A stretch of 64,000 bases of DNA from Sphagnum magellanicum (taxonomy: Eukaryota > Streptophyta > Sphagnopsida > Sphagnales > Sphagnaceae). The notes below the pieces were generated by a model that saw only the letters and a program-made list of their open reading frames with translations, ran no database searches and was not told where the DNA came from. Numbering within the stretch: the first letter of the stretch is position 1; each line of letters begins with the position of its first letter. A program made the position numbers and the translations under genes. The DNA lies in assembly GCA_021904315.1 (NCBI GenBank), contig CM038926.1, positions 4,326,390-4,390,389 on the forward strand. Direction: 5' to 3'. Shown here piece after piece: positions 1 to 64,000 of this stretch.

Positions 1-3000
1 TTCATGAAAATTTGCAAGGCAACTTCTGTTGCATGGATATTCTCCTTAGCCTCCACAAGCTACAATTTTTTATCATCCATGCTAAACTTTAAACCAATTA
101 GATGGTCTTGTAGCTTTTTCCTTTTTTCCTCAAGTTGTTTTACACGAAGTTTAGTTAGCTTGTAGACTTCATGCTTGAGATCTGCAACTGTTTCCACCAT
201 GGTAATCCTTTCTTTAAACAATGGCTTACCTATAGGTGTGGTTGCATTTCTCCATGGTTGCGCACCTTCCGAACTTCCCACTTCCATTTCCCACAACTAA
301 AAGTTCATGTGAGCAATGAGACCTTTCACTGAAATTTGATTTCTCATATTTGGATTTGTTGACAGTACCCAAACATTGAACTTTTTTTTCGCAGTTGCAA
401 CAATAGCAATAGCCTAATTAATAGGATGCCCATTCCACTGTGTTATCCAACCTTTGACAAACCAAACCATTAGCTCATTGTTGGTTATATGTCCAATCCC
501 ATAAATCTTCCAATACAAGGTTTCAATCTCCTTCCTTGCATTTGGAGGAAGGATTGGATTAGTGGTCTTAAAAGTTTTGACATTGCTAAAGATGGTTGCA
601 ATGTCTATTGTCATGACATGTTCGTTAATCAAATCATGTTTGGGATCTAAACCCATTGCCGAGAGCTCCCCGCCTCCTTAAAAAATTGAAAATTTTGAAG
701 TTTGTAATCAACCCACGCCCACTTTAGGTACTCTTTATCAAAATATCATTCTGACTTCCTCTCCTTCTTCTTTCCCCATATTAACAACACCTACAACATT
801 TTGTTGACTTAAATTAAACATTTAGTTATCAACATTAGAAGTCACAATCAAAATTGTGTATTAAAGCACTTAAAATGACTATGTTCCTTCTCTATACAGT
901 CACAAAATAGTTCAATGTAAGGGATCACATTGATCTTGTCCATAAGTTCTAACAAAGTTTTGTGGATGTACACACCTAGGTTAAGTGACAAGGTGTTAAA
1001 CTTGTAGTTAAGCTATAACTACAATTATCAACCACAAATTTTAGTGGGATAAAATTTGATGGGGATGCTAATAATTTAATAAAGGAAAATTTGTACCTTC
1101 AGTAGCACCTGCAATAAAAAATAATCAGGGATTTAGATGTTTGACATTCTAGATTTGAACCCTAGCATGCTAATGTCTCATGTGTATCAAAGACATGGCA
1201 TTAGATTCCAATACACCATGGGTTTGAAAGTAGTAGGGATCAAAACGGTTTTAATCCTATGCAAAAGCATTTTGCACATGCGCTTTAACCTCTATGTACA
1301 AATGGGTTCAAGGGCATTTCAAAACAACACATGTACAAATGGCACAATAGTTTAGCTAGGCTTTGAATGATACCTATAAGCACTTGGACAAGGTGTTTAT
1401 CTTGTTAAATATAAAACTAGAATGAACAACTAATGAGAATAAAAACAATGAATTTAAACAAGTATAAATTAATTAAGGTCAACAAAATCAAAAAAATAAT
1501 AAACTAATGAATGAAAGGTTCAAAGTGAACAACATCTCACTTATACAATAGAGGTAATGCAATTCAAGCAAAGTACACATGGGATCTTACAAGAACCTAA
1601 TTTTTAGACCTACAACAAATTAGCAAAGGACTTCAAAGTGGTTGATAAGTAGCATCTACTTTGGCAGAAGTAGTTACACCTTTTGTAAGTACTTGCCCAC
1701 AAGTGAAAGGTGTTAGTGGACTAAAGGAAAAGGCTTTGAAAAGGACGAATTGATGACTTTAACGCCACAACACACTTTAATTTGTCATAAACAAATGGGG
1801 TCCTTTCATAAGTACTTATGAGTAACAAAAAGGTGTTAGTCCTGAAGAGGTGAACTTGGCAAATGACATAATGTTGACCTTAAGGATTTAGAGTGGTTTC
1901 ATAGCACAATATACTTTCTCATTAGTACCCAAAGTCCTTTTCCTAGTACCTAGGATCAACACAAAAAGTTAATCTTGAAGAGATGTACTTGGCAAATGAC
2001 ACAATGTTGACCTTAAGGATTCAAAATGGTTTCATAACATAATTTAAGTTCACATTAATAGCTAAAGTACTTTTCCTAGTACCTAGGATCAGTTCACAAG
2101 GAATTAGTTTTGAAGAGGAGTACTTTGCAAATGATCCGATACAAAGGTTAAATGTCCAATGTGCTTTCAAACCAAAGTTTGCTTTTACAAAAACAATTTG
2201 GATGTTCTAAAAGTACTTGTGAATCACAAGGTGTTAGTCTTGCAACAAAATGTAACACTACACCCTTGAGTAGTATTCCTAATGACAACAATAAAAAAAT
2301 AGATTAACGTTGGAGAATAAAACTAGTGGTTCAAGCATTCAATTATTTAAATCAAACTAAGGTCATAAGCATGAATTTCATAAGCACAAGATCCTTCCAT
2401 TAGTTCCAGTTCTAATGGATGCCAGAAAAATCATGAACTTAATAAATAATTTAATAAAACATCAAAGAAGGAAATAGATTTTAGTGGCTCACCAAATTGT
2501 CTAGGTTATAATTGCTTCCAGAATTTAAGATCCAAAAGCTGTTTCTTGTCACCTATCTCAAAATACCAAAAGGTAGATTTACTAATTTAGGTAGATGTTG
2601 CATTTATTTGCCACTGCCTTCAACTTGCTTGTTTCCTTGGCTACTATTAGAGCTAGTGGGTATAGGTTGGGGTTGCTTAACACCTAATTTGATGATAGAT
2701 TTAAACCCTCGTTGTTGCTTCTGTTTAGGTCTGGAATACTTAGATGCATGAGATCCTAAATATGCAAGTTCTAGATTTTTTAATTCCTCCACAATAGTAG
2801 AATGAATAACACCACTCATTTCCAAATGACTTTGGGTATTTGACACAACATTGCACCCAACATTTCCTTTTACATGGCTTTGCGGTGGTATGAAGAAAAT
2901 GTCTTCACTTTCCTCTCCATCCCATGCCAACTCTTCATCATCATGCTTTACCTTGCTCAAAGTCTCCCATACTACTTTGCTAATACGCTTTTCAATACGT

Positions 3001-3040
3001 GACCTAGACATGCACCCTAGCCTTTCAAGCATTAACTATT
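1..3040 (-). other. Unrecognised minus-strand coding-like fragments
   Basis: Three minus-strand reading frames lie in the same direction: 2604-3032 (142 residues), 414-656 (80 residues) and 60-296 (78 residues). The first is acidic in its N-terminal half and turns basic and Ser/Gln-rich at the end. The second contains YWKIYGIGHITNNELMVWF and looks like genuine protein sequence. The third is rich in Lys, Glu and Leu and could form a coiled coil (roughly residues 34-70). They could be exons or decayed remains of one gene or transposon gene that continues left of the window. I do not recognise a family. The DNA between them is AT-rich with small tandem repeats. Confidence 0.25.
1690..2250. repeat. 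Degenerate tandem repeat, about 134-bp unit
   Basis: The phrase cttggcaaatgacataatg recurs at 1855, 1988 and (weaker) 2123, giving spacings of 133 and 135 bp. The rest of each unit (gaagaggtgaacttgg, ttttcctagtacctagg) also repeats. More diverged partial units flank these on both sides. No coding capacity is visible. Confidence 0.75.
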
Positions 3041-3557
3041 GTTGCCTTAAATTCCAAGACTATGCACAAAGCTTCATGAGCCAATAGAAACTAGAAAACT
3101 GAAAAAAGTAAGTGTTTTCAAATGCAAAAAAGATAAGGTTTTTCAAAACTTACCTCATGAATGTTTTAAACTAATCCAGTTGTTACAATGTTGTTTACAA
3201 TTATTGAATATTGTCCTTACAAGCCTCCTAGTCATACAATTCAAAGCCCATCAACATCACCTCCATTCGCTTCCTGCATTGTCATATCATGCAACAAATT
3301 AGAAATAAAAATGTACCTCATGGTGAATGTTCACAAAAGCATCAAAAGCTCTAATTGAATCAATCAAAACTTTTAAATGTTTTCTACAAGTTACAGCAAA
3401 TCTCCCCAAGAAAATCAGACAATTTATAATCCAACTTCTTTATGATCCTCACATTCTTCTTTTTCTTCTCCATTTCTATGATTAATATTGGTCTACAAGA
3501 AAGAGAATAAATTTTATTATAAACACAATTCAATCTTTATCAGCGTTAAGGTCACTA

Positions 3558-3765
3558 AGATTACTACATGAAATTGCTTGATTGTTAACCCATAAATATG
3601 CAGTCAAGTAAACAAGCTTATTAATGGGTCTAGCATAAAAAAAATTACTACATGAAATTGCTTAACTGTTAACCCATAAATAAGTAGTCAATCATACAAG
3701 CTTTTTAATGGGTCTAGCATAAAAAAATGATTACATGAAATTGCTTTGACCCATAAGTTTTAACA
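3558..3765. repeat. Tandem repeat, about 85-bp unit, 2.5 copies
   Basis: The segment beginning ttactacatgaaattgctt and ending tctagcataaaaaaa occurs twice in tandem (starts 3561 and 3645). A third, partial copy starts near 3731. There is no gene here. Confidence 0.75.
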
Positions 3766-3949
3766 AACTGCTTCAAGTTTTTGATCCAAAGCTCTTGGGT
3801 GATGAAAGTCAATGCTTGTTGAATGCACCAAAATTTGATGAAGTTGATCCATATCACGGATCTCGTACTTGAACATGATCAAAAGTTCAAGAATTTTAAT
3901 CATGAATGTTTTGCTCATGAATTCATTAAACTCAATTAAAATAAACAAT

Positions 3950-5522
3950 AATAAAAAAATCTTGAAGACATCTAATTTCTAGTTCAAAAATTTCTACGGA
4001 AATGAAAAACAACTCTTCTTGTTCTTCTTGTTCTCCTTGTTCTTTTTTATTCTTGAATGAAGTTGTGGGTACCTATTGTCAAGTAAAAAGCCTTGGTGAC
4101 ACAATAGAGCATCATCATTATTATTCCAAACCTAAAACCAATTAAATATAGTACATTAACCAAGAAAATGCATGAAATAACCTTTGAAGAACCCTCAACC
4201 CTGAATGCATAAAAATAAAAATTTGGTATTTTATTATTTACTTCATGCAAAAAGTCCTTCAAGTTTTGTACATGTGTGAAGCTTTGATGTACATTGACAA
4301 AATTGGCGTTTATTTGAAAGCTTGATTTGAGTAGATGAATTTGAAACAAAATAGTTTGTTGGTTTTCGAAAAAACCTTATGTGTAATGACTAACAAGCAA
4401 CATTTTTAGAAAGTTTTTTGTTGATATAAAACTAAGCAAACTTCAAGACACATAGGCTATTTAAGAAATACTACTTGTGCCTGAAACAATCGGAGGACCA
4501 GAATCATGGTCCAATGTTCAACATTAAGCAGTAACAACTTGCACTTCGGTGATGAGAAAAAAAAACAAACATGTGAGCTTGGGAATTTAAAAAAAAACCT
4601 TATTCACAACTTTTGATGAGTTTTGGACCAAGCTCTGCTGTTGCAAACCACTTGCAACTTTACCAAAATGACCCAACTCGAACTTCCAAAGCATGTTACC
4701 AATAAGTCCTTTTGAGTTTCTGAAAATAATTGAGTCCTTGTCTTAATTGCAATTTTCATTCAACTTTTTTTTATATGTGTAGGGAAAATGTAAAATAACT
4801 AATAAGCATTTACCCCTACCTTTTCCTTGTCAATAATTGAAAATGTTGGTCATTTACCTTTACCATTATACATAATATAAATGAAATCTTACCCTCATTT
4901 TGATTGGGAGTTTTTTTCAAGTCAACATAACTTTAAATTTGGCTAATGTATATTGTTTAACAATATCATTTTAATTTACTTGACAATATGATAAAAATCA
5001 ATATACCCATTGATTACTAAACACAACCCCCTTTGCTGGAACCTTATTGGAGTAAACCAATAGCTCCTAACACACAATCCCATTGAAAGTTTATTATGAT
5101 TGAGTTGTGAATCAACAACAACTTGAGTCCATGTGGGGTTCACCATAATAAAAATATATAATTTTCAACTAGAGGAAATAAGTTGGGTTTTGCAACTTCC
5201 AAAACAACTATATAATCAAAATGAAAGTTGCAAAACTTAAGATGGCAATTGTAAATCCTAAAATAAAAAATTTACAAAACCCAAGTTGAAAGTGAAATTT
5301 TTTGTTGTAATTGTTTCATCTTGTAAATAACCTTAGATATAAAATATAGGTCCTTTGAAGTGAGTAGCATAAGATTATATAAGTTGATGCACAAAGATGG
5401 TTGGTATGTAATCATTAATGGGTCATTAATAGTTTGGTAATAAAAATAAAACTAAAGTGAATGACCATGGTAAACTAAGGACGTGAAACCCATTGATGAA
5501 AAAATGTTTCCTATCCAACAAT
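3950..5522. other. Gene-free AT-rich flank left of the CACTA element
   Basis: I see no supported gene, RNA or mobile-element end in this stretch. Reading frames are short and low in complexity. It ends at the cat trinucleotide that is duplicated on the far side of the transposon. Confidence 0.5.
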
Positions 5523-5525
5523 CAT

Positions 5526-5760
5526 CACTATTAGAAATTTGCCATTTTGCAACTGTTTTATGCAACTGGTTTTCAGTTACAAGCGACACTTGCAACTGGA
5601 AATTCGCCCATTTGCGTAAAACAAGTTGCATCAAAATTGTAGTTGCATCCGACAGTCCGTATATGACAAGTATATACGGTTGGGTTATATAGTTTCATCC
5701 ACCCATACTCTATACTAGCAGTTGTAAGTGCGACTGCATGCAACTACAGGGGTTGCATTC
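5526..5760 (+). repeat. Left terminal inverted repeat and subterminal TGCAACT cluster
   Basis: The terminal CACTATTAGAAATT is followed by TGCAACT motifs at 5548, 5561, 5591 and 5739, and by inverted AGTTGCA copies near 5623 and 5638. In En/Spm, TNPA binds short repeated subterminal motifs. By analogy these are the likely binding sites of this family's TNPA-like protein (inference). Confidence 0.8.
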
Positions 5761-5909
5761 ACACTACATTACATGTTAATTATCTAACCCAATTGTATGT
5801 GAACACGTGTACTTTTATTTTGTAATTAAATATTTAGTTTTAAGAATTACTTTGATTAATCTAGACCGTCCAAGTTGTAGCCGTTGGGGTGCGGACACGT
5901 GTTGGGTTT

Positions 5910-6500
5910 AAGGCTTGATCAACCATGCTATGTCATTATACACGTGGCACATATTAGGGTTAGGGTTATAGGGTTTAACCCCCATTGAATTATCAGGATG
6001 ATGCCATATGGCAACCTAGTGACCGCACTATGTAGTTGCAAATGCAACTAGTATTTTGGTAGCTTGAAGCGCCATGTGTCACATGGTCCCACTTTACAAG
6101 TGTTAGGGTTAGGGTTAAGGTCAGGGTTAAGGTTTTTCATCTTACCGTTTATAGTGTGCCACATGGCAGCACAACAACTGTCAGATTTAGTTACAAATGC
6201 AACTAGTATTTTGGTAGCTTGAAGCGCCATGTGTCACGTGATCCCACTTTACAGGTGTTAGGGTTAGGGTTAGGGTTTTTCATCTTACCATTTATAATGT
6301 GCCACATGGCAACACAACAATTGTTAGATTTAGTTACAAATGCAACTAGTATTTTGGTAGCTTGAAGCACCATGTGTCACGTGATCCCACTTTACAGGTG
6401 TTAGGGTTAGGGTTAGGGTTAGGGTTTGTCATCTTACCGTTTATAGTGTGCCACATGGCAGCACAACAACTGTTAGATTTAGTTACAAATGCAATTATTG
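5910..6500 (+). repeat. Subterminal tandem array with TTAGGG runs and ATGTGGCAC motifs
   Basis: A unit containing caactagtattttggtagc, ccatgtgtcac, a run of gttagg repeats and tgccacatggcaacacaac recurs with starts at 6045, 6200 and 6343, and a partial copy at 6492. Spacings are 155, 143 and 149 bp. Part of the variation comes from the number of gttagg repeats, which reaches four. The run is TTAGGG-like, not the usual plant TTTAGGG. Minus-strand reading frames here simply follow the repeat and are not genes. Confidence 0.85.
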
Positions 6501-6599
6501 TTTTAAGGTTGAGATGTGCCACTATAGTCACATGTGCAACTAGATTAGTAGCATTAACCATTGCCTTGCCCATATTGGGGTTCCTTACACACCTACACC

Positions 6600-7835
6600 T
6601 ACTTTAACTAATGTACATTATACATATCAGGTCTCTATTATATTCCACTAGTGCTGAAAAATCAACCAATAAATATTACACACATCGATCTGTGACCAAC
6701 AAATTACCCTTTGTAATAACATTAAAATTCCATCCAATGGGGTTTAATGGCCATTGTTCCAATTACAGCAACCAGGAATCCATCACTCTATGAGGTCTAT
6801 TAAACCTGACAATGTTTAAAATATCATCGACACCCAAAAAAGGCCATAACTACTCATTAGGGTTTTGGAATTCAAAAATCAACTAGCTCCCGACCTATAG
6901 TGCCCCTAACTTAAACATGCTTTCGCATTAAACGACCTTCCCATATAGTGCTTGAACCTATTACATCCTTTAACACACATTGTGGGGGATCATCATTCTC
7001 ATTTGGCACCAACAACGGGGTGTTGCCTTTACCTACCACAATTTCACTTAACTGGACTCGAAACCATTACTCCTTGATTGGCACCCCATGGTGGACACAT
7101 CCTTGTCCTCCAACACCTGTTATCAGCCCCTTTGCTACAACCTCCACATCAAGGTTACATAAGACAATTGCTTCCCCTACTTTAAACTACACATCAACCA
7201 ATAAAGAACCTTCATTCAATTTACCATGAGCAACCAATTTAGGAAAATGGAATTCTTGTTACAACATTGTGTCAAATAGGGCATTTGTGTTCCCTAGTTA
7301 TGAATCATAGAAACTCAAGAGCATGTTGGTATTAACTTACCTGTTGCCTTGCCTTCTCTCCTGCATTCCCCACCCTTGCACCAATATTAGAGCATAGCCG
7401 ACTGCTCACACCTCTTTCAGGTGTTGGCATAATTGTTGTTTTTTTTTTGCACTTTCTGCCACACCAAATCCATCAATGAATACAAATGTGAAACCATGTC
7501 AATGATTTCCCTTTAAGCTTGTATGCACCTAGACCCCAAACAATGTGGGTATGTTCGTAATCTTTAGATTGTAACAGGAAGAACAACAAATCTAACTTCC
7601 ACAATCTAACTTATGTCCTATTTTAGCCATGTAGTTGGTGCAATTCCCAACATCCCACACATATGCCACATTTGATATACATTGTAAGAGTACTCCCACA
7701 ATTGAACAATCCATAGCATTTTGTATACTCTAACTTTAATGCGTTGGTCATGTTGGGCACTTAGATCGTACCTTTGAGGGTGGGCGTTGGTGGTTGCTCT
7801 CATCTACACAGTCACCGCCTTTGCAAGCTACTCCA
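6600..7835. other. Interior of the CACTA element without a supported gene
   Basis: Short frames occur on both strands, including a Pro/Thr/Ser-rich one at 6948-7229 and a minus-strand one at 7618-7803. None shows a recognisable motif or agreeing splice signals. The region may hold the 3' end of the minus-strand TNPA-like gene. Confidence 0.35.
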
Positions 7836-7837
7836 AC

Positions 7838-8343
7838 TTAAATGTCCTTCCCTAACATATTAGGATTCTGCCCCATATCCTCTCCTACTAGCACATAGTT
7901 CGGGACATGTGAAGGGACAACACCATCCACTTGTTGGCCCACCCCTGTTCCTGTAGACATATGATGGGCTTTTGGAGCCAATTGTGTGGCATTCTCAACC
8001 ACTGTTGTGCCTGACCTTCGTCCATCAAGATCTGAATGAAGAACCTCATGCAGGTTCTTTGTAACACCAAAAATCTCAGGGGATCTAGTCCTTGCAGGAA
8101 CATTTACCTCTTCAATGTTCACAATGGCTACAACAGTTTTTGGGTTCTTCACATTCACACCATCTTTTCGACATGCTAGCAATTGTTGCATGAAATCTTC
8201 TACCTTAGCATTTAGTTTATCCGTCCCTTCAAGAACTTGGGAAACTTGGCCACTCATCTCTGGCAGCTTCTTTTCAATGGCAGTCATTCGAGAAAACCAA
8301 TTGGGAGATTGTGATGCTTGCCCAATAAACCCATCAAAAGATC
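7838..8343 (-). CDS. TNPA-like gene, last recognised exon
   Basis: This minus-strand open frame encodes a helical segment with heptad-like Leu/Val spacing (KLPEMSGQVSQVLEGTDKLN) and then a hydrophilic tail ending at a stop at 7838. It can be extended upstream from the first Met to 8343, where a minus-strand AG acceptor lies. Joining it to the donor at 10033 keeps the frame (Arg codon AGA across the junction). The joined text reads KLA-R-SFDGFIGQASQSPNW. The order, a Ptta DNA-binding region then a coiled-coil-like segment, suits a TNPA-type protein that multimerises on transposon ends. The exon linkage is inferred from phase only. Confidence 0.5.
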
Positions 8344-8344
8344 C

Positions 8345-10030
8345 TTATAAATACAACATAAGTATTCCACTTACTTATTACTATCAAACTCATGAAGGCA
8401 GAAAAAAAAATGAATATCTTTCATGAGAATAGAAAAATCTTCGTTCTCATGATGAAGAAGAAATAGCAAGGCTAACACTTCCTCAGGAAGCCACAGAAAG
8501 AACCAAACAAGGGAAGACAAGAAACAAAAGAAAAACAAAATTCAGAATATCAGATTGGGCAAGATTGGAGACCACATATGCACCAACATGAGAATTAAAA
8601 GATATCATGAAAACACAGAATGAAGGATCTAGAATACTGGAGCCAATGATTTTGATTCAAGAGATACTGCTAAGGAAACCACTATTGAAATACTTAAAAT
8701 TGTGAATGAGGTAGTAGATGATACTTCATCCACCACTGGAAGCTCAAATGTGAAGCAATTGCATGAAACAATAGACTTATGGAGCTTGAATCCACAGGGT
8801 CATTATGCCACAATAGACACAGTACCTGATGATATCATTTCCATGATAGATACTAGTAAAAGTAGTGAGGGATGTCACTTGGTAAGCTATTTGGAAAGGC
8901 TACACCAGCTTTTGCTGATTATGGTACTGCTTCAGCAGACTTTCTGGTTGAGGTAGGCCATGCAATATCAGTGCTAATCACATCCCCTCAATCAACCATA
9001 ACTTGGCTTATAGACATCAGTTATGGGACATGGCAACAACCTTGTACTACAGTTTGGTATTATCTCTGATCTGTTTGTTTGTGATGACCAATCATTAAGT
9101 CCCTTTTCAATGGAGGAGTCTTGGTCATCAGTAGACCCAAAAGGGTCAAAATTTGCTCAATGGTTTCACTTTGAAGGTATGAAGCAAACTCCAATAGTTT
9201 TGATTTTCTACTCTCTCACTATCTCTGTATGTTGTGTTATGTGTGTGTTCATGGTCTCAGTGGATGTAGTGTTCTATCACCAACTAAGACCATCCTCAAC
9301 AATAATCCTATAATGGGAGTGTCATGTGCCCAAAGCCTTTTGTTGCACAAATCTGTATCCTGAGTCAATAAAATCTCATCTAGCCCTGCTTTTTCACTAA
9401 CTAATAGGGTCTATGGGCCTGATACTAATAAAGATGACCAATTAGCAAGAGTTTATAACATTATGTTTGACCAAGTGAAAAATTGCAATAGTTATTAGTT
9501 TTTGTACAAATGCTAACATTACAACTTAGAATCTGTAGATGTGAGGTGAAAGTCTTTTGGACACTTGTGACTTTCTTAATATTTTCACAATCTATGATCA
9601 CATGGCATGTCCCCAAAACATGCCATTAAGGATACTGCCATGTCTATTTCATAGTATTATAGTTTTCAGTCATCTTAGAGTTTGCACATAGAAGGAAAAA
9701 ACACCTAATCTCAGCCATACTACTGGCTAGCAACAGACACCACAACAAAAACCAGACAAAGAAACAAAGAAAGACAGAAAGGGAAAGGACAGGGAAAGAC
9801 AAATGAAAAAGCTAGGAAAACTCACTGGGTACCCAGGTGTGCCACTAGAATCTAGTCCCACAGTAGCTATCTCAGATGTTGATGGGCTTCGGCGATGCTT
9901 GGATTTCTACATTCACCCATTTCAGACATCATTTAGTGCTCAGCATTGTATGTGGCATGTGAGTGCATAATAACTTCAACATATTGTAATTTCCATTTGG
10001 CCATCACAAAGGACTAGGGTTTTAGGGTTA
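8345..10030. other. Intron-like stretch in the CACTA element, no supported gene
   Basis: This lies between the two proposed TNPA-like exons. Plus-strand frames at 8702-8956 and 9023-9313 show no recognisable domain. They could be remains of another captured fragment, but I cannot support that. Confidence 0.35.
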
Positions 10031-10032
10031 AC

Positions 10033-11042
10033 TTGCCAATTTTGCTTCTACAGCTGCCTTACCACCACGCCCAAGGTGGCTTACATTTGCAATTGCCCCT
10101 CTTGCATCAACCATGTGTTCACTTTTAGTCTTGGTGTCACGTTGTTGCCAATATATCACAAATTTCTCCCATTGTTCTCGGTCCACTCCAAGTGGGCAGG
10201 CTTTGGCACCTTTCTGTGCATACCTTTTTTTAAAGCGTGCTCTTTCTCCTTTCATATATCGCCTTACACAATCCCTAAAGCTAACAGCACTTAATTCACC
10301 ACCTACATATTCAAATTTCCCATCCAATTGCAAGCGGAGTCTAGCCATGTTTACAGGGTCCTGTTCTGTAACCTTAACGACTGCCATGTTCAAAATCCGA
10401 GGTGCTAGTGACCTAATCGCACCATCCCATGCATCCTTCCCTTCACATGCACCATCAATTTTGCCATGCCTTGTCACTTGCACCTTATGGCCTGGCAAGC
10501 CTTTCTCCTTTCGTTTTTGGGCTTCAAATTCTATAGCTCGCTTTGAAGCCCGTTGTTGCATACGACTTTCAACAAAAACCTTGAGCTGGGCATCTACTTC
10601 TATTTCATTGTCCAAGGCCATGTCTGGTGCTTGCCCGCCCATGGGTGAATGTGGTTGCACCCTTTGACATAGCCCCTGATCACATACACCCCCTCCTTCA
10701 CCCCATGTTGATTCACACATGTTGTTTCTAGCCCTTCCACAAATGGCACAACAATTTGTAAGTCCCTTGTGCCCAGGGCTCAATCTTACCTCCCAATTAG
10801 GACGTTGTGACACTTGGCAAGAACTCCACTGTCTTGTGTGCCCACATTGTCCAGCATTCCATGTGCATTCTGAATTTCCAACACCATGTTTACATGCCTG
10901 ATTATTGCACCTTGCAAAGTCACCACCATGCTTGCGACTTTGTACTATTGCCGATGTGTTCTTTTGTAGCCCAGTGGCATTCACCATATCGACTTGTGGT
11001 GGGGTTTCAACCTGAGCTTTCTTTGATGTTGCTTTCTTTTCT
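10033..11042 (-). CDS. TNPA-like protein, Ptta/En-Spm domain exon
   Basis: This is a 330-residue minus-strand frame. Its C-terminal half matches the plant Ptta/En/Spm transposase pattern. A basic helix (around RQQRASKRAIEFEAQKRKEK) leads into a region with LQLDGKFEYVGGE, then a run of Arg/Lys with RYMKGERARFKKRY. After that come EQWEKFVIYWQQRDTKTKSE and a final HLGRGGKAAVEAKLA, like the family's eqW..lv.yW..S and H..G signature. Its N-terminal part contains several Cys and His residues. In En/Spm elements such proteins bind subterminal repeats and act with TNP2 in excision. A minus-strand acceptor AG sits at about 11043 and a GT donor at 10032. It runs opposite to TNP2. Confidence 0.65.
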
Positions 11043-11043
11043 C

Positions 11044-14000
11044 AAGCACACACACAACATGTTATACGTAAGGAATGGGTAGAAGCTAGCAAAACATACA
11101 GTCTGGTCATATATTGTCAACATGAGACATGTAAATCTAAAAAAAACAGAGATTTGTATGGCAAACTTATCAATCATGAACAACCCTAATCACACAAATA
11201 AGGTTATATATCAAAGGCATGCACATAAAGACTGATGACATTGAAGACAACTAACAAAGTTTTTGGTAAGAAATTCAGAAAATACCTTACCATGAGGTAT
11301 AACTTTATAGAGGAAATCCAATTTTCTTTTGTATCCAACCAAAAGTTCTATGGAAAGAACATACGGATCACTAAGGTAATCCAATGATGAATCATGACAG
11401 ATAGGATCTTTCTATAGAAGAAGGGCACACAAAGAGATAATGGAGCACAACCAACAGCAAGGGATTGACTTTGGACTTTCGAACCTTTTGGGATGCACAA
11501 CAAAAAGTTTAGGACCTTCTTAGGACCTTTTCTCCATAACATAGGACTGGTTTTACAAACTTGGCTACACAACCTTCTTTCTAAGTCATACGATCTGGAA
11601 AATACAGAATGAAGGACAGCCATCCGTTTCTTCTTATTGTTGTGGCAGCAAGATTGAACCTTTGACGTTCAATTTTCCCATTTGAATCCATAAATCTCCC
11701 ATAATTTTTTTATTAGCATAGATACTAAAGGAACAAAAAACTTCTTTGATTTAGGCACATACGAAAAGTTTTAAATCAAAAATAGAATTGGTGAGCTTTT
11801 CCAATATTTGGGCTTCTCTCACATGCTCTTAGGATCTTGCAAAGACTGAGCTACAGGTTTGACCATCATATAGCACTTAACTGGAACCAATGTTACAGAT
11901 TACATAGATGACACCTCTATATGAAACAGAACAAATTTTGGCAACAAGTTTGAAGTGCTTTTGCCTTAACCTTCTAAGCTTGTTGAGAGACTTTAATTAA
12001 CCCTTTACAAAACACAGCATGATCAGCAAATTCCTGAAAGAAAACCATTTCATATTTGCATTACTGAAATCATGGAGATTTATAAGATTATTTCTGGACA
12101 TGAAAGAAAACCTGATACAAAAGAAAAACTCTGATGAACAAAATCATGCCTCCAAGGGAGAACAAACAACTTAATTAACACAACCTAAGCACCCTCAAGA
12201 TTAAGGGACGCAAAGGAAGCCAAGGAGATCATAACAAACCCCAAGGACTCTCCTATTATCTCAAAGTAGGTCAAAGGGAACTAAAGAAGGCCAAATCATC
12301 ACAATTGCCTATTTTTTTGAGCTATAGGTCTTATTCCAATCCCAAACGGGGACCATGGAAAACCTCTAGCTCATCCTACCTAAAGAAGATAGGGAAAGAA
12401 TAGGCTCACACTCCTATGTGTAAAAGGTAAAACCCTCCCAAGCCCTCCCTATGGACAACAAATTAGAATAGCACAAACTCGTGGAATGCACAAAAGCATC
12501 TGCTCAAACCCTCATCCTCCAGAGAGTTGCTACATCACTTGAAAAAACCTCTTAAAGGGCCCTCCAAACATCAAAGAGTGGTAGGACTTGAGCTGGTGTT
12601 GGAAATGGTACAAAGCCATGACAATAGTGGGAATTGAGTGCACAATACTAATATTTATCCCAGTAACAGACTTAGGTGAACTGCAAAGGAAAGCCAAACT
12701 CAAATGGTTGAAAGCTAACTGTTTGGGCAACTTTGTGCTCCGACACTCCAGGCCATTGCACAACTTAGATCCCTCACTTTTTAAAGAGTAGGTGTAGAAC
12801 TTGTCCCCTCATATGCCTTGTGATCTCCATACATATGGGTCCATGATATCATTCAACTTATGCTTTTCAATGGGCAAAGCTCAAGTGGGGGACAATCACA
12901 AATTGTGGCCTATGACAACTACCCATGGGCACGTGATGTTCAGAAACAGTGAGACATTGTAGGCACAAGGCAACCAACTTAAGAATCTAACCAGTCCAGT
13001 ACTTGCCATCATGCCCATAATTTAAATTGAAATAGCTATGTCCCAACACATATTCCAGTTTTGACACATCCATATGAAGTGGATGGCTATGCTTGTATGG
13101 AACAGTTCTTTAGATAGGAAGAGAGATTTTTGCAGCAAAGCAAGCTCCACTTCACCGCATCCTGCCACAAAACAGCTAGGTACAAAAAGCTCTGCCGAAA
13201 TTGACATACAGTAATCATACTTTGTTAGACTCTAATAAGGTGAATCACAACAGTCATTGCTTTTCACATCAGTATCATAAACTAGGGAAACCCTCAAATT
13301 TCAGGACAAAACATCATCCAAAGAGAGGATGTTATGAAACTCAATGTTCACATTTGGCTCAAGGCACCAGATTCCACATCAAACATGATAAATAAACCGC
13401 TTCCCAAGACCCCTTCTTTCTTGATTCCATTAAGTGCAAAAGAAAGACACATGCACAATACCCCAAAAAATTGCAACAAAGGCACTCTAGCTTCCCAGTG
13501 AACTTTCATTCTTTAAGAAAAAAACTTGCAAGCCTGGGACCCAAAGCATCCACCTACTTTTGATCCCTTTATGCTTCAAATCTTGAATCCTGGCCTGTGA
13601 GTACACAGCAGATGCATAGCCAAGATAAAAGGTTCATTATTTGCCTCTTCCATGGTGACCAACCACTGCATTTGCCTCTTCCTGATCTTAACTGAAAGCT
13701 TGAAGACACTCTGGATAGAGGCAATAATTTCCAAGAATAATGATAGACTTTGCAAGCTCTGAATTTAAAGAAACTACTACTAGCTCAAGCAAAAATCTCC
13801 AATCTTGATAAAGGAAATCAAGAAAAAGTGAACTACCGAAACCCCTATAACACCACAGACCCATGTGTTTGGAATACGGAAGTGGTCTAATGCACACCTA
13901 TTGGATCCATCATTGGCTTGTGAGTTCTCCATCCCTTTCTACACCATGTTTAATACCAGCAACCTCAACCTCTGTACAAAGAAGAATCAGAAGAGGTTTG

Positions 14001-14450
14001 AACCACTAAGGAAGCACGAGTCCTCTTCTGTACAAACAAAAGAACTTTGGCCTTCCACTCACTTAATACATGGCCAACATTAAGACCGAGAACAGAAGGA
14101 AAAAACTCAAACAGCAACAAAAGCATACGAACCAAGTTCTTGGTCTTATACTTGGAGAGAAAAACAATAGAAAACTTACCTTGAGACATAAGAGAAAAAA
14201 GGAAAACCAACCTTCTATTGTAATCTCTGTAGCCAAAAAATCTGTGAGGAAAAAGGTGAGGGATCCCACTATGATTTGGTTTCACATCATCAGAAGGAGA
14301 ACCAGTCTCCTCAGAAACTGGCGAAGAAAGAGGAGGTAAACTTACAACAACATTAGGAAGAACATTGACAAGAACCCAAACATTGTTAAAAGGACGAGCA
14401 AATGAAGGATTGCTGCCCTTTCTCCACAACATTGCAGAAGCTTTATGTAC
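11044..14450 (-). other. Long putative intron of the TNPA-like gene
   Basis: No supported gene is seen. Short minus-strand frames (11348-11623, 12530-12763, 13022-13207, 13688-13897) might be decayed pieces of an inserted element such as a LINE. No diagnostic reverse-transcriptase motif can be read. Confidence 0.3.
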
Positions 14451-14854
14451 CCTAGGAGAACGTCTTCAATAATGTCGTTACTTTTAGTATCTTTGACATC
14501 AAAATGGACCTCAAAAACAATATTTGATCGGGGGGAGGGGTACATTACATTTGGTGTGGGGGTCCGTTTGCTAGGTGCCTTATTCTGTTCCTTCACAACT
14601 GAAGATGCAACTGGCAGCTCAGAACCTTCTGACTCCTCTGCTTTTGAGTTAGAGTCGCTGCTACATGAAATGTCGCATTCACCAGATGCTGTTGATGTCG
14701 ACGACCCTTCCTCTTCCACCACATGACGATGTGGTTTTCCAGCATTCCTAGTGCTCCTCCTCTTGCTTTGGTGTCCAAGTGTTCTCCCATCCACCACCTT
14801 TTGGGTGGACTTCTTATTTGTCTTCTTCCTCCCTTGCATGGTTGCTGAGTTCAT
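14451..14854 (-). CDS. TNPA-like gene, probable first exon
   Basis: This minus-strand frame starts at a Met at 14854 (MNSATMQGRKKTNKK). It encodes a basic stretch with a run of Lys/Arg residues, then a Ser/Glu/Asp-rich acidic segment, then a basic Thr/Pro segment. It ends near a good donor (agg|gtacat at about 14450). The composition resembles the low-complexity N-termini of TNPA-type proteins. The phase does not fit the acceptor at 11043 directly, so another exon or a mutation must lie between. That this is the same gene is an inference from strand, order and composition. Confidence 0.35.
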
Positions 14855-15203
14855 GAAGTGACGACTGCCAAGTGACCGAGTGTTTCCAAAATACAGCAAA
14901 GGAGTAATTAGTTTGGACTAAGACTGTCTCAATAAGCACATGACCACTAACTAGCATACAAACCTAATTTTAAGCTATGCATGAAGTAAAAGATCACTAG
15001 AAACCCTATTTCATGGTAGCGCTGAACATTTCAATCCCTAAACCCTAACCCCATGAAAAATTTAGAATAGATTGGAATTTGGAGAATAGCTACAACCTAA
15101 CACTAGAATAAAGATTATTGAAGCGTGTTCAAACTATTTGGTAGGCGTATACACAAATCTCACGCACATAGTCGGACTTCCAAACTCTTTCATATAGTGT
15201 AGG

Positions 15204-16023
15204 TGTCGCAACCCCACTTTGGCCAAGTGTGGGGGTGAAGCCCAACACTTGGAAAAGTTGGAGGTTGGGAGTCTTCCAGGACTCCCGAATGTTCAGAGCT
15301 CGACAGCAAGGGGCAAAGCACCTCGCATTGGGGTGTTCTTGGTGTCATTGGAAAGGTCTTGAAACGTAGATATCGAAAATGCCCTCGCATTGGCGATTCG
15401 GACATCTGCAGCCCAAGTTATGGGCAAAAGAAGGGCCGGGAGTCAAACTGGCAGTTTGACTCCCGACCACTAAAAGTCGGGAATTGACCTCTTCCCGACG
15501 TCCGATTGGAGCGTGCGACATGGCGTTGGAAAGATCTCGATGAGGGCTACAACTTTGGTTCAGACCTCGTCGCGATCCAACTCTGCAGTCGGGAGTTATG
15601 GCGGTTCAAAGTTCCGGGAGTCCCGCCGAGACAATTTCGGGACTCCATTTCGGGAGTCCCGGGAATTTGTGCCATTTGGATGTAGCCTCCGCGACCAGGC
15701 GCAGAGAATACTATATGGGGGAAGGTGGTGGCTTCCCCCGAGTCCGGGCCGTGGTGAGTCTTGTGTGTCCAAGTGCCCGTGGCAAGTCCCAACACCAAAG
15801 GGTGTCCCGAATGCTAAACTAACCCGATTTGGTTGGTTTTTGGATGCAGATTCACATGAGCTAAGCTAGTCCCTCTTCCTAGTCTAATCCCGGGGCTCCC
15901 AACTCGACCCTCTACCCCTTTCTAGAGTTGGAAGCCGGGAGCGTGCTACCAAGTTCAACTTTCCGCAACTTGACTTTGTGAAACCCTCAAGTGGGTTTCA
16001 CCCCGTGACTTGGGAGCGCGTCA
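15204..16023 (+). mobile_element. Solo LTR (fossil), nested in the CACTA element
   Basis: This 820-bp GC-richer unit begins TGTCGCAACCCC and ends GGGAGCGCGTCA. It is flanked by perfect 5-bp duplications, gtagg at 15199-15203 and 16024-16028. TG...CA ends plus a 5-bp duplication and no internal coding region identify a solo LTR of an LTR retrotransposon. Two relatives occur in this window. It retains many CpG sites, which suggests a fairly young or unmethylated copy. It inserted after the surrounding transposon sequence was in place. Confidence 0.85.
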
Positions 16024-16794
16024 GTAGGCAATAGAGATTGCACGATCCATTACTGAATTTTGTATTAGCTGGTGATGCTCTTTAGTTACAAGGCCTTCCT
16101 GCAGGCCACTAGAGAGTTAGGGTTTAGGGCAAGCTCGAGCTTCAAGAATAAATTCCTAATCCTGGAACTTGTTTCTTGTGGTTTTTGGGTTTCTGCAGTA
16201 TAGGTCGCTCATCAACTTACCAAATCTCAATTTGATTGCAATTGGTCTAGGATCTCTTGATCTTGATCTTTGTTTCAAGACAACGTAAGTCATCAAGATT
16301 ATCACACTTATGTGAATCACTAGAATTTGTTATATATTCATGTTGTTGAGAAATTAGCTCAACACAGACATTGACATAGTATCACATGTTTGCAACAAGT
16401 TGTTACTGTGAAAACCTTCTTGTTGGATTCTTTGTGATCAGTGCAGCAGACAAGCGATTCTTCTTTGGTGGGTTTTGATTGAAATCATGTTTGTACTCAC
16501 TGATCTTGAAATGGGGACTGTGTTGTTGGATTTGTGCAAATTGTTGCTGCTGCAGCAATCTCAGTATTGAATTCCCTATAATGAGCTTTATCTTTCCAAA
16601 TGGTTAAACCTTCGAGCCAGTTGCATTCCTGGGAATTACCTCTGGGGTAATGTTGCAATTTTGATGTTGCAAAAACCAACTTTTCCATAATTTCTTCATG
16701 GCTTGTTGGCTACTGTATCCATCGTCATCATCCTGTCAAAAGCAAAAAACCAATTGTTGAACAAGGAATTCATGCTCTTGAATTCATGTAGGAA

Positions 16795-16990
16795 ATGTAG
16801 CAACCCCATTAAACCCTAGACCCTCCTGAACACACTACTTTTTGCAAATGAAGCAATCCCATTGAATTCTAAACCCTAAACCCACTGTGTTTTGCAAATG
16901 AAGCAAGCCCATTAAACCCTAAACCCATTGCGCTTTGTGAATGTAGCAAGCCCGTTAAACCCTAAACCCGCTGTGTTTTGCTTATTGTTT
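16795..16990. promoter_or_regulatory. AAACCCTAA (telo-box) repeats upstream of the RPL5 fragment
   Basis: Four imperfect tandem units of about 50-60 bp each carry cattaaaccctaaaccc-type sequence followed by a tttgcaaatgaagcaa-like phrase. AAACCCTAA telo-boxes are known from promoters of plant ribosomal-protein and other translation genes. Their position before the RPL5 exons suggests that the promoter region was captured too (inference). The 16029-18096 stretch otherwise holds no supported gene. Confidence 0.45.
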
Positions 16991-18096
16991 GATTGAACTC
17001 TGTCTGGAACTTTCTATTTTACAGACTCAAACTTATGGATTCTGTCTGGGAATTCGAAACAGTACGTTGCCAGAGATTGTCATTGGGTGTGAGTATTTCA
17101 GACTTGCCTATTGAGAATGGTCCTAGGTTACTTCTTGACAAGGAGATCACTCTTTGTGTATGCAATTATTGGGCACCTCTTATGGATTGGAGGGTTCTTA
17201 TTTTGCTACCTAATTTATAATAAACGGGATGAAGGTCAATAGATCTATTCTTATATATCTATAGATATGGTTAAATTTTTGCAAGTTATAAAATCATCAA
17301 CTCCCAAAAAAAAACATCTTGATTTTCCATGAGTCTAATTTTCTATTATTACTTTTCTTTCCAGTTAAATATACCTCCAAAGTAAATCAGATGAATACCT
17401 TATTTAGAACTAATGTCATCTTAAAAAAATTGTAATTAAACTCCTCCAGTCCTCGTGAAACAGAAAACCTGTTTTTTGAGTTGTTATATTTGTTGTGCCT
17501 CTTACACTGTTGAGGGACTGATGATGGTAGTTCGTCTGTTGTCATGGCATACAATGCTTTCCATGTATGAATACTCTTTCACCTTCAACCAGGAAGAGAA
17601 GTTGCTAGGCTGGATTCCATCAACCTGTAAGTGATTTTTGCCCGAGTTGTACACTTTGCACATTCTTGGTGACAAAACCTATTAGCACAATTTCTTAGGG
17701 TGTTTGCTAAAATCTGTGAAAAATTGAATGATTTTTGGATTTGGAAGTACCAATCAACAGATTGTCCATAACCAATTACTCCTAGTACTCTTGGAGTGAA
17801 ATTAGCTTAGTGGAAGCTTTTGGAATCTGATAGGGATTCTATTCCTTTTGATCTAGGTGGCACTCTCTGGATTTTGAGTGAGACTTACAGTGTCTGCACA
17901 TAAGTCCAATTTTCTTTGTAATCTTTTCATTAATAGTTGATCTGAGTGGCAGGAAAAAATAATTTGTAGTGCCCCTGCATGACTGCCTGTCTCCAGTTTT
18001 GGGTTCCTAATGTGTTATGTCAATTCTACTTTACTACTTGTGTATGTTGGAACTTGAGTAGTATATGCATCTGTTCCTTTACATTTATTTGTCCAG

Positions 18097-18786
18097 ACCA
18101 ACAAAGACATTGTGGCTCAAATCATCTATGCCACTCTTGCTGGTGACATTTTGTTGACTGCTACCTATGCCCATGAGTTTCCACACTATGGCTTGAAGGG
18201 TGGTCTCACCAATTATGCTGCTGGTATGCCTTTTGTGTGCCAGTCCAAAATATCTTTGCAAGAACCTGGAGCAAGTAGCTATTGGCACTTATGTGCCTGG
18301 CAAGCAATGCTTGTAATCACCTTCCCCAAGCTCCACTTTTATTAATGGATGGGTCGGATGTGGGTTATGGTGGTCCATCACTGCTTACTGCACAGGTCTT
18401 CTGCTGGCTCAACATCATTTGAAGAAGTTGAGCTTGATGAGGACTCTACCCAGGCAATGAAACGGTTTGTGATTTATTTGGTTTTTGTATGCAAACATTC
18501 TGTTATTTGATGTTTGTAGAATTGCTTTTAACTCATGGGCACATTGGGTTTCTAGCTGCAATGACAACTTTTTAAAGTCACATAATAGTAGTGGCAGCCA
18601 CAACAATATGTACCATGTGCAGGCCATAATTAGGTTGATATTTTGATGTTTTGGTTATTCCTGTCTGCAGGCTATTGGTGAGGACTTCAATGTTGAGGAG
18701 GGTGGGGCAAATGGCCATTTAGGGCTCTTCTTAATGTGGGTTTGGTCAGGACTACAACTGGAAACAGAGTTTTCAGTGCCCTGAAG
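18097..18786 (+). pseudogene. RPL5: RPL5 (60S ribosomal protein L5, uL18) gene fragment
   Basis: Three consecutive exon-like blocks match the middle of L5. Block 1 (18097-18223) follows a cag acceptor and reads [17 protein letters not shown] then [13 protein letters not shown]. It ends at a GT donor. Block 2 (about 18384-18464) reads YCTGLLLAQHHLKKL. Block 3 (18671-18786) follows tgtctgcag and includes [12 protein letters not shown]. In another frame it includes the L5 text [21 protein letters not shown]5 is the large-subunit protein that binds 5S rRNA. Blocks 2 and 3 contain small frame-breaking changes, block 2 lacks a clear acceptor, and the N- and C-terminal parts of L5 are absent. It is therefore a captured, decayed fragment with introns retained. 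Confidence 0.85.
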
Positions 18787-19600
18787 GTACCTTTCCACTT
18801 ATGTTTTTTGTGCATATTCTCATAGCAAGGTTTACTAGTGTCAGGATTTGTTCATTATTTGGCATCTTATCTAGTCCAGTTTTTGTCCAGTGATCCTAGA
18901 TTTGTATCATAATATAGACAGTCCTTATGTATAGCTTCATGAACTTTCTTAATTTCTCTTTGTTTACTTGCACTCTCTAGGGAAATTGCATGTAGCATAA
19001 ATTATCTTCTAAAAGAGGACTAAAGGATTCTCTGTTTACTCTGAAAATGAGAAAACAAATCTGTGTGGATGTTATGTGGTGTGTGCTAATGTATTCTCAA
19101 TGTTCACAGTAGCTTTATCAGTGGGAGTCATCTCATGGGCTGATTTTCTTTCTGCTTATTACATGGCTGGGTGTTTTATGTATTGTATTGTTGCTTTGCT
19201 CAGCTACTTTTCTATTTCTTCTATCTTATTTTCAAAAGTAGCCGATGAAGTATTTACTGCAGAACAGTAGTGTTTTTGTAATTATTTGTTGTTGGAATTG
19301 AATTTAGTGTGAGTAGGGTTTCTGCTTGTTTGTGATAAGAACGTTTATTCTCAGGGAGTGTCTGTGCACACATGTTTTTATGTGTGTAACTTTAGATTCA
19401 AGAGTGTTAGGCACAAATCTAGTGGCACACAACAATTTAGTTGTATTAAATTAACTAAATTGTTATGCATTTGATAGGATCATCCGGCTTTGGGAAGAGG
19501 CCTGAAGTTGAGCTTCGCATTTGACATGCATAATTCTTTCTTGAACTTGCTTGGGCTTGGCATATGATTGACATTTTGTTTTTTCAAACTTGCGCTTTTC
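18787..19600. other. Intron-like or junction sequence, no supported gene
   Basis: This T-rich sequence follows the last RPL5 exon. A hydrophobic frame at 19076-19270 has no recognisable family. A boundary between two captured fragments probably lies somewhere here. Confidence 0.35.
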
Positions 19601-19612
19601 CAGGTGTGATAT

Positions 19613-19915
19613 ATGATGCTTGCTGAAACTTTATCATTTTGGGTCATATGTGCAAGCTATGATGATATTACAACATCTGCACTAGCTCCCACACCCATCT
19701 TTGCACCTGTCTTAACCCCAACCTCATCTACCTCACCCTCAACTACACCACCTTTGTCTGCCCCAACATCACCATCACCTCCTTCATTGTCTCCCATACT
19801 CTCACCTCATTCTACAGCTCCAGCACCATCTACAGGTGTCATGGAATTTGTGCTTCCATCTCGTATAATCTCTCTGTCCCTTTTACGGTTCTTCTTATGC
19901 CTTTCTTTGCTTTGA
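19613..19915 (+). pseudogene. Pro/Ser/Thr-rich C-terminal exon, possibly of a GPI-anchored wall protein
   Basis: The frame follows a ttttccag acceptor at about 19603. It encodes a Pro/Ser/Thr/Ala-rich stretch with SP, TP and AP dipeptides (residues about 22-75). A small-residue segment (APAPSTG) and a hydrophobic C-terminus then end at a stop. That layout is typical of arabinogalactan-type, lipid-transfer-like or early-nodulin-like GPI-anchored proteins. No folded domain is present to say which. It sits among other captured gene fragments, so capture is likely but not proven. Confidence 0.4.
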
Positions 19916-20386
19916 ACAACACTGAAACAAGGTTTCACTACTGATGCTACTCCGCCTCATTCATAGACAAGGTCATTCATGAACCCCTAAACTGTAGCTG
20001 ATTTCACCCTGGCGTGTTCTCTACGTCTAGTTTGGAAAGATCAGTTCTCTTATGCCCTGTACTTTGCTTATTGGAGGATCAGAACACCTGTCATTGGAAT
20101 GTAGGTGATAACCACATCTTGAAAATGGAGATAAAGGTATGAGATGCACAGTTGTAAAAGACTTTTGTGATGAATTGAGGTCAATGGAAGGAAAGATGTT
20201 TGTCTAGAACTGATCTCCACTTTGTGACAGAGGGAGCTGTTGGATGTGTTTTCAATGTTCTTTTTGGTGATTGGTGGCTGTGGTTGCACTTCAGTGGTCA
20301 TGCCTCCTTCAGCTCTTGATCAGTTGAGTATGTATCTCTAATTTGCTTTTCCAAAATTTTGCCTGAGAGTTCCGATCAAGATTTGC

Positions 20387-23300
20387 TTGTCATTCCATCA
20401 TTATTTGAGGGAAGACATAATGTCAATGGCTTACCCAAGAAGGCAAAAAACAAGGGATGACAAGTTGTGGAAGCGAGAGTTCACATGGGCCACACAACAT
20501 GGGGTGGACAAGATGCTGTGTCCATGCGCCAAATGTGAAGGAAGGGGCAGACTGGTTTTACTTAGGACAGTTAAAGACCATCTAGTCCTAAACGGGAGGC
20601 ATCCATTATTTAGAGTGTGGAAAGGCCCATGCCAAACTGACCACTCTGATGAAGAGTGGGTTGAAGCAAGCAGGGTAACAGTAAACCCAATGCAAACAGA
20701 GATGGAGGTGCATGTAGTGGATGAGGCTGTGAATGTGAACCAACTGTTGGATGACCTATTCCAAATGCCAGAGGAAGAACATGAAGGTGAGAGGGTTGCA
20801 AGCTTGTCTTCAGACCATAATGTAGAGGGAATGGAGGTAGCACGCATGGTGCAAAATGCCATCCAGATCATGGAAGAGTTAGCAGCATTGCCTGAAAGCA
20901 TGCTCGGCCAGAATAACCATGATAGGGGACAGGGGGGTGTGGACAATGACATGGGACTAGGTGAAACAGGGGCCCCATCAGTAGCAAGTGATGATGACAT
21001 CTCAATGGAGGCCAATTATCTATGGGAAGCATGTCAGCCTTTGTATAATGGTGCAAGGTGCACGAAGCTAGCATCAACATTGTTGTTGATGAATGTTTGC
21101 ACAGTACATGGCGTATCCAACAAGTTCATGGATGAGTTATTAGCACTCCTTCATAAACACCTACTGCCAAAGGATAACCTTCTACCACCTAGCATGTATG
21201 CAGCTAAGAGCCTTACTAGGAAAGTAGGCCTAGACTACAAGCACATCCATGCATGTGTGAATGGCTGCATTTTATTTCGGAAGCAGTATGAAACATTGGA
21301 GGCTTGTCCAAAGTGCGGGGTTGCTCGGTACACGAAATTTGGCAGGTCTCTTGTTCCACAGAAAGTTGTGCGGCACTTCCCCTTAATTCCTCGGTTGCTG
21401 CGTATGTACCGATCTCAACACACATCAGAGATGATGACATGGCATGCTAGAAACAAGAGCATAGATGGGAAAGTTCATCATGTGCCTGACAACAAAGCAT
21501 GGCAACACATTGATAATACATGGCCTGATTTTGCAACTGAACCTAGAAATGTAAGACTAGGTTTGGCCATAGATGGGGTGAACCCTTTTGGGGACAAAAA
21601 CAATGTTTGGTCCACTTGGCCAGTATTACTCCTAATCTATAACCTCCCACCATGGCTAATCACAAAGAAGTTCTTCATGCTCTTATCTATCATAATTCCG
21701 GGGCCTGAGAGTGTTAAGAGTGCAAACTTTGATGTCCTAATAACTCCTCTAATTGAAGAATTCCAAGAATTACGGGAGGGGGTTAGAGGGCTTGACATAC
21801 TACAACTTGTAGGTAGAAGACAATTTTTAACGAGGGCCATATTGATGTGGACGATTCATGATTTTCCAGGGTATGGCTTAGTTTCTGGATGCCAACATCA
21901 AGGTTACAAAGCATGCCCTCCATGTGGATCAGGGACAACTAGTCGATGGTCAAAGGAGTTGGGCAAGGTAGTATTTGAAGGAAATCGGAGGTGGTTGAAT
22001 CGAAATCACCCATACAGAATTCATCCCAATGCCCAACATTTTAATGGTCATGAGGAGTTAAGGGGAAAGCCGGATATAATAACAGCTGCTGAGGCGAAAA
22101 GACAAGCCCACAGAACTGAAAAGTGGGTGGCTGCAGGAAATGTGTTGGGGGCAAAAGGGTGTCCATCAAAAAGCAGTGGGATGAAGCGTTTATGTGCATT
22201 CTGGGGTCTGCCATATTTGGAGGTGAGCATGAATTATTCAACCCACCCACCTCAATTGTGTTACATGTTTAGGCCAACCATTCAACAAGGCATTAGGCAA
22301 ACACATTTTTGGTCCTTGTTTAAATTTGTCAATTTGTGAGATTTCAATTATTGGGTGGCATCATTATATGGGTGTTTACATCTTGGTATAGTAGTTCCCA
22401 GGCACAAATTGTGTTAATAATACCATTGTTTAACCGAAATGGTGGTTGCTGCAGCATTTACTCATTAGGCACATGTTAGATGTGATGCACATTGAGAAGA
22501 ATGTTTGTGAGAGTATGATCAAATTCATATTTGGATTGAAGGACACAGTCAAGGTTCGACGGGACATGGAAGTGTGCGGAATCTGAGAACATCTATGGTT
22601 GAAACGGGATCCTCAAAGGCCGGGCAAGATTTTTAAACATGTTGCCCCCTATGTCCTTAGACCAAAAGAGCTCCAAACTTTCATGAATAGGTTAGCCTCT
22701 TTGGAAGTGCCAACAGATTATTGTGGCTCATTAGGAAAACATATCATGGATAAGAAACTTGGGTTAATGAAGAGCCATGATTGGCATGTTTTAATGCAAC
22801 AATTAATGCCTCTAGCTCTAAGGGGCCTAATGGATGCTCATGTATGATTAAGTTTGATGCGCCTTAGTCGAGTGTATCGTAACATATGTGCAAAGGTTTG
22901 GGATCCAATTGACCTACCAACCCTAAGGGAAGATGTAGCAATCACTCTTAGTATGCTTGAATGGGAATTCTCGGGAGCATTTTTTGATGTGATGTCACAT
23001 TTAACATTGCACATTGTAGAAGAACTAGATATTTGTGGCCCAGTTCATACTCGTTGGATGTACCCAATAGAACGGGCCATGAAGGTTTTCAAAGGTTATG
23101 TCCGTAATAGGTCAAGGCCAGAGGCTTCCATGGCAGAAGGTTACATGGTGGACGAGACAATTGGGTTTGTCACTGAATACCTACAAGATTTTCGCCATGT
23201 TCGACAGAGAGTCTGGGATGCAGATGAAGAGGAGGGGGTTTATGGTGAAGTTCTGGAAGGGGCTGCCACAAAGTTGACTCTGGACCCTGTAACACGAGAG

Positions 23301-23839
23301 GTGGCACATCAATATGTTATCACAAATGTGGCATGTTTAGCACCGTGGGTTCGGTACACAACCCTTAACCCCTTAAACCCTTGTTGGAAAATTGTAAAGA
23401 GGTCATAGATGCATGGGTAAGTTACTTTCTTGTTGAACAACTAGCTAAAATTAATAAACTTAATGTGGGGCTTGGCTATTGGGGGTGCAGCATGTATGAG
23501 CAAGAAACAATTCGGATAAGGCAGTTAAGAGCGGAATTTGAAGCACAATGGCGGAGGGGGCATAGAACAACAAGCAGGCATGTGGAGTTTCCACCAGAGC
23601 TCCAAGAGGTGCAAAACTTGGCAAGTTGGGTGCGTGAAGCAATTCGGAGCCATATCGCACAAGGGGGTGTGCTTGAAGACCAAGATGCACTCCATCTATC
23701 AGTTCTGCCATCCCTTTTTGCTTCAAGGTACACAAAAATGAAGGCATATGGAAATCATTACAGAGTTTTTATAGATACCTCTGGCAACACAAGTGCCACG
23801 TACGATTCTGGAGTTGCATCAGTTTTCCATCAAGAGTAG
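20387..23839 (+). pseudogene. TNP2-type CACTA transposase, disrupted
   Basis: Exon 1 (20387-22222) encodes a 612-residue N-terminal part. It has a Cys/His transposase-associated motif (CPCAKCEGRG then TVKDHLVLNG), an acidic linker, a CxxC pair (CPKCG), LAIDGVNPFGDKNNVWSTWP and FDVLITPLIEEF. WTIHDFPGYGLVSG and CPPCG follow, all hallmarks of the TNP2 family. A gtgagc donor and gctgcag acceptor join it in phase to exon 2 (22455 on), which carries HMLDVMHIEKNVCESM and later GPVHTRWMYPIERAM. A third block has MKAYGNHYRV and TYDSGVASVF. Exon 2 has in-frame stops near 22584 and 22845. The first reads TGA where Arg (CGA) is expected. The frame shifts near 23390. Family proteins cut and join the element's ends; this copy cannot make a full-length product. 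Confidence 0.9.
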
Positions 23840-23878
23840 CAGTCAACAGAGGGTACGAGACTTGGGGCGCTTCAATAT

Positions 23879-23904
23879 GTGTGTGTGTGTGTGTGTGTGT
23901 GTGA
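23879..23904. repeat. (GT)n microsatellite
   Basis: About 13 tg/gt units lie just after the last transposase block. Such a tract can vary in length between copies. Confidence 0.9.
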
Positions 23905-24387
23905 AAGGTCATCTGAGCTTGAGGGTTTTCTTGAAGCAGGGGCTTATGGGATATCAGAGACATTGGTTGAAGAGCTAGTGGAGGATAACAAGATGTGCTT
24001 GAATAATTATGTGACTGCTATGATGTGGTTATGTTGTTGCTAACTGGTATTTTTTTCAATGTCTAGGTACCTGTTGCAGTTGGGGGAAGTGGTGATGTTC
24101 ATCATGACTGCCTGAAGTGCTTGATAAGCAAAAAGGATAATTCCATTACAGAGGTTCATGAATGACAGGTGCTGAACGAGCAGGGTTTTGTGCACAATGC
24201 AAGAGGGACTTATGTTTGCTTGATATTTGGTGCTGATTGGTGAGTGCTGATCAGAAACAGCAAGAGTGCTGTAGCCATAAAAGAAATCTTTCTAGAGATC
24301 CAAGATTTGCAATCTATGAAGTAATGAGGTAGGATAACTGTGTGGCACCATTTGTGGTGCCTAGGGTGGTGGGAAGACAACAGCAGC

Positions 24388-25690
24388 ATGGCTGTGACAC
24401 ATAGGCTGGAGGCAACAACGTTGAGCAGTATTGATGGAGTTTCTTTTACAGCATTGTCAGGACACCAGAGCTTCAGCTCTAGCCTAGAGAAATCTATTAA
24501 TGTCCGAGATGGCCCTAATGAAGGCAAGGTCATGTTGTTAGGAGGGGGTAAGCCATCTGCAGCATCTCAGAATGGGGAGCTTCAACCCACGACGACAGCG
24601 GTGTTGTTAGATTTGGTCTCTGTAATAAACCTTAAGCCTTACCAGTTGGATTTACATCGTGTCATCAATGCAGCTGCTGGGCCTCCAATCGATGATCCCC
24701 AGTCTAGACCCCTCAAAGCTTGTGGGGTTGAAGAACTGAAACGTGTCCGGCAATGCCTTGTTGAGAATGAGAAACAAGCCAGGTGATCTATAGCTTTCCA
24801 GACCATTAGCTGCAACTGTAAGATTAAGGCACTCTTGAGGAGCACTTGATGGATCACAGGGTGGATTTAGGGAAGTTCTTTGGTAGGTCTTCAGTGCATC
24901 CCCCTTGGGTTGATGTAAGTTTTCTTGTGTTGTTAAATGGCAGATTATGAATAAAACACCTGTCTGAGGCAATGGCAAAGCTCAACAAGATCCAGAACAT
25001 GTTGCAGACCAGGAAGCGGTCTAGACTTGAGTCTAGCACACAAGAGCAGGCAAGTTTAGCAGTTGCCAGCAGTGGCCACATGACAACAACCACACATGGG
25101 AAAGTGAGCTCAAGCGTTGTACCCAATCATGTTAGCACTCTGGACATCATCAGTGGAGCTTCACGAGCAGGAGACAAGAACAAGAATGGCACTAATCCAA
25201 ACAAGCGAGTTCGCACATCTATAGCTGATGTACGGGTGTGTATATGTAAACCCTCTGTAAACCCTAAAGTTTCAGGTTTAAGACTTTCATTATTGATTCA
25301 TGATATTGTGCAGGTTCTTGCAAGCATATATTCTAAAATGCTAACTGTTGTTGGGAAAAATTACAGCTTGAGGGTTGTCCCAGCCATTTGAGTGTCCAGC
25401 GGTCATCCAGCATAATACAAGAAAGGGAGCAGGATGTGCCCAGGCCAAGCAGTTATCTGGCCTTGCAAGTGGAAGACAAGGAGAGTATGCCACTGGGAAC
25501 CAACCAAGGGGGTGAGAAGGTAAAACTAAAAGGGCGGCGCTCTAGTGTTAAGTCTGAGGTTTCCCTGGTAGTGGTTGTGGCCAATGGGACATCTGGTGGA
25601 GAGTATGACCACAAGTGGACTGCACAACATCAACGGTTGAGCCTTGACAGCGGCCGCTCACGACCTAGTGAGGGGCATGGCTACAGGTAG
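24388..25690 (+). pseudogene. Fragment of a plant nuclear SRRM-like family gene (AT2G19390/AT4G29790-like)
   Basis: Exon a (24388-24782) starts MAVTHRLEATTLSS, includes GVEELKRVRQCLVENEKQAR and ends at a gtgatc donor. Exon b (about 24960-25235) reads LSEAMAKLNKIQNMLQTRKR and later NPNKRVRTSIADVR. A 131-bp intron (25236-25366) has GT and ttacag borders. Exon c (from 25367) continues in phase with LEGCPSHLSVQRSSSIIQ and ends EGHGYR. From memory, the order of motifs (EELKRV...KAR, LNK...KKRSRSE, NKR.RTS..D.R) matches the plant proteins often annotated as serine/arginine repetitive matrix-like. Only the N-terminal part is present. An exon between a and b may be missing. Function is unknown. Confidence 0.65.
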
Positions 25691-25744
25691 GGCTCTTGGC
25701 CCATGTGATGAAAGTGAGTGATCGGAACTTGAAAAAACTCAGCA

Positions 25745-26541
25745 GAATTGACCAATTTCAGTTTGCCATTGGGGCTCATCCACCCACTGCAGTGGCCGCC
25801 ATTCATGCAAGCCCTTGCAGACTATAGAGCACATCAGGGGCTAGGCCTTCCTGAGCTTCGTATTACAGGCATAGGGAAAGATAAGCAAATTCTTGAGATG
25901 ACAAGCAGACGCCTTGCTGACTTTGCTCAATCTATTAATCTTCCATTTGAGTTCATCCCACTCATTCAAAATCTAGATTCCTTGAAGCCCAATATGCTAC
26001 AGTTGAGGACTGGGGAGGCTCTTGCAGTCAATTGCATGCTTCAGCTCCATGGGCTGCTAGAGGAAGCACCTGTGGCATTGGAATCTTTCTTGGGCATGTT
26101 GTACTCTCTTAACCCCAGAGTGGTGACCCTTGCTGAAAGAGAGATGAGCAACAACCAACCAATCTTTCTAGATTGATTTGCTGATGCACTCAACCATTAC
26201 TCCACTCTTTTTGACTCACTTGATGCCACACTACCTCCCTCAAGTTCAGAAAGGATTAGAATAGAACAACTATGGTTTTAGGAAGAAATTGCCAACATTG
26301 TGGGATGTGAGGAGTCTGAACACCTCATCGGTACCAAAAGTTCCATCAGTGGCGGATTTTTATGGAGAGAGCAGGCTTTCAATTAATTTCAACTAGCGAA
26401 TTTGCTCTCTCTCAAGCCGGACTTCTCCTGAGACTTCACTATCCATCAGAGGGCTATCACCTTGTTGAGGATGATGGGTGTCTATTGCTGGGTTGGCAAG
26501 ATCAACTTCTTTTTGCGGTATCTTCTTGGAATGCACTTTGA
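25745..26541 (+). pseudogene. GRAS-domain transcription regulator fragment
   Basis: The frame 25748-26176 begins inside the VHIID region (LGLIHPLQWPPFMQALADYR). It continues through LRITGIG, RRLADFAQSINLPFEF, MLQLRTGEALAVNC and SLNPRVVTLAERE. After a TGA where Arg is expected (FLD-stop-FADALNHYS), the same frame goes on through LFDSLDATLPPSS and IRIEQLWF. In another frame near 26400-26530 it ends with ALSQAGLLLRLHYPSEGYH and LLGWQDQLLFAVSSW, the SAW end of GRAS proteins. It therefore spans VHIID to SAW and lacks the N-terminus and first leucine heptad. It carries several stops and frame changes. The subfamily cannot be assigned safely; SCR/LAS-like wording is my best guess. Confidence 0.85.
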
Positions 26542-26544
26542 TAT

Positions 26545-27470
26545 GATTGCATGCTAATTAAACAACTGTGACATTCTAGTTCTTGTAGGTCACTTTGTTT
26601 ACCACACTTCACAGCTGAAACTCAATAGAAACAGGGCTGTGATCAACCTTATGGATTTAAAGATCTATTCTGGCACAGGCTGCATTCATATACTTGGTTG
26701 CCTTCCAGGCATATACACAGTTGGAAGAGGACTAATGTTATACTGAATGAGCATTTGGATCATTCCGTTTGTAAATGCAAGTAGCTCACAGAATACCATC
26801 AATTGAACAAGCATGATTTTAGGAGGGCTGGAGCATGTCTAGACCTCTTACCGTGAGGATTTAAGCATTGATGAACAAAGGTTCATTTCAGAATAGAGAG
26901 ATCTTGTTTATTGAAATCATCTGATAACTGTTTGATCATTTCTCATTTCAACACGTGCATTATATATGAGATTATCCTCAAGTGTTCAACTGAATTGAGA
27001 TCTGCCTTAGTGTAATGAGTTGGGTCAGAGTTCCCAGTTGCTACAGTGAAATTTGAAACTGTTTAGCTGATGATGTTTGCCTCACTCAGAACATCTTGAT
27101 TGTTCGAAATTTTCTGTTTTCATAATGACGACACATAATCTATTCAGTTGGAAATGAGGAGCTTGTGGATCAGCAGTCGTGAGCAGCAGATATTGCTCGC
27201 TTTGTTGTCCCTCACATTCGGTCCCTATGACAAACAGTACCAGAAAAAAGCAGGTGTACTTGTAGGCTATTATACCAGGACTAAAGAGAGCTTGGTCTTG
27301 ATCTTCCTTGTTTGCATGGGAGTCCAAATTACACTCTTCCTCTTTGTTTCCTGTTTGTGGCTCCACCGAACTTTGTTGTTACTCTTGTGTTGTGCCCACA
27401 AAATTCTGATAGAGAAGAATCTTCTCTTACTGAATAATATCAGGCAGATTTGCAGAAGCGGAGGTCATCA
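26545..27470. other. No coding match; probable 5' region of the captured RHM piece
   Basis: No supported gene is seen. The last 350 bases may be the 5' UTR or first intron of the RHM fragment, with an ag boundary (aatatcag) near 27443. This is an inference from position. Confidence 0.3.
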
Positions 27471-27475
27471 TCATA

Positions 27476-28332
27476 ATGGGGGAAGCCACATACACTCCCA
27501 AAAACATCTTGATAATTGGTGCAGCAGGATTTATTGCATCTCATGTTGCCAACAGACTGATGCGCAACTACCCACATTACGAGATCGTGGTGCTGGACAA
27601 GCTAGATTATTACTCCAACTTGAAGAATCTGTTGCCCTCCAAGTCCTCCAAGAATTTCAAGTTTGTGAAAGGTGACATTGGGAGTGCAGATCTTGTGAAC
27701 TACCTTCTCATTACTGAGGGTATTGACACCACTATGCACTTTGCCACCCAAACTCATGTCGACAACTCATTTGGCAACAATTTTGAGTTCACAAAGAACA
27801 ACATCTATGGGACCCATGTGTTGCTGGAGGCATGCAAAGTGACAGGCACTATCCACCGCTTCATTCATGTGAGCACAGATGAGGTCTATGGAGAAACTGA
27901 GGCTGATGCAATTGTTGGAAACCATGAAGCATCGCAGCTGCTTCCCACAAATCCCTACTCAGCCACCAAGGCTAGTGCAGAAATGCTGGTGATGGCATAT
28001 GGCCGCTCATATGGGTTGCCTGTCATCACCAGACGAGGCAATAATGTGTATGGACCAAACCAATTCCCAAAGAAGCTCATCCCCACATTCATTCTTTTGG
28101 CCAGGGGAAGCCCCTCCCCATCCATGGAGATGGATCTAATGTGCGAAGCTACTTGTACTGTGAAGATGTGGCTGAAGCGTTTGAGGTTGTGCTGCACAAG
28201 GGAAGTGTTGGTCATGTTTACAATTTTGGGGAAGAAAGGGAAGGAAGTGTGACTATGGACGGTGTGAAACCGCCGAGAACTCCCCGAAAGGCAGGGTTTG
28301 TTTCTCCAAGAGCTTCTTCTTCTTCTTCGTAG
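27476..28332 (+). pseudogene. RHM: RHM (UDP-L-rhamnose synthase) N-terminal domain fragment
   Basis: The frame from 27476 encodes the UDP-glucose 4,6-dehydratase half of plant RHM, an extended short-chain dehydrogenase. It includes the NAD-binding motif (ILIIGAAGFIASHVANRL), VVLDKLDYYSNLKNL, HFATQTHVDNSFGN, HVSTDEVYGE, the catalytic Tyr/Lys in NPYSATKA, and GNNVYGPNQFPKKLIP. Near 28105 one base is missing. The RHM reading then resumes in the next frame (VRSYLYCEDVAEAFEVVLHKG, HVYNFG) from about 28135. Similarity stops near 28240, and unrelated sequence encodes a basic Ser-rich tail ending at 28332. The enzyme normally acts in the cytosol, feeding rhamnose to pectin and flavonoids. The second (epimerase/reductase) half is absent. 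The coding sequence is otherwise very well kept, so capture was fairly recent. Confidence 0.92.
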
Positions 28333-28747
28333 TTGTCTCTTCCCCCAGTTGTCGTAGCTGTGGCTCTCCTGCTCCTGCTGCTACTGTTGTTGTATGGACG
28401 CATTAAGATTTGCAGCTTCGTTTTTGCTGCTGCACCTGAGACTTGAAGGACTTGAAGTTGTTACTACTGTTTCCATATGGCCTCCAAGACAATTCCGAAG
28501 AGTTGAAAGATCTTCAAAAGGACCCGCCTACATCATGCAGAGCCGGTTGCTCATCCTCCTTCCTTTTACCCCCGTCGTCCCAATCTCTCACCACTATTTT
28601 TGTCGTTCTGAAAGTATTACTTTTCCTGTGTGTAATCTTTTGTCTTGATAGTTGAAGAAATGGTCGTATCTGATCACCTCGTGACTGCGTGATATGGCGA
28701 AGAGTTTGTGACTGTGTAGAGAATGCCTTTTGCATGGTGCTGCATTC

Positions 28748-28975
28748 TCTAGGGTTTAGTTGGTTCAAAATCCGTATGTATCTTTTGGTCTCTTCTATCT
28801 TCAGTCATTTGTGACTGTGCTTTAGGCAGCAGTTATCATGGCACATCATCAGCCAAGCTTGTTTTGCTAGGGTTTAGTTCACAATGCTTATGTATTTGTG
28901 GTCTGTTCTTTCTTCTTTGTTTTGTCATTTGTGCTTTGAGCAGCCATCACGGAACATCATCAACCAAGCTTTGTT
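28748..28975. repeat. Direct repeat, two units of about 110-120 bp
   Basis: The series ctagggtttagttggttca, gtctcttctatcttc-type, gtcatttgtg, gcagc and catcatcagccaagctt occurs twice in order, from about 28750 and from about 28868. It lies between the RHM fragment and the right end of the element. Confidence 0.65.
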
Positions 28976-29229
28976 TCAAGATGCTTGATGAGGACAGCAT
29001 TATGCTCTCCTTTGACCCTTGCTGAACAGGACTTTCATGTTCTAGTACTGGTTTTTTTCTTCTTCTCTATATTCTGGTTATATCTATAATGATCTCTTGG
29101 TAGAAGAGCACCTTAACTTAATACATTTGACCTCCTTCATGCATGCACCCTAAACCTTATCAATGGGATTGTCATTTGTAGGCAACCCTAATCCTAGACA
29201 TGACTACAAAAATAGTGTACCTAGCTTAC

Positions 29230-29490
29230 CAAAAGACCATAGTTGGCATATTTTGGTTGCACATGCAACTATGAGTATATGCATATCAAATATATACGAT
29301 GATATATCACAGAAATCATCCAAAGGTTGGGATGAAGGTGATCATAGTTGCACCATAGTTGCATACACACCCAAAAAGGGGGCAAAAATCCATTGTAGTT
29401 GCATAAAAAACCAAAGATAGTTGCATGTGACCGATAGTTGCATCCCAGTTGCAAACATGGTGGTTGCATATGAAAGAATTTCTAGTAGTG
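29230..29490 (-). repeat. Right terminal inverted repeat and AGTTGCA cluster
   Basis: AGTTGCA occurs at 29346, 29357, 29397, 29419, 29433 and 29447, with GGTTGCA near 29462. Further TGCAACT and GGTTGCA copies lie around 29256-29270. The element ends TCTAGTAGTG at 29490, followed by the cat duplication. The motif is mostly inverted relative to the left end, as expected for terminal sites bound by one protein. Confidence 0.85.
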
Positions 29491-29493
29491 CAT

Positions 29494-32400
29494 TCATCTT
29501 TCATGGTGAATTGATGGGTTGTTAGTTCAATCTTGCCACTAAGGCCTATATTATAATAGAACCCATGTTTTTGACATGTATAATTTTGCATTCATAAGTA
29601 CACCATTCATTGGGAATCTAATTAGTTTTGAATGAATCACAACTAACTTACTAAGGTTCTACCTTGTAACATATTCTATAAACCCTTTTATATCCCCCTT
29701 CCCCTATGAAGGTACTACTTACCTATGCAAAGGCTTATTGAAACTTAGAATTAACCCTTTGTCAATAAAGTTGTTAATGATTTATAGGATACCAAAAAAA
29801 GTGGTAGGTAACTAGTTATCGAACACCAATAGTTATAGTATAAAAATCACTCATCACCATTTAAACCTAATAGTTTTTTTGTTGATATGTAAGCTACTAA
29901 TCTCTAGCTTTGCATCTTCATTCATGATAATATTGTGTTGGTGAGAAAAAAATTGAAGTTCCATCATCATGCCATGCAACATTTCTTTTCTTTTGGCATG
30001 GCATTAAATTTTGCATAATGATGTTTCAATTTCTACACTTTATTATGCAAGGAACTTTCATTTGTGTTTGCACATGCTTCTTTCTTTTACTTTTAGCTCG
30101 TTGACCAAGTTATGTTTGTCTCTTTAATACAAGTTTTGGTCATTTTTTTCCCTGTTGTCTTGGAGATTGTTTGTAATTTCTTCTATCTTTTGCTCCCCAA
30201 GTTTATTCAAATCTTCAGTCTAGTTATTGGTTATCATGTGATGCCAAGTTTTTGTCTTTTACTTATAAAGCTTTCTTAGATCTTCCTTAGAGTTCTATTT
30301 GTGTCGAGTGCCAACTTTTTGTGATCTTTGCAATTGTTTTGTTGATGGCATCAAATTGTGCATGTCATTAATCTCCTCTCTCATTTGCTTTCTAGGCTTC
30401 TCTTCTCTTCATTTTCCTTTTGTTTTTCTTTTTGAATGTAATAAATGTTGAAATTCAAATGGTGCAAAGTCAAGAGGTGTCTAAATTTTGTTGAAGTTCT
30501 ATGGTGAAAGCTTCACATCGTTGGAAATTTGTGGCGTGGAAGCTATGAGGCTCTTGGAAAAATTCAATTACAAGGAAAAAAACATCGAACCATTGATTGA
30601 AGTTGCAAATGTTAATAAATTGTCACATATGTTTTGGAAAAGTTAGTTTAATGATAGTGTTAAAAAAAAATGTTCATTTTTTAAAGATTTTAATCACATT
30701 GATGTTTGCTTAAAAAAATTCAACATAAAAAATAAATCTTTATATTAGTGATGCCGCATCAGCAACCAATTGAACTTGTATCCCCAGACAACAAGTTTGA
30801 ATATAATTTATTTTTTTTAATTTATTGATAACCATAACTCCAAGTTTAAATGTAACATAAATGGGTAAATATCATCATAGGAAGTAGTAAGGAGTGTAAA
30901 TCATTATTATGTAGGTAGGTAAAGCACTTGGTGATTATGAAGTATGTAGATGCATGTGGATGATTAGTACATAGGTTGGTTAAGTTATGGGACATGAATA
31001 AAAGGAAAAAGTAGTTCATATCCACACACCATCCATCTTGCATGAGTGCACTAGTGGGTGCTAATTCATTTTGACCCTTTACAAATAGTTAATAGGTAAT
31101 GCACTTAATGACTAATAGGTGTGTAGATGCATGTGGATGGTTAGTAGATAATACATAAGCTAATAATTGTGGTTAGGTATGGGACATAGAAACTAAGGAA
31201 AAAAATGAAATGTGAAATAAATGGGTCACATGCAAAAGACATACAATATTAAGACATTGTGATTTGGGAAATATCATTATGACAAAACAAAACAAACTAC
31301 CTTCCTTCATGGATAAATAAGGTAACATGTGTTGTTGGCCCCAAATGTGAACACTTTCAACTCATTTTCCCTTCTAAACCCAATTTGTTGTAATTTGTTT
31401 GAATTTTCAACAACAAAATTCATTCAAAATTCAATATTTTCCACACCTTAATATGAAAATTATGAAATAAATTTCATTAAATCTAACTTAACGATTATTT
31501 TCCAACAACACCAAGTACACCTTTGGATTCGAGTAAAATTTTGTATTTATGATTTTATTAATGTTTATTAAGAAAATGGTTCAGTAATCAATAACCTTTG
31601 CATTGTAGCTCTAAAACATTTCAACCCAAGTTAGTGCACCCCTATTCATTTTTAGGTTTTCAAAGATATCAATAGCATTATATGAAGTAATTTGGTTTAG
31701 GAAATTTTATCATGACAAAATAAAACAAAACAAATTATCTACCTTCAATAATATATTCAATTATGCGTAAATTATCTTTGTATAAATGAATGGTTATGTA
31801 TGATGCAAATTCTTTTTGTGCACACAAATAATAAAATTTGATTGAGGGAAATTTAAAGAAATTTTGAAATATAAATTTGTAATAATGTGCATGTTCAATA
31901 CACCTAATCATTATTTATATGTAAATTGGATTTTAGTTTACAACATATCAAATAATGATACAAAATTGAATTTTTTGTGGAACTTTAATGTTTATTAATC
32001 TTTATAGACATGATATCTCAATATTTTAAAAAAATTACAATAAAAATTCATTAAACACTAAACTACATGTAAATTCTATTTGTGAAAATGAATGTTTATG
32101 TATGATGCAATTTTTGTTTATTTTTTAATATTTATATACTAGGTCATTTAATAGTTTCAACAAGTTAGATAAAAATATAAATAAAAATAGTTAAATAATT
32201 TGCATAACGTAATTACTAGCTACAATATTATTATTAATGTTATTGTTGTAATTATATTCAATTATTAATTATCACAACATTATAATGATTATAATTAAAA
32301 TATCATATAAATCCTATTATTGAATATTTATATTTGAGTTAATTCTTTGTTTTATGAAATGTTAATAAGAATTTATATTGAATTTCGAATTTTACAACAA

Positions 32401-32580
32401 AAAATAGTGATAATTAAACTATTTAATAAATAAATACATCTAATTACTAATTTTTAAAAGAACAACTAATCACCATATTCTTTAATAAATGATGATAATA
32501 TGTTTAATTGTTTAATTATATAATTATATAGTTAAAAATAGTTGATGAATAATTACTATAAGTAATTAAAATAAGTAACT
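29494..32580. other. Gene-free, very AT-rich stretch
   Basis: No gene, RNA or clear element end is visible. From about 31,250 to 32,580 the sequence is dominated by short A/T words. A phrase with gtgtagatgcatgtggatg and gttagta recurs near 30,940 and 31,120, suggesting a local duplication of about 175 bp. Confidence 0.5.
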
Positions 32581-33613
32581 AAACTTAGGCTAGGTAGATT
32601 ATTAGTTTAGGTCTAGGCCTAACTAAGCTTAGACTAGCTTGTACAAGTAGATTACAACTATTTGAGTTGTAATTAAGTTGCAATTGGGTTACAACTAGGG
32701 TAGACAACAACTGGTACTCTATCACTAAACACTTTCAAGTTTTCCCTCATTTGAACACCAAATTGAACTTTTTTTAATGTCATTGGAAGCGCAAAACATA
32801 GAGCTACAAATGTTCTTTGAACCTCAAAAGCAAAGGAACAAAGTAAAGAATGCAAGAAAAGAAAGAGAGATATTTTGTCTCAAATTTTCTCTTTGGACCC
32901 CCTTTACTTTTAGCAACTATATCTTGCTCTTTCTCATTCATTTTGAACGATTTCAAAGGCTAAAAATGCGCTACCTCAAAATCTATAAAATTTGTTTAAA
33001 GTGAAAAGTCAAAAAATAAAATTGAAGAGTTGAAGCTTCAAAATCATACAAAACACTTATGAAAAAATCCAAAGCACAACCCCCTTCACTTTGAAAGGGC
33101 ATATTTTACTCATTTTCCATTAGATTGTAACATTTTTTACATATTTGGATACGTTAGGTGGAGGATTACAAAATTGTTTTAAGTTTCAAAAGGAACAGAC
33201 CATGGACAAGAGAGTTATAATGATCTAATATCGTTAAGTGTTCAATGATAGGTGTGTTTTCCCTAGGTTACAACTAAACTTTTATCCCAAATTGTTTGGT
33301 TTCCATTCCATGAATCCAAACTATACAAAGGAGTGCACTAGGATTATAGGAGAACAAAATAAACATGAAAATCTAAGAGCCATTTGGGATGAGCCAATCA
33401 AAAAGGTTCAACCTTAAAGGTTAAACCAAATGAAATATAACTTCATTTAGTAATTGCCATGTGGTTTAGGTCTAGGCCTAACATAGGTGCCTAGATCTAG
33501 CCCTAATTTAAGCCTATATTAAATGGCCTATGTTTAGGTTTAACCTAGGTGCCTAGGTTTATAGTTAACCTATTCTTAGGCACCATGTGCCTTAAACTTT
33601 TGATGTGGATGTG

Positions 33614-33740
33614 CCACGTGTCATTTAACTATTTGTTGACCCCAAAATTTGTGAACATTCCACGTGTCATTTAACTATGTGTTGACCCCACATTTTATGA
33701 ATGTGCCACATGTTAACATTGTTAGTGTGCCACATGTCAC
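33614..33740. repeat. 46-bp tandem repeat with CCACGTG/CCACATG motif
   Basis: CCACGTGTCATTTAACTA recurs at 33614 and 33660. Diverged CCACATG units follow at 33706 and 33730. The ATGTGGCAC-type motif is shared with the subterminal parts of the other two CACTA-like elements. Confidence 0.7.
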
Positions 33741-33753
33741 CAAACCACTGGCC

Positions 33754-33885
33754 AAATGTTCAATTTACAAAGTTGCAACATAGTTGAAATGTTCAATTTA
33801 CAAAGTTGCAACATAGTTGAAATGTTCAATTTACAAAGTTGCAACATAGTTGAAATGTTCAACTTACATAGTTGCAACCTAGTTG
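33754..33885. repeat. 33-bp minisatellite, four units
   Basis: The unit aaatgttcaatttacaaagt plus tgcaacatagttg (33 bp) is repeated four times. The first three units are identical or nearly so and the last is slightly diverged. Each unit carries a TGCAAC subterminal-type motif. Confidence 0.9.
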
Positions 33886-35106
33886 AAATTGTAATTATAT
33901 TTTTGGTTGATGTCATGCTTAGTTAGTAGATGAAGTTTATCCATTAATCAAATGTAGTTGATAACATCCCTCGGCTATATTGGTAGAACAATTTTCAACT
34001 AAATTTGTAAGTAGTGGCACATAATGGTTATTGTTGTGGTGTTAACACATGGCATACACTTTCGACTATAATTTCACTCTTGACTTGTACTTTTCAACAT
34101 TATTGGTTAGTAGTTGCAAAAACGAAATTGCAACTGTATGTGTAGTTTTCAACTTGATTTATAGTTGAACAATAGTTGAAAACATAGTTGCACAAGGGGG
34201 GGATTTCTACTAGTGATGTAATCATTTTGTTTTTCATTACCTACTTCTGGATTACAACTTCAATTAGAAGCACATATGAATTTGTTGGGCACTACATTAC
34301 AAGCTAGGTGGTTTACAATTGGGATTGTATGTCCATTACAATGATGTTTATGAATTCACTATTAAGTCTTACACATTTGGATGACCCCTTAATCTACACA
34401 TTCCATTAAGGTCATTCAATGGAAATGCACTTGGAATACAACTTTAATCAAAGTTCTTTTCTAACTTAACTGAAATACTGACATTTGGATTACAATTTTA
34501 ACTATGGCATTTGAAATACCCACACTTGGATTGCCTTTTAATTGGATGTGAGTTCATTAATTTCACTTCACTAAACTTTATATATGCACTTGAATTAAAT
34601 TACAATTGTTTGGATCACAATTACTTAAACATTGCATGACATAAATGTCACATAATTCAAGAATTACCCACATCTAGATGTCAACTTCAATTCGTGGTAG
34701 TCTCCTTCTTCATCCTTTGATTAGGAATACACTCCCATTGCACACCCATTGCTCTCCCACCAGACTCCCACTAAGAGTATTGTACCTACACATAGATTAC
34801 AAAATAGATTATAAATCGCCCATGTCAATTGTGGTCAAATAGCCTATGATGTTGGATTATTCACACATTTTTATTGGAAATCACTTAATTACTTGGCAAT
34901 TGAACTACCTACATGGTGATTACAACTTCAAATGTAATTAAATGAAGCTACCTTGTTGTAATGTCACACCAAAAGATTAGGATTAATTATAACTTGTGTT
35001 ATGGCCAATAAACAATTGTCACAAAATACACATTCCATATGAACCTCATCTTTCCCACATGTATACATATAATACACTCCAATCATAAGAGCATAATCAT
35101 TACATT

Positions 35107-36020
35107 TGTCGCAACCCTAACCTTGGGCTCACGACCAAGGCAAAGGGCTTGCAAGGGTGCGGGCCAAGACTAAGCCCGGGAATTGCATTCTCATGCCCCC
35201 GGGAGTGCAAAAGAGTGTGAGAGAAAAAACCCTCACACTCCCAAATGAACTCCCATGTTAGGAGTTGGAGTCTAGGTGGACTCCCGAATGTTCAGAGAGT
35301 GATTGCAAGGGTCAAAGCCCAATGGCTCGAAGAGTTATTCATACCATTGGAAATCTATTGAAACTTAGATGTCTAAAATGGGCTTGCATCACCCATTTGG
35401 ACATCTGAAACACAAGTTATGGCCAAAAGAAAGGCTGGGAGTCGAATTGGCAGTTTGACTCCCAACCATTAAAAGTCGAGAATCACCCCCATTTTCTTAT
35501 GTGCAAGTGGTGTGCGACATACCATTGAAAAACTCTCAATGAGGTGTACAACTTTGTTCCAGATCTCATTTCAATCGAAGGTCTGCACACAAAGTTATGG
35601 GGCCCCAAAGTCGCGGGAGTCCCAACTTTAACAATTTTGGGACTCCCACTTCGGAATCTCGAGACAAAAAGCCATTTGGATGTGGGCCTCATGGAGAGGC
35701 ACAAAGTATACTATAAGGGGCAAGGTGGTGGCTTCCCCCAAGTCTAGGCTGTGGTGAGTCTTGCGAGTCTGAGTTTGCCCATGACTTGTCTTAGCACCAA
35801 AAGTGCTCCAAGTATGCATTAACCACCTTGTGTTGGTTTTGTGCAAGTATGTGTGAGTAATTGATGTTTGTCACTCTTCCTAATCCCATCTTGGAGCTCC
35901 GGCATGCCCCTCTACCCCTCAAAGTGCTACGAGCCAGGGAGCATGTTCCGACTCCTTGCTTTTCCATTGTCTTTAGTTTGGATTCACTTTGAGTCCATTA
36001 AGGAGCTTGGGAGTGCGCCA
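35107..36020 (+). mobile_element. Solo LTR (fossil), second copy of the family
   Basis: This 914-bp unit begins TGTCGCAACCC and ends GGGAGTGCGCCA. It is clearly related along its length to the copy at 15204-16023 (for example ggcagtttgactccc and ggtggtggcttcccc). Flanking pentamers are acatt and acctt, a 4-of-5 match. It has fewer CpG sites than the other copies and looks the oldest of the three. It has no internal coding region. Confidence 0.75.
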
Positions 36021-36029
36021 ACCTTCCCA

Positions 36030-37670
36030 CATTGATTTGAATAGCACAACGCCACGTTCCAACCATTTCAACCAGATCCATGGAATAATCAACCGCCATT
36101 AATTCAACCACCATTAGGATCATGTGTACTAATTTGTTGCCCTAATCTTAATTTACAATTCCCATTACCCTAAATTAACACTTAGAAGATAGCTTTAATT
36201 TAATTTAAATTAATGATGAGATGTATTGCAATTGGAAACTCATTTAGATTATACCTTCAATTGATAATTGACAAAAACATTCACTTGATTTATCCATGTC
36301 CATCTTACCCCTAATTATCAATGAATTCAAACATTTGATTGGTACATAACTACAACAAAATAACTAAATGGGGATTGTGGTCATACTTACTATTTACTAC
36401 TTGGTACTCTATTCATACTTTATAGTCTCCTTGTCAACTAGAGTATCCATTTGAATTACAATTTCGTCTTGAAATGGAAACAATCATCACTTGGAAACAA
36501 CATAAAATGATTTCCACTAGCCTTTTTTTACATCAAAGTAAAGTAGTCAATAATGTCTAATAGTGGTAATGATTATCCCACCAAGCCTCAACACACACCA
36601 AAATAATTAACAATTGAATAGCTAAGGGAATCAAGTGATAGAAGTCTTCCTTTAATCTAGGCCATACACACCACTTGGACAATTTGTTTGCATGTATCAA
36701 ATGATGCGAGGTTCCAAATATGCCTCTGAGGATCAATACCACCACCATGCCTTTAATAGTCAAATTAGCCTCAAGCAACATCAAAATGGGTGGGCATAAG
36801 GCTTAGGGTTCCACCCAATTACAGCTTGGGTGAAGCCTCAAATGACTAAAATTCTTGGTCAACTAATCTTTATGGACTAAAGACAACCAACTATGCCCAT
36901 CTAATGCTTGGTGCATGGGTAATTCAAATATATTGATTATTGTGAAGATTTTACTTTGCATCCAACTTGCAGTAATGAAAATTAAAATAATAAACAAAAT
37001 ACACAAGTTATGTGTTCAAACCATGTTTGTATACACAAGTAATACACATTGAATTGCTATTGCATTCCTTGAATATAACCAAAAGAACAATTTCAATTCA
37101 AATTCCAATAATCTAGTTGGCTTGAAAAACAAACTCTTCGAGCTTAAACACAACTTTACTATAAAGAACATTGAAAACAATGGTCCACGTTTCTATTATT
37201 TTATTTGTCCCTTTTAAATTTGAATACACCCACCAAGCCCTCTTGCACATTTAATTGTTAATTCATTCAAAATAAGTATGAAAATAAATCCAAACCACCA
37301 AACCTTATGATATGGCCACTGAAATTGTTTGGTTTGGTGGTTTGAATCTATTATAGGGTTGGTGGTTATCTTGTTGAAACTATACAACTTAAGTATGTAT
37401 ACAAATAATTTTGTTATATGTTATATAAATATATATAACATAATGCCCAATGATGTACTATTATAGTTAGTATACCACCATGCAAAAATTGGTTACAATA
37501 GGTCTAAGGATTTCATCAAAATTAACCAAAGGTTCTATTTGTCACAATTTGTTTTAACAACGTTTCACCTTTCATTATGCCCATAGATAAAATTCAAATT
37601 TAGTGTGAACAAGAGATTCAAGTGTGGTGACATATATAAGGTACTGCTTATTACCTAAAAGGATGCAAAG
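36030..37670. other. No gene seen
   Basis: AT-rich sequence without a supported coding frame or element end. Confidence 0.45.
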
Positions 37671-37674
37671 CCTA

Positions 37675-38160
37675 AAATGACAACCATTCACCCCTAACCC
37701 CAAAACCACTCAAACCCTAAACCCATACTGCCAACCCACTCATGACCTAACCCCAGAACCACTCAAACCTTAAACCCACATTGCCAAACCACTCGTGTTG
37801 TTATATGTGCATACCAATTTTTGGAAGCTCAAAAGGTTTTCCTCTTACAACAACTAACTCTTATGCATTCAAAAGTTACACATTTAGATACATTTGGTTA
37901 AAGTTGTGAGATCTTTACCTTGTATCGATGAATTTGATCCTAGGTTGTAATAAGTAGAATGTGCTTCAAACACTAGAAGGTCAACAAAGAGGTAGCAGTT
38001 GACGTCTTTTAGATCGACAAAAAAGTAGCAGGTTGACGTCTTTTGAAGGTCAACAAAAAGGTAGCAAGTTGATGAATCTTCTAAAGGTGGACATAGAGGT
38101 AACATGTCAATGACTTCTAAAGGTTGACAAATAGGTAGTAGGTCGTGGACTTTTGTAAGG
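37675..38160. repeat. Two small tandem repeats
   Basis: From 37,680 to 37,795 a unit of about 57-60 bp (cactcaaaccctaaaccca) occurs twice. From about 37,977 to 38,150 a unit of about 37-40 bp (aaggtcaacaaaaaggtagc) occurs about five times in diverged form. The minus-strand frame here (LFVDL repeated) only follows the repeat. A 13-base C run lies at 38,559-38,571. Confidence 0.65.
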
Positions 38161-39047
38161 AGACTTAAAATTTTCTAGAGACAAATGTGATCCAAGGTCC
38201 TATAAAATGCACATACGTCAATGTGATTTGTAGAGCAACTGTAGCAAATTTGATGAAATGATATTGGGGGACTTTGTTGAAGAAGTTGGAGATGCGCAAA
38301 TCAAAGCCAAGAAATGCCACCTCCATTTGAACCATAACTAGTGTAGCATTTCAAGCACAAAGAGGAACATTTCATCCAAAGTTGGTGAGACATTCTGATT
38401 TGGGAGAAATGCAGTACACATCCTTATGCATTGGTTTTGTTTTACAATCATATATGAGTTTGATGTTATTCCAAAATGCTGTTTGAGGTCAAATTCCATG
38501 CACAATAACCTATCTTTGAGCTTATTTAGTGACGAACAATAAGGTACACCTTTTTTCTCCCCCCCCCCCCCAAAGCCCTAATTATAATGACCTTTTCATA
38601 ATTGTTCATCATCATTTTTTCATTTCAATTTTGTCTAGATCTTGAACCCGCCATCCTACATGTTTCATGTAATAAGGGGAACTCCAAAAGACCACCATAG
38701 TGACAACCTTAGCTTGACAAGCAAAGGTGGCATAATGCCGAAGTCGGTAAAGTGACATTAATCAAAGTTGCATATGTTGGATGCCAACAAACAACCTCAT
38801 AGCTCGTGGTTCGATGATGGCTCGAAGACTGAATTTTGACTTCCTTTGTTGGCATTCCCATCAAGTAGCACAAAAGCCCCCTAACAAAAAGTGAAACAAT
38901 CTGCCAATAGGAGGCAAACAATCCCCATGGCAAATCAATCATGTGTAAGAAGCAAGTAGGTGACTTCTTCCAAATTCATCCCTTCTCCTTCATATACTTT
39001 CTTCTTCACCATCACCTATATTTTTTGTCCTTTGTTACAAGCGTTTT

Positions 39048-39867
39048 TTACGCGCTCCTAAGTCCCTTGCTAGACCCATTTGAGGGTCCAAGTACGTTAA
39101 ATTGCGAAAAGTTGGGACTTGAGGGCCGCTCCCGACTTCCAGCACTAAAAGGGGGTAGAGGGGCGTGCTAGAAGTCCCGAGATTAAACTAGGAAGAGGGA
39201 CAAGTATTATCTCACTCGAATCTGCATCCAAAACCAACCACAAGAGGGTTAGTTCACATTCGGGAACACCCTTGAATGTTGGGACAAGCCACAGGCGCTT
39301 GGACTCACTTGACTCACCATGACCCGGACTCGGGGGAAGCCATCACCTTCCCCCATATAGTATTCTCTGCAGCTCTCGGTGGAGGCTACATTCAAATGGA
39401 TCTTTTTCCCGGGACTCCCAAGGAGGAGTCCCGAAATTGTCCTGAGTTGGAGTCCCGGGACTTTGGGAGCTCATATCTCCCGTCCGCGACCTCCGATTGG
39501 AGTGAGGTCTAAACCAAAATTATAGCTCTCCTTGAGAGCTTTCCAACAACATGTCGCACTCCTTTAGCAGACGTCGGAAAAAGGTCGAATCCAGACTTTT
39601 AGTGATCGGGAGTCAAACTGTCAATTTGACTCCCGACCCTTATTTTGCCCATAACTTGGGCTGAAAATGTCCAAATGGCACATCCGAGGCCATTTTGGGC
39701 ATTTACACTTCAAGACCTTTCCATTGCTATAAAGAACACGTCAATGTGAGGTGTTTTGACCCTTGAACTTGAGCTCTGAATTTTTGGGAGTCCCGGAGGA
39801 CTCCAACTTCCCACTTTTGGGGATGTGAGTTTCATCCTCACACTTATCCCAAAGTGGGGTTGCGATA
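39048..39867 (-). mobile_element. Solo LTR (fossil), third copy, minus strand
   Basis: This 820-bp unit is related in inverted orientation to the copy at 15204-16023 and has the same length. It is flanked by a perfect 5-bp duplication, gtttt at 39043-39047 and 39868-39872. The terminal dinucleotides are slightly diverged. It has no internal coding region. Closely shared blocks include the gactcccgaccc segment and the ccttcccccatatagtattctctgc segment. Confidence 0.85.
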
Positions 39868-39872
39868 GTTTT

Positions 39873-41230
39873 TCTCTTCCTTTGTACACTTATGTTTTCA
39901 AAATTGGATATCTACTTAGATTTAATAGTACCCCAAGCAAGGCTCAAGCATGGACATTTTGACAAATGTTCTTAGCCATGATATATAAGTATTAACATGA
40001 TACAGATTGATGCTTCGTGGATTCCAACATTTCAGATTTAATTCTAGTTGTTATTATTCAAATCATTCTTTAGTTGTTGGTCTTGTTTGTCTCTTCTATT
40101 TTTTATGGTTGATTTTCCTTTCTTTAATGTTTGTTAGTATGTCAAGCTAGTATGTTGTTAGGTTGGAAATCTCTATGACCTTATTGGGTCAGCTCTCAAC
40201 TCTATTATTGTTGACTTAAAATCGTAAGTATGAAGCTTTTAGTATATTCCGACAAGCAGTGTGCTTAGGGTGCAAGGAGGCACCAATGACTACCATTTGT
40301 GTAAGCCTCTCTATGACCTTAACTTAGATAGTTACTTGTGCAAGTACAAGGTACTTGATGAAATGAAACTTATGCTTACAAGCTTGTTCTCACTTGAATG
40401 AAGATGTTTTTCACATCTATGTTTCTTCAATGGTAATGAACCTTATGACTAGGTCTTCTAGTTTCTTCCAGAAATGTGACCAAGCTTATGATTTAGATGC
40501 TTGTGTAATGGTTGGCCATAATCTTGGTTTCATTGTTATATGTTTATTTATACCCACCATCAAAGCTGTATATGGTAGTAGGAAGTCATGGTAGGTCATC
40601 ACTGTTATTCATGATGAAGTTGATGGTTTGATACTTTGTGAGGAAAGTCATAAGGTTATGACCACACTAATTCTTGTTATGTTACCTTGAAAATGTTATT
40701 ATGGAGTTATGTTTAATTGTGTCACAATGATGTTGGGAGTATGTGCAAATGTGGACAATGGGTTTTGGTAAGAGTTGTTAGACCATTAGGGATTTAATAA
40801 ACATGTCCTAATTGTCTGAAGCAAGGTAAATTCATTTCCAATGGTTTTTGTGGACATTTTGCGTCCAAGCAGCCAACTTTGATGTGTTTAAAAGGTATTT
40901 TCAAGGTGTAGAAGGCCCTAGAAACACTCCTCTATGTGGGCCATTGTATGCTTAAGCTTAGATGCTTGTGTATACAAGGATAAGCTAAATGAAATAAAAC
41001 TTACCCTCACAAGTTGGGTGCATCTTCAATGAAGATTTTTTTGACTTTCTTCATTAGCTATGTACGAATTAAGTTATAGCGAACATGACAATTCAGTATT
41101 CCCATTACTTCACGCTAGAAACACAGTAGAAACTTGGGATGTAGATGTTTATATAATGGTAACTAAACATGCAATTATTAATTTTCCCATTAGGTCTGTA
41201 AACTTGGACATAATTCGAACTATTGATTAT
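39873..41230. other. No gene seen
   Basis: Short plus-strand frames (40394-40594, 41060-41248) have no recognisable domain. Words such as tatgttcttgg and tcatgatgaag recur loosely, and this may be a decayed edge of the following array. Confidence 0.35.
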
Positions 41231-41239
41231 GATTTCAAG

Positions 41240-44200
41240 GCTAGGTGAGTCAAACTAATCAAAATATAAACCCTAAGCAATACCAAATATAATAAACATG
41301 CCTTCATATTGTGTTTCAAGGTACCTTGGCTTTTAGTGGATGAATATTTGCTACTCTAATACCTTTGCCTTTTCTTTTTATGGAGTTTTGGTATTGTTGT
41401 AGTATGTCCCTAAATGGTCTCAAAGACCTAAACCTTCCAAATCAAAGAGTTGTTTATTTTAATACCCATTACACTTGCAAATTATTTGTTTAATTAGGTC
41501 CAATGATTTTCATTTCACATTGATCGAACTTTTATGCTCATATTGCTTGATTCATTTTGAAGGATTCTCAAACTTGAAATGTTTAATATATGTATTTAGA
41601 TTGGTAGTATGCATCTACATCTCTACTAGTATGACCTAGGTGAATGTACATGGACAAATGGGTGGCCATGACGTATCTTAATACATATTGGAATTCAAAG
41701 CAACCTTGGTTCTTTGGGAAAATACACAAAATACATATCATATAATTTAAAGGCATTGTTGTTCATAGTACTTTTGGTTCTCTTCGATACTAAATTTGCT
41801 ACCCTAATACCTTTGCCCTAATTTTAGTCCTCCTAACTTGGTGTTCTTTCTATGGAGTTCTGGTATTGTTGTAATATGTCCCTAAATGGCCTCAAAGACT
41901 TAAACCCTACAAATAAGACAGTTGGTTATTTTAATACCCATTACACCCGCAAATTATTTGTTTAATTAGGTATGATGATTTTCATTTTACATCGATCCAT
42001 TTTATGTGCCCATATTGCTTTATCATTCTTGGGGATTCTAAACCTTGAAATGTTTAATTTATGTGTTTAAATTAGTTGTATGCACCTACATTTCTACTAG
42101 TATGACCTAGGTGAATGTCCATGGACAAATGGGTGACCATGATGTACATGAATACATCTTGGATTCAAAGCAACCTTGGTTCTTTGGGAAAATACATGAA
42201 ATACATATCATTTTCAGGGCATTCTTGTTCATAGTACTTTTGGTTCTCTTGGATACTGAATTTTCTACCCTAATACCTTTGCCTTAATGTCAATCCTCCT
42301 AATTTGGTGTTCTTTCTATGGATTTTTGGTATAGTATGTCCCTGAATGGCCTCAAAAACCTAAACCCCCCAAATGAGACAGTTAGTTACTTTAATACCCA
42401 TTACATCCGCAAATTGTTTGTTTAATTAGGTCTGATGATTTTCATTTCACATTGATCCAAGTTATGTGCCCATATTACTTGATTAATTCTTAGGGATTCA
42501 AAAACTTCAAATGTGTAGAATGTGTTTAGATTTGCAGTTTGGCATATACACCTCCATCTATATTAATCAAATTGAGGTGAATATCCATGGACAAATGGGT
42601 GGCTAGAATGTACTTGAATACATATTGGGATTTAGAATAGCCCTAGTTCTATGGGGAAATGTATGTAATAAATATCATATAGTTATAAGGCATTATTGTT
42701 CATAGTACTTTTGGTTTTGCTAGATATTGAATTTGTTGCCTTAATAACTCTACCCTAATTTTAATTACCGTATCATGGTGTCCTATGGAGTTTTATTATT
42801 GCTATAGTACATTCATGAATGGTGTTAAAGAGACCTAAACCCTCCAAATGAGTATTGGTAACCTTGATGAATTGCTAATACTCTGGTTTTTAATGGATGA
42901 GTGTTTGCTACTTGATACTTCAACCTTAATTTTTGTCCTCCTAACTTTGTGTTCTTGCTATGGTTTTGGTGTTGATGTCTTATGTTCTTGGATGGCCTTA
43001 GAGACCTAAACCATCCAAATGAGATAATTGGTACCTGATTTTCCTAGGTCATCCACAAATTGTGACATAATTAGGTATGATGGCATTGACTTCACATTGA
43101 TCCAATTTTGTGCCCATATTACTTGATTCATTTAGAGGGATTTTGAAACTTGAAATGTTTTCTATGTGTTTAAAATTGGTAGTTCCACATATGCAAGGTG
43201 GCATCTCTACCAATGAGGTCTGGGTGATTATCCATGGACAAATGGATGGTCAGAACATACCTAAATACATCTTGGGATTCAAAGTAACCTTGGTTCAATG
43301 GGGAAATGCATGTAATAAATATCATATAGTGACATGGTATGTGTTCAGGATATTGAATTTGTTGCCCTAGTACCTCTGCCCTAATTTCAGTTGTCCTATC
43401 AAGTTCTTTTTATGGAATTTTGTTATTGTTGTAATATGTTCATGAATGGCATTAAAGATATTTAAACCCTCCAAATGAATATTGGAACCTTGATGAATTA
43501 CCAATACTTTGGCTTTTAATGGATGAGTACTTATTGCCTTGATATCTCTGCCCTAATTTTTGTCCTCCTAACTTAGTGTTCTTATTGTTCTTGTTATGGA
43601 CTTTCGATGTTGATGTCCTATGTTCATGGATGGCTTTAGAGACCTAAACCCTCCACATGAGATAATAAGCATGTGATTTTCTTAGGTCATTTGCAAATTT
43701 TGACATTTAATTAGGTTTGATGATTTTGATTTCAAATGGATCCAAATTCTATTTGCATAGTTATTGGTTCATTAAGAAGGATTTTAAAACTTCATATGCC
43801 TAAAATGGGTTTAGATTGGCAATTTGGCATATGATGTTGCATTTCAATGGGGACATGCCATTACAATTTACCTTGGTCAGGGCTAAGTGAATCAAACTAG
43901 TCAAACCCTCAACCCTAAACAATACCAAATATAATAAACATGCTTTCATATTATGTTTCAAGGTACCTTGGCTTTTAATGGATGACTATTTGCTACTTTA
44001 ATACCTCTGCCTTAATTTTTGTCCACCTAACTTGGTGATCTTCCTTTGGAGTTTTAGTTTTGGTGTCCAATGCTCCTGGATGGCTTTAGAGACCTAAACC
44101 CTCCAAATGAAAAAGTTGGTACCTTAGTTTCCTAGGTCATTCGCAAATTGTGACATAATTAAGTCTAATGATGTCAACTTCACATTGATCCAAATTTTGT

Positions 44201-45900
44201 GCCCATATTGCTTGAATAATCTAAAAGGATTATGAAACTTATGTTTTCTGCATATGCAAGATGGCATCTCTACTAATGAAGTCTAAATGAGTGTCCATGG
44301 ACAAATGGGTGGTCAGAATGAACCTGAATGCATCTTGGAATTTAGAATAAGCCTGGTTCTATGGGGAAATGTATGTAATAAATATCATATAGTTTATAGG
44401 GCATTATTGTTCATAGTACTTTTGGTTTTATTAGATATTGAATTTGTTGCCTTAATACCTTTGCCCTAATTTTAGTTGTCATATCATGGTGTCCTAGGGA
44501 GTTTTATTATTGCTATAGTACATTCATGAATGGCATTAAAAATACCTAAACCCTCCAAATGAGTATTGGTAACCTTGATGAATTGCTAATATTCTAACTT
44601 TGAGTGGATGGGTACTTATTGCCATAATACCTCTGCCTTAATTTCTATCCTCTTAACTTGGTGTTTTTGTTGTTCTTGCTATGGACTTTTGGTGTTGTCC
44701 TATGTTCATGGATGGCCTTAAAGACCTAAACCCTCCACATGCGATAGTTGGTACTTGATTTTCATAAGTCATCTGCAAATTTTGACATTTAATTAGGTTT
44801 GATGATTTTGATTTCAAATGGATCCAAATTTTGTTTGCATGGTTATTGGTTCATTAAGAAGGATTCTAAAACCTCGTATGCTTAAAATGGGTTTAAATTG
44901 GTAATTTGGCATATGCTGTTACATTTCAATTGGGACATGCCATTACAATTTACCTTGGTCAGGGCTAGGTGAATCAAACTAGTCAAACCTTCAACCCTAA
45001 ACAATACCAAATATAATAAACATGCCCTGATATTATGTTTCAAGGTACCTTGGCTTTTCGTGGATCACTATTTGTTGCCTTAATACTTTTGCCATAATTT
45101 CTGGTCTCCTAACTTGGTGAATTTTCTTTGAAGTTTTGGTGTTACTTTCCTATGTTCTTGGATGGCCTTAGAAACCTAAACCATCCAAATGAAATAGTTG
45201 GTACCTGAGTTTCCTAGGTCATTTACAAATTGTGACATAATTAGGTCTAATGAAATTGACTTCACATTGATCCAAATTTTGTGCCCATATTCCTTGAATA
45301 ACCTAGAAAGATTCTGAAACTTGAAATGTTTTCGGCATGTTTAAATTGGCAGTTTTGCATATCCAAGATGGCATCTCTACTAATGAGGTCTAGGTGACTA
45401 TCCATGGACAAACATGTGGTCAAAACATATCTAAATACATCTTGGGATTCAAAGTAATTTTCGTTCTATGGGGAAATGCATGTAATGAATATCATATAGT
45501 TATAGGGTATGTGTTTGTAGTACTTTTGGTTTTACTAGATAATAAATTTGTTGCCCTAATACCTCTGCCTTAATTTCAATCCTTGTAACATGGTGTTCTT
45601 TCTATGGAGTTTTGGTATTATTGTTCTATGTTCCTGCATGGCCTTAAAGACCTTATTCCCTCCAAATGAAACGGTTGGTTACTGATTTTCCCATGTCATT
45701 TGCAAATTGTGACAAAATTAGGTTTGTTGATTTTAATTTACATGGAAGCAACTTTTGTTTGCATCTTTACCGATTCATTTTTCAAGATTTTGAAACTTGG
45801 GATGTTTTAAATGCGTTTAGATTGGTAGTTTGGCATATGCGAGATGGCATCTGTCTACTAGTTAGATATAGGTGACTATCCATAGACAAATGGGGGCTGA
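41240..45900 (+). repeat. Decayed tandem array, about 450-470 bp unit with larger duplications
   Basis: The phrase tatggagttttggtattg recurs at about 41381, 41852, 42317, 42784, 43411, 44044, 44495, 45125 and 45604. Extra partial units about 180 bp downstream occur at 42963, 43594 and 44680. The phrases agacctaaaccctccaaatg, taatacctttgcc and catccatggacaaatggg recur in the same order. A larger duplication of about 1.08 kb is visible: taccttggtcagggctaggt occurs near 43869 and 44951, with a cousin at about 41240. Units are diverged and carry no shared open frame. Confidence 0.85.
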
Positions 45901-46289
45901 GACTATTTATAATAAACCTACATTAGTGTGGGCATGGTTTTCAAATCCAACCACATGTTCCATAGGTTGTAAAAGGGCCTAAAACAATCCATGTTTTAGG
46001 TCCTAGTGCATTTGTAGGTAGTAACATACAGATTAGTGGCAATGGGAGCACCTCGAATGGACAAGGGTGTGTTATACTTATGCAAAACTAGCCAAATGCA
46101 ATGAGTGCATTGCATACAAAACAAAAGAAACATAGTCAATAGAAAGTGGTAGCCTATCACCAAAAGGTGAAGGATGTTATGCACATGGGCATGCTCCCAA
46201 AAAGACTCGCATTCCCACAAATGAAACAAATGAGATCACTCACCTGAAAAGGGGCATGGTAGCAAGCAAGTCAAGGATGTTGCATATCG

Positions 46290-46600
46290 ACATCTTAACC
46301 TAACTGTACAACATATGAAATACCACACAAGGAGGCAATGGGAGGCAATTTATGAAGAACTTGAACAAAAGTTTTACTATGACCCACCTTTAAGGCCAAA
46401 AATTGTGGAGAGATATTTTATTGAACATTTTAAATCTATGAAGGCAACATGGAAATCCTAGTGGGTGGCAAAAGGGGAGAGTGCACGACTAGACAATTTT
46501 CTTAAGGAGTGCTGGAAGGCATTAGTGACCTATTGGAAAACCCTGACTACTGTTATGGAGAGCTCGCGCATGATTGAAGTGTGAGCAATGGTATGGAATC
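46290..46600 (+). pseudogene. Decayed TNPA/Ptta-like fragment
   Basis: A plus-strand frame reads HTRRQWEAIYEELEQKF, then LRPKIVERYFIEHFKSMKATW, and after a stop NFLKECWKALVTYWKT. This resembles the Ptta-type pattern in which an Arg/Lys-rich helix is followed by a W..L..YW motif. The match is weak and short. It may belong with the acidic frame downstream as the remains of another CACTA element's TNPA-like gene. Confidence 0.35.
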
Positions 46601-47470
46601 CCATCGCACTTGGAAGGACGTCATTTGGACAATCCATGGATTTGGAGGTAGAATGTTTAATTTCCTAGCACAAGTTGGTTTCATGAATGAGTGGGGCAAT
46701 AGGTGGGATCACATGTGGGCAATTTGAAAATGCCCAAGTTGGAAATTGCAATAATTCATTGTAAGTTGTTTTGTGGTTTACATGTAAATATGCAACCAGT
46801 TTGATGAAGATGATGATGAGGAAGGCACTTGATGTGCCATCTAGGTACATAACACCCATAGTGAGTTGATGTCAATTGGACCATTGGGTTGAAGATGTTA
46901 TAGTGGTATGTTAGTGGGTTGTTGGTGGGATATTCATGGCCACATAAGATGGTGGTGAAACCCTAATCATTGATCACACCTTCATGTGGTAGGTAAAATT
47001 TGGTTCACAATTTCAAATGTTGTAAAATTGTATTGATAAATCAACACCATTTTTGTGGCATGTAGGGGTGTGGATGCAACTATCAATTTAGGTGATGAAG
47101 GTTTAGGGTTTAGGGTTGATGGGGAGATGAACATGAAAGATGGTCTACCATCCAATGACAAGAATGGCAAAGTGAGTATTTGTCTTTTTGGTTGGTGGGT
47201 GGGATTGCAGTGTGATGATATATGAAATGTGCATGGGTAAGTGATTAACATAGTCATTACTCGCACTTTGGATGCAAACTTATTGTTGAATTGTTGGTCA
47301 TAGCCAGTCCATAATGGGGGGCTTTGATTGGTATGTTATTAAGGGTAGTAATTGTGCTAGAGAAAAATGTTTAGCCATGGCTATCTTTGACATGGTAGTT
47401 CAATTTGTTGTGTTTTCTTTTGGGCAGGTTATTAAGGGCAGCATAAGAGCTAAAAAAAAAAAACAAGGGG

Positions 47471-49000
47471 GTGATTGTTGCCACACACCATCTACTAGGC
47501 AACAAGTGGAGGAGTGCTTTGGAGGCTAAGGTGGAGGCCATGGGAGCCAAAATGGAGTCCATGTCAAACTCCTTATTGCACATCAAGGAGTTGTTACTAA
47601 AGAATGTTGACAGTGGTACAAAAGACACCCCTTTGCCCATGCAATTGCTAGAAATTGGATTGAACGTAATTAAAGACTTAATGCATTCAAGAGGGGACTT
47701 GCAAGTCAACTTGAAGGACACAACTTGCATTTTGGTTCCAGGATTTAAAATCCTTGAATAGACCCCTCCTAGTTTGAAATTGGACATGGGACTAGAGGAA
47801 TTCAAGGTGAAGGAAGATGGGGTGTAACCAAATGAAGGTCTACTTGATATAGATGATCCAAATTATGTTTTGGAATGTAATAAGTTTGCAGACATCGAAA
47901 ATGAAGAGGTGGTGGCCTCCATGACTTTGCATGATGATGAAGGCCATAAAACTACAAGTGAATTAGGGGGCAATGGCGGGCATGAAGGTGAGCAAGTGCT
48001 TGAGCAGGTGTTTGAATAGGGGTTAAATGGTGTTGTAATAGATAACCTTCCCCATGAAGTTGGCAACCCTCTTGACACCCAAGAGGCCATTATGGAAACT
48101 CCTACAAAGTTAGATGTGAGTGATCAAGCTAATCTTGACACACAAGAAATTAAGATAGGAGACCAAGGGCCTAATTGTATGAATGACACATTGGTTGTCA
48201 TTAAGACACATGAAGCTAACATAGAAGACCATGAATTGGATGTTATGAATGATCAGGCTATCCTTGACACACAAGAGGTGAAGACAACAAACCAAGAGCC
48301 AAATTTGTTGGTGTTTCGGGCATGTTTAAGTTGGTTTGCACTACATTAGTTGTTGTTGATATTTAGGAGAATGTGGGGGGGGGGGGGAAGGGGGGTCACA
48401 AGTGTGGATGATCCATTGGTGAAAGACATGCAAAAGGTCACTTGTTCCATGGATATTAGTGGGGGTGATGAAAGTGACACCCAAATTGTTAGTTATAAGA
48501 GGCAAAAAAAACCCAGCCAACCACTCAATCAAGTGCAAGGAAGAGGCTGACAACATTTGTACCATGCACCCAAAAGGCTTACCTGGTTGATAGTGGTGAA
48601 CACATTAGGTCTCTAGAATTATCCCAAGTAGATGAAAATGTTATTCAAGAACCAAAGGTTGATTTTGCCAGCACAAAGGGCAAGAGAGATAATCCAAAGG
48701 CAAGGTCAACACAAGTGACCATAGATGCACATGGTGAGGGAGTTGGAGAGGATTTGAAGGGGACAACCAACTCGCCATCAAGTGGGAATCCTCCACGTTG
48801 TCATATGAAAACAATAAAGCTTGCACATAAACCAGTTTGGGATGTTACTAAACCTTTAGATGTTTGGGATGCGACAAAATCCCAACATTGACAAGGGCTT
48901 ACAAGTCCACCCCCTTCATTACACCTTCAAGATGATGAAGTACATGCTTATTGAATGAATGTTTTTCAAACCCACTCAAAAAGACTTCCCATGTATTATA
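47471..49000 (+). pseudogene. Decayed acidic, coiled-coil-like coding region, unrecognised
   Basis: One frame runs from 47471 to 48349 with stops near 47759, 47827 and 48018. Its text is rich in Glu, Asp and Lys. It begins with a coiled-coil-like segment (LEAKVEAMGAKMESMSN) and later holds two related blocks (LDTQEIKIGDQGPN and LDTQEVKTTNQEPN). Coding-like text continues in other frames to about 49,000 (for example DIDKGLQVHPLHYTFKMMKY-like). A 13-base G run at 48375-48387 disturbs the frame. I do not recognise a family. Order after the Ptta-like piece suggests a transposon accessory gene. Confidence 0.35.
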
Positions 49001-49009
49001 GCTAGTTGG

Positions 49010-51790
49010 ATTGCTTACATGGATATGTTGTTCATAATGTGTGTTGGTGGTGGGGATGGTGGAGCCACATAAATTTGGCACCCAAGTATGAATATTCCAT
49101 CCCAAGCACCAAAATTTGGTGGTGGCTAAAGGTGTGGCTGGAGTGCACAAAAGATCTTGAAATTCTAAGACCCCCAAGTTGCCATCACTATTTGTAGGTG
49201 GCACATAAATGGTGTAGGTCACCAAGGTCTAGCGTGAAAATACAAAGGTGTTGATAAGTGACAAGGTTGCACAAGTTGCCAAAATCTTTATGACAGATGA
49301 GGCTTGTGTATCACTAGCCAAAAACAATACTTACATACTTTGGTCCACAAGACATTTGGTGGCAAAGGGTGTGTGATGTTTCTTTAGTAGGTATGTGCAT
49401 GAAAAGTTTATGCAACCCGTGTCATGCCTAATGCATTCAATGTTTCTTGTATATGCATACATTGATGTTTGCAAAACATTAACATGAGTTGTTTAATGGC
49501 TTTTATGCATGTAATGAGGTTGGGATTGGAACTTCAATGTTCATGGGTACAATAAGCATAACCATTATAGTGCGGAAGGGTGTGCAACATTGGAGGATAT
49601 GGACTTTTTTTTTGGTCTCTAGTGGATATGATGGTTTAGGATTTGGTGCATGTTAATAAACATGTTTTTTTGCACATATGATATGGGGATGCAACATAAA
49701 AGGATCGAGATGTTTTGTTAGCAATAATAGTAGATGTGATGGTTTACTTCCTAGGTATAAAAAACTAGGGCTATTACATGATAGTAACAATGTTTTTCTT
49801 ATAGAAGGCCTATGTAGATGGACCTCCATATGTGTTAAAACCTTGGGAACAACTTCATTTTTGGCTAGACATTGCCAACTTTGCATAACAACTGGTCTTT
49901 GCCCATTATAAAATATGTAACCACCTTGTTAAAGTCATTTTAGAATATGACACAATACTTCCATAAAACCACCTTAAACCCTACCCATGTACCACCAACA
50001 AAGGCCACCAAGAAATTCACCCATAACCCACCCACAAAAAACAACAAGAACCACCCATAACCCCACTTATGAGCCCACCATAAACTCACTCAAAAAAGTT
50101 AAGAAAGATAAAGCCAAAAATATTTGTCACTAACACACCTTAAGAGGCTAGTGAAAACTTTAAAAGAAACACATGATGTATCATCAAAATTGGTGAGTCC
50201 ATAAAATTGCTTACTAAAACCAAGCCAGGAAGTTGATTCTCAAGGTCAAGTGAAGAATGAAATCATAGGAGACAAAATGTGCAAATGTTTTCTTTGGGGA
50301 AAGATCCTACACTCAAACAAATGACCACATGTTGTTCAGATAATGCTACTAAGAAAGGACTATGTACTAGGTATTAATCAAACATTGTAGTAACAACATT
50401 TTTCATTTGAAGAAAAAACCTAAGATACAAAAAAAAAGTGAACCCCTTGTCTTATTTGTTGATTTGAATGTGCAAACAAACTGCTCCCATTTGAAAACCA
50501 CCCCATATCAATCAAATATCAAAACCAAACTAACATTTGGAAAGAAAATTGCAACCTATAGAAGCTCAAAAAAACTTACACTCCTATACACTATAAAATG
50601 CAAGATGAAATTCCCACAATATCTCATTTTGTAATTAAGCTAGAACAACATCTTATTAGTAACTATCACTAAAAATGGAAATTAAAAAAATATGCATTGG
50701 GGTCAAATCTTGTTGGGACCTTGTGACTAGGCCAATAATGCTAACTTATAACCAAATCTTGAGTGTTGGATTAAAAAATCACATGAACTAGAACTGTTGA
50801 GCCAATGCACAAGAGAATGCTAGTCAAAAATTCATTAAAAGGAAATGACCCCACCAAGGACATGTAAATCACTTGTTCCAACCTAAGGTCAACAAAGGAA
50901 GACTATTAATAGCCAAAACTACAAGGATAATGAGATCCACACCATAAAAGCAAAAGAAATCATGAAGAAAATTTTGTTTCCTTATTTTAATTGAATTTTA
51001 AAATCAGAATATTTGTTAAATTCCTCCTTTTGATTAAAAACTTGGAGAAACATGTAGAAATGGATCAAAAGAAGTTGACCTAAACCACCATTATTATTAA
51101 TAATACAAAACAATAATTTGCAAAGTTCCAAAGGATCCAAAACGATTTTAGTAGCTTTCGAAGGATGACACAAAAATGAGAAGATCAATACCACCATGAA
51201 AGTTGAATCCAAGACAAATGTTGATTAAGTAAAAACAAACCATTGCAAGAGGTGCCACAAGAATATCATGAATTTAGTTTTATAGCAGTCCTTTTTGTAT
51301 GCCCAATTTGAACAACACTAACAATCACCTTGACTCTATGGAAAGGCCAACACTACATTAACACACATATTATTCTACCACTAGGACCTACTTAACATGA
51401 TAGAAGCCCCTCACACATAGTTCTTTTATTTGCAGCAACATGTATTTGATCACATATCAATCAAGAACTCCACCACCTGTACCTTTCTATATTATTCTTG
51501 TTGATGTAGGTTTTGCAAAAGTCCAAGCTCATTATGTCTCAAAAAAAGAGTTGTGTACACATAGATTACACAAAAAACAATACCCTGGAAAAAAATATAC
51601 ACACAATTCACCCAAAACAAAATCAACACCTTCATAAACAACACATGTTTTTCAAATTTTGCCTAGATATGGGATTCACCCACCCATCCAAAGTAGTATC
51701 TTTCACAAATGGTCCATCACGTTGTGCATTTGCATTTGATTTGGGTACATTGAAAAAGACCTGAATCTCTAGACCCACAAAAGTAGATAT
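49010..51790. other. No gene seen
   Basis: AT-rich sequence, A-rich on the plus strand in its right half. The frames present are short and low in complexity. Confidence 0.45.
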
Positions 51791-51797
51791 TCACATA

Positions 51798-53879
51798 CAT
51801 TATGAAAAAAAATGTTTTGCAATTGACCTTGCAATTCAATTTTTAAGTTGCAAAGGACACTTACAACTCATTGTATTTATACTTTGGGAGTGTTAACGGA
51901 CAAGTTGCATGAGTTGCAAAATTACAATTCACCATATATATAATGCAACTCATTACAACTCAATTGCAATTCAATCAAAACAACTCATTTTCAACTACTA
52001 TGCAACTCCATTATAATTGCACCCATGATGTCATGTTGACATCATTGATTGTCATCCATCTATTAAAGTCTAACATGTGGCATTATGAAGATTTTTGGAC
52101 ATAAAAATGATTTTTTTTTGAAAATTGATCTCCATCCTTCATTATGATTGTTAATGATGGTCCAAAATTATGACATGTGGCACAATAAAAAATTACCACA
52201 TGGCATATTAATTATATCATGGAATAATTAATAAATATAAATATCTATTTTCATAGTTAAATAGGTCATACATAACCATAGGTAGATAGGTTGGTAGGTT
52301 TTAAGACCTACATACCTACATATTTACCTAGGACCTACCTATATACCTACTTACATAAGTAGGTAAGAAAGCACAAGACTAAGTGAACAAAAGAATAGCC
52401 ATAAAATTGTTTTTTTATAAATTTTATGTTTTGCCTTTACGTTAAGCTTTTTTGAGCTCAATCCAAAATGGCACTTGTACTTTAATGTGAGAATATGAAA
52501 GAACAAACCTTCTTTATATAGTTTGTAACATGGGATTCAAAAACAAAACATAGTTAAATAGGTCATACATAACCATAGGTAGATAGGTTGGTAGGTTTTA
52601 AGACCTACATACCTACATATTTACCTAGGACCTACCTATATACCTACTTACATAAGTAGGTAAGAAAGCACAAGACTAAGTGAACAAAAGAATAGCCATA
52701 AAATTGTTTTTTTTTAAATTTTATGTTTTGCCTTTACGTTAAGCTTTTTTGAGCTCAATCCAAAATGGCACTTGTACTTTAATGTGAGAATATGAAAGAA
52801 CGAACCTTCTTTATATAGTTTGTAACATGGGATTCAAAAACAAAACATATGAGTTAAATCTTTTAGTTGTTCCTTAGTTGCAAATTAAGTTGCAATTGAG
52901 TTGCAACTATAACACTTAAGCACTCAGGGTAAACTAGATCTAAGGAAAGGGCTCCATTGTTTCTAGTGTCCAAACAAAACTTGAACCCCTCCTATTGGCA
53001 CCTTTGGGGCACTTAAATTTGTTAAAATGGAATAGAATTAAGAAAGTTATGCCCCCCTAAAGTAAAGGAAGTCACAAACTCAAAATTACAAACCACAAAT
53101 GTTACAAAGCATAATTCTTGAACACCTAAGAAAATCTTTATATGTTGCTCTATTGTTATTATAGTTCAAAAATCATTTGTAGAGCTTCAAGTGACACTCC
53201 TATAACACTTTAAATCATTTAAAATGAATAAGAAATAGAAACGTTATGAGGTTTGAAAGTAGGAGGGGTCCAAAGAGGGAAAAAAGAAAAAAATGTGTTA
53301 TTGTAAGTTGGAAAACTTATTTATTTTGTTATTTTTTCATTATTCCTTTTCTTTTGCATTTCAAAGATGATTTATAAAGCTTGAAGTAGCACTCCCATAA
53401 CATTTGAAATCCACTTTAAAATGGAATACATATGATGAAGATATAAATAACTGATGAATATGTATCTTTATTAAGTTATAAGTAGTTATATTATAATCAT
53501 AACATAGTTGAATAGTAGTACTTTAGTAGTGGCGCACTAGTGGCTATACTAATTGTATCAATGGGAACCATAATCGAAAACTAGTTTGCAAGTGTATTCC
53601 ATAATGGGTGGTGGAAATGTGAACATGAGGCATGATCACATGTATGTACATTTTACCTAGTTGCTTTAGTGGCACATTTATAACAATTTAAAAATAGTTG
53701 CCACATGCAATTACAATGCAACTCTTGAAAAAGTCAAACATGGTTGATTACATATGTGTGTATGATGTATATAAATTACTATATAAAAAACCCATTTTTA
53801 ACTCACTTACAACTATAATACAACTAATTGATTTTTTAACGTGGCAATTTATTTATTAATACACCAATTTTTCATAGTG
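51798..53879 (+). mobile_element. Non-autonomous CACTA-like element, 2.1 kb
   Basis: The left end reads CATTATGAAAAA and the right end, inverted, CACTATGAAAAA, so 11 of 12 bases match. The flanks are ata on both sides (51795-51797 and 53880-53882), a 3-bp duplication. TGCAA and GTTGCA motifs cluster near both ends, and acatgtggca/ccacatggca motifs occur inside. It encodes no protein. A 297-bp segment inside it is duplicated in tandem. Shared end sequence and motifs suggest mobilisation by a CACTA transposase, though not necessarily by that of the 24-kb element. Confidence 0.8.
52252..52845 (+). repeat. 297-bp tandem duplication, nearly identical
   Basis: Two copies (52252-52548 and 52549-52845) differ at about two positions by eye. 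Each contains a small self-complementary tract of taggtagg and cctacctac words. Near-identity means the duplication is recent, or that it is an assembly artefact. Confidence 0.9.
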
Positions 53880-54109
53880 ATATATTGTGACATAAGGAGG
53901 TGCCTAGATAACTCTGCCTCCCATGCCATGGATCTTCTTAGTGTCTCCATGCAAAATCTGGGTTATGTAGTTGTAACCTTAAAAATTAAAAATCACAATC
54001 TGCAACAACATTCAACATAAATTTTTTATAGCTCGACAAATTTCCCTAACCACACCATCTTTCCATCCTAAAGCACTAGTATACTCTCACCCCATGCATG
54101 TTAATTTGA

Positions 54110-57100
54110 GCATCTACAAAATGTTCCAATGGATCCGAATGGGATCCAAAAAATGACAATGGGCAGAACAAGCTGATTTGGGTGGCTTGTTTGTTGTTCA
54201 TTGGACAGTTCCATGATTAGACCTGTTGGAGGAGTTTTTGCACACTTTGGAGTCCACAAAGGATGGACAAATTTGAACAATTCTTTATGGCGAAAGAATC
54301 ACCATTGATCAAATGTTAATTGCGAAGCAATTTGGCGTTAGTGCTGAAGGAGTAGTTGATGCAACAAACACACAAGCCAAAGAAGTTGAAGTGGCTTTTA
54401 AGAACATAGTTGGACTAGATGCGTTTGTCAATAAAGAATAGTGGAGCATCCGAATTAAAAAAAAACATCACGCCAAGTTTGCAACAATCCTACAAATTAA
54501 TTATCAACGAGAAAGATTAACATATTTCAGCAATTTTATTGCCATCATTTTGAACTTGGCAAACAAGGGAAAGAAAATCAATTGGTGTTTATTATGTTGA
54601 CACAAATGTTAATAGAATTGACTCGGTGGATTGAGCACTAAAAACAGATTGTAACAAGGTTAGTAGTGCCTAACAAGAAGGCAACAACTTGTTACTCTGG
54701 ACCTGTTATAGAGGTCTATTTATGACATTGGTTTCCTTTGTCAGAGGAGGATATGCATGTTAACTCTCCAAGACGACAACCAATTCAAGAGAGAAAGGAG
54801 AAAAATATTGCTACGAAGCAATTTAAAGAACCTTTTCTCGAGGTTGCGACTAAGGAGTAGTTCATAAGTGAACGACAATCAATGCATTCAGCCAACATAT
54901 CACCACAATTAGTTTGATAATCACAACGAGTGAAGATACAAATTGAATCATCAACACCCAAAGATCAGTTGACTCCATAATTAACCAGCACCACCAAAGA
55001 AGAAACCTTATACTCGTCAACAAATCATGGTTATGGAGGGAGGTGATGAAGACATGGAAGTTGATGTCACTACAATCAAGATGACAAATCATTAAGGACG
55101 GAGAGTGACTAGTTCATAGAAGATCAAAGTGAACCCAATTTTGAACAAGTAACAAATTAGGGACCTTTACCTATTCCAAAAACTTTTGCTCCTACATAAC
55201 ATGCTAACAACCCATTATCAACAGGTACATAACCAGTTCAACTAATTCAACCTAAAATAGTTGAACCAATTCAAACTATACCTATTTATATTTTCCATGA
55301 GACATCAGCAATCTATGTTCAACATGAAAGCTTGAAAAAAGTTACACTTTTCTCTGAACAAGTAGCTCTAATTTCCCGGACATGGCCTTAGATAGTAGAT
55401 AACTTAGTTGATTTGAGATTTAAGTACAATATGTTGAGAACCTCTTAGAGGACACCAACAACTAGTTATAGGCTCGTTGCCTAAAACTGGTTAGTCATAA
55501 ACAAGCCCTATAGAAAAGAGATAATGATTTGGCCATTGTGAAAACCTAGCCCTCAAGTTGCATGCAAAGAACAAACATCTTGTTGCTAAAAGAGCAATCA
55601 AGAAGGTTAAAGCCCTACATTCTGAGTACAATGAATTACCTAGGCTCATTTCCAAAACCTGTAGTGACCTAAAGACCCTCAAATCGATCTTGATTGGTTA
55701 ACAAAAGATTATGGCAAGATGGGGGCCATTAATGTACAATGGGAAAAGACTTTGTTGGAGCTAGAGAATACCTATTTGTAGTAGAGGGAATAGTTGAAGG
55801 AAGTCAACATTGATATGGAGAATTGTACCCATGAACTTCAAGTACAAATTCAAGAATTTAAAGGCGAATTGGAAACACTTCACAAAGTGCTAGATAAAGT
55901 TTTTCAAACCACTTACATGGACAATTGGTTGAAGGAGTTTTAATAATTACTTTTGGACAATGCCTTGCTTAAGGTATAGAACCAAACATTGGCTAATAAA
56001 AACTTGAAGTGGAAGGAATGGTGCAAATTGTGGAAGAGATCATTGAAGAACGAATCCAAGACAATTTGGAGATTGCTCGTGTAGATGAAGAAAAATACTT
56101 GAATGAACTGGTTGCATACCAATTGCATTTTGAAGGTTATAAATATGATTGATTTACTAGCAAATTGGTTGAGGTACTTATTAATGTTTTCCAAAAACTT
56201 TCATCTATGTAAGTAACAACTATAGCTACAAGTTCTCAAAACAAACCTATTGTTACTACTACTGAGGAACCCGAGCCCATTACAGGAGGAGCAAAGCTAG
56301 CCATTGTTTCTTGTACTTTACCTTTGCCCACAAAACTTGTGGAAGTACTTGTTGTGGTTGTTAACACTTAGGTAGAAACTTTGGAAGAACCTCAAAACCA
56401 ATACCATTAATTATACCAAATATTGGAATAGGCATAGAGGTTACTTTGATTAATAATATTACCCATGCTTCTGAAGTTTTAGGATTCCATAGAAATACTA
56501 AAGGACACATCTATTACTAAAAGACCATAATTTCAAATGATTCCTTTGGTTGAACCTATTGGGACCACATGTGAACAACCTATTGATGATCTAGTTGCAA
56601 GTGTTAAACAAGTAGTTCTAGGTGACTGATTTTGACGACAAAATCTTGTTTTCAAGGGGGGGTAATGTTAACCCAATTTTTCAATACATATATAATAACT
56701 AGTTAAACTAACTAATAACCAATGAGGTAATATAACCTAAGGTTATTTTAGTTTTGGTTATCAGGTTTTAAGTTAACTGATTTATTATAAGAATTGATAA
56801 CCAATCTGCTATAGTAATTAGTTGATTAATATAATAGGTTAATTTGAACTTGTGACCAATAACTTGTTATTTTGATTTTGAAGTTTAAACTAGCTAATGA
56901 CTATTTAAGTTGAAACAACACTATGAGTTGGTATAACTATGAGGACTTATAACTAGATCAAAGGATCTTTATTTTGTGACTCTTGGAATTTTTTGAATTT
57001 TGAACCAATTTTTTTGATTTTCTAGTGAAGTCTTTTTTCTTTTTTTTTGGGAATGCAAGCTTGATAATACTTGTTCTTGATGAATAAGCAAGAAACGAAA

Positions 57101-57147
57101 ATGCTTCTTGTGTTTTAATATTTCAAATTTGGATAAAACTGTTGACA
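54110..57147 (+). mobile_element. LTR-retroelement fossil, 3' portion with one LTR
   Basis: A plus-strand coding-like region (about 54.1-56.65 kb) is broken many times and includes a coiled-coil-like stretch. It is followed by a purine tract (caagggggggtaa), then a 482-bp unit beginning TGTTAACCC (56666) and ending GTTGACA (57147). That order matches internal region, polypurine tract and 3' LTR. No 5' LTR or primer-binding site was found, and no reverse transcriptase or integrase motif can be read. It is probably a truncated or non-autonomous element. The number of breaks is high (well over ten), so it is old. Confidence 0.45.
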
Positions 57148-57505
57148 ATTTTAGTACACCATAATTAGAAATTGGAAGAGAATATATGAAACTAAGGGAC
57201 CAAAAACGCCCTTAAGATGCACAGAGTCTTATTTATTAATGCACTATGGTTAGCCTAGGGAAAAAACATTGAAGAACATTTTAAACATTAGATATTTTAC
57301 ACATCCAACAAGTTGAGGTAGCATAATATTAATGTGGATGGGAGGGGGATGAGGGTGGAAAGGGGGAACCATGTGGATTTTGGCACATTTTTAATGTGTT
57401 GCATATGATTTCAATGTTTTATCACCATGTTCCCCAAGTTGTTTCTCCATAACATGCCACAATATATCCCATACCCTTCGCCAAAAAATTTAATCTCATA
57501 GTTCC

Positions 57506-57623
57506 TATAAAGGTAGGCCAAAAGGAAAGGTTGGAATTTTATTATTTTGAGATTATGCAAATATATATTTGCATAATCTCAAAATAATAAAATTCCAACC
57601 TTTCCTTTTGGCCTACCTTTATA
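57506..57623. repeat. Perfect 118-bp palindrome
   Basis: Two 59-base arms are exact reverse complements with no spacer, centred between 57564 and 57565 (gcaaatat|atatttgc). Matching stops sharply on both sides. The transcript of either strand would fold into a perfect hairpin. Confidence 0.97.
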
Positions 57624-57639
57624 TATATATTTGTGATGT

Positions 57640-59165
57640 AGCCTCGAAATTGTACATCATTTCAAAAAGGTAAATTAAAGGTGGGTATACCCATAACCAA
57701 ATTGCATAAAAAGTTACAATATTCATATTTTTGATCAATCAACCTTGAGGTTGTTTATGCATTCAAATGCACTAAAATCATGAACCCATGAATTATACAC
57801 ATGTTCATGAAGCAATGTTGTTGATGCCTATATGACACAATGATGGTCAAAACACTTTAAATACAATGCAATCATTTGATATCAACCAAACAAGAAATAT
57901 AGGGGCTCCATTTAGGAAAAAATACTAAACTTTGGCATACAATAACATGCATGTGGTTTATCCAATAAGATGATCTCCTTACACTACACCCAAAGACATT
58001 ATTGCATTTTTCAACAATATAGGGTAACTAAATGATTTTTAAGATCATTAAGTTGGACCTAACAAAAATGTTAAAGCAAATATACAAAATGTTGACAAGT
58101 TCATCACATGCTCCTTGTCACATGAATTGCAATTACAAGTGGCCTAAATTCAAGATTAGTCTAAGCTCGTGAATCATGCACCTTAATTTCACCCTCTTTA
58201 GGATTTAATTGGCTTTTAAGAGAGAAAATGTTCTTTTGATATACAATGTTAATTAAAATGCTATCATATCCTCCCAATTTCCAATCATCATGTCCTTGGG
58301 AAATTTTTCTAACAACATCAATCACAATTTAGATTTTGGATGATCTAATCCTTTTATATCTCGTAAAAATACATTTTAAGGAAGCACAAGTATAGGAGCC
58401 ATGTATGTTCAATTAAATATATAGATATTGTACTTACAACTCATGTTCAACAAATCTTGTTGAAATAATAGTTTTTTTGAAAAAAGGGTTGGATAAGCCC
58501 AATTTGAATATTTGAACAATAATTTGTAAATACTTTAAAAAATTCATACTTAGAAATTACTACCTTTGAACCTTGTTAGTGAATAAATTTGTCATGTCAC
58601 TTGGGGTAACTTTTTGGTCTATTTTACCACACTTTCACCCTTGTTTATGGTTATGATTGTCAAATCCATTGTGCCAAGAGCCAAACCTTTATCACTTTTT
58701 CCACCTCCAATGTCCAACACTTTGTTTCTAAATTTGTTTTGAACTTGTGAAAGACTGAAAATTTGCAAAGTTTCTTGGAGCCTTTGGGCTATCACTAGGA
58801 GGGAAAAACCTTATGACTACAGAAGTCCTACACAATGAAAAAATATCATTTCATTCCTTGTTATAAAGAAAACAAAAAAATGATACAAGATCACCATGAA
58901 AATACCTACAAATGTATTGACCTGGCTAATCAACAACAATATATAAGAGAAATCATGAAGTCCAACATATAAATGATTAGCTATTCATCAACACCATACA
59001 ATCCACCAAAAAAGTCTCATTTGAGTCCTTCTACTTATCATGACAAAGTTGTGAAAAAGAAATTGCGTTTTTAATGTGTCTTTGCTATAACAAATCATAA
59101 GTCCAAGTGAACATCTAGCATGCACCAAGAAAAGCCATTTTCATAGTATTATTTAGTGATGCTTG
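57640..59165. other. No gene seen
   Basis: AT-rich sequence without supported features. It probably contains the 3' flank of the minus-strand gene that ends at 59171. Confidence 0.45.
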
Positions 59166-59170
59166 TTAAG

Positions 59171-62100
59171 CTATTTAATTTCATAAGGTTCACTAGATGA
59201 AAAGTGTGCATTACCTCTATGGATAAATGAGATGGGCAAAATCAATTCCATTATGTTGTCTCCTTCTAACATTAATGTAATTGCTTCTTTGAAGCCCACC
59301 AACATTTCCTTGCCCATAAGAGTTTCCATTTCTTGCATAACTCCAACTAGATCCCAAGTTCTTCTGCAATATTCTACACATAATTAAATGGCATAGAATT
59401 ATATGGACAAGACCCAACATAATAGATCTAAAGCAAGACCAAATTCATTTTCTCTATTAATTTTTTTTAATGTAACATTTTAACTTGGCATTGTGAGTAC
59501 TTGTTTCCTTGATCTATGGAAAAGGAAGGGAAAATGATCTATAATAGTTAACATAGATTTAGTTGGTCTTGTTGCATGCAAGACTTGTAAAAGATGATGA
59601 TTCATATATATCAATTGTTGACAAGATTAATAAGTTCAAATGGCTAACATTTGAAGAGTTTTGATACCTACACTTACATGGGTGAACTATGCAATATTGA
59701 ACATGTTCTTCTTGTTGTGGTGGAATCAACTTATTGAAGTCCTTACATGCTCCATACTCCACATTGGAGTTTCTCCAACTTGAACCTAAATAATATTTAG
59801 GCTTGCCAACTAAATGCACTTTTTCTTTTTTGTATGGGACTATTGGGATCAACCCTACTTGTTGAAATGCTCTTTTGTTCTTCATGAGAAAAGCAATGGG
59901 AAATTCCTTCCCCTTACTATGAATGGGAGCTTTCCATTTGTACTTCATTTTTCCACTCCTATCCTTGTCGCACATAATCGTGGGAAATGATGTTGTAATG
60001 TTTTTGGCTCCACACAAGCTTCTATTTTGAGGATGTTCATCATCACACCATTTGCTAAATGGAATTGTTTGATTATTGTCATTATTAGAAGTCTCTTTGG
60101 TCAATCCGTGGTTTTGTGTGCAACAAAGGAAATTGACCTTATAACTTATGTATTTATGTTGATTGTTTGAGGGTGATGTTGTGATTCCATTACTTCTATT
60201 TTGCATCCTATAAACTTTGGTTGAAGATTGAACATCATTTTGTGGTGGTGTTTCTAATATCAACATTTTCTTATAAGAGTTTTTGATGCCCATAAATCTT
60301 TGTTTATTGAGCTTTTTGGGAGAAGGTGATTTGGTGCAAGATTCTTGCACGGTACTTCCATGTGCTTGTTCATATTGTTGAAGCCTCCAAGAGATAGTAG
60401 GATGACAAGTTCTTTGGTTTGATTTAACTTGTATTTGTTTCTCCATGTACTCACATGCACCATTTCTTGCATTTGTTGATCTTTTAGCCATAACTTTTGA
60501 CCCTTTTGAGTTAGAAAGGAAGAAATTGTCACCCGTTGATCCCTTCATTCCCCTTGGTGAAAGTGGTTTGCAATCACAATATTGAAGATACTTTTGGCTT
60601 GAAGATTTACAATCTATTGTTGGGAACTTGTCCAAATTTTCAAACCTATCCATCTTTGTTGTTTTTTCAAAAAAATTATTTGATCTCATCTTTGAAGAAA
60701 TCATGAATTCAAGCTTATTTTGATCACTTTGAAAACTTTGTTGTAATTTAGAAACAACATCATCTCGCCTCAAGTGGTCATCATCTTTTACGATCTATCC
60801 ACATAAGAATGAATTTTACAAGTGAACAAGGAATTTGAGCAATCATAATATACGAAAAAACAAATAAAATGAAAGAAAATGGTGTCACGTAAATAACATT
60901 TTTTTAAAATTTGAAATGATAATGGATAGATGGTTGCATGGAGGCTTCATTTATTTAATATTGATGCTAGAATTAAACAAAAGACAAATCCTTACAAGTG
61001 CATCGCTTTTTCAAAGTTTTCAATTCAACATTTGTATGTTTCCCCCAAGCAATATTATCCTTGACTAATTTTGTTAACTTTTGTTCATTTTCTTGGGACA
61101 CTCCAAATCAAAACTTGATTTAGAAGTCAAATAATACCAAAAGAATTTTATCATTTATTACATTGAAGTTTGAATTCATAGTATATAAAAAAAGAGGACC
61201 AACAATATACTTGAATGGAAGAAGACATCTTCAACAATTTGTTAGCCATCTTACGAACAAAATTGTTGAATTTTCTTGGAGTAAGAACTAAATGTTACTT
61301 CACCCCCTAGGAATTGATTTAAAATATCAAAACAAGTAAAAAAATTTAAAAAAAAAATGGGATCCTTTAAAGACAAGGAATACTAGTTTAACTTCTTCAT
61401 TAAACCTTCTTTCTATTCATATGTTGATGGCATTTGCATCTAACTATTTTGATAAGTAGTCCCAATAGTCCCTATGGTAATTCTAGACCATCATCATTTC
61501 AATGGACGTACCATTTTTACTGTTTTCATAGTTTTTTTTTCATAAATTCCGTTTGATGGGCTTTTGTGATTTTCTCCTATCAAGGTGTTTGAATTACTTT
61601 TGCTTGTAGAAATGGAATTGAAAGTATCAATATCCCTGGCTACTTCTTGTAACGTTGAATATAAATATGGTGGGTGAGATTCAACAATTTTTTTTCCTTT
61701 AATCATGGACACATCCTCAATACCCTACAAAAAATTAGGAATATCCACTTCTAACCATCATCTTTTCAAGTGATTGCATAAATTTTACAATCCTTTCTTC
61801 CAATTCCTAGTTAATTGTTGTTACTAACACCTTATTTAGACTTGGAAATTTGATCAATTATACTTTTCACAACGAAAGTTTATAATGTAAATTGTCTTTC
61901 ACTTGCCTTAATAGCACCCTCCATGCTAGACACATCCAATATTTGGTCCTCAAAAAAACCTTCATTATCATGTGTTGATATGAACTTGGTTCCATTTGGT
62001 GACTTCATCTCATGCTTCATACATTCATGTATTTTACAACTTTGATATTCATCACAACCCATGATTTGATCCTTGCATTTATGATCTGAATTCCAATTTT

Positions 62101-64000
62101 TTGGGGAATTAGATCATTAATTGTATCGTCATGTACTATTCCATGAATGCCAAATTGATGACAACCTTTCATGCATTGATGAACAAGAATAGGTTTTCCT
62201 CCATGAAAGGTTGTAATCAATATAAATTCATTCAAAATTTTAGATTTTTCTACTATGTTGTGTTACAACATCTATGGGTTGGAAATGAAAGCTTTCTTCC
62301 ATTTGAAATTAACAAAAGAATATCATTTTTCATGGACTCACCTTGATTCTCAAGCTCATCAACATCTTCCCCTGATTCAGAATCATTGCTGCTTGATTTA
62401 TGAGTAATGCATGGTTGACCCCATCTCTTTCTATGTCGATGTTTTGATTTTAATATTCCTGGAACACTATTACATTTATCTTCTTTCTGTAATTGACTTT
62501 TTTCATTGATGTGATTCTTGTGAACTTTTTGTGACTTTTGATATGTATTGTTGGACTAAACACATAATCCTATGGATTGCAAACAATAGTTGTTTCAAAT
62601 TCTAAAGGTGTAACATATCTTCATATGTAAAAGCTTGCTACAAAATGTGAAGTCTTAGTGATAATCTCATTTTACATTACAAGGGGATGAAAATGAGTTG
62701 TTGATCTCACTTGTTTCAATTGCATATAAGTTTTTTTTTCTTGGGCCTTCCATTACAATGTCAAGTTTTTCTTGTGCATTATGTGCAACTAGTTTTCGCA
62801 TCTTGGGTGTCCAATTTGGAATAATGGAGTCCTTGTGATCATTTGATTCCTTACAACCTTCAAGAAATTTTTGTTCCTCCTATAAGATTCAACTAGAAGT
62901 TGAACTTGTATACCCTCCTCCATAAACATGGTTCTAGGAATTCTCTTACATCTTGCATTCCTCCCCTCTATACCTTCTATTTTGTTTAAGATCTCAAATT
63001 GGATTGTAGCATTTGAGTTCCAAAAATCTTTAATGGCATCTTTCACAAACTTTTTTCTTGTTTTTTTTTCATGAATTTTCACATAATCTAGTTGGATTGA
63101 GATTTTGGCTTTGAATGTAATTTACTTGTTTGAATGTGGCTCATAGTTTTGAATAAAACATCAAAACGTGTATATTGATCTACCATATGTTTTCCGTAGT
63201 CATGAAAAGCTCTGAAGTCTGAATTTGTTTTGTTGCATGTGTTTTTTAAGTATTTGTGAACTTTGGATTCAATGTTTCTTGTGTGTATGCAACAATCAAA
63301 CTTGCCTTTCTCCTCTGAGGACCACATGTTACTATCTAATAGCGGATCAATACTCGTGCTTTTCTTCAAGCATTGTGACTCCTTAGATGGAAGTGGATCC
63401 TTGTTGTTTTTAGTTAGAGGTAACTCCCTTTGCACTTTTATTGTTCCATGTGCAAGGGTTTCTTCATTCCATTTTTTTTGTAGTTGTGGTATCAAATTCT
63501 TTTGGGGGCATGCACATTTGCTTTTCCTTAGGACCCTTCCAATAGTTTTTCTTGCTTTCAATTTCTTGTTAGTCAACCCAATGTCCCTCACAAATGTCAA
63601 TTTCTCTTTTAGTTGTGGAGGAATATTATCATTATATGGTTTTGTTACAAACCACCTTTTTGGCTCAATGTCGACATGTAGTCCTTTTACTTGTTTCCTC
63701 AAAGTGGAACATATGTGTATGTGGGACATTGTGTCATCGTCTAGTAGTGAGGGGTGACATTGTTGATCAAGAAGCTTGCTTGGAACCTCATTCCAAGCAT
63801 CGATAGTACATGCACTACACCACAAACTTTTATCTCCAAAACCATTGTACTTGTAGAGATTGTGGTTTATTTTTTCAAGACCAACATTGAACCTTTTCAA
63901 AATTTGAAATTTACACCTATTGATTTTTTCAACATCAGGATTGCCTTTGTTACTTTTGTAGGACTTATCAATATTTCCCCCATTTGTTTGGGAAACGTGG
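59171..64000 (-). CDS. Unrecognised multi-exon gene, 5' end beyond the window
   Basis: Proposed minus-strand exons are: open from beyond 64000 to about 63126; 63087-62858; 62555-62342; 62085-61907; 61724-61512; 60794-59678; 59346-59171 (stop). Donors include caag|gtgagt (62341), aag|gcaagt (61906, a GC donor), aatg|gtacgt (61511) and ccat|gtaagt (59677). Acceptors include ttttttgtag (61725) and gtggatag (60795). Phases agree at all five junctions from 62858 onward. The gap 63125-63088 is only 38 nt, too short for a normal plant intron, so that link is unsettled. The product (about 1000 residues or more) is Ser/Asn/Lys-rich and hydrophilic. It has several Cys residues (LWCSACTIDAW, CACPQKN), an acidic DSESGEDVDELEN patch and a helical C-terminus (QEMETLMGKEMLVGFKEAI). 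I recognise no domain. Nuclear location is a guess from composition. Confidence 0.55.

Follow-up and report, generated by a model that had tools for sequence, protein, structure and literature searches.

Pieces of several host genes in a 24-kb CACTA element of Sphagnum magellanicum

We found that a large CACTA transposon in the peat moss Sphagnum magellanicum carries stretches of DNA that match loci elsewhere in the same genome. The reading that we favor, with a probability of roughly 0.92, is that this element, which has a transposase gene, copied at least six and probably seven host genomic stretches one after another and left the donors in place (transduplication). What was observed directly comprises the ends of the element, the target duplications, the nearest host loci, the breakpoints, the junctions common to three copies and, in part, the order in which the pieces were taken up. 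The pieces would have been joined while a break or gap within the element was being repaired, by template switching or end joining, and the fragments themselves probably have no protein function.

Limits and class of the element

We analyzed a window of 64,000 nucleotides (the whole stretch of DNA studied; S. magellanicum assembly GCA_021904315.1, CM038926.1, positions 4,326,390-4,390,389 of the forward strand). A complete CACTA element lies within it, 23,965 bp long (5526-29490; plus strand, the orientation of TNP2), as judged from its ends, a 3-bp target duplication (CAT, at 5523-5525 and 29491-29493) and collinear copies on C8 and C22. An earlier note made from the sequence had limited the gene-bearing CACTA stretch to 18097-28332, which was incorrect. 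The 5' end of the element is CACTATTAGAAATT and the 3' end is AATTTCTAGTAGTG; the terminal inverted repeats begin with CACTA (CACTATTAGAAATT / CACTACTAGAAATT), as in the CACTA class (En/Spm, DTC). The dense subterminal repeats of this class are also present. GCAACT and AGTTGC occur at 7 and 3 per kb, respectively, in the first kb and at 1 and 6 per kb in the last kb, compared to 0.375 per kb for each over 12-28 kb. The repeats at the right end are part of a region characteristic of the family (28230-29490, plus strand).

The transposase gene region (20342-23840, plus strand) is of the TNP2 type, with matches to Transposase_21 (PF02992; 8.1e-62) and DUF4218 (PF13960; 1.2e-32). Its open reading frame is broken by in-frame stops in the window. 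Relatives that are 94-95% identical cover 20367-23880. The gene is present with a gap in the C8 copy and is absent from the C22 copy. A 337-codon frame on the minus strand (10028-11041) possibly encodes a TNPA-like (Ptta/En/Spm) accessory protein; its match to Transposase_24 (PF03004; E 0.067) was below the cut-off.

Captured pieces and their junctions

The pieces of host DNA have nearest loci elsewhere in the genome that are ~93-97% identical, over matches of 0.7-1.9 kb, far beyond chance. We read six of the seven donor loci; the seventh is known from a genome-search match alone. Host genes remain at the donor loci, the six that were read continue beyond the breakpoint into other host sequence, and the captured pieces extend beyond their exons. 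The earlier note had named four gene fragments (RPL5, AT2G19390-like, GRAS and RHM). All four are real and each matched a host locus in the same genome at ~94-97%, and the full inventory is larger, with at least six gene pieces and one more stretch. It is possible that the nearest locus is not always the true donor, as RPL5 and RHM are multi-copy.

Three pieces lie between TNP2 and the 3' region or directly abut one another there, all on the plus strand. The first (23915-25760) is the 5' part of a gene for which we keep the earlier note's name, AT2G19390-like, as an assumption. Its donor is at C11:5.745 Mb (97%), and it is coding on the plus strand, with a third-position excess in six of six exon comparisons with two paralogs. 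The C8 copy retains an additional stretch of this piece. The second (25758-27103) comprises the middle and C-terminal domain of a GRAS gene with its 3' flank (Pfam matches of 7.8e-36 and 2.4e-19; donor at C12:20.63 Mb, 95%). In the window it is damaged by stops and by two deletions, of 1 and 151 bp. The third (27103-28229) is the 5' part of an epimerase gene that we take to be RHM. It matches Pfam GDP_Man_Dehyd/Epimerase, its relatives are dTDP-glucose dehydratases, and the nearest host locus is at C10:17.15 Mb (L052; 95%), where the frame is open over 553 codons; the donor frame of GRAS is open as well. The GRAS/RHM junction is at 27103 and not at 26.5 kb, where it had been placed before and where the GRAS coding frame approximately ends.

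Upstream of TNP2, the 3' part of an aspartyl protease gene is present in two halves, at 16064-17820 and 19222-19936 (both plus strand), from a donor cluster at C11:2.79-2.90 Mb (L038 and L054). The halves adjoin in L038 (1768 and 1756) at the position that RPL5 occupies in the window. The right half contains a Pro/Ser/Thr-rich exon (19610-19915) that had been suggested as a possible fifth capture. The suggestion holds in that the exon belongs to the captured protease piece, downstream of TAXi_N exons in the donor at C11:2.79 Mb. The exon itself matched no Pfam family and had no third-position excess relative to paralogs (differences 8, 8, 9).

RPL5 (uL18), with introns, lies inside the protease piece (17820-19227, plus strand). 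Its nearest loci are C3:15.29 and C3:15.08 Mb (95% and 94%), and it matches Pfam Ribosomal_L5e (7e-13) and uL18/L5 chains in the PDB. Four splice borders are kept and agree with one of the C3 loci (L025). The match ends at 19209. From just this right border on, ~1.4 kb present in a further RPL5 copy (L028) is missing from both C3 loci (L025 and L026), so that neither may be the true donor. The captures are in one CACTA element, as had been claimed, but they do not form a simple series, since RPL5 sits within another piece.

The sixth gene piece (12143-13674) is a 3' flank on the minus strand, antisense to TNP2, and is 95-96% identical to C6:5.956-5.958 Mb. The host gene there has a frame matching PF00198 (7.5e-20), and we presume that it is DLST (2-oxoglutarate dehydrogenase E2). 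In relatives the family core is contiguous without this piece. A seventh stretch (8635-9692) is 92% identical to a candidate donor at C10:11907197-11908262, a search match; no Pfam family was found for the frames at 8.6-9.3 kb. Both the DLST flank and the seventh piece lie outside 18097-28332.

We considered whether the pieces are separate smaller transposons or retrocopies nested in the CACTA element rather than captures. Nested insertions do occur in it. An 820-bp high-copy repeat (15204-16023) is a later insertion, missing at the same place in the C8 and C22 copies. An insert at 8414-9794, past which the family core runs unbroken in relatives, ends in a short repeat that recurs elsewhere (L007 and L008); it encloses the stretch at 8635-9692, which may have entered by nested insertion. 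In contrast, neither a target duplication nor a terminal repeat was found at the protease/RPL5, AT2G/GRAS and GRAS/RHM joins. We also rejected RPL5 as a mobile unit of its own, which had come up as a candidate from eleven loci that match nearly the same interval; homology among RPL5 gene copies crosses the left RPL5 edge, which therefore does not mark where a mobile unit ends. The introns are kept, and the pieces overlap by 3 bp at the AT2G/GRAS join and by 1 bp at the GRAS/RHM join, although such overlaps can arise by chance. Because of the introns and these overlaps, the pieces are not cDNA copies; genomic DNA was copied, as the earlier note had it, and its proposed refutation by separate retrocopies fails. 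Nor was the same gene order found elsewhere among the best candidates scored in this genome, which were only donors or gene families and copies of the element. Nesting is thus a very unlikely account of the pieces as a whole.

Copies, relatives and the order of capture

The close collinear copies on C8 and C22 share the capture junctions as far as these are kept. The C8 copy has its own target duplication (AAG/AAG); we looked for the 3' end of the C22 copy and did not find it. In nine of nine host-donor segments, some of them missing in one copy, the window was closer to its C8 and C22 counterparts than to the donor. Within one AT2G segment, the divergence between C8 and the donor was 2.4%, less than the 2.9% between the window and C22. 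Divergence between the window and the copies is 2.6-4.9% to the left of 18 kb and 1.5-2.5% to the right, and because of this contrast the element may not have a single history throughout.

RHM is an older capture, common to the family. The order TNP2, RHM, 3' region is common to relatives on C18, at C8:24.6, at C15:1.45 and at C16:18.17, and older relatives, two of which span ~42-44 kb, have RHM with an identical 3' breakpoint. We had considered that RHM capture was limited to the lineage of the window, C8 and C22 copies, and rejected this. In the RHM frame, these three copies and C18 (the one older relative read) all lack 4 bp that the C10 locus has. In C18, homology to the host RHM extends ~750 bp farther left than in the window. 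The distances are nearly star-like (window to C18, 4.2%; window to host, 4.4%; C18 to host, 4.2%), so a single capture of RHM rests on the breakpoint and the frameshift.

By these comparisons RHM was the first capture, present in the older relatives as well. The AT2G-like and GRAS pieces went in afterwards, between TNP2 and an RHM that was already truncated. The protease piece entered upstream of TNP2, followed by RPL5 inside it, and the DLST flank went into the 5' half of the element. Transposition of the loaded element then gave rise to the window, C8 and C22 copies.

A different route of gene capture is known from Arabidopsis Pack-CACTA elements. Two neighboring elements undergo aberrant excision, each loses the end that faces the other, and the intervening chromosomal DNA becomes trapped, as described in the accessible part of a review (PMC13317346). 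This route has a precedent in CACTA elements and accounts for genomic fragments that keep their introns. Under it, the trapped DNA should lie between halves of elements; in the window, RPL5 is found within another capture, and the AT2G and GRAS pieces abut without intervening element sequence. In addition, no element sequence was matched beyond the captured piece at four donors (L003, L025, L047 and L052; flanks of ~1-2 kb). We consider this route unlikely for the element in the window.

Coding capacity, significance and known systems

Exons that lie on one strand and retain their splice sites could be joined into chimeric RNAs, and the order might have been selected because such transcripts have a role. 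The available part of the report on the soybean element Tgm-Express1 describes spliced chimeras (PMC1947982). Of the six pieces with a known orientation, five run in the direction of TNP2, and the four RPL5 splice borders are kept. The GRAS frames of the C8 and C22 copies have no stops or indels over 250 codons, and the RHM differences between these copies are 6:5 (nonsynonymous to synonymous). Against such a role, the DLST piece is reversed, contrary to the earlier note's claim that all fragments share the transposase strand, and five of six is not significant (p ~0.11, one-sided). The RHM frameshift is shared, GRAS is damaged in the window, and the remaining five pairwise RHM comparisons of element copies range from 10:6 to 21:6. 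Judging from these small counts, the captured RHM and GRAS frames appear to be under no clear constraint. A selected, functional order is quite improbable, and we favor serial capture by transduplication.

It is possible, though we hold this only tentatively, that large CACTA elements with a transposase gene form a lineage of progressive collectors, still mobile, that brings exons from other chromosomes to the small C20. If so, host pieces would pile up in a limited number of places, in the interval from the 5' core to TNP2 and in that from TNP2 to the 3' end. In the first of these intervals, three relatives have variable regions of 16-32 kb (C18:4073672-4095062, C16:18176565-18208335 and C8:24610082-24626601). 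C20 is probably the V sex chromosome of peat moss, by its size. If it is, some of the gene models regarded as "sex-linked" may be fragments carried by transposons, and exons on C20 might give rise to chimeric RNAs and pass for gains of sex-linked genes. Because this genome contains close copies, older relatives and likely donors together, the breakpoints, the nesting and, in part, the order of the captures are open to direct inspection, and gene-capture models become testable at this element.

In the openly licensed literature we found no account of a gene-fragment-bearing CACTA element in Sphagnum; the one match for gene capture and CACTA in mosses was the Sphagnum genome paper, in which "gene capture" refers to sex-chromosome genes. 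The accessible parts of reports on other plants describe related elements. CACTA families on wheat chromosome 3B bear host genes or gene fragments (PMC4290129), and Chenopodium CACTA elements have captured fragments upstream of transposase-associated domains, one such element being called complete (PMC8978399). Unlike the Sphagnum element, six or seven donors per element are not described in those parts. Pack-TYPE elements, including Pack-CACTA, likewise have captured coding DNA between terminal inverted repeats, and are defined as non-autonomous in the part of the report available (PMC8903248). The window element has a transposase gene, albeit broken by stops; the C22 copy, without TNP2, is closer to that definition.

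The class to which the element belongs, gene-fragment-carrying CACTA elements, is already known, for example from Tgm-Express1. As in that element, host genomic fragments are combined in one element and the genes persist elsewhere. Tgm-Express1, in the portion of the report available (PMC1947982), has five unrelated host gene fragments in series, with exons and introns. It is 5.7 kb and made of gene fragments, whereas the Sphagnum element is 24 kb and retains its TNP2 gene, and its older relatives reveal part of the order of capture. Gene-collecting transposons are known; in this one, part of the pick-up order can be read.

The element and its near copies

We found that the window contains a complete CACTA element of 23,965 bp (5526-29490, plus strand in the orientation of its transposase gene TNP2), with CACTATTAGAAATTTGCC at 5526, AATTTCTAGTAGTG at 29490 and a target duplication, CAT, on both flanks. 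The interval in the earlier note, 18097-28332, is inside this element but is only its right-hand part.

The genome searched (439.0 Mb, 31 contigs) has near copies on contigs C8 and C22. The C8 copy matches the window from 5526 to 29490 with gaps, lacks 18483-19406, and has its own flanks, AAG/AAG. The C22 copy is collinear with the window element and lacks 19079-25097, including TNP2; its 3' end was looked for and not found. A 151-bp deletion in the GRAS piece is found only in the window, as is an 820-bp high-copy repeat (15204-16023) with no counterpart here in either near copy. Full-length scored matches to this repeat were 96-98% identical (best 40 of 4745 first-look candidates), and our guess is that it is possibly a solo LTR. 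The window copy is probably inert because its TNP2 has in-frame stops; the part of TNP2 read in the C8 copy has one. Transposase might come from relatives of the element.

Differences between element copies were 72-90% transitions. The window differed from the near copies by 2.6-4.9% left of 18 kb and 1.5-2.5% right of it; that is, the left part (5526-18000) was about twice as diverged from the two copies as the right part (18000-29490). Mutation rates may differ between the two parts, or the element may have exchanged sequence with other members of its family.

The contig containing the window, C20, is 4.72 Mb, versus 17-26 Mb for other contigs, a size that fits the Sphagnum V sex chromosome 20 (~5 Mb; PMC9946827). 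The window also has a tandem array (41372-42759; three 466-bp units) and two copies of a 297-bp unit (52252-52849; 99% identity).

Captured host DNA

Piece 1 (8635-9692, strand not assigned), a probable capture, matched C10:11907197-11908262 at 92% in the search; the insert that encloses it (8414-9794) is bounded by a repeat also found elsewhere. Piece 2 (12143-13674, minus strand, antisense to TNP2) is 95-96% identical to C6:5.956-5.958 Mb and lacks ~766 bp of that donor stretch. It starts at most ~10 bases from the end of the donor coding frame, which matches PF00198 (7.5e-20) and which we take to be DLST.

Piece 3 (16064-17820 and 19222-19936, plus strand) corresponds to one contiguous stretch at C11:2.79 Mb (local alignments 89-94%; 94% over ungapped columns). 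This stretch holds the 3' part of a gene for an aspartyl protease; upstream exons of the donor match TAXi_N (1e-7 to 2e-6; three exon matches, one just below the cut-off). A Pro/Ser/Thr-rich exon, previously suggested as a fifth capture, is indeed captured host DNA, but as part of this piece. The exon is open in two paralog loci too, which also keep its C-terminal end; it shows no third-position excess against the paralogs. The donor is in a cluster (loci L038, L041 and L042, C11:2.79-2.90 Mb) with at least five matching places in ~0.11 Mb, and identity of the window to these loci varies along the gene.

Piece 4, RPL5 (17820-19209/19227, plus), is nested within piece 3 and is nearest to two C3 loci (95% and 94%). 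RPL5 is multi-copy, with copies on C19, C8, C3 and at C6:8.07-8.35 Mb (at least five within 0.28 Mb). Piece 5 (23915-25760, plus; 97% to C11:5.745 Mb) is the 5' part of a putative AT2G19390-like gene, named from the initial sequence-only reading. The donor gene extends ~6 kb further and stays in register with two paralogs over that distance; an additional stretch of it is retained in the C8 near copy. Piece 6 is GRAS plus 3' flank (25758-27103, plus; 95% to C12:20.63 Mb), and piece 7 is the 5' part of RHM (27103-28229, plus; nearest host locus C10:17.15 Mb, 95%).

The pieces had been described as all on the transposase strand. DLST is reversed, and five of six oriented pieces (protease, RPL5, AT2G19390-like, GRAS and RHM) share the plus strand with TNP2. 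At least five of six would do so by chance in 7/64 cases, so no strand bias is shown.

The earlier proposal that the RPL5 and nuclear-protein pieces bear introns, and hence that DNA was copied, holds. Four splice borders in the RPL5 piece are those of L025, an RPL5 locus on C3, and non-coding sequence is alignable throughout pieces 3-5. The host frames are open for RHM (553 codons) and GRAS (324 codons). The captured material is genomic DNA, not cDNA. At the AT2G19390-like/GRAS join the donors overlap by TCA (25758-25760), and at the GRAS/RHM join by one base (27103). RPL5 replaced ~11 protease bases, and no target duplication was seen at its joins with the protease. These features fit joins that would arise by break or gap repair with a switch to another template.

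Order of capture

RHM is the oldest of the comparable pieces. Among 19 RHM matches listed, one is the window and nine continue past the 3' breakpoint of RHM into sequence of the element family: both near copies and members on C18, C8:24.60, C14, C15:1.45, C13, C5:21.17 and C16:18.17. One match lies solely beyond the breakpoint. The other eight end within ~10 bp of it, as expected of host genes. The C18 (4060650-4103047, ~42.4 kb) and larger C8 (24594092-24637840, ~43.7 kb) members are large, if the matches to the two ends of each are taken to belong to a single element. TNP2 is 94-95% identical in four family members (query 431-3944 of 3944). The C18 member retains ~750 bp more on the left of RHM than the window does, and the members whose RHM was read (window, C8, C22 and C18) all lack the same 4 bp of the reading frame.

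Among the best candidates listed, no locus had any of pieces 1-6 other than the window element, its two near copies, and donor or paralog loci; this comparison is bounded by the gaps in C8 (18483-19406) and C22 (19079-25097). The protease piece was captured before RPL5, because RPL5 interrupts it. Three larger relatives have 16-32 kb of other DNA (C18:4073672-4095062, C16:18176565-18208335 and C8:24610082-24626601) where the window has protease/RPL5 cargo.

Synonymous divergence per fragment had been proposed for ordering the captures. Uncorrected window-donor, C8-donor and window-C8 divergences were 3.7/3.9/3.2% for DLST, 5.7/4.3/2.3% for protease left, 4.2/3.1/2.0% for RPL5 left, 2.7/2.4/1.6% for AT2G19390-like (23920-25096), 4.2/3.7/1.8% for GRAS and 4.4/3.3/2.1% for RHM. 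RHM is the oldest piece on structural grounds, but its donor distance is not the largest, and its window-C18, window-host and C18-host distances are each 4.2-4.4%. The order of capture can therefore not be read from distances alone.

Coding constraint and known CACTA elements

We compared nonsynonymous to synonymous changes (N:S) with a neutral expectation of ~2 (transitions only) to 3.4. For RHM, N:S was 10:5 (window-C8), 10:6 (window-C22) and 6:5 (C8-C22); against the C18 member it was 21:7 (window), 21:6 (C8) and 19:6 (C22). For GRAS it was 9:4, 12:3 and 5:3 (window-C8, window-C22 and C8-C22). Host comparisons, which contain the constrained host branch, gave 15:14, 11:11, 9:12 and 17:10 for RHM (window, C8, C22 and C18) and 20:12, 13:12 and 14:11 for GRAS (window, C8 and C22). 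The C8-C22 ratios are below neutral, but they rest on 11 (RHM) and 8 (GRAS) changes. Two stops and a 1-bp deletion interrupt GRAS in the window copy; in both near copies (C8 and C22) its frame is open for 250 codons.

CACTA elements carrying host fragments are already known as a kind, and 140 capture events are described on wheat 3B (PMC4290129). In the window element the capture order is partly resolved, one capture is nested in another, and the transposase gene is retained. Like soybean Tgm-Express1, described with five host fragments and spliced chimeras (PMC1947982), the window element has several host fragments (pieces 1-7) in one CACTA element. As described for Chenopodium, where CACTA elements with such fragments still have the elements' own coding domains (PMC8978399), the window element carries captured fragments together with a transposase gene.
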